A DNA stretch of 38,751 bases from an uncultured Coriobacteriaceae bacterium. Lineage in GTDB: Bacteria > Actinomycetota > Coriobacteriia > Coriobacteriales > Atopobiaceae. The translations under genes and the position numbers were made by a program. Below the pieces are notes generated by a model. It did not search any database, was not told the DNA's origin, and saw nothing but the letters and a program-made list of their open reading frames with translations. Shown piece after piece: positions 1 to 38,751 of the stretch (positions are counted from its first letter, which is position 1; each line of letters begins with the position of its first letter). Location of the stretch: NCBI GenBank assembly GCA_902795065.1, contig CADBJR010000009.1, positions 1 through 38,751 of the forward strand, in the 5' to 3' direction.

Positions 1-83
1 AAGCCGGACGAAACCTACGACCGAGCCTAACCCACGCTGCCCCAACGAGGGCCCTTGCTTCATAGAGTGAGGTCCCGATCACT

Positions 84-644
84 CTACATATCGTCTAGGG
101 CATAGGGGATCGCCCTGTGAATCGTATTTGGATCCCAAATCGTTCTGAACGAGAGAGCGTTTCTCGCTTTGCACGCCACAGCAAGGATCTCGACTGTATC
201 GTGGAACACAATCCTCTCCCGTTCCCAAGAGGGTTTTGCACAGTAGCTTGCAAACATGCCGCATAAATATCGAGATTGATTTCCATTCCCGTACAAGCTC
301 CAAAAGATCCCCTCAGTAGCTTTGACGGGTTTCAAGGAAAGACGCTTAAACCCAAGGCCCCGCTTATCTGCTGGGATAGGGGATGAAATGGCTTGGACGA
401 TCTTGCGTGCAGCCTCGCGCCTATCCTTGTGGTTATTAATGATGCCCTCGAGCTCTTTAACAACCCTTTCTAGCATGGCGTTGCATTCGGCTTCATATAT
501 GTTGCTGTAGCCGAGAAGAACCTTGTTCAGAAACTTGTTCTTGTTGATGGTTCTGCCATCCGCTTTAAATACCTCGAACATCTCAGCGTCTCTGTATAGC
601 GCTTCATAGATTGTTTCGGGGACATATACGCTTTGCTTATCCAT
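84..644 (-). CDS. Hypothetical protein, 186 aa
   Basis: I do not recognise this protein. It is visibly richer in A+T codons (Asn, Lys, Ile) than its neighbours, which suggests acquisition from elsewhere. It is soluble and has no signal peptide or membrane segment. The N-terminus (SVYVPETIYEALYRDAEMF, then a Lys/Asn-rich stretch) could be a short strand plus helices, loosely like a ribbon-helix-helix protein, but this is weak. The start is supported by GGAG about 7 bases upstream on the minus strand and by a TATAAT further up. It has no operon partner inside the window. The 83 bases beyond its stop hold only a 7-bp inverted repeat (64-70 with 79-85) that overlaps the stop codon. Confidence 0.65.
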   Translation of the reverse strand: MDKQSVYVPETIYEALYRDAEMFEVFKADGRTINKNKFLNKVLLGYSNIYEAECNAMLERVVKELEGIINNHKDRREAARKIVQAISSPIPADKRGLGFKRLSLKPVKATEGIFWSLYGNGNQSRYLCGMFASYCAKPSWERERIVFHDTVEILAVACKARNALSFRTIWDPNTIHRAIPYALDDM

Positions 645-701
645 GTGTTCTCCAGCGGTGATAGATTAGGACCCTAAAAAGGGGTCGTAGTCACTCACAT
701 T

Positions 702-707
702 ATTATA
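702..707 (-). promoter_or_regulatory. Candidate -10 box for the 84-644 gene
   Basis: The minus strand reads TATAAT here, inside an A+T-rich gap between divergent genes at 645-845. I see no convincing -35 box. A short ACCC/GGGT hairpin lies in the presumed leader near 672-687. Nothing else is visible in this gap. Confidence 0.4.
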
Positions 708-845
708 GATTACAGCACTTAATTCGGTATTAATTCTTATAAATAAGGGGGCTTGAAAAAACTTTTACTGCACTCTACAACAAAATGCTGGTACTTCGTA
801 TCCTCTATAGGCACCAAGTACAAGAACGACGATTAGGAGGATAAG

Positions 846-1100
846 ATGACTTGCAAAGACAACACGACGAAGTGCATTTCCGCCAAGAACGAGGGGCAGA
901 TGGTTCAGAGGGACCGTTCGGCGAGCAGCGTCTGCACTACCGGTGCGTTCAGCCCGGTTCTCGATGTGCTCAGCGGTTGGATCTCGCCCGAGAACGCAGA
1001 CATCCTGCTCATCGGCATCACGCTTCTTTGCGCTGCCAGCATAAAGAGGGGCAAAAGCATCCATATTGCGCTTGGCTCCTTTGCGATCGACATTGCATAG
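846..1100 (+). CDS. Small membrane protein, 84 aa
   Basis: This is an unrecognised small protein preceded by a strong AGGAGG at 836-841, four bases before the ATG. The first 45 residues are polar, with Cys at positions 3, 10 and 30. A hydrophobic segment (ADILLIGITLLCAASI, about residues 51-66) is followed by a Lys/Arg-containing stretch and a second mildly hydrophobic end. A single-pass membrane protein is likely. It is the first of three small same-strand genes (846, 1165, 1692), each with its own strong ribosome site, which suggests a short operon. Function is unknown. Two other reading frames are open over the same stretch but lack comparable ribosome sites. Confidence 0.6.
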   Translation: MTCKDNTTKCISAKNEGQMVQRDRSASSVCTTGAFSPVLDVLSGWISPENADILLIGITLLCAASIKRGKSIHIALGSFAIDIA

Positions 1101-1164
1101 AGTGCCGCAGGGCTCCCAGCAAAAGGGCTTAGACACCGCTCACTCTTGATCATAAGGAGATCAC

Positions 1165-1671
1165 ATGTACGCAACCCTCTTCGCTATGGCCCTCGTCAGA
1201 GTTGTCCTTACCATCGCGCTTGCAACCGTCATTATTCGCTCCGGCTACCGCATCGGATATCGCGACGCCGTGACCGGCCACCCCGCGCGCATCCGCGTGC
1301 CCAGGCTCGACGACGAGCCTGGCGGTCCTGTCGACCCCGCCCCGAGTATCGCGGGCCTTCTCCCCGCAATCGGTCAAACCCACAACCAGGAGGTATCTAC
1401 CATGAACGCACCCGTTTCCAACCCGCGCTCCCGCACCTTAGAGGGCACCATCGTCGACCTCGCCGTCCGCACCACGTCCAAGGGGCAGACGGTCGCGCTG
1501 TTCAAGCTCGCAGGCGATTCCGAGGAGGTTACCTGCGTGGTGTTCCCCAGGCTGTTCTCGGCCCGCGGCGACCTGCTCGCCAATGGCGCACCCGTGCGCG
1601 TCTCCGGAGGGCTTGAGAGCTCAGGCGACTATACCCAGCTCGTCTGCAGGCAGATCGACTCGCTCGCGTAA
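1165..1671 (+). CDS. Membrane-anchored OB-fold protein (copy 1)
   Basis: The 168-residue protein has an N-terminal transmembrane helix (about residues 5-25), a conserved IRSGYRIGYRD box just after it, a Pro/Gly-rich linker, and a C-terminal OB-fold (about residues 92-166). The OB-fold resembles the nucleic-acid-binding domain near the end of DNA polymerase III alpha (pattern LEGTIVDL...CVVFPRLF...G.PVRVSGGLE). It is paralogous to the protein at 7499-7939, sharing the GYRIGYRD box and the OB-fold. The first start has AAGGAG about 6 bases upstream. A second in-frame ATG at 1402 has its own AGGAGG and would give a soluble 89-residue form. That it binds nucleic acid at the membrane is inference. 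Confidence 0.7.
   Translation: MYATLFAMALVRVVLTIALATVIIRSGYRIGYRDAVTGHPARIRVPRLDDEPGGPVDPAPSIAGLLPAIGQTHNQEVSTMNAPVSNPRSRTLEGTIVDLAVRTTSKGQTVALFKLAGDSEEVTCVVFPRLFSARGDLLANGAPVRVSGGLESSGDYTQLVCRQIDSLA
1388..1404 (+). promoter_or_regulatory. Internal ribosome site and second start codon
   Basis: AGGAGG at 1388-1393 lies 8 bases before an in-frame ATG at 1402, inside the 1165-1671 gene at codon 80. The site is at least as strong as the one at the 5' start. Initiation here removes the membrane helix and leaves the OB-fold alone. The paralogue at 7499-7939 lacks this site. Confidence 0.55.
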
Positions 1672-1691
1672 GCAACCCGAAAGGAGCCCAC

Positions 1692-1976
1692 ATGGATAGA
1701 GACGCGATTCTCGAGGCCCTTGAGGCCGGCGAGTTCGACGGCATCAGCCACGAGTACCAGCCCACCAAGCATGGGCGCACCACGCACTATCTCGAGATGG
1801 AGGTCTGCGGGTCCGTGATCGAGGTCACGCACACGTCCGCGGGCAAGACGTTCGACGGCCACGAGAACGAGCACTGGGAGGAGAGCCGTACCGAGGAGCT
1901 TTCGGGCTCCGATGCGCTTGACTTCATCGAGGACCATCCGTACTACTTCGAGCAGCGCCTCCCCGATCTGTTCTAG
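1692..1976 (+). CDS. Small acidic protein, 94 aa
   Basis: This is an unrecognised soluble protein, strongly acidic (many Glu/Asp), with three clustered His residues near the middle. AAAGGAG lies just upstream of the ATG, and the gene starts 20 bases after the OB-fold gene, so the two are probably co-transcribed. The C-terminus (DALDFIEDHPYYFEQRLPDLF) is aromatic-rich and looks like a real protein end. The genes at 7004-7330 and 7499-7939 repeat the pattern of a small soluble protein beside an OB-fold protein, though this protein and the 7004 product are not obviously alike. Confidence 0.6.
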   Translation: MDRDAILEALEAGEFDGISHEYQPTKHGRTTHYLEMEVCGSVIEVTHTSAGKTFDGHENEHWEESRTEELSGSDALDFIEDHPYYFEQRLPDLF

Positions 1977-1993
1977 AGTTTACCCATCGGGGT

Positions 1994-2084
1994 GGTCATT
2001 TGGGGGATGTTCCCCTAATGGGGTAATAACGCTCCAGCTATTGGAAGTCTACCAATCCATTAGGGGAGTATCCCCCAAATGACC
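1994..2084. repeat. Palindromic repeat pair, GGGG/CCCC family
   Basis: Two 28-base arms at 1994-2021 and 2057-2084 are reverse complements except for about two bases at the centre. Each arm itself has a G-run/C-run core. The 35-base spacer holds a further 5-bp hairpin (2040-2044 with 2052-2056). The element lies between the stop of the 1692 gene and the promoter of the NERD gene. It belongs to the family also seen at 7334, 7946, 10151, 12429 and 17579. Confidence 0.75.
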
Positions 2085-2100
2085 AAATGGACGATACGCC

Positions 2101-2106
2101 TATAAT
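2101..2106 (+). promoter_or_regulatory. -10 box of NERD gene (copy 1)
   Basis: A perfect TATAAT is followed by CCAAG. The same string, ATAATCCAAG, precedes the paralogous NERD gene at 15435-15444. The box lies downstream of an upstream in-frame ATG at 2087, so translation must start later, at 2144. Confidence 0.6.
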
Positions 2107-2143
2107 CCAAGTTGATGCTCGCTCTTACGTGGAAAGCCCGCCC

Positions 2144-2923
2144 ATGTCCGACCTCGACAACATGCTCGACTACCTCCTCGACGTTGCGCGCGGCGACATG
2201 CCTGGACCAATAGGCATGCTTAAAGCGCCCGACGAGAAGGGCCCGCTCGGCGAGTACCTCATCAAATACGTGCTCGACAACATGATCGCCACGACGGGCT
2301 ATCCCACCTACACGAACCTTATCGTGCCCAACCCCAACTCGCTCGCACACACCGCCGAGATCGATGTGCTGCTGCTCACCATCAAGGGCATCTTCGTGTT
2401 CGAGTCCAAGAACTACGCGGGATGGATCTTTGGCAGCGACGGCCAGCGGCAGTGGACGGCGAGCCTGGCAAAGGACAAGCGCGAGCGCTTCTACAATCCC
2501 GTCATGCAGAACCGCGAGCACGTCCGCGCGCTCGCCGCCTACCTGGGCCTTCACGAGAGCGCCTTTCGCTCGTACATCGTTTTCAGCAAGCGGAGCGTGC
2601 TCAAGGAGGTGCCGGCCGACACATCCGAGTACTGCGTTTGCCAGCGGCCGAGCCTCCGCAGCCGTCTGCGTAACGACCTTCGTGCCCGCGAGGCGCTCTT
2701 CTCCGACGAGCACTTTCGCAGCCTGAAGGCACGGCTCGACGTGCTTGCGGCGGCCTCGGGGGAGGGCGCGCGGGAGGAGCACGTCGAGCAGGTGCGCGAG
2801 GCCATGCGCACGTGCCCGCTGTGCGGAAAGCCGCTGGTGGAGCGCCACCGCAAGTCCGACGGCGGGGCGTTTATCGGCTGCAGCGGCTATCCCAGATGCC
2901 GCTATACACGCGCTGCTTGGTAG
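2144..2923 (+). CDS. NERD-domain nuclease-related protein with zinc ribbon (copy 1)
   Basis: The 259-residue protein has an N-terminal NERD domain (nuclease-related, PD-(D/E)xK-like fold). Candidate catalytic residues are E72/D74 (AEIDVLL) and E87/K89 (FESKN). A C-terminal topoisomerase-type zinc ribbon has C224, C227, C246 and C252. Such proteins are thought to act on or bind DNA; the substrate is unknown. The start at 2144 makes the length identical to the paralogue at 15473-16252, with no gaps and roughly three-quarters identity by eye. An ATG at 2087 is upstream of the -10 box and is rejected. The ribosome site is weak (GGAAAG). The palindrome pair directly precedes the promoter. Confidence 0.85.
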   Translation: MSDLDNMLDYLLDVARGDMPGPIGMLKAPDEKGPLGEYLIKYVLDNMIATTGYPTYTNLIVPNPNSLAHTAEIDVLLLTIKGIFVFESKNYAGWIFGSDGQRQWTASLAKDKRERFYNPVMQNREHVRALAAYLGLHESAFRSYIVFSKRSVLKEVPADTSEYCVCQRPSLRSRLRNDLRAREALFSDEHFRSLKARLDVLAAASGEGAREEHVEQVREAMRTCPLCGKPLVERHRKSDGGAFIGCSGYPRCRYTRAAW

Positions 2924-2961
2924 ACTGCAGTCGATCAGCGGGCATGCGCGCTATGGGGCAA

Positions 2962-3091
2962 ACTAATGTAACCGAAATCGCATCAACAATTCTGAGCAAG
3001 TGAATGACCTGCAGATATTAATTGAAGCTGCATGAAGACTAATGTAATTGGGCGTGGAAACAATCCGAAGCGATACCGTTTTTACATTAGT
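2962..3091. repeat. Three copies of ACTAATGTAA
   Basis: The 10-mer ACTAATGTAA occurs at 2962-2971 and 3038-3047 on the plus strand and at 3082-3091 on the minus strand, all exact. The last two form an inverted pair with a 34-base spacer. They lie in the 215-base gap between the convergent NERD and HTH genes. They may be protein-binding sites or remnants of a mobile element; no gene is visible in this gap. Confidence 0.5.
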
Positions 3092-3138
3092 ACGCACGCT
3101 CTTTAGGTAAAGTGATGCTCTTTTTCATATACGGCTGA

Positions 3139-4371
3139 TCATTGGCTTAAACACTGGTTCTCCCTGAGCACCTCCCTGTACGCTTCGAGCGTGGGAGAGG
3201 GTTCTCCGACTGGCTCCAAGAAGAAGGCATCCGCCTCGATGCCCTTAGTGTCATATGGAATCTGCGGCTTCTTATTTGGCGCGGACCCATCCACGGTATG
3301 CTCGTTGCCAAAGACGCCGTCTGCTGCGTGCGTGACTGGATCTGCCCAATCCGCCTTTTCGCGCACCCAGGTGGCCTGCTCGGCATCACCGGCAGCTTCG
3401 AGGGCGTCAGCATAGCGCCTTAGGCGTTCCGCGCGTTCATGTGCTTTCGAGAGCCTAAGCGCTTCCTCATATCGTTCGATTTCCTTGTTGAACTCCTTGC
3501 GGCGCTCGTTTTCCGCCGCTACCGATGCCTGTTTCTCCGCATAGCGCGCCCTTGTCTCGGCGAGTGCCTCGCGCGCATCGACCCTTGCCTTTGCTTTGTA
3601 TGCGGCGTCTATGCAGAGTTCCGCGAATGCTCTGGGAACGTTCTGCTCAAGGGTCTTCTTCCGGAAGTCCTTGTAGATGGAGGTTCCAACGTACATGGAG
3701 AGGAGCCCATTGTAGGAGCGGGTGGGCACCTGACCCTTGCGGTACTTGCCTAGGTGCTCGGAGAAGCTGACGTTGATTCTCTCGCCGAAGATATCGAAGC
3801 CGTTTTCGTCGTAGTTTCCGCCAAGCTGCTCGGCAGCCCGCCCCATCGCTTCGAGGATAGCGCACATCCTCGCAACGGAGCTGGGGGAGGTATATGTCCA
3901 GAGGCAGTTATGAGTAATCGTGTTCTTTGAGAGCCACTGATTGAGTGAGCGCTCGCTCCTGCAAACATCCCGCTGCCATTTCAGGTGAGGTCTGAGATCC
4001 GCGTCTGGATCGATGACAATGCTTTTGGCAACACGGATGATGAGGTTGACGGTACCCTCGCCGAGGATTCTGTCGATAACACCAAGCGGGTCCTCGTCCC
4101 TCCTGTCTTCGACGATGTCTTCGGGGGTACCCGTGGTTCCCTGCGGCCCGGGCCTGTGTTCGGTAAGCGGCGGCTTTGCCGGTCTCATGCCTGCCGCCAC
4201 CTTCATCCAATAGCTGGCATCTGGAAAGGGGATGCCCCTGTTGGCACAGCTCTTCTGGATGGCATCGACCGACACGTTCATGCGCTCTGCAAGAACTTCA
4301 AGCGGAATGCTCCAGACAAAGGAGTAGAGCATCTCGCGGTCGATGTGTGCGAGCACCTCGAGTTCGCTCAT
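3139..4371 (-). CDS. HTH and coiled-coil protein
   Basis: The 410-residue protein opens with a helix-turn-helix motif (about residues 13-55: LYSFVWSIPLEVLAERMNVS, then a Cys, IPFP and YW). This LY..VW..P...A...vS pattern recurs at the start of many uncharacterised bacterial proteins and is probably a DNA-binding module. The middle is alpha/beta with no motif I recognise. Residues about 260-345 are a charged Glu/Arg/Ala-rich coiled coil, and the tail is disordered. The start at 4371 is chosen because GGGAGG lies 8 bases upstream; ATGs at 4377 and 4419 are possible. It faces the NERD gene and has no close partner. Confidence 0.7.
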   Translation of the reverse strand: MSELEVLAHIDREMLYSFVWSIPLEVLAERMNVSVDAIQKSCANRGIPFPDASYWMKVAAGMRPAKPPLTEHRPGPQGTTGTPEDIVEDRRDEDPLGVIDRILGEGTVNLIIRVAKSIVIDPDADLRPHLKWQRDVCRSERSLNQWLSKNTITHNCLWTYTSPSSVARMCAILEAMGRAAEQLGGNYDENGFDIFGERINVSFSEHLGKYRKGQVPTRSYNGLLSMYVGTSIYKDFRKKTLEQNVPRAFAELCIDAAYKAKARVDAREALAETRARYAEKQASVAAENERRKEFNKEIERYEEALRLSKAHERAERLRRYADALEAAGDAEQATWVREKADWADPVTHAADGVFGNEHTVDGSAPNKKPQIPYDTKGIEADAFFLEPVGEPSPTLEAYREVLRENQCLSQ

Positions 4372-4502
4372 GGGCATGGCCTCCCTCTTTCGCTGCGAGT
4401 GGTCATGTCCATTGTGCATCTAGCCCCAGCCCCGTCTGCTTCCGGGTTCGGCCATGAAACGCTGCTCGTAGTACTTTTGCCCGCAGCACTTCTGTCATGT
4501 CC

Positions 4503-4690
4503 CGACTTGCTCTCCTCGGCTAGAAGGGCAAAACCCGCGCACCTCGATTCGCGAAATTTACAACCCCTGTCATGAGGGGCCCGCGCGGCCTCTCATGACC
4601 CATCCCCACACAGAAGGAGACAACCATGCCCGTCATCCGCAGCCCTGCGCGGTGCGCCCCGCACGCACAAAAACGCAACCCCATGCGAGG
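4503..4690 (+). pseudogene. Duplicated leader with truncated small-peptide start
   Basis: This stretch is a diverged copy of 6810-6990, the leader of the gene at 7004. Shared parts include the CTCGGCTAG loop, a CCCCTG...AGGGGCCCGCGCGGCC hairpin, a GGAGACAACC ribosome site, and a 19-codon start reading MPVIRSPAR..PHAQKRNP. Over that coding start the two copies differ at only two bases. The homology stops after about 4683 and the open frame runs on to 5063 through repeat sequence with no sign of selection. I read it as a promoter/leader duplication that lost its gene. A conserved regulatory peptide is the alternative. Confidence 0.55.
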
Positions 4691-4874
4691 TTGTCCGCTC
4701 TGCTGCCATCATACGCTTGCCCTTGCTCGCCCAGTCCAACGGCCAGAGCGGGTAGCAAAGACAAATGCTGTAGTAACCACCTGCTTAGAACTCGAACCTA
4801 CTAGGACCTACTCGAACCTTAAGGTACAAGCTCGGCATTTGTCTGCACCTGCAAAACCTCTTTTGCGTGACAAT

Positions 4875-5115
4875 TACTCCGTTGCAGTTCCCCGCTACTC
4901 CGTTCTAGTCCGTTTTACTCCGTTATTCGCAGGTAGAAGCCTCAGTCGCAACGCTCCGAACGGTATCGCTGAGGTCGTATCTCGCCTTAACTCCAGGGTT
5001 ACTCTGCTGCAGGTCCGTCTTACTCCGTCATGCATGGCGAAGCATACGGAGCTTTGGGGTTGAGGCTGGTCGCTGACGATGCCCGCTACTCCGTTCTAGT
5101 CCGTTTTACTCCGTC
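4875..5115. repeat. TACTCCGT repeat cluster
   Basis: The motif TA(C/G)TCCGT(T/C) occurs about eight times. It is densest in two near-identical 33-base blocks at 4891-4923 and 5082-5114, plus single copies near 4875 and 5021. The last copy ends at the stop codon of the minus-strand gene at 5114. With the leader duplication, these repeats fill the 740-base gap between 4372 and 5113, where I see no intact gene. Confidence 0.6.
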
Positions 5116-6556
5116 ATCTGGCAAGCGTGTAGTACTGCGACGGATCATGCGTGCTGCTGCCGTGCCATTCGAGGATCCCCATTGCGGCGAGCCTCTTGAG
5201 CGTCCTCGCGCACAGGCTGCTGCCCTTCTCGATGCGCTCCCCGAGCTCCTTGGTGGTCACACGACCCCTGCCCATGGCCAGCTGTACGGCGGCGATCTCG
5301 TAGCCGTTGAGTCCCTCCATCACGCCCTGGCCGACAGACTCCTCCAGCGTGTCGAACTGCCGCAGCACGCGCGAGGTTGCGCTGTTCTCAAGCGTCAGCT
5401 GTACCGAGGCGTCATTGGGTTCCTCGAATATCGGGTCGTTCAGAAAGAAACTCGCCATCTCGTCGTAGATACGCTGCACGCCCTCGTTAAGCTCACGAAC
5501 CCAGCCCATCTCCACCAGTGCGCGAGCGATGACAGGGTTGCGCGAGTAGCGCGTATGGCGCATGTTCTCGAGCGTGACGATGCTCGGAAGCTTGCCGGGA
5601 GAGAGGATCTCCATGCGGTCGTCGTACATCATCACGCGGATGTGGTCGCCGCTGAAAGCGTAGTCGCGGTGTGTGACGGCGTTGACCAGGCCCTCGAACC
5701 AGGCGAACTCCGGGTACTCGGGGATGACCTTGAACCTGCCGTCGTCGCCTAGGTACTGGAACTCGCGCAGCTGTTCGGAGATCATGGCCTTCGCGCCTTC
5801 GATGGCCTTGGGGAGAGGCCCGTCGAAGGTCCGCTCCTTCACGATGTTGAGGCGCCTGCCCGTCTGCATCTTGTTCCCGTCGAAGCGGATGACCCTTACG
5901 CGGGCACAGGGTATGAAGCGAGTCGGATTCTTGGCGAAGATGAGCACGCCAGCATTGGTCAGATGGCCGTTCACAAGGAAGCCTCTGCTGCGTAGAACCT
6001 GCTCATCGGGAAGGTCGGTTCCGATGTCCGCCTTGTAGCGGGCCAAGACCTCCGGGTCAACGTCCTCAATTGAGGAGCGATCGGCAATCTCGTCCTCGAA
6101 GTGTCTCTGGTTCTTGTCATATTCAAGCCTGATTACCTGCTCGCGGTCGAGCTCCACGCTCTTGTCGCCCTGTCGCAGGAACACCTTCTTGTCGTTTCGG
6201 CGGCAGATGACCCTGTCGGGGGACGGCTCCACCTCGATGACCAGGATGAAGTCGTCACTGCCAGATGAAGTGACGACCGGAATCCGCTCAACGTGAACGC
6301 TTGGTCCGGGTGTGCAGCTGGTGAGGTGGATTTGCTCGTAGTCCTCGACGTTTTGGGCGCCCTCGTAGTCGAAGCCGGTTACCTCGCCGTCGTCCTCGAT
6401 GCCGATGACCAGCTTCCCTCCCGAGGCGTTGGCGAACGCCACGACATGCCTTGCAGCATCGTTGGGCTTGATGCGCGCGCTCTTGCGGTCGAAGAACTGG
6501 TTCTCCTTGATATTGGAGAAGACGTTCACGTCATTCCGGTTGATCGGATGCTGCAT
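5114..6556 (-). CDS. AlbA_2/HATPase transcriptional-regulator-like protein
   Basis: The 480-residue protein matches the COG2865 layout. An N-terminal Schlafen-type AlbA_2 domain spans about residues 10-135 (FDRKSARI, FANASGGKLVIGIEDDG). A HATPase-like domain lies around 265-365 (LVNAVTHRDYAFSGDHIRV, DRMEILSPGKLPSIV), and a C-terminal winged helix follows (about 405-480). Members are called ATP-binding DNA-binding proteins or putative regulators; the target is unknown. The start has GGGAGG five bases upstream. It is alone on its strand, flanked on both sides by repeats and the duplicated leader, and so probably part of the mobile accessory region. Confidence 0.85.
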   Translation of the reverse strand: MQHPINRNDVNVFSNIKENQFFDRKSARIKPNDAARHVVAFANASGGKLVIGIEDDGEVTGFDYEGAQNVEDYEQIHLTSCTPGPSVHVERIPVVTSSGSDDFILVIEVEPSPDRVICRRNDKKVFLRQGDKSVELDREQVIRLEYDKNQRHFEDEIADRSSIEDVDPEVLARYKADIGTDLPDEQVLRSRGFLVNGHLTNAGVLIFAKNPTRFIPCARVRVIRFDGNKMQTGRRLNIVKERTFDGPLPKAIEGAKAMISEQLREFQYLGDDGRFKVIPEYPEFAWFEGLVNAVTHRDYAFSGDHIRVMMYDDRMEILSPGKLPSIVTLENMRHTRYSRNPVIARALVEMGWVRELNEGVQRIYDEMASFFLNDPIFEEPNDASVQLTLENSATSRVLRQFDTLEESVGQGVMEGLNGYEIAAVQLAMGRGRVTTKELGERIEKGSSLCARTLKRLAAMGILEWHGSSTHDPSQYYTLAR

Positions 6557-6677
6557 AATGCCTCCCGTTATGTTAGGGATTCATTTTACAGCAGCTCATG
6601 TCGACCCTTCAGCCATGAAGGCCTTTATGTATGTGGAGGGGCGGGTACATTTGGAGAAAGGTTATTACTCGCGGTCG

Positions 6678-6841
6678 GTTTTGCTCTTGCCCGTCAAGAG
6701 AGCAAAACGTAACCGAAGGCTCGAACAGTGCTTCCTGAGCCAGCTTGCTCCTCCCTGCCAGTAGAGCAAAACACACCCGCAGGCTAAAACGGGGCTTCCG
6801 AGCAGGTTTTGCTCCCCTCGGCTAGGAGAGCAAAAGCCTGC
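6678..6841. repeat. Tandem TTTTGCTC/GAGCAAAA hairpins
   Basis: Three hairpins follow each other at about 64-base spacing. The stems are 6678-6687 with 6699-6708 (10 bp), 6745-6750 with 6764-6769 (6 bp), and 6802-6814 with 6828-6841 (13 bp with one bulge). The bases between them are also alike (AGGCT...GCTTCC), so the whole unit is tandemly repeated. A degenerate single copy lies at about 4440-4520 before the duplicated leader. They precede the 7004 gene and may be leader RNA structures. Confidence 0.6.
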
Positions 6842-7003
6842 CGCACCCCCATTCGCAGAATTAACAACCCCTGTAACGAGGGGCCCGCGCGGCCTCTCAC
6901 GACCCATCCCCAAACAGAGGAGACAACCATGCCCGTCATCCGCAGCCCTGCGCGGCGCGTCCCGCACGCACAAAAACGCAACCCCGACCAAGAAGGAGAC
7001 ATC
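6842..7003 (+). promoter_or_regulatory. Leader of the 7004 gene with an upstream in-frame start
   Basis: The leader holds a CCCCTG...GAGGGGCC hairpin region and a second ribosome site (GAGGAG about 7 bases before ATG 6929). That ATG opens MPVIRSPARRVPHAQKRNP and reads in frame, without a stop, into the 7004 gene. It would therefore add 25 residues to that product. The duplicate at 4503-4690 keeps this start and site. Whether it encodes a leader peptide or an N-extended form cannot be decided here. Confidence 0.5.
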
Positions 7004-7330
7004 ATGTCGAACCGCACGCCCGAAGAGAAGACACTGCTCGCAAAGCTCGCATCCGGCCTGCTCGACGGATCCGTCGGCACCGACCTCACCACCACCGGCG
7101 GATCCACCGTGTGGACCCGCATCAAAGACGGCACGCCCGCGCGCCTGAAGCAAGGCCCCGGCACGCGCTTCTTCGACGGGCGCGAGAACGACGAGAAGCC
7201 CGGGCGTCTCCACGTGCTGGCGGAGTGGACCACCGACGACGAGAAGCTCGCCTTCCTGCAGAAGTTCGGCTGGCTCATGGCCGACGACGATGCGCGAAGC
7301 TACAGCGCCAAGTTCAAGCCGGAGAGGTAG
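7004..7330 (+). CDS. Small hypothetical protein, 108 aa
   Basis: This is an unrecognised soluble protein with many charged residues and no Cys. It runs from an Ala/Leu helix (EEKTLLAKLASGLLDG) through a Gly/Thr-rich strand region to a closing EKLAFLQKFGWLMADDD segment. AAGGAG lies 6 bases before the ATG. An upstream start at 6929 is in frame and would extend it. It is followed, after a repeat cluster, by the OB-fold gene at 7499, so the two may form a unit. No function can be assigned. Confidence 0.6.
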   Translation: MSNRTPEEKTLLAKLASGLLDGSVGTDLTTTGGSTVWTRIKDGTPARLKQGPGTRFFDGRENDEKPGRLHVLAEWTTDDEKLAFLQKFGWLMADDDARSYSAKFKPER

Positions 7331-7333
7331 CAA

Positions 7334-7482
7334 CCCAAAGGGGGATACTCCCCCTTTGGGCACGTGATAGCGTCTTCGACTTCGTATCTCATCCAACCAT
7401 TTCGGGGGATATCCCCCTTTGGGCACGTGATAGCGTCTCAACCCCGTATCTCTTACGTCCCATTCGGGGAGTACCCCCGAAT
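7334..7482. repeat. Triple palindrome cluster, GGGG/CCCC family
   Basis: Three G-run/C-run hairpins occur at 7334-7360 (11-bp perfect stem, loop ATACT), 7404-7417 (GGGGGATATCCCCC) and 7462-7482 (8-bp stem, loop AGTAC). A 26-base string starting at the C-run repeats exactly at 7350 and 7413. Between hairpins lies a small GATA...TATC stem-loop that has a counterpart at 12457-12481. The cluster fills the gap before the OB-fold gene. Confidence 0.8.
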
Positions 7483-7498
7483 TGGGAAAGGAGATCAT

Positions 7499-7939
7499 AT
7501 GCCCGCTTATCTGCTCGTCCACGTCCTTATCCGCACCGTCATCCTGGTTGTGCTCTGCACGCTCGCCATACGCTCGGGCTACCGCATCGGCTATCGCGAT
7601 TACATGCTCGGACGGCGCCCGCGCATTCCCTTGCTCGAGCGCGACGACGATCCCGGCGACACCGCCGCCGACCGCACCTCCGCGGATCCGCTCTCGTGCA
7701 TCCTCGAGGGCACTGTCACCGGACTCAAGGTGCACAACATGCTCGATTCCAAGAAGGCCATGGCACTGTTCACGCTGGTAGACGGCTCGCGCAGCACCGT
7801 CTGCGTGGTGTTCCCGAAGGTCCTCGCTGATTGCGGGGGCGTGCTCGCCGAGGGCGCGTCCGTGCGCGTGTCCGGCACCCTCGAGAGCTCGATTGACTTT
7901 ATCCAGCTCGCCGTCACCGCCATCGAGCCGCTGACGTAG
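7499..7939 (+). CDS. Membrane-anchored OB-fold protein (copy 2)
   Basis: The 146-residue paralogue of the 1165-1671 protein has a transmembrane helix at about residues 5-24, the same IRSGYRIGYRD box, a shorter linker, and an OB-fold (about 68-144; CILEGTVTG...CVVFPKVLA...SVRVSGTLE) of the DNA polymerase III alpha type. AAAGGAG lies just upstream of the ATG, and the start matches that of the paralogue. There is no internal ribosome site like that of copy 1. Palindrome clusters lie on both sides. Nucleic-acid binding at the membrane is inferred from the fold only. Confidence 0.7.
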   Translation: MPAYLLVHVLIRTVILVVLCTLAIRSGYRIGYRDYMLGRRPRIPLLERDDDPGDTAADRTSADPLSCILEGTVTGLKVHNMLDSKKAMALFTLVDGSRSTVCVVFPKVLADCGGVLAEGASVRVSGTLESSIDFIQLAVTAIEPLT

Positions 7940-7945
7940 CGCGTT

Positions 7946-8036
7946 GCCCAAAGGGGGATACTCCCCTTTGGGGAATATCCCCCTTTGGGCACTCCAGACT
8001 CAACGGACCCAAATCCGAAGGGTATCCCCAAAAGGG
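7946..8036. repeat. Palindrome cluster, GGGG/CCCC family
   Basis: A perfect 15-bp inverted repeat (7946-7960 with 7976-7990) encloses a second CCCC-TTT-GGGG hairpin. A further GGGTATCCCC block lies at 8020-8029. It follows the stop of the OB-fold gene and could act as a transcript end or stabiliser, but no U-run follows. Confidence 0.75.
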
Positions 8037-8040
8037 TAAA

Positions 8041-8126
8041 TCCTCCTAAATCAGTAAAAGTTAATCAATCAAAACCTCTTAAAACAGCAAAAGATACGTG
8101 CTAAAATCCTCTTAAAACAGTACATC
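8041..8126 (+). promoter_or_regulatory. Three direct repeats at exact 33-bp spacing
   Basis: Copies of a roughly 20-base unit, consensus (T/A)CCTC(C/T)TAAA(T/A)CAG(T/C)A, start at 8041, 8074 and 8107. The period is exactly 33 bp, near three helical turns, in an A+T-rich stretch just before the DUF4143 ATPase gene. A TGCTAAAAT extended -10-like string (8099-8107) overlaps the third copy. They look like operator or iteron sites placed on one face of the helix. Confidence 0.6.
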
Positions 8127-8141
8127 ACGATTGGATAATCC

Positions 8142-9527
8142 ATGCTCAAACGGTCAATTGATAAGAAGCTGGCTGCATGGAAGGCACGCCCGCACCATCC
8201 GCTCGTGCTCAGCGGTCTGCGCCAAACCGGCAAAACGTTCAGCGTCCGAGCATTTGGCAGGGCAAGCTATGGCAATGTCGTCTACCTCGATCTTCGGGCG
8301 AACAAAGCCTTAAGGGCCGCCTTCTCCGGCGACTTCGACGTTGACAAGATGGTGCTCTCCATCACGGCAAACATGCCCGGCGCACGCTTCGTACCAAACG
8401 ATACGCTGCTCATTCTCGACGAGGTCCAAGACAGTGCCGATGCGCGCAGCTCGCTGAAATACTGGGACCTCGATGGCCGCTACGACGTTATCGCAACCGG
8501 GAGCTTCCTGGGTGTGAAAGGCTTCCGCGAGCCCTACCCGCGTGGCATTCCGGTGGGGTATGAGGAGCATCTCACCATGCATCCGCTCGATTTTTGCGAA
8601 TTCGCGGTAAACATGGGCATCTCCGAGGAGGTGCTGCATCACGCCCAGCAGTCCCTCACGGCGCTCGAACCGCTGCTGCCTGCCGTCCATGCGGGCCTTC
8701 AGGAGCTCTACCACCAGTTCCTTATCGTGGGAGGGATGCCCGAGGCGGTGAACACGTTTCTCGAGGCGCATGATCTTAATGCCGTGAGGAGCGTGCAGCG
8801 CGGAATTATCGCCTCCATACGCGATGACTTCGGGCGATACAAAAACGCCAAGGGCGAGGATGCGGTGAACGAGACCCTCAAGCTGCGGGCCGAGGCCTGC
8901 CTTGACTCGCTGCCCGCACAGCTGTCGAAGGAATATAAAAAGTTTCAATACAGCAAGGTCGATGTGGCGGGAAATAGCCCGCAGAAGGCCGATGGCCTGC
9001 AGTACCTTGTCGATGTGGGGCTTGTCGTGAAGTCCTATAACCTGCGCGAGATATCGGCGCCGCTCGAAGGGCAGAAGATCGGCAACGAGTTCAAGGTGTT
9101 CTTCGCCGACACGGGCCTGCTCGTCTCCCAGCTGGAGCAGGGAACTGCCGCGCGCATTCTCGCGGGCGATTTGAGCTCGTACAAAGGCGCGGTTGCCGAG
9201 AACATGGTTGCCTCGGCTCTTTCTGCTGCCGAGAAGGAGCTGTATTACTACCATGCGCCGAGCGGCTCTCCCGAGCTTGACTTTGTGGTGAACCTGCATG
9301 GGGAGCCAACCATTTTGGAGTGCAAGTCCACCAACGGGCGTGCGACGAGCATGCGCTATGTCCTGAAGAATCCCAAGAAGTACGGAGCGCATCCTGCCAT
9401 CAAACTTGCCGCGACCAACGTTGGAGGAGGGGAGGGGTTCGTTACGCTTCCCTCCTACGCGCTCGGATTTCTCGAAAAGGACGCGCAGGCGCTGGTCGCT
9501 CCCTCGGTAAGCATCTCCCTGACGTGA
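8142..9527 (+). CDS. AAA ATPase with DUF4143-type C-terminus (copy 1)
   Basis: The 461-residue protein has a P-loop at residues 25-32 (GLRQTGKT), a Walker B stretch (LLILDEVQD) near residue 90, and the ATGSFLG segment typical of the AAA_14 family. The C-terminal DUF4143 domain has a nuclease-like LDFVV...ILECKS motif. Such proteins are common and often multicopy in gut anaerobes; their role is unproven. Only a weak ribosome site precedes the ATG. The second family member at 12648 is much diverged. The gene sits directly behind the 33-bp repeats and may be controlled through them. Confidence 0.85.
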   Translation: MLKRSIDKKLAAWKARPHHPLVLSGLRQTGKTFSVRAFGRASYGNVVYLDLRANKALRAAFSGDFDVDKMVLSITANMPGARFVPNDTLLILDEVQDSADARSSLKYWDLDGRYDVIATGSFLGVKGFREPYPRGIPVGYEEHLTMHPLDFCEFAVNMGISEEVLHHAQQSLTALEPLLPAVHAGLQELYHQFLIVGGMPEAVNTFLEAHDLNAVRSVQRGIIASIRDDFGRYKNAKGEDAVNETLKLRAEACLDSLPAQLSKEYKKFQYSKVDVAGNSPQKADGLQYLVDVGLVVKSYNLREISAPLEGQKIGNEFKVFFADTGLLVSQLEQGTAARILAGDLSSYKGAVAENMVASALSAAEKELYYYHAPSGSPELDFVVNLHGEPTILECKSTNGRATSMRYVLKNPKKYGAHPAIKLAATNVGGGEGFVTLPSYALGFLEKDAQALVAPSVSISLT

Positions 9528-9579
9528 TGCCTTTGCCCGTAGCGTAGCCGTTATCCCTCTTCCCTTTGGAGCACGCGCC

Positions 9580-10152
9580 ATGGCCGACGACCTCTCGCAA
9601 CTCACCCTCGAGGAGCTCTGGCAGCTCTTCCCCATATTCCTCGTCGAGCACAATCCCGCGTGGCGGCGGCGCTACGAGGCGATGGCGGGCGAGCTGGCCG
9701 GGCTGCTTGCGGGCTTCAAAGTCGCGCGGATCAGCCACATCGGCAGCACCGCCGTCGACGGCATCATGGCGAAGGACATCGTTGACATCCTGGTGGAGCT
9801 CCCGCGGAACGCGAGCATGGAGGCCGCGGCGGGGGTGCTCGGGCGCGCCGGATTTATCGTTATGTCCGCCGAGGGCGAGCGGATCTCGCTCAACCGCGGC
9901 TACATGCCGGACGGCTTTGCCGACGAGGTCTTCCATGTGCACCTGCGCTACGTGGGCGACAACGACGGGCTCTATTTCCGCGACTACCTGCGCGAACATC
10001 CCGAGGTTGCCAGGGAGTACGAGGCGCTCAAGCTGGGCCTATGGAAGCGCTACGAGCACAACCGGGACGCCTATACCGAGGCGAAGGGCGACTTCATAAG
10101 GGCGGTCACCGCGGAGGCAAAGCGCGCCTTTGCTGGCCGGTACTGCAGATAG
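9580..10152 (+). CDS. GrpB-like nucleotidyltransferase-family protein
   Basis: The 190-residue protein matches the GrpB/UPF0157 family, a nucleotidyltransferase-fold group of unproven function. The signature ISHIGSTAVDGIMAKDIVDILVE (about residues 46-68) holds the GS motif and the Asp pair. The later HVHLRYVGDNDGLYFRDYLREHP segment and the closing YTEAKGDFI are also typical. Length is normal. GGAG lies about 10 bases before the ATG. It stands alone between an ATPase gene and a repeat cluster. Confidence 0.85.
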   Translation: MADDLSQLTLEELWQLFPIFLVEHNPAWRRRYEAMAGELAGLLAGFKVARISHIGSTAVDGIMAKDIVDILVELPRNASMEAAAGVLGRAGFIVMSAEGERISLNRGYMPDGFADEVFHVHLRYVGDNDGLYFRDYLREHPEVAREYEALKLGLWKRYEHNRDAYTEAKGDFIRAVTAEAKRAFAGRYCR

Positions 10153-10264
10153 GGGAGTACCCCTTTTTTGGGGTTCGCTTAGAGCCGATTAACATACCAT
10201 TTGCGCCAACTATTCGGCCTCCATTTTCGGAAGTCCGAATAACTCCGCCAAATGGTTTGTTAAT
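10151..10264. repeat. G-run palindrome and 30-bp imperfect inverted repeat
   Basis: AGGGGAGTACCCCT (10151-10164) overlaps the stop of the GrpB gene and belongs to the G-run/C-run family. It is followed by an imperfect inverted repeat with arms 10188-10217 and 10235-10264 (about 23 of 30 positions pair) around a 17-base spacer. This looks like a small MITE-type element or a cruciform. No gene lies between 10152 and 10349. Confidence 0.55.
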
Positions 10265-10348
10265 TTGCCGCGCCTGCTGCCTGGGTTTTTGTCCACCACG
10301 CCCGATATGCTAATCCCAACATCGGAAAGCTGTTCCAAGGAGCCTATC

Positions 10349-11161
10349 ATGGCAGCAAACGAGCAGGTGGCAGAGCGTATCCAGGCGCTGCGCGACGAGA
10401 TCCGCGCCGTGCGTGCGTCCATCGTGGAGATGCTTGCGCGCATCGATCACATCACCTTGCAGGAGCTTCCGCAGATTCGCATTGACTACGCGGTTAAGAT
10501 CGGCTGCTGGGAGCAGGAGCTGCTCGAGGCGGAGCTTGCTGGCCGCCGCGCCCGCCGCAGGTTGGCGCTGGCGCAGGCAGAGGCAAACCGTGGGCAGGCT
10601 ATAGAGCTCGCGCACATAGACAGCCAGCTTGATATCGAGCTTGCCGACTGGCAGGCAAAAGCCGAGGCCGCGCGTCTGGCATACGAGGCAGCGCTCAAGC
10701 AGCGTCTGGGAACGCAGCGGCTCTCGCACACAGACGCAAAAGAGGTCAGGTGCCTTTATCGCACGCTGGTCAAGCGCCTGCACCCCGATGTCTGCCACGG
10801 GGGAGAGCGCGAGGCTGCGCTATTCAAGATGGCGCAGGCCGCCTACGCGAACGGCGATGTTGAGGCGCTGCGTTCGCTGGAGGTTGCAACGCGTCACATG
10901 GATCCCTCGGAGGACGATTTGGAGCTTGCTACCAGCGAGTCCGAGCTCGAGCAGGAACTCGAGCTGGCGCGTATCGAGGAGGACGTGGTGCGCGAGCGTC
11001 TCGAGCAGACGGAGGATTGCGAGGAGATGCGCCTGGGCCGGCTGCTCAACAGCACGGAGTGGCTCACCCAGCGCACGTCTCAGCTTCGCGATGCGATCGA
11101 CGAGTGGCGGCGCGCGAAGCACGATTGCGAGCGCAGGCTGGCTGAGCTCATGGAGGTGTGA
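10349..11161 (+). CDS. Coiled-coil protein with J-like domain
   Basis: The 270-residue protein has long helices (about 1-120), then a J-like domain at about 128-180. That domain has the YRTLVKRLHPDV core and the HPD tripeptide (residues 145-147) that contacts Hsp70 in true J-proteins. A Glu-rich region (about 190-240) and a final coiled coil follow. It may recruit DnaK to a client; the client is unknown. The start is set by AAGGAG 8 bases before ATG 10349. It is the first of three tightly coupled genes (10349, 11163, 11575): its GGAGG-containing end supplies the ribosome site of the HIRAN gene. Confidence 0.75.
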   Translation: MAANEQVAERIQALRDEIRAVRASIVEMLARIDHITLQELPQIRIDYAVKIGCWEQELLEAELAGRRARRRLALAQAEANRGQAIELAHIDSQLDIELADWQAKAEAARLAYEAALKQRLGTQRLSHTDAKEVRCLYRTLVKRLHPDVCHGGEREAALFKMAQAAYANGDVEALRSLEVATRHMDPSEDDLELATSESELEQELELARIEEDVVRERLEQTEDCEEMRLGRLLNSTEWLTQRTSQLRDAIDEWRRAKHDCERRLAELMEV

Positions 11162-11162
11162 G

Positions 11163-11582
11163 ATGGCAGATAACACGCTTGCTCCGCTGGATCTTGGCAC
11201 GGCGGGAGGGCTTCTCGCCGCAATGCACGGCAATGGACCCGCCGGCGTCGAGGTGCCCAAGCCCTATGCGCAGCGCATCTGCCTTCTGCCCGACGTTCGT
11301 GTGGCGGGAACCTCGCATATCGATGGGATTGGCGAGCTCGCATCGCAGCTGCATGAGGGGGATGGCCTTCGCCTGGAGCGCGACACTAAGAACCGTTTCG
11401 ACCACTGGGCCATCCGCGTGCTCGACGCGCGCGGCAGGCGCCTGGGCTTTTTGCCTGCCGACAATAACGAGATTATCGCGCGTCTGATGGACGGCGGTAA
11501 GCGCATCGTGGGAGAGGTGCTCAGCGTGGAAGACGTGAGCGGCTGGGCGCGCATCGGGATGGCGGTGTGGCTTGATGACTAA
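11163..11582 (+). CDS. HIRAN-domain protein
   Basis: The 139-residue protein is almost entirely a HIRAN domain, a fold that binds DNA ends or stalled forks in Rad5/HLTF-type proteins. The pattern VAGTSHIDGIGELASQLHEGDGLRLERDTKNRFDHWAIRV...RLGFLP...NEIIARLMDGG is typical. No helicase or nuclease is attached, so it is a stand-alone HIRAN. It begins one base after the J-domain gene, using GGAGG in that gene's last codons, and its end overlaps the next gene. A DNA-related role is inferred from the family; bacterial stand-alone members are uncharacterised as far as I know. Confidence 0.8.
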   Translation: MADNTLAPLDLGTAGGLLAAMHGNGPAGVEVPKPYAQRICLLPDVRVAGTSHIDGIGELASQLHEGDGLRLERDTKNRFDHWAIRVLDARGRRLGFLPADNNEIIARLMDGGKRIVGEVLSVEDVSGWARIGMAVWLDD

Positions 11583-12408
11583 CTGGAACGGCAACGGTGG
11601 AGGATGGGGCGGAGATGCCCCCGTGTTCGACACCTACTTCGAATACGACTGGGGCGGCCGCAGGTGGCCCTACCCCGATGTATGGATCACCTACCAGCGC
11701 GATATGCCCACGGCAACGCGTACGGGGCGCGACTGCATCTGGCATTACACGCCCGACCAGGACGACGACGGCTGGGAGGCGCTTGGCTACGGCGGAGATT
11801 ACTATGACGAGGGCATGTCCTGCGTAGACGATGACGAGCACGAGAAGCGTGTGATGTGCTTCCAAGCTGCGGAGCTGCTCTATCTGCATGCCGCGGCAAA
11901 AGGCAACCCTATTGCAGACCTCTGCCTGGGCTACGTGTATGCCTACGATCGCTGCGAAGACAAATACTGGGAGAAGCTCACGGGCTGGCAGACCGACGAG
12001 GATCTGCGCACGCCGTTCGACTGCGACGGGCACGCGTACCGGCATTTCCGCCGCGCGGCCGAGGCGGGCGTGGGCGAGGCCTGCTACAAGCTGGGCGATA
12101 TGTTCCGCGATGGCCGCGGGTGCGAGGTCGATCTCGCCCAGGCGTTCGAGTGGTTCTCCAAGGCCTACGAGCTCACCAAAGACGACAGACCGCATCTGTG
12201 GGGGAGCGCCGCGCTGCGTCTGGGTGCGGCCTTCGAGGAGGGTGAGGGCTGCGATCACAGCTTCGAGAAGGCGGAGCACTGGTACAAGATCGCCACTACG
12301 GGTCTGGGCGCCGAGGTGAGGGCGGGCGGCAGCTGGTACCGGGGCGCGCTGAGACGTGCGGAGGCCGGTCTTGTGCGTGTTCTCCAGGAGCTCGACGGCC
12401 GGTACTGA
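11575..12408 (+). CDS. Sel1-like repeat protein
   Basis: The 277-residue protein has an aromatic, Gly/Asp-rich N-terminus (residues 1-75) and a C-terminal solenoid of Sel1-like repeats (about 150-275). The consensus A..F..AA..G...A...LG.M...G.G.. is seen in AYRHFRRAAEAGVGEACYKLGDMF and its successors. Such repeats act as protein-binding scaffolds. It overlaps the stop of the HIRAN gene by 8 bases, so translation is coupled. An in-frame TTG three bases earlier is less likely than ATG 11575. It probably bridges partners of the J/HIRAN set, which is inference from operon structure. Confidence 0.75.
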   Translation: MTNWNGNGGGWGGDAPVFDTYFEYDWGGRRWPYPDVWITYQRDMPTATRTGRDCIWHYTPDQDDDGWEALGYGGDYYDEGMSCVDDDEHEKRVMCFQAAELLYLHAAAKGNPIADLCLGYVYAYDRCEDKYWEKLTGWQTDEDLRTPFDCDGHAYRHFRRAAEAGVGEACYKLGDMFRDGRGCEVDLAQAFEWFSKAYELTKDDRPHLWGSAALRLGAAFEEGEGCDHSFEKAEHWYKIATTGLGAEVRAGGSWYRGALRRAEAGLVRVLQELDGRY

Positions 12409-12428
12409 TGCGTGTGCTCGTGGTGTTC

Positions 12429-12514
12429 TCATTTTGGGGATACTCCCCGAAATGACAGGCAGCGTCTTCGACGTCGTGCCTCATCCAACCATTTCGGGGA
12501 ATACCCCAAAATGG
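12429..12514. repeat. Three-hairpin repeat, GGGG/CCCC family
   Basis: Outer hairpins at 12429-12455 (11 paired positions including one G-T, loop ATACT) and 12489-12514 flank a central stem-loop at 12457-12481 (AGGCA...TGCCT). The outer two are inverted copies of each other. The central and right parts align with 7368-7408 (GCGTCTTCGAC...CATCCAACCATTTCGGGG). The paired bases of the central stem differ in a compensating way. A further GGGG-TTAT-CCCC block follows at about 12549-12560. Confidence 0.8.
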
Positions 12515-12600
12515 ATCACGTGTGGATCGCGCCGTTTTCTCGCCCAATAGGGGGTTATCCCCTTGCTTTGGTTTCAAAAAACCTTGCATCTACCAGCATT

Positions 12601-12637
12601 ATGTGAAAAACTTGCAGTAAATGAAAGTTTTTCACAT
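12601..12637 (+). promoter_or_regulatory. 13-bp perfect inverted repeat before DUF4143 gene
   Basis: The arms at 12601-12613 (ATGTGAAAAACTT) and 12625-12637 are exact reverse complements with an 11-base spacer. The repeat ends one base before the GGAGG of the following gene. It may be an operator, or an mRNA hairpin that controls access to the ribosome site. No U-run follows, so a terminator is unlikely. Confidence 0.65.
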
Positions 12638-12647
12638 GGAGGATACC

Positions 12648-13910
12648 GTGATCGAACGCCCGAGATATCTTCAGCGCCTTAAGACGTTCCAAGACAAGGA
12701 TCTTATCAAGGTCGTAACCGGCGTGCGCAGATGCGGCAAATCCACGTTGCTGGACCTTATGAAGGAGGATCTTCTCTCGCAGGACGTTCCCAGCGACCGT
12801 ATTCTCTCGTTCAAAATGGAATCGATGGAATACGACGGTCTCGATGACTATCGGGAACTCTACCGTATCGTCATGGATTGCGCGAGGGGATTGACCCATC
12901 CCTATCTCTTCTTCGACGAGCTCCAGGATGTTCCTGGCTGGGAGCGGGCGATCAATTCCCTGCGGGTCGACCTTGATTGCGATATCTACATCACGGGATC
13001 GAACGCGCATCTCCTCTCGAGCGAGCTGTCCACATTGATATCGGGAAGATACATCGAGGTTGAGATGCGCCCGCTTGTCTTTGAGGAGTATCTGAGATTC
13101 AGGGGCTTTACGCGCATTGCCGCATCTCCTAGCCTTGCGCAGACCTCAGACGGGAGCATAGCTGCTTTGGCTGATCTCTTCGCGGACTACCGGCGTTTTG
13201 GGGGGTTCCCGTTCCTTTCGCTGTCAGAGCCCGACCTCGAAACGCATCGTGCGTATATGCGCACGCTCTACGAGACGGTCATCGTGCGGGATATTCTGGA
13301 ACGTGCCCGCAGACGAGGTGATCGCGAGCTTCAAAACAGGGCCCTTCTCGAGCGCATCTGCGCATTTCTCGCGGACAACGTGGGAAACCCGAATTCGGTG
13401 AACAGCATAGCCAAGGCGATCAAGGCAGAAGGGCTTTATGCGGTGAACGACACCGTCGACGCATACGTCGCGGCGCTAACGCGGGCGTATCTCTTCTATC
13501 ACGTGCAGCGGTTCGATATCAAAGGCAAGGATCTGCTCAAGACAAACGGCAAACATTATGTTGTTGATACAGGAATCAGGAGCTACCTGGATGGATACCG
13601 CGATGCGGATCTGGGACATGTGCTCGAGAACATCGTCTTCCATCAGCTGTCATATCAAGGCTATGGCGTCAACGTGGGAAAGCTCCGTTCAGGCGAGGTC
13701 GATTTCGTTGCCCAGCGAGGAGCCGAAAGGGTCTATATACAGGTGACGGAGAACATGCTGGACGATGACACGATGCGACGCGAGCTTGCGCCGTTGCGAG
13801 CGATTCCCGATGCGTATCCCAAGATGGTTGTCGTTGGATCGGGCGAGTATCCCGCCGATATCGATGGCATAAGAATCGTCAGGATTGAAGACTACCTACT
13901 TTCTGATTGA
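12648..13910 (+). CDS. AAA ATPase with DUF4143 domain (copy 2)
   Basis: The 420-residue protein starts MIERPRYLQRLKTFQDKDLIKVVTGVRRCGKST, the classic opening of this family. The P-loop is at residues 25-32, the Walker B is LFFDELQD, and the DUF4143 part includes FEEYLRFRG and the DTGIRSYLDG helix. The C-terminal nuclease-like motif reads VDFVAQR...YIQVTE, with Gln in place of the usual Glu-Cys-Lys seen in copy 1. The GTG start is chosen because GGAGG lies 5 bases upstream and the family begins there; ATG 12636 overlaps the ribosome site. Function is unproven for the family. Confidence 0.85.
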   Translation: MIERPRYLQRLKTFQDKDLIKVVTGVRRCGKSTLLDLMKEDLLSQDVPSDRILSFKMESMEYDGLDDYRELYRIVMDCARGLTHPYLFFDELQDVPGWERAINSLRVDLDCDIYITGSNAHLLSSELSTLISGRYIEVEMRPLVFEEYLRFRGFTRIAASPSLAQTSDGSIAALADLFADYRRFGGFPFLSLSEPDLETHRAYMRTLYETVIVRDILERARRRGDRELQNRALLERICAFLADNVGNPNSVNSIAKAIKAEGLYAVNDTVDAYVAALTRAYLFYHVQRFDIKGKDLLKTNGKHYVVDTGIRSYLDGYRDADLGHVLENIVFHQLSYQGYGVNVGKLRSGEVDFVAQRGAERVYIQVTENMLDDDTMRRELAPLRAIPDAYPKMVVVGSGEYPADIDGIRIVRIEDYLLSD

Positions 13911-13961
13911 CAACTACACTACGAGCAAAAGTGTCAAGTTTCGATGCGTCTGGAGGCTGCC

Positions 13962-14366
13962 ATGAAATGGCCGTGGTCGAAGCAAACCGAAAAGAGCGGG
14001 CAGCAGGGCCATATGACGCTCGCCGACGTGCACGACTACATCGGCAGCCGCTACGGGGTGAGCCCCGTCAAGGCGTTCGACGAGGACCCGGGCATCGGCG
14101 TCTTCGCACGACCCGATAACGGCAAGTGGTTCGTGGCCACGAAGAACATCCGCTGCAGCTCGGTGGGCGCGGCGGGCGACGGCCGCGTGGACATCGTCAA
14201 CCTGCGGCTCAACCCGCGCGACGTGGCCGAGCTGCGCACGCGCGAGGGGTTCCGATCCGCGTGGCACATGAATCCCAACAAGTGGGTCACCCTCCTGCTC
14301 GACGGCTCGGCGGCCGACGACGAGGTGCGCGCCCTTATCGACACAAGCTACGCCTTCATGGCCTAG
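13962..14366 (+). CDS. MmcQ/YjbR-family protein
   Basis: The 134-residue protein has the double-wing DNA-binding-like fold of the MmcQ/YjbR family. FARPDNGKWFVATKNI lies near the middle, followed by DIVNLRLNPRDVAELRTREGFRSAWHMNPNKWVTLLLDG and the closing helix VRALIDTSYAFM. The function is not established; the family is abundant in gut bacteria. GGAGG lies 7 bases before ATG 13962; an ATG at 13944 lacks a site. It runs convergently with the Fic gene, 31 bases away. Confidence 0.8.
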   Translation: MKWPWSKQTEKSGQQGHMTLADVHDYIGSRYGVSPVKAFDEDPGIGVFARPDNGKWFVATKNIRCSSVGAAGDGRVDIVNLRLNPRDVAELRTREGFRSAWHMNPNKWVTLLLDGSAADDEVRALIDTSYAFMA

Positions 14367-14397
14367 CCGCACTTGGCGCGTGGCTGCGAGCCCGCGC

Positions 14398-15321
14398 TTA
14401 CGGAATCTCGATTTCGAAAAACGCCAGCAGCCTTCTGAACTCGTCCTGACCGTCCAGGCAGGTGCCGATAAGATACCCGCGCTCGCGGCTCCACTCCTGG
14501 AGCCCGCGATAGTAGAATGCCTTCTTCGCGTCTTCGATGATGAAGGGGACGATGCTCCAGCGCAGGCATTCTTTGAGCGCGACGAGCCTCCCGACCCTGC
14601 CGTTGCCGTCTTGGAACGGGTGTATGCGCTCGAACTCCGCGTGGAAGGCGACGATGTCCTCTATGGTTGCGGATTCGCGCGCGTTCCAGCTCTCCAGAAG
14701 CTCCCTCATCCTAGCGGGGACGTCCTTCGGCGCTGTTGTCTCGCGGCCGCCGACCATGTTGGCGCGCTGCTTGTAGTCGCCGACGGAGAACGACGGAAGC
14801 GAGGCGTCCCGCGTGTCGTGCTTCAGGATGCGGTGGAGCTCCTTGATCATGTCCTCGGCCAGCACGTCCTCCGCGTGGTCGATCACGTAGTCGATTGCCC
14901 TGAAGTGGTGGATCGTCTCGAGGATGTCGTCCACGGGGATGCCGTCGCCGGCGTCGATAGTCCTGGTCTCGAAGATCAGCCGCGTTTGCTCCTCGGTGAG
15001 CGTGCTGCCCTCCAGGTGGTTGGAGTTGTAGGTCATGCGCACCTGCAGCTCGTGGTACAGGCCCCCGCGGATGCCCGCGTCCTTCTCCTCGCGCAGGCGC
15101 TGCAGCACCGGGTTCGCCGAGATGATCCGGTAGAGGTCCTCCGGCGCGCATCCCAGGGTGCCCGCGATTTTTTGGAGAACGATGGGGGAGACCCGCTCGC
15201 CTTTCGCGAATTTCGCAATCGTGCGCGATGAGATGCCGGGATCGCGCGTGAGGTCGGTTCTGGTCAGGCCCTTCTCGGTTAGCTTCTGCTCGAGCTCCTC
15301 GTATGAATACAGGGCGATCAC
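14398..15321 (-). CDS. Fic-family AMP transferase with N-terminal HTH
   Basis: The 307-residue protein has a Cro/CI-type helix-turn-helix (about 10-66) and a Fic domain with the full catalytic motif HPFQDGNGRVGR (234-245). Fic enzymes usually transfer AMP to Ser/Thr/Tyr of a target protein. An autoinhibitory motif SNHLEG (100-105) fits (S/T)xxxE(G/N) and lies before the Fic core, so activity is likely held in check within the protein. The start is a GTG whose GGAGG overlaps it too closely, so initiation is uncertain; no other start lies before an upstream stop. A perfect inverted repeat around the -10 box suggests the HTH represses its own gene. Confidence 0.88.
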   Translation of the reverse strand: MIALYSYEELEQKLTEKGLTRTDLTRDPGISSRTIAKFAKGERVSPIVLQKIAGTLGCAPEDLYRIISANPVLQRLREEKDAGIRGGLYHELQVRMTYNSNHLEGSTLTEEQTRLIFETRTIDAGDGIPVDDILETIHHFRAIDYVIDHAEDVLAEDMIKELHRILKHDTRDASLPSFSVGDYKQRANMVGGRETTAPKDVPARMRELLESWNARESATIEDIVAFHAEFERIHPFQDGNGRVGRLVALKECLRWSIVPFIIEDAKKAFYYRGLQEWSRERGYLIGTCLDGQDEFRRLLAFFEIEIP

Positions 15322-15331
15322 CTCCGTGATG

Positions 15332-15369
15332 CTTTACTATTCGATTCAATTATACCCATAATAGTAAAG
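15332..15369 (-). promoter_or_regulatory. Promoter and probable operator of the Fic gene
   Basis: On the minus strand TATAAT (15349-15354) lies between two arms of a perfect 10-bp inverted repeat, CTTTACTATT (15332-15341 and 15360-15369). A third half-site, AGTAAAG, lies at 15394-15400. This is the expected layout for autorepression by the encoded HTH domain. The third site is close to the divergent NERD promoter and could link the two genes. Confidence 0.6.
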
Positions 15370-15412
15370 GTAATGCGCCCAGCTCACCGCGCAAAGTAAA
15401 GGTCACGTGGCG

Positions 15413-15440
15413 CCTTTGCCCGCAGCAGATCTGTCATAAT
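15413..15440 (+). promoter_or_regulatory. Promoter of NERD gene (copy 2)
   Basis: TTTGCC (15413-15418) and CATAAT (15435-15440) are spaced 16 bases. The -10 region is shared with the 2101 promoter (ATAATCCAAG). The -35 to spacer part (TTTGCCCGCAGCA...CTGTCAT) also recurs at about 4472-4495 before the duplicated leader, where the -10 is degraded. Confidence 0.55.
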
Positions 15441-15472
15441 CCAAGCAGGTCCCGTGCACGGAGGTTCACCAG

Positions 15473-16252
15473 ATGTCCGAGCTCGACGGCATATTCGACT
15501 ATCTCCTCGATATCGCCCGCGGCAACATGCCCGGGCCCATCGGCATGCTCAAGGCGCCCGACGAGAAGGGCCCGCTCGGCGAGTACCTCATCAAATACGC
15601 GCTCGACAACAACCTCGCCACCACGGGGTATCCCACCTACACGAACCTCATCGTGCCCGGCACGGACGCCTCCGCCAACATCGCCGAGATCGACGTGCTC
15701 CTGCTCACCGCCAAGGGCATCTTCGTGTTCGAGTTCAAGAACTACGCGGGGTGGATCTTCGGCAGCGCCAACCAGCGCCAATGGACGGTCAGCCTGGCGA
15801 AAGACAAGCGCGAGCGCTTCTACAGCCCCGTCCTGCAGAACCGCACGCACATCCGCGCGCTCGCGGACTATCTCGGCCTTGATACCAGCGCGTTCCGCTC
15901 CTACATCGTCTTCAGCGCCCGCTGCGTGCTCAAGGCGGTCCCCGACGACACCGCCGAGTACTGCATCTGCCAGCGGCCCGGCCTGCGCGCCCGCATCAAG
16001 CGCGACCTGCGCGAGCGCCTGGCCATCTTCGACAACGACACGCTCCGCTCCATCAAGGAACGCCTCGATCTACTCGCCGCCGCCTCGAGCGAAGACGCGC
16101 GCGAGGAGCACGCGGAGCAGGTGCAGGCAGCGCTGCGCACCTGCCCGGTCTGCGGCAAGCCCCTCGTGGAGCGCCACCGCAAGTCCGATGGCGGCACCTT
16201 TATCGGCTGCAGCGGCTACCCCAAGTGCCGCTACACGCGAAACAGCTGGTAG
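15473..16252 (+). CDS. NERD-domain nuclease-related protein with zinc ribbon (copy 2)
   Basis: The 259-residue paralogue of the 2144-2923 protein aligns end to end without gaps. The NERD core keeps E72, D74, E87 and K89 (here FEFKN), and the zinc ribbon keeps C224, C227, C246 and C252. The start has a clear GGAGG about 8 bases upstream. The two copies differ mostly at third positions and conservative sites, so both appear under selection rather than one being decayed. It is divergent from the Fic gene. A 7-bp inverted repeat (16296-16302 with 16317-16323) downstream may end its transcript. Confidence 0.87.
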   Translation: MSELDGIFDYLLDIARGNMPGPIGMLKAPDEKGPLGEYLIKYALDNNLATTGYPTYTNLIVPGTDASANIAEIDVLLLTAKGIFVFEFKNYAGWIFGSANQRQWTVSLAKDKRERFYSPVLQNRTHIRALADYLGLDTSAFRSYIVFSARCVLKAVPDDTAEYCICQRPGLRARIKRDLRERLAIFDNDTLRSIKERLDLLAAASSEDAREEHAEQVQAALRTCPVCGKPLVERHRKSDGGTFIGCSGYPKCRYTRNSW

Positions 16253-16432
16253 GGTTCTGTTTCAATAGTCACGTCCGCTTGGATTGGCTCTCTCCAACTG
16301 ACACATGGGCTCATCCGTCAGTTCTTGTCCTGCCTGCATGCGACAATACCCGCATGGAAGGATGATTGCTGCCCTGGCCATATTGTATGGTGGGGTTATA
16401 TGTATAATATAATTATAGCAGCATGGAATGAC

Positions 16433-16549
16433 TTGTCGTTCGAGTGGGACCCGGCTAAGGCGGAGATAAACCTTTCCAAGCATGGGGTGAGCCTCGAAGA
16501 GACAAAGAGCGAGGCGAGCTACTACTGGAGGTTGAGGAATGGAAGCTGA
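16433..16549 (+). pseudogene. brnT: Internally deleted BrnT toxin
   Basis: The frame reads LSFEWDPAKAEINLSKHGVSLEE, the conserved N-terminus of BrnT ribonuclease toxins. It then passes directly to TKSEASYYWRLRNGS, which resembles the far C-terminus. A normal BrnT is about 90 residues; here the middle, with most of the active site, is missing without a frame change. The likely start is TTG 16433; an upstream ATG at 16400 overlaps a TATAAT (16403-16408). Its end overlaps the BrnA start, as in intact brnTA operons. It is almost surely not an active toxin. Confidence 0.65.
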
Positions 16550-16742
16550 ATACGATTTCACAGAATCGCGGCCCAACCCCTATGTCCCGCGTGCACGCAA
16601 GCAGGTCACGATGAATATCGACGTAAGCACCATCGAGTACTTCAAGGAGGAGTCCGCGCGCACGGGCGTGCCTTATCAGACCATCATGAACATGTTCCTC
16701 GGCCAGTGCGCCCGGGAGCAGAAGCACCTTGTTTTCTCGTAG
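16539..16742 (+). CDS. brnA: BrnA-type antitoxin
   Basis: The 67-residue ribbon-helix-helix protein has the BrnA pattern: RPNPYVPRARKQVTMNIDVSTIEYFKEESARTGVPYQTIMNMFL. In intact systems BrnA binds BrnT and represses the brnTA promoter. GGAGG lies about 8 bases before the ATG, and the gene overlaps the deleted brnT by 11 bases. With its toxin broken it is an orphan, but its frame is intact, so it may still bind DNA. Confidence 0.75.
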   Translation: MEAEYDFTESRPNPYVPRARKQVTMNIDVSTIEYFKEESARTGVPYQTIMNMFLGQCAREQKHLVFS

Positions 16743-16852
16743 ATTCTGCTGCTGCCGTTAATTCCAGCGAGACCAGCGCGTCATGTCCCACGCCCGCGCA
16801 ACTTGCTACGATTGAACCATCGCCCATCCGCAACCAGGGGAGACGCACCGCG

Positions 16853-17557
16853 ATGAATGCCGAGACGCGCGAGTTCATCAACCTGTACAACCAGCTCGAG
16901 AGCCTCATCCGCAGCTCGTACGACCTCCCGAAGGACGCCGGCCCCATCTACTGGCTCTCCCATAGCCTCTCGAGCTTTCGCGACGTAAGCACCGACCTGG
17001 ACTACATCCGGCGCGTGCGCAACCTGCTCTCGCACTGCGGCCTCGTGAACGACGACTACCCCGTCACCCCGAGCGAGGGCATGCTGGAGACCCTCCGCGC
17101 GACCATCGACAAGGTGCGCGACATCCCCAACGCGCTGCGCCTCTGCATCGAGACGCGCGACATCTTCTCGGCGAGCATGGACGACTGCATCCGCCCGGCG
17201 ATGCGCGAGATGGCGGAGAAGGTCTTCACGCACGTCCCGATCCTCGAGGACGGGCGCGTGGTGGGCGTGTTCAGCGAGAATACGCTGCTCGCCTACATGA
17301 ATACGTCCAACATCGTCGTGATCTCCGAGAACGACACGTTCGAAAAGGTGCGCGACTTCCTGCCGCTCGACCGGCACGTCTCCGAGAAGTTCGCGTTCGT
17401 CTCGCGCGGGACGATCGCGACCGAGGTCGTGAAGCTGTTCCAGGACTCCCTTGCGCGACGCGAGCGGGTGGGCATGGTGTTCGTCACCGAGCACGGCGAG
17501 CCGGACGAGGAGCTGCTCGGCATCCTCACCGCGTGGGATATGGCGGCGTTCTTCTGA
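16853..17557 (+). CDS. HEPN-like helical domain fused to CBS pair
   Basis: In the 234-residue protein, residues 1-95 are helical and hold RNLLSH (56-61). This fits the R-x4-H signature of HEPN ribonuclease domains, with Asn after the Arg as is common. Residues about 105-232 look like a CBS domain pair (MREMAEKVFTHVPILEDGRVVGVFSENTLLAYM, then FVTEHGEPDEELLGILTAWDMAAFF), which usually binds adenine nucleotides. If the HEPN reading is right, this could be a nucleotide-sensing RNase; it could equally be a non-catalytic helical bundle. The start is ATG 16853 with GGGGAG upstream. No toxin-antitoxin partner follows. Confidence 0.65.
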   Translation: MNAETREFINLYNQLESLIRSSYDLPKDAGPIYWLSHSLSSFRDVSTDLDYIRRVRNLLSHCGLVNDDYPVTPSEGMLETLRATIDKVRDIPNALRLCIETRDIFSASMDDCIRPAMREMAEKVFTHVPILEDGRVVGVFSENTLLAYMNTSNIVVISENDTFEKVRDFLPLDRHVSEKFAFVSRGTIATEVVKLFQDSLARRERVGMVFVTEHGEPDEELLGILTAWDMAAFF

Positions 17558-17578
17558 TGGATCCTCCATGGGGGGAGA

Positions 17579-17655
17579 ACGCAACGAAGGGGGGTACCCC
17601 CTCTGTTGCGTTGGAGGGGAGTATCCCCTCTGTTGCGTTGGAGGGGAGTATCCCC
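17579..17655. repeat. Tandem G-run palindromes with GTTGCGT flanks
   Basis: A hairpin at 17579-17611 (ACGCAAC...GTTGCGT around GGGGGGTACCCCC) is followed by an exact 27-base unit starting at 17598 and 17625, each with a GGGGAGTATCCCC core. It lies in the 229-base gap between the CBS and hydrolase genes and belongs to the same palindrome family as the copy at 7334. The rest of the gap holds a plausible -35/-10 (TTGCAC 17710, CATAAT 17731, spacing 15) for the hydrolase. Confidence 0.7.
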
Positions 17656-17786
17656 CAGTGAAGAAAATCCACTCCCCGTAGAGCGCGGCGCATCCGCCTA
17701 AGCGTGGAATTGCACGCCGCCGCGCAGCCCCATAATCGAACCTGGAAGGCACCCGCCCCCATCCGCACCCAGCGAGAGGAGAGACC

Positions 17787-18716
17787 ATGCTTCACGAGAT
17801 CAAGTTCGCATCGTCCAACGGCCGCGACGAGGTGACCGGCTGGATCTACGTCCCCGCCATCGCCGAACCCGAGGGCATCGTCCAGCTCGTCCACGGCTTC
17901 GGCGAGCACTCGCGCCGCTACTTCCACCTGATCGTCTCCCTCATGGAGGCCGGCTACATCGTTGCAGCCGACGACCACGTGGGCCACGGCGCCACCGCCA
18001 TCGCCAACAACACCTGGGGCGACTGGGGCGATGCCGGCCCGCACACCATGATGGAGGACGAGAAGCTCTTCCACGACTGCGTCGTCGAGAAGTACCCCGA
18101 CCTGCCGTACTACATGTTCGGCCACTCCATGGGCTCCATGATCGCGCGCGACTTCTCCGCGAAGTACGGCGACCTGCTCACGGGCGTCATCTACTGCGGC
18201 ACCACGGGCGTCTTCGCGAACTCCGCCGCCGTGCGCGAGGAGGTTGACGCCGCGTGCCAGGCGGGCCTCGCGCATGAGAGCGACCCGAAGTTCGTTGCCG
18301 ACCTGCTCGGCTGGATGTTCAGCCGCTGCGAGGAGGGCGTCACGCTGGGCAACGAGTGGATCTGCCACGATCCGGCCGTCCAGCTCGACCACGCGAACGA
18401 CCCGTTCGACGCGTTCACGCACCCCACGCACAACATCAGCCTGCGCGACTTCATCGACATGATGACGTTCATCCAGGGCAAGGAGTGGGCCGAGAAGGTG
18501 CCCACCGACCTGCCGATCCTGCTCATCGCGGGCGACCAGGACCCCGTGGGCTGCTTCGGCGAGGGCGTCTACCAGTGCGCCAACTGGCTCGCCGACACCG
18601 GCCACCAGGTCACGACGCACCTCTGGAGCGGCTACCGCCACGAGATCCACAACTACGTCGACATCAAGGACGAGGTCGCGGAGTTCATCATCGATTGGCT
18701 CTACGAGACGTACTAG
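17787..18716 (+). CDS. Alpha/beta hydrolase, monoacylglycerol-lipase-like
   Basis: The 309-residue protein is a serine hydrolase of the lysophospholipase/monoacylglycerol lipase group. The oxyanion-loop motif is VHGFGEHSRRY (about 36-46) and the nucleophile elbow is GHSMGS (Ser114). The Asp is in IAGDQDPVG (about 249), and the His is in SGYRHEIHNY (about 285). It has no signal peptide, so it is probably cytoplasmic. The ribosome site is GAGAGGAGAGACC before the ATG. The next gene starts 67 bases on, past a GC-rich hairpin. The substrate, probably a medium-size acyl ester, is inferred from the family. Confidence 0.88.
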   Translation: MLHEIKFASSNGRDEVTGWIYVPAIAEPEGIVQLVHGFGEHSRRYFHLIVSLMEAGYIVAADDHVGHGATAIANNTWGDWGDAGPHTMMEDEKLFHDCVVEKYPDLPYYMFGHSMGSMIARDFSAKYGDLLTGVIYCGTTGVFANSAAVREEVDAACQAGLAHESDPKFVADLLGWMFSRCEEGVTLGNEWICHDPAVQLDHANDPFDAFTHPTHNISLRDFIDMMTFIQGKEWAEKVPTDLPILLIAGDQDPVGCFGEGVYQCANWLADTGHQVTTHLWSGYRHEIHNYVDIKDEVAEFIIDWLYETY

Positions 18717-18738
18717 GATTGACAGCAGAGGGTTGACC

Positions 18739-18764
18739 GGGGCGGCCCTTCGCGGGGCCGCCCC
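18739..18764 (+). terminator. GC-rich hairpin between hydrolase and reductase genes
   Basis: A 10-bp perfect stem (18739-18748 with 18755-18764) has loop TTCGCG. No U-run follows, so it may only reduce read-through into the next gene. Confidence 0.45.
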
Positions 18765-18783
18765 TCCGTTGATGGGGGAGAAG

Positions 18784-19938
18784 ATGCAGTACCGCAGGCT
18801 GGGCAGGACGGAGCTCCGGGTTTCCGAGATCGGCGTCGGCGGGGAGTGGTTCGAGCACAAGAGCCCCGAGGAGGTCGCGGCCATCATGGCGGCGGCCCGC
18901 GAGCAGGGCATGAACATCCTCGACTGCTGGATGAGCGACCCGCGCGTCCGCTCCATGATCGGCGACGCCATCGCCGGCGACCGCGAGCACTGGATCGTCC
19001 AGGGGCATCTCGGCTCCACGTGGCAGGGCGGCCAGTACGTCCGCACCCGCGAGGTCGAGCCTGTGAAGCGCGCGTTCGAGGATCTGCTCGACCGCTTCCG
19101 CACCGACTACGTCGACCTCGGCATGATCCACTACGTCGACTCGCCCGAGGAGCTCGCGCGCATCCTCGACGACAGCCCCTACCTGCGCTACATCCAGGAG
19201 CTCAAGGCCGCGGGCACGATCCGCCACATCGGCCTCTCCACGCACAACCCCGTGACCGGCCTCATGGCGATCGAGTCCGGCGTGGTCGACATGATCATGT
19301 TCTCCGTGAACCCCGCCTACGACATGAAGCCCGCCAGCGACGATATCGAGGACCTCTTCGGCGAGTACGGCGACGACATTACCGGCATGGACGCGCAGCG
19401 CCTCGAGTTCTACCGCGCCGCCGAGCGTGCCGACATCGGCCTCACCGTGATGAAGACCTTCGCCGGCGGCCGCCTGCTCGACCCCGCGCGCTCGCCGTTC
19501 GGCGTCGCGCTCACGCCGATCCAGTGCATCCACTACGCGCTCACGCGGCCTGCGGTCTCGAGCGTGCTCATCGGCTATTCCGAGCCCGGGCACGTGGGGG
19601 AGTGCGCCGCCTACGAGACGGCCGACGCCGACGCGCGCGACTACGCGAGCGTGCTCGCCGTCGCGCCGCAGCATCCCGTCTCGGGGCTCTGCACCTACTG
19701 CGGGCACTGCGCGCCGTGCACGATGGGCATCGACATCGCCGCGGTCAACAAGTTCTACGACCTCGCCGAGATCCAGGTCGCGCAGGGCGGGGAGGTGCCG
19801 CCGCTCGTCGCCGACCACTACGCCGCGCTCGACGTGCACGCCGACGCCTGCATCGCGTGCGGCGTCTGCGAGGGCAACTGCCCGTTCGGCGTGCCGATCA
19901 TCGAGCGCATGGAGGCCGCCGCGGAGCTCTTCGGCTAG
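18784..19938 (+). CDS. Aldo/keto reductase-like protein with C-terminal ferredoxin domain
   Basis: The 384-residue protein has an aldo/keto-reductase TIM barrel (MQYRRLGRTELRVSEIGVGG at the start, GLSTHNP, VMKTFAGG). It is followed by Cys clusters CTYCGHCAPC (about 303-312) and CIACGVCEGNCPFG (about 357-370), which likely bind 4Fe-4S. This layout matches COG1453-type oxidoreductases. The usual catalytic Asp-Tyr-Lys-His set is not complete. At the expected places it reads ILDCWMSDPRVRSMIG and WIVQGHLGS, so the Asp and His are there but no Tyr or Lys is evident. The start is set by GGGGGAG 3 bases before ATG 18784. Confidence 0.82.
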   Translation: MQYRRLGRTELRVSEIGVGGEWFEHKSPEEVAAIMAAAREQGMNILDCWMSDPRVRSMIGDAIAGDREHWIVQGHLGSTWQGGQYVRTREVEPVKRAFEDLLDRFRTDYVDLGMIHYVDSPEELARILDDSPYLRYIQELKAAGTIRHIGLSTHNPVTGLMAIESGVVDMIMFSVNPAYDMKPASDDIEDLFGEYGDDITGMDAQRLEFYRAAERADIGLTVMKTFAGGRLLDPARSPFGVALTPIQCIHYALTRPAVSSVLIGYSEPGHVGECAAYETADADARDYASVLAVAPQHPVSGLCTYCGHCAPCTMGIDIAAVNKFYDLAEIQVAQGGEVPPLVADHYAALDVHADACIACGVCEGNCPFGVPIIERMEAAAELFG

Positions 19939-19986
19939 CGTTTTCGCCCTCCCACCTCGATTTTTAAACCGCTCGCGCTTTTTTGG

Positions 19987-20012
19987 AAACGACCGTTGAC
20001 GCGGTCGTTTCT
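19987..20012 (+). terminator. Terminator-like hairpin after the reductase gene
   Basis: A 9-bp perfect stem, AAACGACCG with its complement (19987-19995 and 20002-20010), is followed by CTTA. It lies about 50 bases after the reductase stop. The paired A and T ends could work for either strand. Confidence 0.6.
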
Positions 20013-20033
20013 TATGTCATACTGGTTTTCTGA

Positions 20034-20064
20034 GGGTATAACAAAATCATACTAAGTAATACCC
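20034..20064 (+). promoter_or_regulatory. Operator-like dyad before the antitoxin gene
   Basis: GGGTAT (20034-20039) and ATACCC (20059-20064) form a dyad over A+T-rich DNA with a second CATACT string. Such dyads are typical operators for ribbon-helix-helix antitoxins. CATACT at 20049-20054 may be the -10 box. Confidence 0.45.
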
Positions 20065-20096
20065 GAACGCAGCCAGAAACGCAGGACATGGGTCTT

Positions 20097-20300
20097 ATGA
20101 CAGAAAAAATGACGCCAGTCGTAGCAAAGGTCTCGCCGGCGGAGAAGGACAGGTTCTTCGAAGCCACCGAGCTTATAGGCACCACACCCTCAAATGCGAT
20201 TCGCATGTTCATCTGTGCGTTCAATCGCTGCGGTACGTTTCCGTTCGAGATCCTGGCACCCGAGGCTGCAGGGGAGCGTGATTCGAGGCATGGCCGATAG
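20097..20300 (+). CDS. RelB/DinJ-type antitoxin, orphan
   Basis: The 67-residue protein has a RelB/DinJ ribbon-helix-helix core: TPVVAKVSPAEKDRFFEATELIGTTPSNAIRMFICAFNRCGTFPFEI. Normally it would neutralise a RelE/YafQ-type RNase and repress its own operon. No toxin gene follows: 20301-20507 has no reading frame of that kind, and the next gene is unrelated. The C-terminus, which usually wraps the toxin, is short and Gly/Arg-rich (GERDSRHGR) and may be truncated. The start could be 20088 or 20097; the latter has better spacing to AGGA. Confidence 0.65.
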   Translation: MTEKMTPVVAKVSPAEKDRFFEATELIGTTPSNAIRMFICAFNRCGTFPFEILAPEAAGERDSRHGR

Positions 20301-20477
20301 ATTGCGTTGGTGGTTGCTGAGAGTGATGTGCCGCATCCCGCGCAGCTTCAACAGCACCGCGGTGTCCCGCCTGCGCCAGGGTCTTATCGGTCGGTGCATG
20401 ACTCCCTGGCTCTAAGGTCGCCGCTCGCCCAATCTGACAGAAATCTTGCGTATATCTGCAGTTCCCTTTGGGGATAA

Positions 20478-20503
20478 CCTCCTTCATACCTTTTTGAAGG
20501 AGG
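20478..20503 (+). promoter_or_regulatory. Hairpin covering the ribosome site of the 20508 gene
   Basis: CCTCCTTC (20478-20485) is the exact complement of GAAGGAGG (20496-20503), the strong Shine-Dalgarno sequence of the next gene, across a 10-base loop. The folded mRNA would hide the whole site. This is a candidate translational switch. Confidence 0.6.
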
Positions 20504-20507
20504 CTCG

Positions 20508-21491
20508 ATGCGGCTGTATCTATGCGGTCAATCCGCACTCTCCATGATTCGCTATCTGCGTAAGATCAACGACGACCGGCTGTTCGAGCCGCCTGCGCGT
20601 GTGCGCTCGCTGACCAAGCCCGTGTACGGGACGCGCCTGTTCAAGGGCATATCGCATAGAGCCGAGCTCATCATCGGCCATGCGGGCGACGTAGTGCATG
20701 CGCTCGTGGCGAAGAAAGCGCAGGTTGTATCACGCGGCGGTCTGGAAACGCACCTTTGGAGCTGGCCGGTTCCCGCGGGATCGTTCCTCAAGCTGGAAGA
20801 TGATCTTTACGTGAGCTCGCCGGCGTTCACGTTCCTGCAGATGGCCCGGGAACTCGACGAAGTCGAACTGGCCAAGCTGGGCATGGAGCTGTGCGGGTTC
20901 TATTCGCTGCCGGAGAAGCATACCCCCTTTGTCTCGAAGGGAACCGATGAGACGCTGTACGAGCTGCGCGCGGTTACCATGGCGCGCAGGATTAAAGCGC
21001 TTTGCGATTCCGCGGATAACGGTGTGATAGGCGTGCGGAAGGCGCGCATGGTTGCAAACTGGCTGGTAGACGGCTCCGCCTCGCCTCGGGAAACCGCAAC
21101 GTACCTGCTGCTGTGTCTCCCCAAGCGCAAAGGTGGGTACGGATTGCCCAAACCGCTGCTCAATCCCACGGTCACGGTATCGACGACGCAGGGTGAGGAG
21201 ACGCGTTTGCCCGATCTGTTCTGGAAAGATCGATCCATCGACATCGAGTATCAGAGCGACCTTTCGCATGGCGGGGACTGGAATCATTATCGGGACTCCA
21301 AACGGCAGGTCATGCTTACCGTCAACAAGATTACGGTGCTCATGCTGACAAACACGCAGCTCAGCAATGCCGACGACTTTCACGAGCTTGCGATTGGCTT
21401 GCATCGGCTGCTGGGAGTAAGGGTTCAGCGGCTTGGTGCGGCTTGGGAGACAAGAAGGGATGCGCTTCGCGATACCTTGCTAAAGGGGTAG
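20508..21491 (+). CDS. AbiEi-like/DUF559-like protein
   Basis: The 327-residue protein has an unrecognised N-terminal half with a conserved-looking DDLYVSSPAFTFLQMARELDEVELAKLGMELCGFY stretch (about 98-132). That stretch recalls AbiEi-type regulators and Coriobacterial paralogue families. The C-terminal part (about 233-315) resembles DUF559/Vsr endonuclease folds, with LPDLFWKDRSIDIEYQSD (D236, E247). The usual catalytic Lys is not seen, so it may be a DNA-binding rather than cutting domain. The start has GAAGGAGG 4 bases upstream. A small orphan antitoxin precedes it, but the two are not obviously one system. Confidence 0.6.
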   Translation: MRLYLCGQSALSMIRYLRKINDDRLFEPPARVRSLTKPVYGTRLFKGISHRAELIIGHAGDVVHALVAKKAQVVSRGGLETHLWSWPVPAGSFLKLEDDLYVSSPAFTFLQMARELDEVELAKLGMELCGFYSLPEKHTPFVSKGTDETLYELRAVTMARRIKALCDSADNGVIGVRKARMVANWLVDGSASPRETATYLLLCLPKRKGGYGLPKPLLNPTVTVSTTQGEETRLPDLFWKDRSIDIEYQSDLSHGGDWNHYRDSKRQVMLTVNKITVLMLTNTQLSNADDFHELAIGLHRLLGVRVQRLGAAWETRRDALRDTLLKG

Positions 21492-21522
21492 CCTTGCCCT
21501 CCGGCATGCAACTTGCTCCCTT

Positions 21523-21686
21523 CTGCTCAGGATGGCGAATTTTCCGCGAAAAACTGGTGCCATTCATTCATCGGGGGTAGACCCGGTTTTCGGAGTCGCT
21601 GGTAGAAGCATCGCAAAAACCGCCTTGTCTGGCTCCGATGGACAAACCAGCCTCCCAAACCGCGGAAAATTCGCCATCTTGAGCAG
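21523..21686. repeat. 164-bp element with 26-bp terminal inverted repeats
   Basis: The arms at 21523-21548 and 21661-21686 (CTGCTCA.GATGGCGAATTT, then TCCGCG) differ at one position. The 112-base interior is itself partly symmetric, with a CGGTTTT/AAAACCG stem and matching CTGGT...CATCGG halves. No reading frame is visible. A MITE-like element or a large RNA hairpin is the likely explanation. It occupies most of the 363-base gap before metG. Confidence 0.65.
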
Positions 21687-21854
21687 ATGGGCCCAATCGT
21701 TTGCCAAAAGACATCCAGAACTCCGCCGACAGCACCCCGGAAGGCGCGAAAGTGCGTGAAATGGCCTCCGCAAGGTGCAGCAGGCGGGGTTATAGCGCTA
21801 CAATGACTGTTTGCGTGCAATCCGGCGCGCACCTTCGCCATCAGGAGGAGAACC

Positions 21855-23447
<1,593 letters not shown>

Positions 23448-23451
23448 TCGC

Positions 23452-24285
23452 GTGGCGTCCCCGCTCGCCAATCCGACCGCAACCCGTGCCGTTCTGATGC
23501 GGCACGGGCTTTTGCTCAAGCACCGCCTGGGCCAGAACTTCCTCGTGAACGATGCCATCATCGAGAAGATCCTCGCGCTGGCCGCGCTCGCACCCGGCGA
23601 ACAGGTCTTCGAGGTCGGCCCCGGCATCGGCACGCTCACTACGGCGCTGCTCGGCGCGGGCGCATGCGTCACGGCCGTCGAGGCCGACCGCACGCTCGAG
23701 CCGGTCCTCGCCGAGACGTGCGACAGCCCGCGCTTCACGCTCGTGCTGGGCGACGCGCTGAAGGCCGTGCCCGCGGGGCTCCCCGCCGGCTTCGAGCCCA
23801 CGGCGTTCGTCTCGAACCTGCCGTACCAGATCGCCGCGACCATCATCATGCAGGCGTTCGAGCAGCTCCCGAGCCTGAACCGCGCCATCGTGATGGTGCA
23901 GGCCGAGGTCGCCGACCGCATCGCCGCCGCTCCGGGCAGCAAGGCCTACGGCGCCTACACCGCCAAGCTCGCGCTGCACGCGCGCGTGACCGGCCGCTTC
24001 GAGGTCGCGCCCGGCAACTTCATGCCGCCGCCGCACGTGGACTCCGCGGTCGTGCGCATCGAGCGCGCACCGCTCGTCGACGCCGCCACCGCAGCGCGCG
24101 TGGCGCCCGTCATCGACGCCGCCTTCGCCCAGCGCCGCAAGACCATCCGCAACTCCATGTCCGCGTCCGGCTTCGACAAGGGCGCGCTCGACGCCGCCTT
24201 CGCCGCCTGCGGCATCGCGCCCACCGCGCGTGCCGAGACCCTCGCGCCCGAGCGCTTCGTCGAGCTCGCGGCTGCGCTGGGATAG
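23452..24285 (+). CDS. rsmA: 16S rRNA adenine dimethyltransferase
   Basis: RsmA/KsgA dimethylates two adjacent adenines near the 3' end of 16S rRNA during small-subunit maturation. The 277-residue protein shows LGQNFLVND (about 25-33), the SAM-binding FEVGPGIGTLT and VEADRTLEPVL segments, and the catalytic SNLPYQIA motif. The C-terminal helical part is present (FAQRRKTIRNS). The GTG start fits the family N-terminus (SPLANPTATRAVL); ATG 23497 would cut it short. It follows metG closely and precedes tatD by 9 bases, so the three are probably one operon. Confidence 0.95.
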   Translation: MASPLANPTATRAVLMRHGLLLKHRLGQNFLVNDAIIEKILALAALAPGEQVFEVGPGIGTLTTALLGAGACVTAVEADRTLEPVLAETCDSPRFTLVLGDALKAVPAGLPAGFEPTAFVSNLPYQIAATIIMQAFEQLPSLNRAIVMVQAEVADRIAAAPGSKAYGAYTAKLALHARVTGRFEVAPGNFMPPPHVDSAVVRIERAPLVDAATAARVAPVIDAAFAQRRKTIRNSMSASGFDKGALDAAFAACGIAPTARAETLAPERFVELAAALG

Positions 24286-24294
24286 GGGATTGCC

Positions 24295-25275
24295 ATGGAC
24301 GACCTCGCGCTGTTCCACAAGGGCAAATCGCGCACGCCGGTCGAGGCGCCCGCCCCGCTGGCGCCGCTCGCCGACACCCACGGCCACCTCGCGCACTTCA
24401 CGAGGGGAGACATGCCCGACGTCCTGTGCCGCGCGGCCCTCGTCGGCGTCAGGCTGCTCGTGGTGCCCGTCGACCCCGTGTCCGACGTCGGGCCGAAGGG
24501 CCGGTTCGGCAGCGTGCAGGGGTTCCTCGCGTGGATGGACAAGGGCGTCGAGGAGGCCGCCGACCGCATCCTCGAGGCGCTCGATGGGGGCTTCGTCCCC
24601 GCGGAGGTGGGAAGCTCCCCGTTCAGGCTGCTCGACCAGGTCCGCATCATCGCGGGCGTCCATCCCTACGGTGCGCCCGACGTCGACGAGGGCGTGCTCG
24701 AGCGGCTCGATGCCCTGCTCGCGAGCCCGCGCGCCGTGGGCGTGGGGGAGATCGGCCTCGACTTCGGGCCGTGGAACGAGCTGGGCCCCGAGATCCAGAT
24801 GGAGGCGTTCCGGACGCAGCTGCGCATCGCGCACGAGCGCGCGCTCCCCGTGGAGCTGCATCTGCGCGACGGTGCCGACGACCATCTGGGCCACGACCTC
24901 GCGCTCCAGGTCCTGGGCGAGGAGGGCGTGCCCGAGGCGGGTTGCGACCTGCACTGCTTCACCGATTCGCCCGAGGTCATGGCGCCGTTCGCCGAGATGG
25001 GATGCCGCATCGCGTTCGGCGGCGCCGCCACGTTCAACCGCTCCGAGGACATCCGCGCCGCCATCGCCGCCTGCCCCGAGCACCTCATCATCTCCGAGAC
25101 CGACGCGCCGTACATGGCGCCGGTCCCCCTGCGCGGGCAGGAGTGCGAGCCCGCGATGGTGGCGTTCTCCGCCGCCCTCATCGCCGACGTGCGCGAGCAG
25201 GCGCTCTCCATCCCGCGCGTGCAGACCTACACCGCGCTCTGGGACAACGCCCGCCGCTTCTTCGGCCTCGCGTGA
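24295..25275 (+). CDS. tatD: TatD-family metal-dependent hydrolase
   Basis: The 326-residue TIM-barrel DNase/hydrolase has the metal ligands in order: DTHGHLAHF (HxH), GVGEIGLDFG (Glu), ELHLRDG (His), DLHCFTDSPE (His) and SETDAPYM (Asp). It is longer than a typical TatD (about 260) because of an N-terminal extension and an insert around residues 55-105, between the HxH motif and the HPYG segment. TatD proteins have 3'-5' DNase activity and act in DNA repair or turnover. The position directly behind rsmA is the common one. Confidence 0.9.
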   Translation: MDDLALFHKGKSRTPVEAPAPLAPLADTHGHLAHFTRGDMPDVLCRAALVGVRLLVVPVDPVSDVGPKGRFGSVQGFLAWMDKGVEEAADRILEALDGGFVPAEVGSSPFRLLDQVRIIAGVHPYGAPDVDEGVLERLDALLASPRAVGVGEIGLDFGPWNELGPEIQMEAFRTQLRIAHERALPVELHLRDGADDHLGHDLALQVLGEEGVPEAGCDLHCFTDSPEVMAPFAEMGCRIAFGGAATFNRSEDIRAAIAACPEHLIISETDAPYMAPVPLRGQECEPAMVAFSAALIADVREQALSIPRVQTYTALWDNARRFFGLA

Positions 25276-25344
25276 CCGCCCCGCGGCGTCTGTGCTATCC
25301 TCGTCCTCACCGCATCTCCGCTCGCGCCCCGCGAGAGGATGCGC

Positions 25345-26073
25345 ATGTCCCGGAACCCCCTTCCCGCCATCGCCGACGCGTTCGCCGAGCTCATCTGGCC
25401 GACGCACTGCCTGGCCTGCGACTACCCCGACGAGCTGATCTGCGAGCGCTGCCGCGCCGAGCTGCCCTGGATCGCCCAGCGCTGGGCCTGCCCGTCGTGC
25501 GGTGCGCCGTTCGGATGGCTCACCTGCACCGAGTGCGGCCGCGACTGGGAGCCGCGTGCGACCGTCTGCGCATGGAGTTTCGAGGACGCGGCCGCGCGCA
25601 CGGTCACCACCTTCAAGGATCACCACGAGCTGCGCCTCGCGCCCGTCATCGCCGCCGCGCTCGCCACGGCGCTCGACGAGGCCGCCGCCTGGCCCGCCCG
25701 CGACGGCCGTCCCCGCTACGACCCCGCGGAGCTCGACGCCATCGCCTTCGTGCCCGCGACCGCCGCCGCCTACAGGCGCCGCGGCTTCGACCACATGGAG
25801 CTCGTCGCCCGCGCGCTTGCCCGCGAGACGGGCATCCCGCTCGCCGACGTCCTCGTCCGACCGCACGCGAAGGACCAGCGCGGCCTCACGCGCGACGAGC
25901 GCGCGGCCAACCTCGCCGGCACCATCAGATCGATCGAAGACGTCTCCGACCTGCGGATCCTCCTCATCGACGACGTCATCACCACGGGCTCGTCGATCCG
26001 CGAGGCGACCCGCGCCCTCGACGCGCGCGGCGCTGCGGCGGTCACCGCCTGCGCATTGTGCCGCGTTTGGTGA
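25345..26073 (+). CDS. comFC: ComF-family phosphoribosyltransferase-like protein
   Basis: The 242-residue protein has N-terminal paired CxxC zinc motifs (CLACDYPDELICERC, CPSCGAPFG, CTEC). The C-terminal phosphoribosyltransferase fold ends in the PRPP-binding loop ILLIDDVITTGSS (about 210-222). ComFC proteins take part in DNA uptake or recombination in competent bacteria; many non-competent species keep them. The start is ATG 25345, with GAGAGG 6 bases upstream; ATG 25339 touches the site. A promoter overlaps its stop codon and drives the structured RNA that follows. Confidence 0.9.
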   Translation: MSRNPLPAIADAFAELIWPTHCLACDYPDELICERCRAELPWIAQRWACPSCGAPFGWLTCTECGRDWEPRATVCAWSFEDAAARTVTTFKDHHELRLAPVIAAALATALDEAAAWPARDGRPRYDPAELDAIAFVPATAAAYRRRGFDHMELVARALARETGIPLADVLVRPHAKDQRGLTRDERAANLAGTIRSIEDVSDLRILLIDDVITTGSSIREATRALDARGAAAVTACALCRVW

Positions 26074-26077
26074 CAGA

Positions 26078-26086
26078 TGCTATAAT
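26078..26086 (+). promoter_or_regulatory. Extended -10 promoter of the structured RNA
   Basis: TGCTATAAT is an extended -10 box with a perfect TATAAT at 26081-26086, just past the comFC stop. A weak TTGTGC -35 lies at 26056-26061. Transcription would start near 26093. The tRNA-Thr promoter at 32305 uses the related TGCTATAGT. Confidence 0.65.
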
Positions 26087-26092
26087 CATGAC

Positions 26093-26390
26093 TATCTGTT
26101 TCACCCTGGGTCTGTGGTTGCGGACGCAAGTCCTAGTCCATGGCAGACGAGGCCGAAAGGATCCACGTAAGCAGGGGCGTGAGCGCGCCTGCGAGCATGG
26201 CTCGTCCTAGAGGTAAGACGCACCGCTCGTTCTACCCTTCCAGAGGCATACCGCCTCGCGAGCGAGAGGGCCGCCAGTGGGGGGCCGCAGCCCCGAAGCG
26301 AAGGCCCCGGTGCGCGAGTGTGGGGTCAAAGACCAGGTCAGCCAGGGCGGAACAGGGCGCGTCCCGCGCGAACGAACCGGAGAACGAGAG
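26093..26390 (+). ncRNA. Structured RNA, probable raiA-motif RNA
   Basis: The 324-base gap after comFC has its own promoter and dense hairpins. GTCTG/CAGAC (26110-26114 with 26144-26148) encloses TTGC-GGAC-GCAA (26118-26129). A CC-GAAA-GG stem with a GNRA loop lies near 26153-26160. GCAGG...CCTGC (26171-26192) has an inner 3-bp stem and loop TGAG, and GGGGC-CGCA-GCCCC lies at 26281-26294. Apparent reading frames here lack ribosome sites. The raiA RNA motif is known from Firmicutes and Actinobacteria next to comFC and hpf/raiA, and here hpf lies one gene downstream. The family name rests on position; the 3' end is approximate. Confidence 0.6.
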
Positions 26391-26397
26391 GTACGGT

Positions 26398-27273
26398 ATG
26401 AAGACCTACACCCGCATCCTGGCAACCTGCATCGTCACCCTGTCGCTGGCGTTCGGCTTGACCGCCTGCAACCCCAAGGAGAAGATCGACGAGCTGCTCA
26501 CCCCGACCTCGGTCGAGGAGGCCATCGCCGCGCGCGAGGCCCAGTTCGCGCCCACCGTCTCGAGCCCGACGATCATCCAGGACGGCTACCTCACCGTCGG
26601 CCTGCGCACGGGCGAGACCACCGCGCCGTTCTGCATCGTCGAGTCCTCCGGCGAGGTCATGGGTCTGGATATCGACCTCGCGTCCCAGATCGCCGACGCC
26701 ATGGGCCTCAAGGTGCGCTTCGTCAACGTGACCTCCGTCGAGGAGTCGCTCGGCGTCGACTGCGACATCGTCATGAACGTCGCCGTCGGCGATGCCGGCA
26801 GCGCGACCGTCGTGGGCAACTACTCCGAGAACGCCTCCGCGTTCTTCTACGCGGGCGGCTACGCCACGCTGTCCGCCGAGGAGCTCGCGGGCAAGACCGT
26901 GGGCCTGCAGAGCGGCTCCGTCTCGCAGCGCCTGCTCTCCCAGACCGACCTGCGCATGCTCGAGACCAGCTACGACAACCTCAACGAGGCGTTCGAGGCC
27001 CTCGCCGCGGGCGAGGTCGACTTCGTGTGCTGCGACCTCTACTCCGGCGCCTACCTCGCGTCCTTCTACCCCTCGATCAACTTCGCCGGCACGCTCGACG
27101 TGCCCACCGCCGAGGGCATCGCGGTCGCGGCCGACAACACCGCGCTGCAGGTCAACGTCCAGTCCGCGCTCGACACCGTCTCGACCAACGGCCTGATGAC
27201 GCTCGTGCGCATCAAGTGGATCGGCGGCATGCCCAACGCTACCAACCAGACCGTCGTCGCGGGGCTCGAGTAG
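26398..27273 (+). CDS. Solute-binding lipoprotein, family 3
   Basis: The 291-residue secreted protein has a lipoprotein signal ending in LTAC (Cys24), so it is anchored to the outer face of the membrane. The mature part has the family 3 amino-acid-binding fold: GYLTVGLRTGETTAPFC, MGLDIDLASQIADAMGLKVRFV, LAGKTVGLQSGS, EALAAGEVDFVCCD. No permease or ATPase gene is adjacent, so its transporter lies elsewhere, or the protein acts in sensing. The start has GAGAGG 6 bases upstream. It lies between the structured RNA and hpf, and a GC-rich hairpin follows. Confidence 0.85.
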   Translation: MKTYTRILATCIVTLSLAFGLTACNPKEKIDELLTPTSVEEAIAAREAQFAPTVSSPTIIQDGYLTVGLRTGETTAPFCIVESSGEVMGLDIDLASQIADAMGLKVRFVNVTSVEESLGVDCDIVMNVAVGDAGSATVVGNYSENASAFFYAGGYATLSAEELAGKTVGLQSGSVSQRLLSQTDLRMLETSYDNLNEAFEALAAGEVDFVCCDLYSGAYLASFYPSINFAGTLDVPTAEGIAVAADNTALQVNVQSALDTVSTNGLMTLVRIKWIGGMPNATNQTVVAGLE

Positions 27274-27308
27274 GAAACGCTTTCATAAGTTTTTGAAGAA
27301 TGTGTCGA

Positions 27309-27340
27309 GCCGACGGCCATCCGTGCCGTCGGCCGTGCTT
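27309..27340 (+). terminator. Hairpin after the lipoprotein gene
   Basis: GCCGACGGC (27309-27317) pairs perfectly with 27325-27333 over a 7-base loop; CGTGCTTTA follows. The U-run is short, so termination may be partial. The remaining gap to hpf holds a CCCGG/CCGGG hairpin near 27419-27434 and no gene. Confidence 0.6.
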
Positions 27341-27467
27341 TACCGCCCCGTTGCCGCCGCATCCCGAACTCTGGTGAATCAAGGTCAATTGTCGGGTATC
27401 TTCTAGTTGAGGGAACGACCCCGGTTTTCCGGGAGCGCATAGTAGTAACCGCATAAAGGAGGCTTCA

Positions 27468-28055
27468 ATGGACGACATCAGGATCTCCGGCCGCAAGGTT
27501 GCAATCACCGACGCCCTGCGCACCCACGTGGTGGACAAGTTGGGCTCTGCGCTCAAGGTCTTCGATATCTCTCCCATGACCTGCGATTGCGTGCTCCGCG
27601 TCGACAAGAACCCCTCCAACCTCGAGCGCAAGTCCTGCGAGGTCACCGTCTTCGTCCGTGACAACGTCGTGCGCGTGGTTGCCTCCGGCGACGACATGAT
27701 GGCCGCCATCGATGAGGCTGCCGACAAGGTCAGCCGCCAGCTCCGCAAGTACAAGACCCGCGTCGTGGACCGCCGCCAGAAGGGTCCGCGCATCGCCATC
27801 CCGGCCGACATCGAGGATCTCGCCGACCTCATCGAGCCGACGGGCGAGGACGAGGAAGACGATGTCCTCGTGCGCGAGAAGATCATCGACCTGCCGCCCA
27901 TGACGGAGGAGGAGGCCCTCGTCCAGACCGACCTGCTCGGCCATGATTTCTATGTGTTTACCAATGCCACGACGGGATTGATTAACGTGATCTACCATCG
28001 TAAGAATGGTGGATACGGCATCATCAAGCCCAAGATCGAGGAGGAAAATGACTGA
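27468..28055 (+). CDS. hpf: Ribosome hibernation promoting factor, long form
   Basis: The 195-residue long HPF (RaiA family) has an N-terminal S30AE domain (about 1-105, opening DIRISGRKVAITDALRTHVVDKL). An acidic linker follows, then the C-terminal dimerisation domain (REKIIDLPPMTEEEALVQTDLLGHDFYVFTNATTGLINVIYHRKNGGYGIIKP). Long HPF pairs 70S ribosomes into inactive 100S dimers in stationary phase. AAAGGAGG lies 6 bases before the ATG. The last codons overlap the degV start by 8 bases, so the two are translationally coupled. Confidence 0.95.
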   Translation: MDDIRISGRKVAITDALRTHVVDKLGSALKVFDISPMTCDCVLRVDKNPSNLERKSCEVTVFVRDNVVRVVASGDDMMAAIDEAADKVSRQLRKYKTRVVDRRQKGPRIAIPADIEDLADLIEPTGEDEEDDVLVREKIIDLPPMTEEEALVQTDLLGHDFYVFTNATTGLINVIYHRKNGGYGIIKPKIEEEND

Positions 28056-29106
28056 GATTCCTCAGGAGCAGAGCAGCGGCAAGCCGGAGGACGCCTACGA
28101 CCTCGAAGGCGTGACCACTCCGAACCATAATTACGTCCCAACTGAAGTCGTCAAGGCGGTGCGCGCGTTCAAGGCGCACCGCGACGTCCATATCATCGTC
28201 GACACCTGCGCCGACTTCGCGTCCAAGGTCGCAGAACGCTTGGGCGTGGAGGTCATCGGCTTCCCGTACATCATGGACGGGGTCGAGCACACCGACGACA
28301 TCTGGAAGTCCATCTCGTACGAGGACTACTACGCCAAGCTGCGCGAAGGCTCCCATGTGACCACCGCGGCGGTCTCGCCCGGCTTCTACTACGAGGTGTT
28401 CGAGCGCGCCGCCAAGCGGGGGACGCCCACCATCTACCTGGGCTTCACCGGCGGCCTCTCGTCGAGCATCCATGCCGCCGAGCAGGCGCGCGACATGATC
28501 GCGGACGACTATCCCAGCTTCGAGCTCTACGTCATCGACAACCTCTGCCCGTCCGCATGCGCCGAGCTGCTGGCGGTCGAGGCCGTGCGCCTCGCCGGCA
28601 ACGGCGCCACCGCGAGCGAGCTGTACCGGTGGGCGAGCGAGGCGCGCTACTACCTCCAGGGCTACTTCACGCTCGACAGCCTCGATGCGCTGGCGGCCGG
28701 TGGACGCATCCCGCCCGCGGCGGCCCAGCTGGGCGGCAAGCTCGACATCAAGCCCGAGCTCTCGTTCGACCTCAACGGATCGCTCACCCTCAAGGGCATG
28801 TGCCGCGGCCGCAAGAAGGCGCTGCGCGCGCTGGTGTCCGAGTTCCAGGAGAACTGGTGCCGCGACGCCTCGCTGCCCATCGCCATCATGCATGCCGACG
28901 CCGCCAAGGACGCCGACTGGCTCGAGGACCATCTCCGCAGGGAGAAGGGCTGCGAGGGCCTGCTCATCATCCGCAGCGTCATCTCGCCGGTCCTCGGCGC
29001 CCACGTGGGCCCGGGCATGGTGGCCGTGGGCTTCTGGGGCGGCGACCGCCGCGAGAAGCTCTCGCTCACCGACCGCATCGCGGCGAGGGTCCGCTCCAAG
29101 GGATAG
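28048..29106 (+). CDS. DegV-family fatty-acid-binding protein
   Basis: The 352-residue protein has a DegV fold preceded by a 45-residue polar extension. Typical parts are HIIVDTCADF (about 51-60), HVTTAAVSPGFYYEVFE, TIYLGFTGGLSSSIHAAEQAR, the LDSLDALAAGGRIPPAAAQLGGKLDIKPEL segment, and a final GMVAVGFWG. DegV proteins bind a fatty acid; some (FakB) present it to a fatty acid kinase. No FakA gene is next to it. GAGGAGG lies within the end of hpf just before the ATG. Confidence 0.9.
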   Translation: MTEIPQEQSSGKPEDAYDLEGVTTPNHNYVPTEVVKAVRAFKAHRDVHIIVDTCADFASKVAERLGVEVIGFPYIMDGVEHTDDIWKSISYEDYYAKLREGSHVTTAAVSPGFYYEVFERAAKRGTPTIYLGFTGGLSSSIHAAEQARDMIADDYPSFELYVIDNLCPSACAELLAVEAVRLAGNGATASELYRWASEARYYLQGYFTLDSLDALAAGGRIPPAAAQLGGKLDIKPELSFDLNGSLTLKGMCRGRKKALRALVSEFQENWCRDASLPIAIMHADAAKDADWLEDHLRREKGCEGLLIIRSVISPVLGAHVGPGMVAVGFWGGDRREKLSLTDRIAARVRSKG

Positions 29107-29120
29107 GCAGAAGGACAAGC

Positions 29121-30137
29121 ATGGCTCATACGACCATCTCCAAGGTGGCGTTCATCGGCACGGGCATCATGGGCTCAGCCATCGCGCGCCACATCCTCGA
29201 CGCGGGCTACAGGCTCGCCGTCTACAACCGCACGCCCGAGAAGGCCGACGCCCTCGTTGCCGCCGGCGCCGTCCGCGCGGCGAGCATAGCTGAGGCCGTC
29301 AGGCACGCCGACGTCGTGTTCACGATGGTGGGCAATCCCGAGGACGTCGAGGACGTCTACCTCGCGGGCGACGGCATCCTCGCCAACGCGCGCAAGGGCG
29401 CGTGGCTCATCGACCTCACGACCTCCTCGCCCGACCTCGCGCGCGATATCAGCGAGGCCGCCGAGGTCGCCGACTTGCACGCGTTCGACTGCCCGGTCAC
29501 GGGCGGCGAGCAGGGCGCCATCGACGGCACGCTCACGCTCATCATCGGCGCGGAGGAGGGCTCTTTGCCCGAGCAGATCGAGGAGCTCCTCGCGTGCTTC
29601 TCGGCCAAGCGCTGCTACTTCGGCCATGCCGGCGCGGGCCAGACCGCAAAGCTCTGCAACCAGGTGTCGTTCGCCTCGTGCATCGTGGGCTATGCCGACG
29701 CGCTCGCCCTCGCCGAGCAGGCGGGGCTCGACCCGCATGCCGTGCTCGACCTGATCCTCTCCGGCACGGGCACCTCCGGTGCCGCGTCGAGCTACGCGCC
29801 GAAGTCGCTCGCGGGCGACTACAAGGCCGGGTTCTTCGCGGAGTACCTGCGCAAGGATCTGGGGCTCGCGCTTGCTCATTCTGAGGATTTCGGCCTCACC
29901 TTGCCCGGCGCGGAGACCGCCTACGCGCTGTATGATGTACTCTGTCAAATCGGTGGCGCGCGCCTCGGCGGGCAGGCCATCACCCTGCTCTACAGCGATG
30001 AGGCCGACGGGATCGCCGCCGGGGTCGACTGGTCGCGCGCGCAGCAGGATGAGGGCGACGAGTGCGACTGCGACGACGACTGCTGCTGCGGCCACCTTCA
30101 CGATGGCGACGGGTGCTGCGGGCACCACGCCCACTAG
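29121..30137 (+). CDS. 3-Hydroxyisobutyrate-dehydrogenase-like enzyme with Cys/His tail
   Basis: The 338-residue beta-hydroxyacid dehydrogenase has an NAD(P)-binding start FIGTGIMGSAIA (GxGxxG, about 10-21), the substrate-site motif FDCPVTGGEQGA, and the catalytic Lys in GAGQTAKLCNQ. The barrel ends near residue 305. It carries an unusual extra tail of about 26 residues, DECDCDDDCCCGHLHDGDGCCGHHAH, with seven Cys and five His. This may bind metal. Substrate is unknown within the hydroxyisobutyrate/tartronate-semialdehyde group. AGAAGGA lies upstream, 14 bases after degV. Confidence 0.88.
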   Translation: MAHTTISKVAFIGTGIMGSAIARHILDAGYRLAVYNRTPEKADALVAAGAVRAASIAEAVRHADVVFTMVGNPEDVEDVYLAGDGILANARKGAWLIDLTTSSPDLARDISEAAEVADLHAFDCPVTGGEQGAIDGTLTLIIGAEEGSLPEQIEELLACFSAKRCYFGHAGAGQTAKLCNQVSFASCIVGYADALALAEQAGLDPHAVLDLILSGTGTSGAASSYAPKSLAGDYKAGFFAEYLRKDLGLALAHSEDFGLTLPGAETAYALYDVLCQIGGARLGGQAITLLYSDEADGIAAGVDWSRAQQDEGDECDCDDDCCCGHLHDGDGCCGHHAH

Positions 30138-30148
30138 AAAGGACGGAC

Positions 30149-30868
30149 ATGGCAGACGAGACGATCATCGAGGTCGATGCCGCTGCGGCTGATGCCGCGG
30201 AGCCCGAGGCGGTCGAGGCCGCACCCGAGGCTCCCGAACCCGTTCCCGCACCCGAGCCCGAGCCGGAGCCTGAGCCGGAGCCGGAGCCCGAGGGCCCCGT
30301 CTACACGCCCGAGCTGGTCGCCGAGCTGATCGAGCACCTCTCCGGCGCGAGCCGCCGCCGTCGCCAGGAGGTCGGCTTCGAAATCGCCGCCATCGCGCAC
30401 ACGGCCCCCGATCTGCTCGAGGAGTACATCGACGCGCTGATCGACGCGCTGTACCGCCCCGAGGCGCAGACGCGTTGGGAGGTGCTCGACGCCCTCACGC
30501 AGCTCGCGTCGCTCTACGGCGAGAAGACCTACGGTGCCTTCGAGGGCGCCGAGATGTCGCTGTTCGACGAGGACTCCGCGACGGTGCGCCTGACCGCGTT
30601 CCTGTTCCTGTGCCGCTACGGCGCCTCCGCGCCCGAGCGCTCCGATGAGGCGTGGCCGATCCTCGACGAGGCCATCCAGTGCTTCCACGGCGATGCCGAG
30701 TACCACGACATGCTCGGAGGCCTGCGCGAGCTCGCGCAGGGCGAGCTGTCGCCGGCGTGCGCCAAGGCCCTGGCCGACCGCGTGGGCTTCGACGCCGAGA
30801 ACGGCACGTCGTTCATCAGGACCTATTCCGCCGAGATCATCAAGTCCCTGAAGGAGCGGATGGCGTAA
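30149..30868 (+). CDS. Helical-repeat protein with Pro-Glu linker
   Basis: The 239-residue protein starts with a disordered acidic region (about 1-50) that ends in a run of EP pairs (APEPEPEPEPEPEPE). A helical solenoid, HEAT-like, then covers about 55-235 (RRRQEVGFEIAAIAHTAPDLLEEYIDALIDAL, RWEVLDALTQLASLY). It has no catalytic motif; a scaffold role is likely. It begins 11 bases after the dehydrogenase stop with AAAGGA upstream, so it belongs to the hpf-degV run. The EP run is prone to length change. Confidence 0.75.
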   Translation: MADETIIEVDAAAADAAEPEAVEAAPEAPEPVPAPEPEPEPEPEPEPEGPVYTPELVAELIEHLSGASRRRRQEVGFEIAAIAHTAPDLLEEYIDALIDALYRPEAQTRWEVLDALTQLASLYGEKTYGAFEGAEMSLFDEDSATVRLTAFLFLCRYGASAPERSDEAWPILDEAIQCFHGDAEYHDMLGGLRELAQGELSPACAKALADRVGFDAENGTSFIRTYSAEIIKSLKERMA

Positions 30869-30925
30869 GGCCGCCGCAGGGCTTGGTTTTGCGTGCGCGC
30901 GAGCGCATGGAAGAGAGGATTCGCA

Positions 30926-31786
30926 ATGGCTTCAAACAAGAAACCCGCCGCCAAGAAGGGCATCGGCGCTGCCGCGCTGCTCGCCGTGGGTGCGATCTGC
31001 CTGGTCGCAGGTCTGCTCGTCGGCAAGTTCGTCATCGGCGCGCCCACCGCGCACAACCCGCTGAACAAGGTCACCCTGACCGCGGGCGAGCTCGACACCG
31101 TGGTCGGCACCTACACCTACGCGGGCGAGACCCACGAGATCACGGCCCGCGCCGTCATCGAGGATTCGTCTTCGCTCGCTACCGCAGCGAAAGAGGACGG
31201 CACCTACGACGTGCCCACGGCCGATGCGATCCTGGGCTTCGCGCGCAACTCCATCATCATGCGCGAGGCGGAGTCCCGCGGCATCACGGTCACCGACGAG
31301 GACGTCGCAGCGTACGCGCGCGAGGTTCTCGGCACCGATGATTACGCCACCATTGCCGCCACCTACGGCCTGACCGAGGAGGTCGCCAAGCGCATGCTCT
31401 CCGAGTCCGCCGTGATGAAGAAGCTCCGCGACCAGGTCATCTCCGATTCCGGCGTGGGCGAGGCCCCCGTGCCGCCGACCCAGCCCGAGGACGGCAACCA
31501 CGACGCCACCTCGAAGGAGTGGGCCGACTACGTGATCGCACTGCTCGGCGACGAGTGGGATGCCGCGAACAACACGTGGGCCCGCACTGACGGCACCTAT
31601 TACGCCACGCTGCAGACCTACCCGATCTCCAACGAGTCCGCCAGCTACGAGGCGGCCGAGCAGGCGTACTACATCGCCTACACGGCCTACACCGCCGAGT
31701 CGAACAACGCCGCCCAGGAGTGGACCAACTTCGTGAACGGCCTGCTCGGGAGCGCCTCGATCGAGATCGCGACGCTGTACGCGTAA
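30926..31786 (+). CDS. Membrane-anchored SurA-N-like protein
   Basis: The 286-residue protein has a Lys-rich N-terminus and one transmembrane helix (about 14-38, AALLAVGAICLVAGLLVGKFV), with the rest outside the membrane. Residues about 95-175 resemble the N-terminal helical domain of SurA/PrsA-type chaperones (AILGFARNSIIMREAESRGITVTDEDVAAYAREVLG, EVAKRMLSESAVMKKLRDQVI). No peptidyl-prolyl isomerase domain follows. Instead there is a Tyr/Ala/Thr-rich end. It may act as an extracytoplasmic chaperone. The start has AGAGAGGA 5 bases upstream. It is probably transcribed with the preceding gene. Confidence 0.72.
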   Translation: MASNKKPAAKKGIGAAALLAVGAICLVAGLLVGKFVIGAPTAHNPLNKVTLTAGELDTVVGTYTYAGETHEITARAVIEDSSSLATAAKEDGTYDVPTADAILGFARNSIIMREAESRGITVTDEDVAAYAREVLGTDDYATIAATYGLTEEVAKRMLSESAVMKKLRDQVISDSGVGEAPVPPTQPEDGNHDATSKEWADYVIALLGDEWDAANNTWARTDGTYYATLQTYPISNESASYEAAEQAYYIAYTAYTAESNNAAQEWTNFVNGLLGSASIEIATLYA

Positions 31787-31804
31787 GCGCGCGGGCGGGC
31801 TGCC

Positions 31805-32311
31805 ATGAGGATCGCCATCAGCGCCTGCCTGCTCGGAATCCCTGCACGCTATGACGGTGGGACGAAACCCTGTCCCGCCGTCATTTCTTTAGCGGAGGAG
31901 CCCGGCGTGGAGGTCGTGGCCGTGTGCCCCGAGACCGCGGCGGGCCTGCCCGTGCCGCGTCCGCCCGCGGAGCACCGCGACGGGCGCGTCGTGTTCGCGG
32001 ACGGCGGAGACGCGACGGAGGCCTTCGAGCGGGGGAGCGCGGCGTGCCTCGAGGAGGTGCTCGCGGCGGGCGTCGACTTCGCGGTGCTCAAGGCCAAGAG
32101 CCCCTCGTGCGGGGCGGGTAGGATCCATGACGGCACGTTCACGGGCGGACTCGTGGACGGTTGGGGCACGTTCGCGGCACTCGTGCGCGACGCGGGCATC
32201 CCCGTGCTTTCCGAGGAGGACGTGGAGCGCACGGTCGCGTCCGCGCGGCGTGGGGAATCTTGCGATGAATCGATTCTGGCGCTTGTTTGCAGGGCGTTGG
32301 GTCTGCTATAG
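31805..32311 (+). CDS. DUF523-family protein
   Basis: The 168-residue protein is a stand-alone DUF523 domain, with the family motifs ISACLLGIPARYDGG near the start, VCPETAAGLPVPRPPAE, and LKAKSPSCGAGRIHDGTF in the middle. The conserved Cys residues in CLLG and SPSCG suggest a metal or cluster site; the biochemical role is not established. It starts 18 bases after the SurA-like gene with only a weak ribosome site. The promoter of the tRNA gene overlaps its last codons. Confidence 0.88.
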   Translation: MRIAISACLLGIPARYDGGTKPCPAVISLAEEPGVEVVAVCPETAAGLPVPRPPAEHRDGRVVFADGGDATEAFERGSAACLEEVLAAGVDFAVLKAKSPSCGAGRIHDGTFTGGLVDGWGTFAALVRDAGIPVLSEEDVERTVASARRGESCDESILALVCRALGLL

Positions 32312-32312
32312 T
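32283..32312 (+). promoter_or_regulatory. Promoter of tRNA-Thr
   Basis: TTGTTT (32283-32288) and TATAGT (32307-32312) are spaced 18 bases, with a TG extension before the -10. It lies inside the end of the DUF523 gene, whose stop codon overlaps the -10 box, about 10 bases before the tRNA. Confidence 0.55.
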
Positions 32313-32322
32313 TAGTTGCCGC

Positions 32323-32398
32323 GCCGGAATAGCTCAGTTGGTAGAGCGACGCACTCGTAATGCGTAGGTCTCGGGTTCGAGTCCCGATCCCGGCTCCA
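32323..32398 (+). tRNA. tRNA-Thr (anticodon CGU)
   Basis: The 76-nt cloverleaf has D stem GCTC/GAGC, anticodon stem ACGCA/TGCGT with loop CTCGTAA (anticodon CGU, reads ACG), T stem TCGGG/CCCGA with loop TTCGAGT, and an encoded CCA. The 7-bp acceptor stem has one mismatch, A6 with C67. The gene is followed by a terminator. Confidence 0.95.
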
Positions 32399-32409
32399 TT
32401 GTTTCCGCT

Positions 32410-32439
32410 GGTCAGAGGCCTAGTGCCTCTGGCCTTTTT
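32410..32439 (+). terminator. Rho-independent terminator of tRNA-Thr
   Basis: GGTCAGAGGC (32410-32419) pairs with GCCTCTGGCC (32425-32434), 10 bp with one G-U, over loop CTAGT. TTTTT follows at 32435-32439. It is a strong, complete terminator just after the tRNA. Confidence 0.9.
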
Positions 32440-32478
32440 GCTTTGCTCGCAACGTGCCTGTTGTCGGTCAGGGATCGC

Positions 32479-32895
32479 CTAGACCGTATGCTCCGATTTC
32501 TGGCCGCACTTGGGGCAGGTCGCCCGCAGCTTTCCCTTGCCCTTGGGCAGCGCGAACTCCGCGTGGCAGTATGGGCAGCGCACGTACGCCTTGGTGCTGC
32601 GGTTCTCCCACTTGGACTTCTGCCTGTGGAAGAACGAGCGCGGCTTTGCGACGAGCGCGAGGAACGAGTCGTTCTCGCGTCGTCTCGATGCGATGTCCCT
32701 GGAGAGCACGCGAACCATGGATACCACGATGAGCACGGTTGCCGCTATCGAGAGCCATGGCCAACCGCCGATCGAGGCTATGATCGAGCAGACGATGGCG
32801 AGCGAGGCGATCGCCATGCCCAGATGGTCGCAACCGTACCGGCCGTTCATGAAGCGCGAAAGACCCTCGCGCAGCTTGCTGAAGAACCCCTGCAT
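32479..32895 (-). CDS. Small zinc-ribbon membrane protein
   Basis: The 138-residue protein has two adjacent transmembrane helices (about 26-44 and 47-66). A basic cytoplasmic region and a C-terminal zinc ribbon (CPYC...CPKC, about 108-130) follow. The start at 32895 is chosen because AGGAAAAGGG lies about 10 bases upstream on the minus strand; the longer frame to 33045 lacks a site. It faces the tRNA gene convergently. Function is unknown. Similar two-helix zinc-ribbon proteins are common in Actinobacteria. Confidence 0.7.
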   Translation of the reverse strand: MQGFFSKLREGLSRFMNGRYGCDHLGMAIASLAIVCSIIASIGGWPWLSIAATVLIVVSMVRVLSRDIASRRRENDSFLALVAKPRSFFHRQKSKWENRSTKAYVRCPYCHAEFALPKGKGKLRATCPKCGQKSEHTV

Positions 32896-33169
32896 ATGCG
32901 GACACCCTTTTCCTATGCTGCCTGTCCAAGTTTTGCACCAAGGATATGTACCCGCAAGTCTGGCGGGAAAACACAGCGCGACCGATTCTGACACAATCGC
33001 GACAATCTGCAGCAAGAGTCGACAAAGAGACAGGTCATTCGTCAACTTCTGCGCCGGCGGCAGAGAATCTCAAATAATCTCTGCTATGTTGAGACGGATG
33101 CCCCGCTTCTGCGAATCAATGGATGAAGGGACAGAAACCCCAAGGTCAAAGAAGATAGAGGAAACGACC

Positions 33170-33451
33170 ATGGCAGAGAACATCAACGTCAACGAGCTCC
33201 TCGAGGCGGCAAAGCAGTACGGGATCGAGCTCACCGAGGATCAGCTCGACGGCATCGCTGGCGGCGAAATCCTACCTGACAACGCGGTCGGACTCTTCAC
33301 CACCGCCCACAACGAGATTCGCGGGAAGATCATGGAGATCAAGAACGCGAAAGATTCGGGCATCTCGTTCGAGGATTTCATCGCGGGCAGCTACGGCCAG
33401 GCTTCCGACGATCTGATCAAGGTCCTCAAGTTCGTCTGGCAGGCCTCCTAG
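33170..33451 (+). CDS. Small protein with double-glycine (RiPP/bacteriocin-type) leader
   Basis: The 93-residue protein begins with NINVNELLEAAKQYGIELTEDQLDGIAGG, an amphipathic leader ending in a double-glycine site (Gly31-Gly32). Such leaders, including Nif11-like ones, are cut by ABC-transporter peptidases. The predicted 61-residue core lacks Cys and is only mildly hydrophobic, so it would be an unmodified class II-type peptide or one modified at other residues. No transporter, immunity or modifying gene is in the window. GAGGAA lies 6 bases before ATG 33170. A terminator follows, so it is monocistronic. An upstream dyad (33061-33066 with 33078-33083) precedes a TGCTATGTT -10-like box. Confidence 0.7.
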   Translation: MAENINVNELLEAAKQYGIELTEDQLDGIAGGEILPDNAVGLFTTAHNEIRGKIMEIKNAKDSGISFEDFIAGSYGQASDDLIKVLKFVWQAS

Positions 33452-33481
33452 CACGCGACCAGACAGCCGGCGAAGTGTCCG

Positions 33482-33514
33482 GGCCGCGGTGGATTCGATT
33501 CACCGCGGCCTTCT
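33482..33514 (+). terminator. Terminator after the leader-peptide gene
   Basis: GGCCGCGGTG (33482-33491) pairs perfectly with 33501-33510 over a 9-base loop, followed by TTCT. It lies about 30 bases after the stop. The U-run is short, but the stem is strong. Confidence 0.75.
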
Positions 33515-33552
33515 CATGTAGGTGGCAAACGCGGCCCGTCTGTTCGTCAGCT

Positions 33553-34125
33553 TCAGATCTGATCCATGCACGAGATGACCAGCGCGTACCACTCGTCGAC
33601 GTTCACTTGGTTGTACCGCTTTGCGACCTCGTAGGTGACCTCGCCGCCGTAGTCCTCGGAGAAGCCCTGCGTGAAGCCCCAGATGGCGGACTCCCAGTCG
33701 GGCCAGGATACATCGCCCCAGCCCCAGGCGTTGCACGGGAGGAAGCAGTTCTCGCCCGAACCGCTCTCGATGCGGGCGATGGCGGGTGCGATCCTGGGGT
33801 CGACGCCGTAGTCGTAGGCGGCGTAGGCGAACGTCGTGCCGTAGCCCTCCAGCGGGTAGCCGGCGTTGAACGCGTCGATGCGCGCGCCCCACGCCTCCGC
33901 GTACTCCCGACGCTTGCGGCCCTCCTCGCTCTCGGGCTCGACGACCAGCGGCACGTCGCGCGCCTCCGACGAGACGCCCGTCCCGTCGCCCGAGCAGCGC
34001 GGCAGGACGATGGAGAACGCTGCCAGCACGGCGACGACTGCCAACGCGATGATGCCGATGCGGCGCTCGTCCATGGTTGACGAGCGCTTCAGGTCATCTC
34101 GGGGGGTGCTGCGCCGCTTGGCCAT
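33553..34125 (-). CDS. Membrane-anchored lysozyme-like protein
   Basis: The 190-residue protein has a basic N-terminus, a transmembrane or signal-anchor helix (about 23-41) and an acidic linker. The extracellular domain reads YGVDPRIAPAIARIESGSGENCF, then NAWGWGDVSWPDWESAIWGFTQGF. The layout matches lytic-transglycosylase/lysozyme folds, with E120 as the probable catalytic residue. It would act on peptidoglycan. The start at 34125 is preceded by a weak GACGGG; ATG 34074 is an alternative that keeps the helix. It follows the ATP-grasp gene by 8 bases and is probably co-transcribed with it. Confidence 0.75.
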   Translation of the reverse strand: MAKRRSTPRDDLKRSSTMDERRIGIIALAVVAVLAAFSIVLPRCSGDGTGVSSEARDVPLVVEPESEEGRKRREYAEAWGARIDAFNAGYPLEGYGTTFAYAAYDYGVDPRIAPAIARIESGSGENCFLPCNAWGWGDVSWPDWESAIWGFTQGFSEDYGGEVTYEVAKRYNQVNVDEWYALVISCMDQI

Positions 34126-34133
34126 ATGCCCGT

Positions 34134-34850
34134 CTACTTGATGCCCGCCAGCTCGTCCTCGACGCCGATCATCTGCGCCCAGCGTGCCGCGAGGAGCAGT
34201 GCGTAGCCGCGCGCGTCCATGCCGCAGGGGTCGAGGCACCAGCCGTCGCGTGTGGTGTACATCTGGGTGCGTCCATCCGCGGTGACGCCGAAATCGAGCG
34301 CGCCGCCTGCGGGTGCGCTGGTCCACGCCGCCCCGGCCTCGTGGATGAGGGCGAAGTCGGGAAGTACCTTGGGGTCGCCCTCGCAGACGTCGATCGAGAT
34401 GACCTTGCCGTAGCGCACGAAGCAGCGCCACGTGGACGCGAAGCGCTCGATATCGCTCATCCACACATCGCCCTTGATGCCGTTGAGCTTGAGGTCGATC
34501 ATGCCGCGGGCTGCGACGGAGGTGAAGGGCACGCCCTTGGCGGGGCGGATGAATGCCGGCAGGTCCGCCTCGGTGATCGTGGAGGCGTCGACGAGCCGCT
34601 CGCTCTTGCTCATGAAGGGGAGGAGCTCCTCGGGATGCGTGAGGATCTCGTGCTCGGCGCCGATGTCCTCGAGGCGCTTCGTCACGGTGCGCTTCGTCGC
34701 GATCAGGATGTCCTCGCGTCGGATGCCGGCGAGCTCCTCGCCGCTGAAATAGAGGATGGTCTCGACGCCCAGGCCCTTGAAGCCCTCTTCGGAGAGGGAG
34801 TACTGGGCGTTGCGGTAGACGCCCGGGATCGCGTTGATGAAGACCCGCAT
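34134..34850 (-). CDS. ATP-grasp domain protein (DUF4343-like)
   Basis: The 238-residue protein has an ATP-grasp-like fold, with FIRPAKGVPFTSVAARG in the nucleotide-binding part. The later ERFASTWRCFVRYGKVISIDVCEGD and LDFGVTADGRTQMYTTRDGWCLDPCG are in the places usual for the metal and nucleotide ligands of the DUF4343 group. In the last segment the usual Glu-x-Asn (VExND) is not seen (MYTTRDG), so activity is uncertain. GGAGG lies 5 bases before ATG 34850; an upstream in-frame ATG has no site. It is paired with the lysozyme-like gene. The substrate is unknown. Confidence 0.7.
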   Translation of the reverse strand: MRVFINAIPGVYRNAQYSLSEEGFKGLGVETILYFSGEELAGIRREDILIATKRTVTKRLEDIGAEHEILTHPEELLPFMSKSERLVDASTITEADLPAFIRPAKGVPFTSVAARGMIDLKLNGIKGDVWMSDIERFASTWRCFVRYGKVISIDVCEGDPKVLPDFALIHEAGAAWTSAPAGGALDFGVTADGRTQMYTTRDGWCLDPCGMDARGYALLLAARWAQMIGVEDELAGIK

Positions 34851-34958
34851 GGATACCTCCGTTCGCAGGGGACGGGATAAGCATATCATCCGCAGCGCGC
34901 CTCGTGCGGAAGGCCGTTGGCGCCTTTACGTGCCATCACGCCTTCGAGGGGCGTTCAC

Positions 34959-35153
34959 CTACAGGCGGAGCTCCGCGAGCACGGTGGCCGAGACCTCGTC
35001 GGGTGCGAGATCCCAGATCGACATGCGCTGCTTGGGGGTGAGGGATGACGAGGATGCGGGTGCGGCGGGGATGGCCCCCTTCGCCGTGGCCTTGGCATCG
35101 CGCGAGGCCGTTGCAGCGGTTCCCTTGATCGTTGCGAGCTTCGATTCAGCCAT
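34959..35153 (-). CDS. Small Ala/Lys-rich protein, 64 aa
   Basis: This is an unrecognised small protein. The N-terminal half is Ala/Lys/Thr-rich and probably disordered (ASRDAKATAKGAIPAAPASSSS). The C-terminal half is a compact helix region (LTPKQRMSIWDLAPDEVSATVLAELRL). GGGAGA lies upstream of ATG 35153. The longer frame to 35261 is not supported by a site. It stands alone in the gap between the ATP-grasp gene and the divergent 35345 gene. Confidence 0.5.
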   Translation of the reverse strand: MAESKLATIKGTAATASRDAKATAKGAIPAAPASSSSLTPKQRMSIWDLAPDEVSATVLAELRL

Positions 35154-35344
35154 GTCAGTCTCCCGTTCCGCTTCACGAGTCAGACTATACGGCACGTGCT
35201 GGACACGAACGATCGGCCGAAACGGAACCGTTGCAATGGGTTCCGCAAACGGCATGATCATATCCCGAGCGGTACCTCCGCGGCATCGGGCGTCTGTATA
35301 ATTGAATCGATTCCAAACTGCCTGCGTCCGGAGGAAGACCTGCC

Positions 35345-35557
35345 ATGAACACCGTCGTCGACGTGCATCTCGAAGCCGAGGAGATCCATATGCTCGCGAA
35401 CCTGCTCTACGAGGAGTGGGAGAAGTGCTATGAGGAATGGCGCTGGTCGGGCGATGCGCATGCGCGCGAGCATGCGGCGGAGCACGTTGCGGAGGCGCGC
35501 GGCCTCTACGAGAAGATTGTGGGCGTCAAGCTTCCCGACGCTCCGCTCGGTGAGTAG
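35345..35557 (+). CDS. Small helical protein, 70 aa
   Basis: This unrecognised soluble protein is almost wholly helical, with many Glu, Trp and His (LLYEEWEKCYEEWRWSGDAHAREHAAEHVAEARGLYEKI). GGAGGAAG lies about 8 bases before the ATG. A TATAATTGAA string near 35296 may be its -10 box. The next gene starts 9 bases after its stop, so it is probably transcribed with the HAD phosphatase. The clustered His residues could bind metal, but nothing shows this. Confidence 0.65.
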   Translation: MNTVVDVHLEAEEIHMLANLLYEEWEKCYEEWRWSGDAHAREHAAEHVAEARGLYEKIVGVKLPDAPLGE

Positions 35558-35565
35558 GGGGCGGC

Positions 35566-36195
35566 ATGCTCGCGAAACCCGCAGCGCCCAAGGCGGCGCT
35601 CTTCGACTTCGACGGCACGATCGCTGAGACCGAGGCGCTGAGCATGTCGCTTGTGGCCAAGGTGTTCCGCTCGTACGGCATCGAGCCCGCGAAGGGGGAG
35701 CTCGACGGCATGGTGGGAAACGACGACGCCGTCACCGTGCCGCCCATCTTGGCGCGGGCCACAAAGCCCGTCACCTTCGACGATTACCTGCGCGATCTGG
35801 ACGATTGCCGCGAGACGTACTACCATGCGGCGCTCGTGCCCTTCGACGGAGTGGTGGCGTTCATCGAGGGGCTGCGGGAACGCGGGATCGCGTGCGCTAT
35901 CGCGTCGTCCACCTCGGCGTTCAACGTGGTCATGGCGCTTGACCGCCTGGGTATGGTGCATCTGTTCGACGCCATCGTCTGCGGCGACATGGTCGGGCAC
36001 CTCAAGCCCGAACCTGACGTCTACCTGCGCGCGCTCGAGGTGCTCGGCGTCGAGGCGGGGGAGTGCATCGCCTACGAGGATTCGCCTTCCGGCATCGCGG
36101 CCGCGCATGCTGCCGGCATCTACACCGTCGCGTTCACGGGCAGCGTCGTCGTGCAGGACCGATCCTCTGCCGACGAGACCATCGACCGCTGGTAA
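35566..36195 (+). CDS. HAD-family phosphatase, beta-phosphoglucomutase-like
   Basis: The 209-residue haloacid-dehalogenase-type enzyme has DFDGT with nucleophile Asp14 and acid/base Asp16, a helical cap (about 25-85), the Ser/Thr motif CAIASSTSAFN, the Lys in GHLKPEPDVYL, and the final Asp motif AYEDSPSGIAAA. This is the sugar-phosphate phosphatase/phosphoglucomutase subgroup; the substrate cannot be read from sequence. GGGGG lies upstream of the ATG. It converges with the threonine aldolase gene, and a large inverted repeat separates the two. Confidence 0.88.
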   Translation: MLAKPAAPKAALFDFDGTIAETEALSMSLVAKVFRSYGIEPAKGELDGMVGNDDAVTVPPILARATKPVTFDDYLRDLDDCRETYYHAALVPFDGVVAFIEGLRERGIACAIASSTSAFNVVMALDRLGMVHLFDAIVCGDMVGHLKPEPDVYLRALEVLGVEAGECIAYEDSPSGIAAAHAAGIYTVAFTGSVVVQDRSSADETIDRW

Positions 36196-36203
36196 TCGCA
36201 CAG

Positions 36204-36313
36204 GGGGACAGGTTGTTCGTTCCCTTTTGGCACAGGGTGACAGGTTGTTTGTGCCGTTTTGGGCACAAACAACCTGTCACCCTGTGCCAAAAGGGAACGA
36301 ACAACCTGTCCCC
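36204..36313. repeat. Perfect 52-bp inverted repeat between convergent genes
   Basis: The arms at 36204-36255 and 36262-36313 are exact reverse complements over 52 bases, with a 6-base loop GTTTTG. Each arm holds two tandem versions of a GACAGGTTGTT unit (GGGGACAGGTTGTTCGT and GGTGACAGGTTGTTTGT), so the whole is four REP-like units, two in each direction. It lies 8 bases after the HAD stop and touches the aldolase stop codon. It can act as a two-way terminator, and its form recalls REP sequences mobilised by RAYT transposases. Confidence 0.9.
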
Positions 36314-37362
36314 TAGAGCGTGGCGGCGAAGGCGAGAAGCTCGTCGACGTCGGCGGGTTTCGTCGCCCATGAGCATACGAAACGCGTGAGCGCGCGTCCG
36401 TCGGGCAGATACTCGAAGATCTCGCAGCCCGCAGTCTCGGCGAACGCAGCCGCGACCTTTGGCTCGAAGAGGAAGAACTGCTGGTTGGACGGCGCATCTC
36501 CCGCCGGCTCGAAACCCAGCTCGACCAGCCCCGCACGCAGCTTGAACGCGCATTCGTTGGCCCCGCGCGCGAGCTTCCAGTAGAGCACCTCGCCGTCGGC
36601 CTCGGGCACGAACGCGCGCGCGAACTGCACGCCCAAGAGGCGCCCCTTCGCCATGAGCCCGCCGCGCTCCTTCACGAGATACCCGAACGCCTCCTTGAGG
36701 GCGGGGTCGGCGATGACCATGGCCTCGCCGAAGAGCATGCCGTTCTTCGTGCCGCCGATGTAGAACGCGCTCGCGCGTGCGGCGATGTGCTCCAGCGTGA
36801 GGCCGTCGGCTGCGGGGGAGGTGAGGGCGCTGCCGAGGCGCGCGCCGTCGAGGAACACCTTGAGGCCGCGGCTCTCGGCCCAATCGCAGATCGCATCGAA
36901 GCGCGCGCGGCTCCACACGCCGCCGAGCTCGGTGGTGTTGGAGATGTAGATCGCCGCGGGTCGTGTCATGTGGCGGCCGGTGCCCGTCTGGAACGTGAAG
37001 ACCCGCTCGGCCTCCTCGACCGAGAGGAACCCGTCGGCATCGCGCGTGGGCAGCACGGTGCGCCCGCAGGCGGCGATCGCGCCGGTCTCGTGCACGTTGA
37101 TGTGGCCGTCGCGCGTGCAGATGACGCCCTCCCAGTCGCGGAGCATCCCCGTGACGCCTACGATGTTGGCGCTCGTCCCGCCGATGCAGAACTCGACGTC
37201 CACGTCGTCGCGCCCGCACGCCGCGCGGATGAGCTCCCGCGCCCGCTCGCAGTAGGGGTCGCCCTCGGTGTAGCCCACGTGCTGCTCGGCGTTGGTCGAG
37301 ACGAGCGCCTCGAGGATCTCGGGCGCGGCGCCCTCGGAATAGTCGTTGCGGAACATGCGCAT
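36313..37362 (-). CDS. ltaE: Low-specificity threonine aldolase
   Basis: The 349-residue PLP enzyme of the beta-eliminating lyase group probably splits L-threonine/allo-threonine to glycine and acetaldehyde. Landmarks are the RNDYSEGAAPEILEAL start, the VGYTEGDPYCERARELI segment, FCIGGTSANIVGV, GHINVHETGAI, FLDGARLGSAL, and the PLP-binding Lys in FYIGGTKNGMLFGEA (about residue 205). The start is set by AAAGGAG 5 bases before ATG 37362; two upstream ATGs have no site. It diverges from the aminotransferase gene. Confidence 0.88.
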   Translation of the reverse strand: MRMFRNDYSEGAAPEILEALVSTNAEQHVGYTEGDPYCERARELIRAACGRDDVDVEFCIGGTSANIVGVTGMLRDWEGVICTRDGHINVHETGAIAACGRTVLPTRDADGFLSVEEAERVFTFQTGTGRHMTRPAAIYISNTTELGGVWSRARFDAICDWAESRGLKVFLDGARLGSALTSPAADGLTLEHIAARASAFYIGGTKNGMLFGEAMVIADPALKEAFGYLVKERGGLMAKGRLLGVQFARAFVPEADGEVLYWKLARGANECAFKLRAGLVELGFEPAGDAPSNQQFFLFEPKVAAAFAETAGCEIFEYLPDGRALTRFVCSWATKPADVDELLAFAATL

Positions 37363-37489
37363 GGGGAGCTCCTTTAGCCGCTTTTCCATTTCGTCCCCAT
37401 TGTAAATGCTCGGCAACAGCCGCGGCGACCTGCGCGCGGAGCGTTATCTTAGTATTCATCGATTCGTTCCGCGTCGAGGGAGATCCATC

Positions 37490-38524
37490 ATGGAGAAGAA
37501 GGACATCGACTGGGGCAGCCTGACGTTTGCCTACACCAAGACCGATTACAGCTACGCCTGCAACTACAAGGACGGCGCCTGGGGCGAGGACATCCTCACG
37601 CCCGACCACACCATCGTCATGAGCGAGTGCGCGGGCATCTTCCACTACTGCCAGGAGGTCTTCGAGGGTCTCAAGGCCTACACCACCAAGGACGGCCGCA
37701 TCGTCTGCTTCCGCCCGGACATGAACGCCCAGCGCATGTACGACTCCGCCCAGCGCATCTGCATGCCGCCGTTCCCCGTCGACCGCTTCATCAATGCGGT
37801 CGAGATGGTCGTCAAGGCCAACCTCGCGTGGGTTCCTCCCTTCGGCAGCGGCGCCACGCTCTACATCCGTCCGTTCATGATCGCCACCGGCGACGTCATC
37901 GGCGTTAAGCCCGCGACCGAGTACCAGTTCCGCATCCTCGTCACGCCCGTCGGCCCGTACTACAAGGGCGGCGTCCAGCCCGTGGCGCTCAAGGTCTCCG
38001 CGTTCGACCGCGCCGCACCCCACGGCACCGGCAACATCAAGGCCGGCCTCAACTACGCCATGTCGCTCTATCCGAGCGTCGAGGCCCACGCCGAGGGCTT
38101 CGCCGACAACATGTTCCTCGACAGCCAGACCCGCACCTACGTTGAGGAGTCCGGCGGCGCCAACTTCCTGTTCGTCACCGCTGACGGCGGCCTCGTGGTC
38201 CCGCAGTCCTTCACCGACTCCATCCTCCCGTCGATCACCCGCCGCTCGCTCGTGACCGTCGCCGAGGACATCCTCGGCCTCAAGGTCGAGCAGCGCCCGG
38301 TGCGCTTCGACGAGATCGACCAGTTCGTCGAGTGCGGCATGTGCGGCACCGCCGCCGTCATCAGCCCCGTGGGCAAGGTCGTCGACCTCGAGGGCAACGA
38401 GCATGTCTTCGGCGCCGGCATGGAGCATGTCGGCCCCGTCCTGGCCAAGCTCCGCGCCACCCTCACCGGCATCCAGGCCGGTGAGATCGAGGATCCCGAG
38501 GGCTGGGTCCACGAGATCGCCTAG
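37490..38524 (+). CDS. ilvE: Branched-chain amino acid aminotransferase
   Basis: The 344-residue fold-type IV PLP aminotransferase performs the last step of Leu/Ile/Val synthesis. Seen are the long-form BCAT start (IDWGSLTFAYTKTDYSY), HYCQEVFEGLKAY, RPDMNAQRM, LYIRPFMIATG, the PLP Lys in HGTGNIKAGLNYA (about residue 184), and YVEESGGANFLFV with the conserved Glu. Length is normal for this type. GAGGGAGA lies upstream of the ATG and a strong terminator follows, so it is monocistronic. TTATCT at 37444 may be its -10 box. Confidence 0.95.
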   Translation: MEKKDIDWGSLTFAYTKTDYSYACNYKDGAWGEDILTPDHTIVMSECAGIFHYCQEVFEGLKAYTTKDGRIVCFRPDMNAQRMYDSAQRICMPPFPVDRFINAVEMVVKANLAWVPPFGSGATLYIRPFMIATGDVIGVKPATEYQFRILVTPVGPYYKGGVQPVALKVSAFDRAAPHGTGNIKAGLNYAMSLYPSVEAHAEGFADNMFLDSQTRTYVEESGGANFLFVTADGGLVVPQSFTDSILPSITRRSLVTVAEDILGLKVEQRPVRFDEIDQFVECGMCGTAAVISPVGKVVDLEGNEHVFGAGMEHVGPVLAKLRATLTGIQAGEIEDPEGWVHEIA

Positions 38525-38547
38525 CTTCTGAGCCATCGCCAAACGCT

Positions 38548-38584
38548 GCCCCCGCCCTCCATCGGAAGGCGGGGGCTCTTTTTG
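38548..38584 (+). terminator. Rho-independent terminator of ilvE
   Basis: GCCCCCGCC (38548-38556) pairs with GGCGGGGGC (38568-38576) over an 11-base loop; TCTTTTT follows. It is a strong terminator 24 bases after the stop. Confidence 0.9.
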
Positions 38585-38658
38585 GCGTCGATTCCGTCTA
38601 CCATCGTCCTCTTGCGCGGAAATCAACGTCCGAGTGGCAAAAAACGGGAGTTGGGGGG

Positions 38659-38751
38659 TGCGGACGAAAAGTTGGACCGTCGAGGTCCGGGATGGAGGTC
38701 CGCATGCACGACAGGGAAACCGTGGAGCTCGTGCTCTACGCGCTCGAGATC
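38659..38751 (+). mobile_element. Probable left end of an IS3-type insertion sequence
   Basis: TGCGGACGAAAAGTTGGACC (about 38659-38678) resembles the terminal inverted repeats of IS3-family elements, which often contain AAAAGTTGGAC next to the TG end. A start codon with GGAGG follows at once. The element runs off the window, so the other end and target duplication cannot be checked. Confidence 0.45.
38704..38751 (+). CDS. Partial CDS, probable transposase N-terminus
   Basis: Only 16 codons are inside the window (MHDRETVELVLYALEI). GGAGG lies 5 bases before the ATG. The helix fits the start of a helix-turn-helix OrfA-type transposase, in keeping with the IS-like end just upstream, but the fragment is too short for a firm call. 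An in-frame ATG at 38692 is a weaker start. Confidence 0.4.
   Translation, partial: MHDRETVELVLYALEI

Follow-up and report, generated by a model that had tools for sequence, protein, structure and literature searches.

REPIN populations are best known from the GTAG-tagged RAYT systems of Proteobacteria. In such systems, described in E. coli, Pseudomonas and Stenotrophomonas (PMC3116915, PMC8266576), intergenic inverted pairs that form hairpins accompany a Y1 protein. TIRtrons (PMC3733652; subclass 2.1 in PMC6006769) encode a Y1 HUH protein with a C-terminal extension, from a gene bracketed by G-run inverted repeats that are also dispersed as singles, dimers and clusters, and a GGGGWSAS motif was reported in most, not all, of their terminal inverted repeats (PMC3733652). 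For the subclass 2.1 transposases one survey found no REP-like sequences beside the genes (PMC6006769), and terminal inverted repeats have been described (PMC3733652). CGTC-tagged REPs are short dispersed palindromes, often dimers, that reportedly do not flank a transposase gene (PMC3733652), and IS200/IS605 elements (IS608, ISDra2) combine a Y1 HUH fold with hairpin ends.

We here analyzed a window of 38,751 nucleotides, meaning the whole stretch of DNA under study, from the 2.24-Mb genome (G000) of an uncultured Coriobacteriaceae bacterium. Its dispersed palindromes are very probably miniature elements of the REP/REPIN kind that belong to a TIRtron and owe their dispersal to a Y1 HUH transposase (RAYT/TIRYT type). 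In organisation they resemble TIRtrons, with a Y1 HUH protein that has a C-terminal extension (giving weak helix-turn-helix matches), a gene bracketed by G-run inverted repeats, and repeats dispersed singly, as dimers and in clusters; they differ in having a TAC-type core in place of GGGGWSAS, which is present in related clades, and in a host class, Coriobacteriia, mentioned in neither PMC3733652 nor PMC6006769. The clade to which the transposase belongs resembles subclass 2.1, and here palindromes lie on both sides of the gene while dispersed copies of the core, unlike in TIRtrons, can number hundreds (genome G031). REP/REPIN systems are matched in the intergenic inverted pairs, the Y1 protein and the closest structural match, which is the E. 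coli REP transposase 4er8, whereas here the arms are highly variable around a fixed core, the protein is longer and a fixed GTAG tag is absent from the 28 copies of G000 and the 62 of G031. The Y1 HUH fold and hairpin ends are common to IS200/IS605 elements, but 4er8 is the better fold match, and here one or two genes of the clade per genome go with a multicopy repeat. CGTC-tagged REPs are similarly short, dispersed and often paired; unlike those, the palindrome copies studied here have no CGTC at a fixed position and flank a transposase gene. A literature search of partial coverage gave no report of such repeats in Coriobacteriia.

A palindrome family in the intergenic gaps of the window

The palindrome unit of the window elements has the core G4-(A/G)TAC(T)-C4 within self-complementary arms, and each locus holds one to three palindromes with at least about four G, a short loop usually containing TA, and at least four C. 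A sequence-only reading had placed the family at six loci, and all six were recovered at the same positions; it had also described the best copies as two outer hairpins around a central stem-loop, with which folding and arm comparison agreed, the outer palindromes being mutually inverted. The elements were as follows, exact cores having been located by search with the 13-mer GGGGATACTCCCC and outlines, except for element 4 and the extra palindrome, by folding and arm comparison.

1994-2084: element 1, inverted palindromes 1994-2021 and 2057-2084 (28 nt each, mutual inverted repeats apart from the loop) with a central stem-loop between them; exact core 2063-2075, minus strand; between two plus-strand genes, the second encoding a NERD protein (2087-2923)
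7334-7486: element 2, array of three palindromes at 7334-7360, about 7397-7424 and 7459-7486; central stems 7366-7388 and 7429-7450; exact core 7341-7353
7945-7991: element 3, spacerless inverted pair TGCCCAAAGGGGGATACTCCCCTTTGGGGAATATCCCCCTTTGGGCA; exact core 7954-7966; degenerate half at about 8012-8036
10151-10164: element 4, solo palindrome over the stop codon of a GrpB-like gene, terminator-like with a T run behind it
12430-12514: element 5, inverted pair 12430-12454 and 12490-12514 with central stem 12457-12481; exact core 12436-12448
12548-12565: probable extra degenerate palindrome GGGGGTTATCCCC, terminator-like
17579-17656: element 6, three tandem palindromes with GTTGCGTT arms; exact cores at 17616 and 17643, minus strand

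The window contained 23 matches to GGGGNTACCCC with at most one mismatch, compared to 2.0 expected, and none of 100 shuffles scored as high. The exact core had 28 occurrences genome-wide and its reversed control none, with six of the 28 copies within the first 17.7 kb of the window and spread over five of the six loci, an excess over a uniform distribution with a Poisson P of about 1e-7 for cores and 3e-6 for loci. One hit in the genome, at L068 5334-5349, was a chance match in coding sequence and was dropped as an element.

That the copies lie nearly all in gaps between genes, as had been proposed, was confirmed with our own gene list, by which all six clusters were intergenic (intergenic fraction of positions 1-17,800, 0.22; chance about 1e-4). 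Every cluster sits between co-directional genes, most of them backed by Pfam, and starts 0-21 nt past a stop codon. A G+C-rich hairpin followed by a T run, as in intrinsic terminators, was missing at most copies; it was clear only at 10151-10164 and weak at 12548-12565, and the minus strand at 7341 showed no more than a short tail.

The region 1-17,700, richer than expected in exact cores, looks like an accessory region, with genes for two NERD proteins (2087, 15473), two AAA_14/DUF4143 ATPases (8142, 12621), two OB-fold proteins (1165, 7499), a Fic protein and a Schlafen/AlbA_2 protein.

Pairing and covariation of the arms

We measured covariation by pair counts in a fixed register, with shuffles and slides as controls. 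For 25 exact-core copies of G000, 81.4% of cells were paired compared to 68.4% after shuffling, and the covariation score was 0.336 as against 0.134 when shuffled, a contrast whose significance the shuffles exaggerate because the copies are related, and at most 0.130 with the partner slid. The strong covariation of this genome was located in the arms adjoining the core. In G031 it was instead outer arm that paired with outer arm (GTGC-N5), with 87-95% Watson-Crick pairs at the five variable positions compared to 40-53% when shuffled, and pairing between adjacent arms as such was not upheld. A palindrome family with compensating stem changes, as had been proposed, is borne out by these numbers, and its covariation reaches past the G and C runs.

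Of 62 G031 copies (L100-L102, L179-L188), 57 have GTGC at position -9 relative to the core, with five variable yet complementary bases between the two. This GTGC could be a tag or cleavage guide replacing GTAG.

The case from which compensation had first been argued was an exchange of GATA/TATC for AGGCA/TGCCT between window copies 2 and 5, the only two sites in the genome with exact matches to the central GCGTCTTCGACNTCGT. That difference belongs to the central stem and comes to two base pairs, and with two closely related copies it proves little alone. Nor does compensation establish selection on structure, since template switching can alter both arms at once. Stem compensation by itself does not show selection at the RNA level, as recognition of DNA hairpins and one-step template switching predict it too; the pairing may arise through recognition of single-stranded DNA hairpins, template switching (PMC8794818), RNA selection or a mixture of these.

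Template switching in replication, with hairpin-templated repair of quasi-palindromes, is a documented way in which hairpins are both made and repaired in a single step (PMC8794818), and could, in place of selection, have produced the compensating changes in repeats that may otherwise be inert remnants. The G031 copies differ by whole five-base blocks, with 24 outer-arm variants among 38 pairs and few mispaired intermediates, and between window copies 2 and 5 two neighbouring base pairs change jointly, both as this explanation would have it. Templated repair alone should, however, remove mismatches, and two bases inside the G031 core remain mismatched (21% Watson-Crick compared to 35-41% when shuffled), which speaks against template switching alone; the core itself is moreover fixed. 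We regard it as highly unlikely as the explanation; it addresses how the covariation came about and can stand together with an origin through a transposase.

Copies in the genome and across Coriobacteriia

A search of Coriobacteriia genomes, which had been suggested together with the covariation analysis, revealed further copies both genome-wide and in relatives. About 40 places in G000, counted solely within stretches fetched around pattern matches, hold palindromes of this sort, whether alone, in inverted pairs or arrayed. The exact core was present in 44 of 398 genomes of the class, with at least 10 copies in seven: G031 (413), G391 (110), G249 (76), G385 (62), G233 (32), G000 (28) and G322 (17). 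Copies run from dozens to hundreds in some gut bacteria of this class. Within 260 kb of G031 we found 38 inverted pairs, including a few double-counted or mispaired in arrays, and 27 of the 38 had a spacing of 73 bp; inverted pairs at a preferred spacing, as in REPINs, are thus found in G031, and inverted pairs occur in the window as well. It counts against the proposed link that the commonest repeat in G031 is unlike the one beside its transposase gene in both arms and spacing.

An exact core, freer arms and intergenic placement in the window might also be expected if the palindromes were operators, GGGG-ATACT-CCCC being the palindromic core that a host regulator binds. The patchy spread, with any copy at all in only 44 of the 398 genomes, and the fixed-spacing inverted pairs and bracketing of one transposase clade are unlike a housekeeping operator, making this explanation exceedingly improbable.

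We also compared individual slots. L068 has two intergenic slots at which the palindromes of other species differ in their arms. At one of the two, where G003 is without the element, the arms of G017 and G002 were alignable by eye and a C-G pair is exchanged for G-C. Four of ten sampled elements of relatives had both flanks at slots occupied in G000, a sample leaning towards retention because it was chosen by the exact core. Beside the gene at window position 36313, G004 has a TAC-core element and G000 a GGGGACAG-type one. The pattern fits long retention plus turnover and is not proof of transposition. For the G031 elements, a search for empty sites within the genus gave identities of 65-82%, which is too low for such a comparison.

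The slot that holds a solo palindrome in G000 (L068 3096) is taken in three relatives by a different insertion, some 200 bp in length and having long inverted arms:

L172 6962-7171: insertion of about 200 bp
L170 5066-5272: insertion of about 200 bp
L171 6149-6357: insertion of about 200 bp

A Y1 HUH transposase bracketed by the palindromes

Genome G000 has six Y1_Tnp (PF01797) genes, one of which is bracketed by the palindromes.

L063 1656-2408 or 2453, minus strand: transposase gene on contig C44, PF01797 over the cut-off

Palindrome pairs with GTTGCGCAAC arms, which the GTTGCGTT arms of element 6 resemble, lie 4 nt past its stop codon and 26 nt ahead of its start codon. The closest relatives of the gene, in G004 (C177) and G031 (C10), are likewise bracketed by inverted repeats of the dispersed family, as in TIRtrons, and TAC-core bracketing was absent at the other Y1 genes first tested. 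In keeping with a Y1 HUH tyrosine transposase, the HUH histidines H60 and H62 and tyrosine Y119 were invariant in 21 relatives. An AlphaFold model of the G004 homologue (L103; pLDDT 86), which also has C-terminal helices, matched best to 4er8, a REP-associated transposase bound to its REP hairpin (E 4.5e-7), with matches also to 2vjv, 2xma and other IS200/IS605-type structures. HTH_23 was found in six of 21 members (best E 0.00054), being below the cut-off in the first member, and the match to NF047646 was below the curated cut-off.

Nine proteins scored at least 270 bits against the C44 transposase, and by classes assigned using text patterns eight of these had TAC-type cores and the ninth (L130) ACACG; most remaining relatives have genes adjoining GGGGACAG-type repeats, and others had different or unclassified ones. 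In a tree of 75 such transposases, made by a quick search with SH-aLRT support and no bootstrap, these nine proteins, with all eight of the TAC-core ones, formed one group (SH-aLRT 91), nested among ACAG-type proteins. The repeat core and the enzyme appear to have changed together, and the repeat has probably been spread by the one clade of single-strand DNA transposases that it brackets. More tentatively, and with some doubt on our part, a Coriobacteriia TIRYT clade might have switched from the GGGGACAG-type core to G4-TAC-C4 and be driving a population of REPIN-like repeats in which the arms diverge by complementary blocks.

At least 10 exact cores were found in three of six genomes with a close homologue and in four of 392 without (Fisher p 6.6e-5, without correction for kinship). 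The coupling between enzyme and copy number is loose: at the threshold applied, no close homologue turned up in four genomes holding 17-110 exact cores, and three genomes that do have one contain just 0-3 cores. Loss, incomplete assemblies or another enzyme may account for the high-copy genomes devoid of a homologue.

Contigs labelled Oscillospiraceae encode two Y1 proteins (L111, L117) with about 41% identity to that of C44, reflecting either horizontal transfer or a binning error.

Origin of the palindromes

Whether the structure acts in DNA or in RNA had been left open by the sequence-only reading. The palindromes could be intercistronic RNA elements, such as mRNA stabilisers, attenuators or terminators, maintained by selection on RNA structure and linked to the transposase only historically. 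Their position just past stop codons between co-directional genes, the strong covariation of their arms, some slots common to several species and the one or two terminator-like copies would all suit such a role, but most copies lack the T run, no palindrome matched Rfam 15 at the gathering score (the window giving only raiA and a tRNA), copy number is very uneven among relatives (0 to 413), and neither the bracketing of a transposase clade nor a clade-specific core is predicted. We consider an RNA origin very improbable, and the evidence favours structure at the DNA level because the elements bracket a clade of single-strand DNA transposases and the core tracks that clade. Compensating stem changes need not mean RNA function.

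The bracketed gene, the match between enzyme clade and core, and the predicted fold together speak most strongly for a TIRtron whose repeats form a REP/REPIN-like population, and we infer that a C44-type transposase binds, cleaves and moves the palindromes. These would be non-autonomous elements, with the fixed G-run/loop/C-run core folding into a hairpin in single-stranded DNA; the Y1 HUH transposase, whose own bracketed gene lies at another place in the genome, would recognise the hairpin, cleave beside it and spread or rearrange copies, singly, in inverted pairs or in short arrays, within intergenic gaps, and some copies may secondarily act on mRNA. With a core that changes with the enzyme clade, the family offers a tractable case of enzyme-repeat co-evolution, and the core switch, if true, would provide a natural series for reading the code of transposase-hairpin recognition outside GTAG systems.

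A second palindrome family and other features of the window

That no clear copy lies to the right of about 17.7 kb was correct for the TAC core, but not for a related palindrome with another core.

36197-36320: second palindromic repeat, 59-nt arms 95% complementary, GGGGACAGGTTGTT motif

The GGGGACAGGTTGTT motif fits the published GGGGWSAS motif of terminal inverted repeats and had 37 matches in the genome (reversed control, 0), mostly as plus/minus pairs about 75 bp apart. Two other features were seen in this part of the window.

26101-26350: raiA RNA (RF03072), 160 bits, well above the gathering score
About 33170-33451, plus strand: small protein MAENINVNELLEAAKQYGIELTEDQLDGIAGGEI..., by eye resembling a double-glycine (Nif11-type) leader peptide

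Follow-up and report, generated by a model that had tools for sequence, protein, structure and literature searches.

A J-domain coiled-coil gene beside a stand-alone HIRAN gene, with Sel1 as a third part in one bacterial order: a possible chaperone-targeting module

Results

The cassette and its local setting

The stretch of DNA analysed here (the window) comprises 38,751 nucleotides from an uncultured Coriobacteriaceae bacterium. The ORF list and Pfam searches place three ORFs on its + strand at positions 10349-12408, which encode a J-domain coiled-coil protein, a HIRAN protein and a Sel1 protein. The features of this cassette and its flanks are:

8142-9527: AAA_14/DUF4143 gene, flank (Pfam)
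9580-10152: GrpB-family gene, flank (Pfam)
10151..10164, + strand: terminator-like hairpin with a T run after it, 3' of the GrpB-family gene and ahead of the cassette (pattern scan only)
10349..11161, + strand: J-domain coiled-coil protein P0001, 270 aa, with a long N-terminal helix, a J core with HPD and a C-terminal coiled coil
10781..10789, + strand: HPD triad, P0001 residues 145-147, between helices 127-144 and 153-167
11163..11582, + strand: stand-alone HIRAN protein P0002, 139 aa
11253..11270, + strand: P-x-P-[FYL] segment in the N-terminal tail of P0002, residues 31-36, a candidate docking site
11575..11582, + strand: overlap of the HIRAN stop and the Sel1 start, 8 nt
11575..12408, + strand: Sel1-repeat protein P0003, 277 aa
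12621-13910: second AAA_14/DUF4143 gene, flank (Pfam)

As an earlier note on this DNA had it, the three genes overlap or abut: a 1-nt gap separates the J stop codon from the HIRAN ATG, and HIRAN and Sel1 share 8 nt, from the Sel1 ATG to the HIRAN stop. Production of the three proteins in a fixed ratio, which the same note thought probable, is a suggestion from this overlap only. The terminator-like hairpin lies 3' of the GrpB-family gene, and the cassette is therefore probably its own transcription unit; the pattern occurs at five sites in the region, compared with 1.4 expected. A scan for sigma-70 promoters found none.

The two AAA_14/DUF4143 ATPase genes bracket the cassette, and both match the PADLOC candidate PDC-S01. 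The same region encodes a Schlafen AlbA_2 protein (5117-6556), a Fic protein with an HTH (14401-15321) and a NERD protein with a topoisomerase zinc ribbon (15473-16249). A palindrome-like sequence, GGGG-NNTN-CCCC, is found at 7466-7477, 10152-10163, 12496-12507 and 17589-17600, that is, at four sites (five matches, counting both strands) where 0.43 are expected in shuffled sequence; two of the four flank the cassette, one on either side. The genome of the window carries two more HIRAN genes (G000:C2:60816-61028 and G000:C19:34781-35026), of which one is part of an open frame of 1226 aa and the other sits in a frame of 146 aa.

The three proteins

J-domain proteins are co-chaperones of Hsp70. 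P0001 matches Pfam DnaJ (PF00226) at 1.2e-4 and 22.6 bits, under the cut-off of 27.8, and because of this its assignment rests on the family, through a profile match and a kept HPD. The hits of a profile made from 18 J relatives to solved J domains are confined to the HPD core; the best is at 4.7e-6, and E. coli-type DnaJ entries come at around 3e-4 to 8e-4. An AlphaFold2 model of the J protein (8 sequences; mean pLDDT 88.7) has a helix at 2-80, the two helices around HPD and a C-terminal helical part at 197-269. Among the matches listed, fold searches with this model returned coiled coils and helical bundles only and no J domain, in a whole-model comparison that is dominated by the long helices of the protein.

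HPD is intact in 35/35 J genes with a HIRAN neighbour, a count that takes in two J genes with a broken HIRAN and one whose HIRAN runs off the end of a contig, and that leaves out the stop-containing J of L037. The single full-length J without HIRAN has HPS instead; decay of HPD in a HIRAN-less J, here one case, is expected if J works only with HIRAN. From what is known of the J family, HPD would be expected to recruit DnaK.

P0002 is a clear HIRAN protein (PF08797, 3.3e-15, 56.1 bits against a cut-off of 24.7), and the HIRAN profile matches lp_0118 (PDB 3k2y) at 4.4e-17 and HLTF at 1.9e-6. Family knowledge suggests that it may bind DNA ends. R73 and N77 are kept in 27/27 J-linked HIRANs and D80 in 26/27. 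In the HMMER alignment N77 of P0002 falls opposite N91 of HLTF, and the N90A-N91A change in HLTF disrupts HIRAN function, according to the available portion of PMC11237066.

Other residues distinguish the J-linked HIRANs from the rest. P34 and [FYL]35 in the N-terminal tail are present in 27/27 J-linked HIRANs and in 1/43 others, a comparison that relies on a profile made from J-linked HIRANs and in which the others are for the most part remote; the single exception is the broken relic L050. The tail residues are also absent from L046 and L049, the closest HIRANs without J. In own-family loci added later the P-[FYL] pair occurs in every HIRAN inspected, as APF in L162. N102 is found in 26/26 J-linked HIRANs but 8/39 without a J neighbour, and K113 in 26/26 but 3/38. 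On these sequence patterns we propose the P-[FYL] tail as a candidate docking site for J.

P0003 matches Pfam Sel1 (PF08238) in two stretches at 3.2e-15 and 56.4 bits, over the cut-off. A single-sequence model of it had a mean pLDDT of 40.5 and was set aside.

Recurrence in the window's family and order

The earlier note had proposed a gene-neighbourhood search for the three families, and held that their failure to co-occur in other genomes would tell against the unit. With HIRAN as bait, 100 relatives gave some HIRAN gene in 46; comparison of the flanks at 19 places showed J in 15/19 and Sel1 in 14/19, and no other gene was common to most of the 19. Baiting with J is a cleaner test of recurrence because HIRAN is not presupposed. 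In the window's own family J matched in 24/140 genomes, two of which (G013, G1046) were excluded from the count, as a contig ends within their J or HIRAN. All three genes were present in the window's order at 17 of the 22 assessable loci, so that co-occurrence is borne out; these 17 include two loci whose Sel1 is truncated by the end of a contig, one J with an internal stop and one short Sel1 frame (235 aa). The remaining five consist of an intact J and HIRAN without Sel1 (G1036), two J genes with a broken HIRAN (G023, G1033) and two J genes without HIRAN (G059, G1041). The last two look decayed: one is the J in which HPS replaces HPD, and the J of the other stops at 180 aa. Within the window's own genus the module is found in 1/5 genomes.

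The spacing of the genes is also kept. The same 8-nt overlap between HIRAN and Sel1 is available at 19/21 loci examined, made up of 13/14 (L044 using a TTG start and L048 lacking the overlap) and 6/7 (L162 lacking it); L042, with its short Sel1 frame, was omitted. From J to HIRAN, taking the nearest start codon, the distance ranges from about -26 to +45 nt. The distances of the J, HIRAN and Sel1 proteins are correlated with one another across loci (J-HIRAN, r 0.86, 24 loci; J-Sel1, 0.89, and HIRAN-Sel1, 0.81, 12 loci each), for which common descent alone could also be sufficient.

We considered whether the cassette has a fixed chromosomal neighbour and rejected this, as the flanks share nothing but small synteny, mainly within one genus. 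L046 has HIRAN and Sel1 without J. L166 (10047-12158) lacks Sel1, and the first half of its cassette HIRAN runs on in frame into a stretch whose sequence, on reading, resembles the C-terminal half of type III Res proteins.

The J and HIRAN pair beyond the order

At 11 loci outside the window's order (four Actinomycetota, six Bacillota and one Geobacter) J immediately precedes HIRAN, and none of the 11 has Sel1 downstream. Because the pair occurs there without downstream Sel1, J plus HIRAN is the conserved core, and Sel1 is a lineage-specific third part of one bacterial order. The three-part unit of the earlier note thus divides: the J and HIRAN part holds across phyla, and the Sel1 part does not extend to loci outside the order. 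As the pair is found in lineages separated by phylum, its function can be compared across them.

These loci come from several samples. A J search of 396 genomes from the window's phylum gave six matches. Four belong to one distant family, and in all four HIRAN is directly downstream of J and Sel1 is absent. A HIRAN of this distant family, used as bait in named genomes, gave eight loci: the same four Actinomycetota, an uncultured Geobacter (L067), a member of Tissierellia (L068), a Bacillota bacterium (L069) and a Sphingomonadaceae bacterium (L070). J is directly upstream of HIRAN in 7/8, the exception being the Sphingomonadaceae bacterium. J matched five times in 299 genomes around the Tissierellia locus and three times in 199 around L069, two matches being shared by the samples; in all four new ones (G607, G637, G715, G771) HIRAN adjoins J. 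Taken with the four Actinomycetota, HIRAN is next downstream in 8/8 strong new J matches outside the window's own family.

Among 198 genomes around the Geobacter locus, the only strong J match was in the L067 genome itself; three weak J relatives in this sample (E about 1e-11 to 1e-10) had no HIRAN. Two loci of the Geobacter sample (L115 and L116, about 8450-11560) have a weak J coiled-coil relative that overlaps an ATPase gene, with RuvB adjoining; the ATPase gene reads like DnaA/Hda. A further weak J relative, at L117, precedes a gene for a small Sel1-like protein whose end is sigma-like (4747-6005). A table in the available part of PMC7962754 lists GSU0050 of G. sulfurreducens as a HIRAN gene. 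We considered this gene as a J-linked HIRAN and found no tie, since a J gene was present in 1/4 genomes of Geobacter's family, the one already known.

In L114 (7991-10097) a Sel1/TPR-like gene, with a weak Sel1 profile match (1e-5), overlaps the J start from upstream, and HIRAN follows J; all three genes overlap, in an order unlike that of the window. A Sel1-type part may therefore have joined J and HIRAN a second time, on the other side.

Spread of the module

We then compared the descent of the module with that of its hosts. In a tree of joined J and HIRAN sequences from 24 loci, the nine rows of the window's own family fall in separate groups, and a tree that keeps them in one clade is rejected (AU p 1e-5). 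The Geobacter row joins two Bacillota rows at a node with support of 98/95, and L114 and L048 are long branches of uncertain placement. Because the tree conflicts with the host families, and because presence is patchy, the distribution points to spread by horizontal exchange.

We looked for a vehicle. By tblastn, the J proteins P0001, L069 and L113 and the HIRAN P0002 had no match on plasmids, and the J proteins P0001 and L069 had none on phages. In IMG/VR, neither a Sel1 alignment nor P0001 found a copy, and the 26 loci returned by a HIRAN search had no J gene. We therefore see no sign of the usual vehicles in the records searched, and rejected the idea that the module is phage or plasmid cargo.

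The defence neighbourhood

The earlier note had also suggested looking for the three families in defence islands. Matches to defence models lie within about 5.5 kb of several copies: a type I REase (REase_I), with HNH also near, at L035; AbiLi at L037; PDC-S02 at L044; AbiEii at L046; a NERD-helicase at L060; an Mrr-type mREase_IV and an NsnA-like protein at L061; Cas2 and Cas3 at L068; AbiD, Vsr and a cytosine methylase at L069; and the two PDC-S01 ATPases in the window. When 30 flank proteins, chosen as likely, were checked singly, 15 had a match and 15 did not. In batches, 126 PADLOC models were matched among 112 flank proteins and 101 among 85, compared with 41 among 112 control proteins, where the models overlap, one helicase may score many of them, and the control regions also carry PDC-S01 and JetD matches. 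Several copies lie among metabolic genes (L062, L113). J and Sel1 matched none of the PADLOC families, and HIRAN matched PDC-M03B only, weakly (best 1.9e-9) and over the HIRAN part. Because of the overlap between models, the many hits of a single helicase and the matches in controls, enrichment of the module in defence islands is only suggestive and unproven; what stands of the suggestion is that defence genes do lie near several copies, and what weakens it is that control places match defence models as well and that some copies sit among metabolic genes.

Discussion

What the pair might do

We give an even chance to the reading that the unit is an accessory, horizontally exchanged chaperone-targeting module. 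In such a module the HIRAN protein would bind DNA 3' ends or single-stranded DNA and so supply the address; its proline-aromatic tail would hold the J-domain coiled-coil protein, which would bring host DnaK (Hsp70) to the HIRAN-bound DNA; and DnaK would then pull off or refold proteins sitting on that DNA. Sel1, added in the window's order, would most likely be an adaptor that picks or blocks the client. We infer the docking of the tail to J, the adaptor role of Sel1 and the benefit to the cell. The benefit might be protection against phages or other elements, which we place a little short of even, or help at stalled forks and breaks, about which we are more doubtful. A new horizontally exchanged immune or genome-guarding system, with a J-coiled-coil and HIRAN core and exchangeable third parts such as Sel1, in which DNA-end recognition would aim Hsp70 at the protein complexes of invading DNA and the effector would be a chaperone and not a nuclease, is a tentative reading that we think on balance unlikely.

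In a dedicated anti-phage defence, J and HIRAN would sense phage DNA ends or replication intermediates, DnaK would dismantle phage replication or packaging complexes, and Sel1 would regulate. This is a sharper form of the chaperone-targeting explanation, with which it is compatible, and we regard it as plausible, at somewhat less than an even chance. The known or candidate defence genes near several copies, the higher PADLOC counts in flanks than in controls and the L166 copy, broken by its join to a type III Res-like half gene, all speak for it, as does the requirement for DnaJ in phage sensing by bNACHT25, which gives a chaperone link to immunity a precedent (PMC12169576, available part). 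The heavy overlap of the models and the defence-like matches of the control detract from those counts; moreover, no PADLOC model is matched by J or Sel1, no copy was found on the phage or plasmid records searched, and the module is without an effector enzyme. A chromosomal helper of DNA repair or replication restart, clearing proteins from broken ends or stalled forks and unrelated to phages, would find the patchy presence of the module (24/140 genomes in the family, 5/299 in one phylum sample) odd for core repair, and we consider it rather unlikely. It draws on HLTF, which needs its HIRAN to clear Cas9 from broken ends and for whose HIRAN a role at forks has been proposed (PMC11237066, in the portion available), and on the weak J relatives in L115 and L116 beside a DnaA/Hda-like gene and RuvB, names given by sequence reading.

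The remaining explanations fare less well. That the module is a general proteostasis accessory, whose HIRAN has lost DNA binding and makes protein-protein contacts only, is consistent with conservation of the chaperone half as good as that of the HIRAN half, but the near-invariance of R73, N77 and D80 in J-linked HIRANs speaks against it and makes it improbable. Still more improbable, in our view, is a toxin-antitoxin-like or selfish stability module with HIRAN or Sel1 as the antidote, along the lines proposed for the HIRAN-bearing HipN: the genes are small and overlapping, and putative HipN antitoxins carry HIRAN (PMC8262856, in its available part), but Pfam identifies neither a kinase nor another toxin enzyme among the three genes, no HipA gene adjoins the window copy among the neighbours scanned, and plasmids searched gave no match. 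The HipA-type toxin-antitoxin candidate PDC-M03 was rejected on the same lack of an adjacent HipA kinase gene among those neighbours.

Relation to known systems

The earlier note knew of no described system with exactly these parts, and this agrees with our search: in the literature covered, mostly open papers, we found no J plus HIRAN or J plus HIRAN plus Sel1 system, and an earlier mention is possible. A system with this core thus appears to be undescribed, its parts being known domains.

Several systems share one part or another with it. J-domain proteins such as auxilin, in which the J core lies away from the N-terminus, have the same HPD between two helices, and the J family profile matches auxilin weakly; in the cassette, by comparison, the J core is inside a coiled-coil protein, falls short of the Pfam cut-off and has HIRAN as its partner. 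Within the defence literature, bNACHT25 needs host DnaJ to sense phage and is a precedent for a J protein in antiphage sensing, but it uses the housekeeping DnaJ with a NACHT protein and no HIRAN, as described in the accessible part of PMC12169576. CoCoNuT type IV restriction systems have Hsp70-like domains, a chaperone-related part in a defence setting, and domains that the HIRAN fold resembles, according to the available portion of PMC11090510; they differ in being McrBC-based, and 'DnaJ' and 'J domain' are absent from the main text of that paper.

On the HIRAN side, lp_0118 is likewise a stand-alone bacterial HIRAN, whose aligned part starts past the position of the P-[FYL] tail. HIRAN also occurs with ARPP genes (PMC9503650, in the part available). 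HipN and PDC-M03B, in which HIRAN lies beside HipA kinases, resemble the cassette in placing HIRAN in a small operon and in the weak PADLOC match (PMC8262856 and PMC11706625, available parts), whereas the cassette has no HipA or HipS-like domain and its HIRAN is partnered by a J protein. Another parallel is HLTF, whose HIRAN is like P0002 by profile and by the N91 equivalent, and guides removal of Cas9 from a broken end by HLTF's own motor (PMC11237066, in the portion available). The cassette HIRAN has no SWI2/SNF2 motor on the same chain, and its energy source would be Hsp70.

If our reading is true, DNA-end recognition would be tied to Hsp70 in bacteria, and stand-alone bacterial HIRANs would gain a concrete partner. 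The J and HIRAN pair is small, about 1.2 kb, and HPD, N77 and the P-[FYL] tail offer sites for direct point tests. The output of the module, in defence or in repair, would then be ATP-driven removal of protein and not cutting, as HLTF achieves with a motor of its own.
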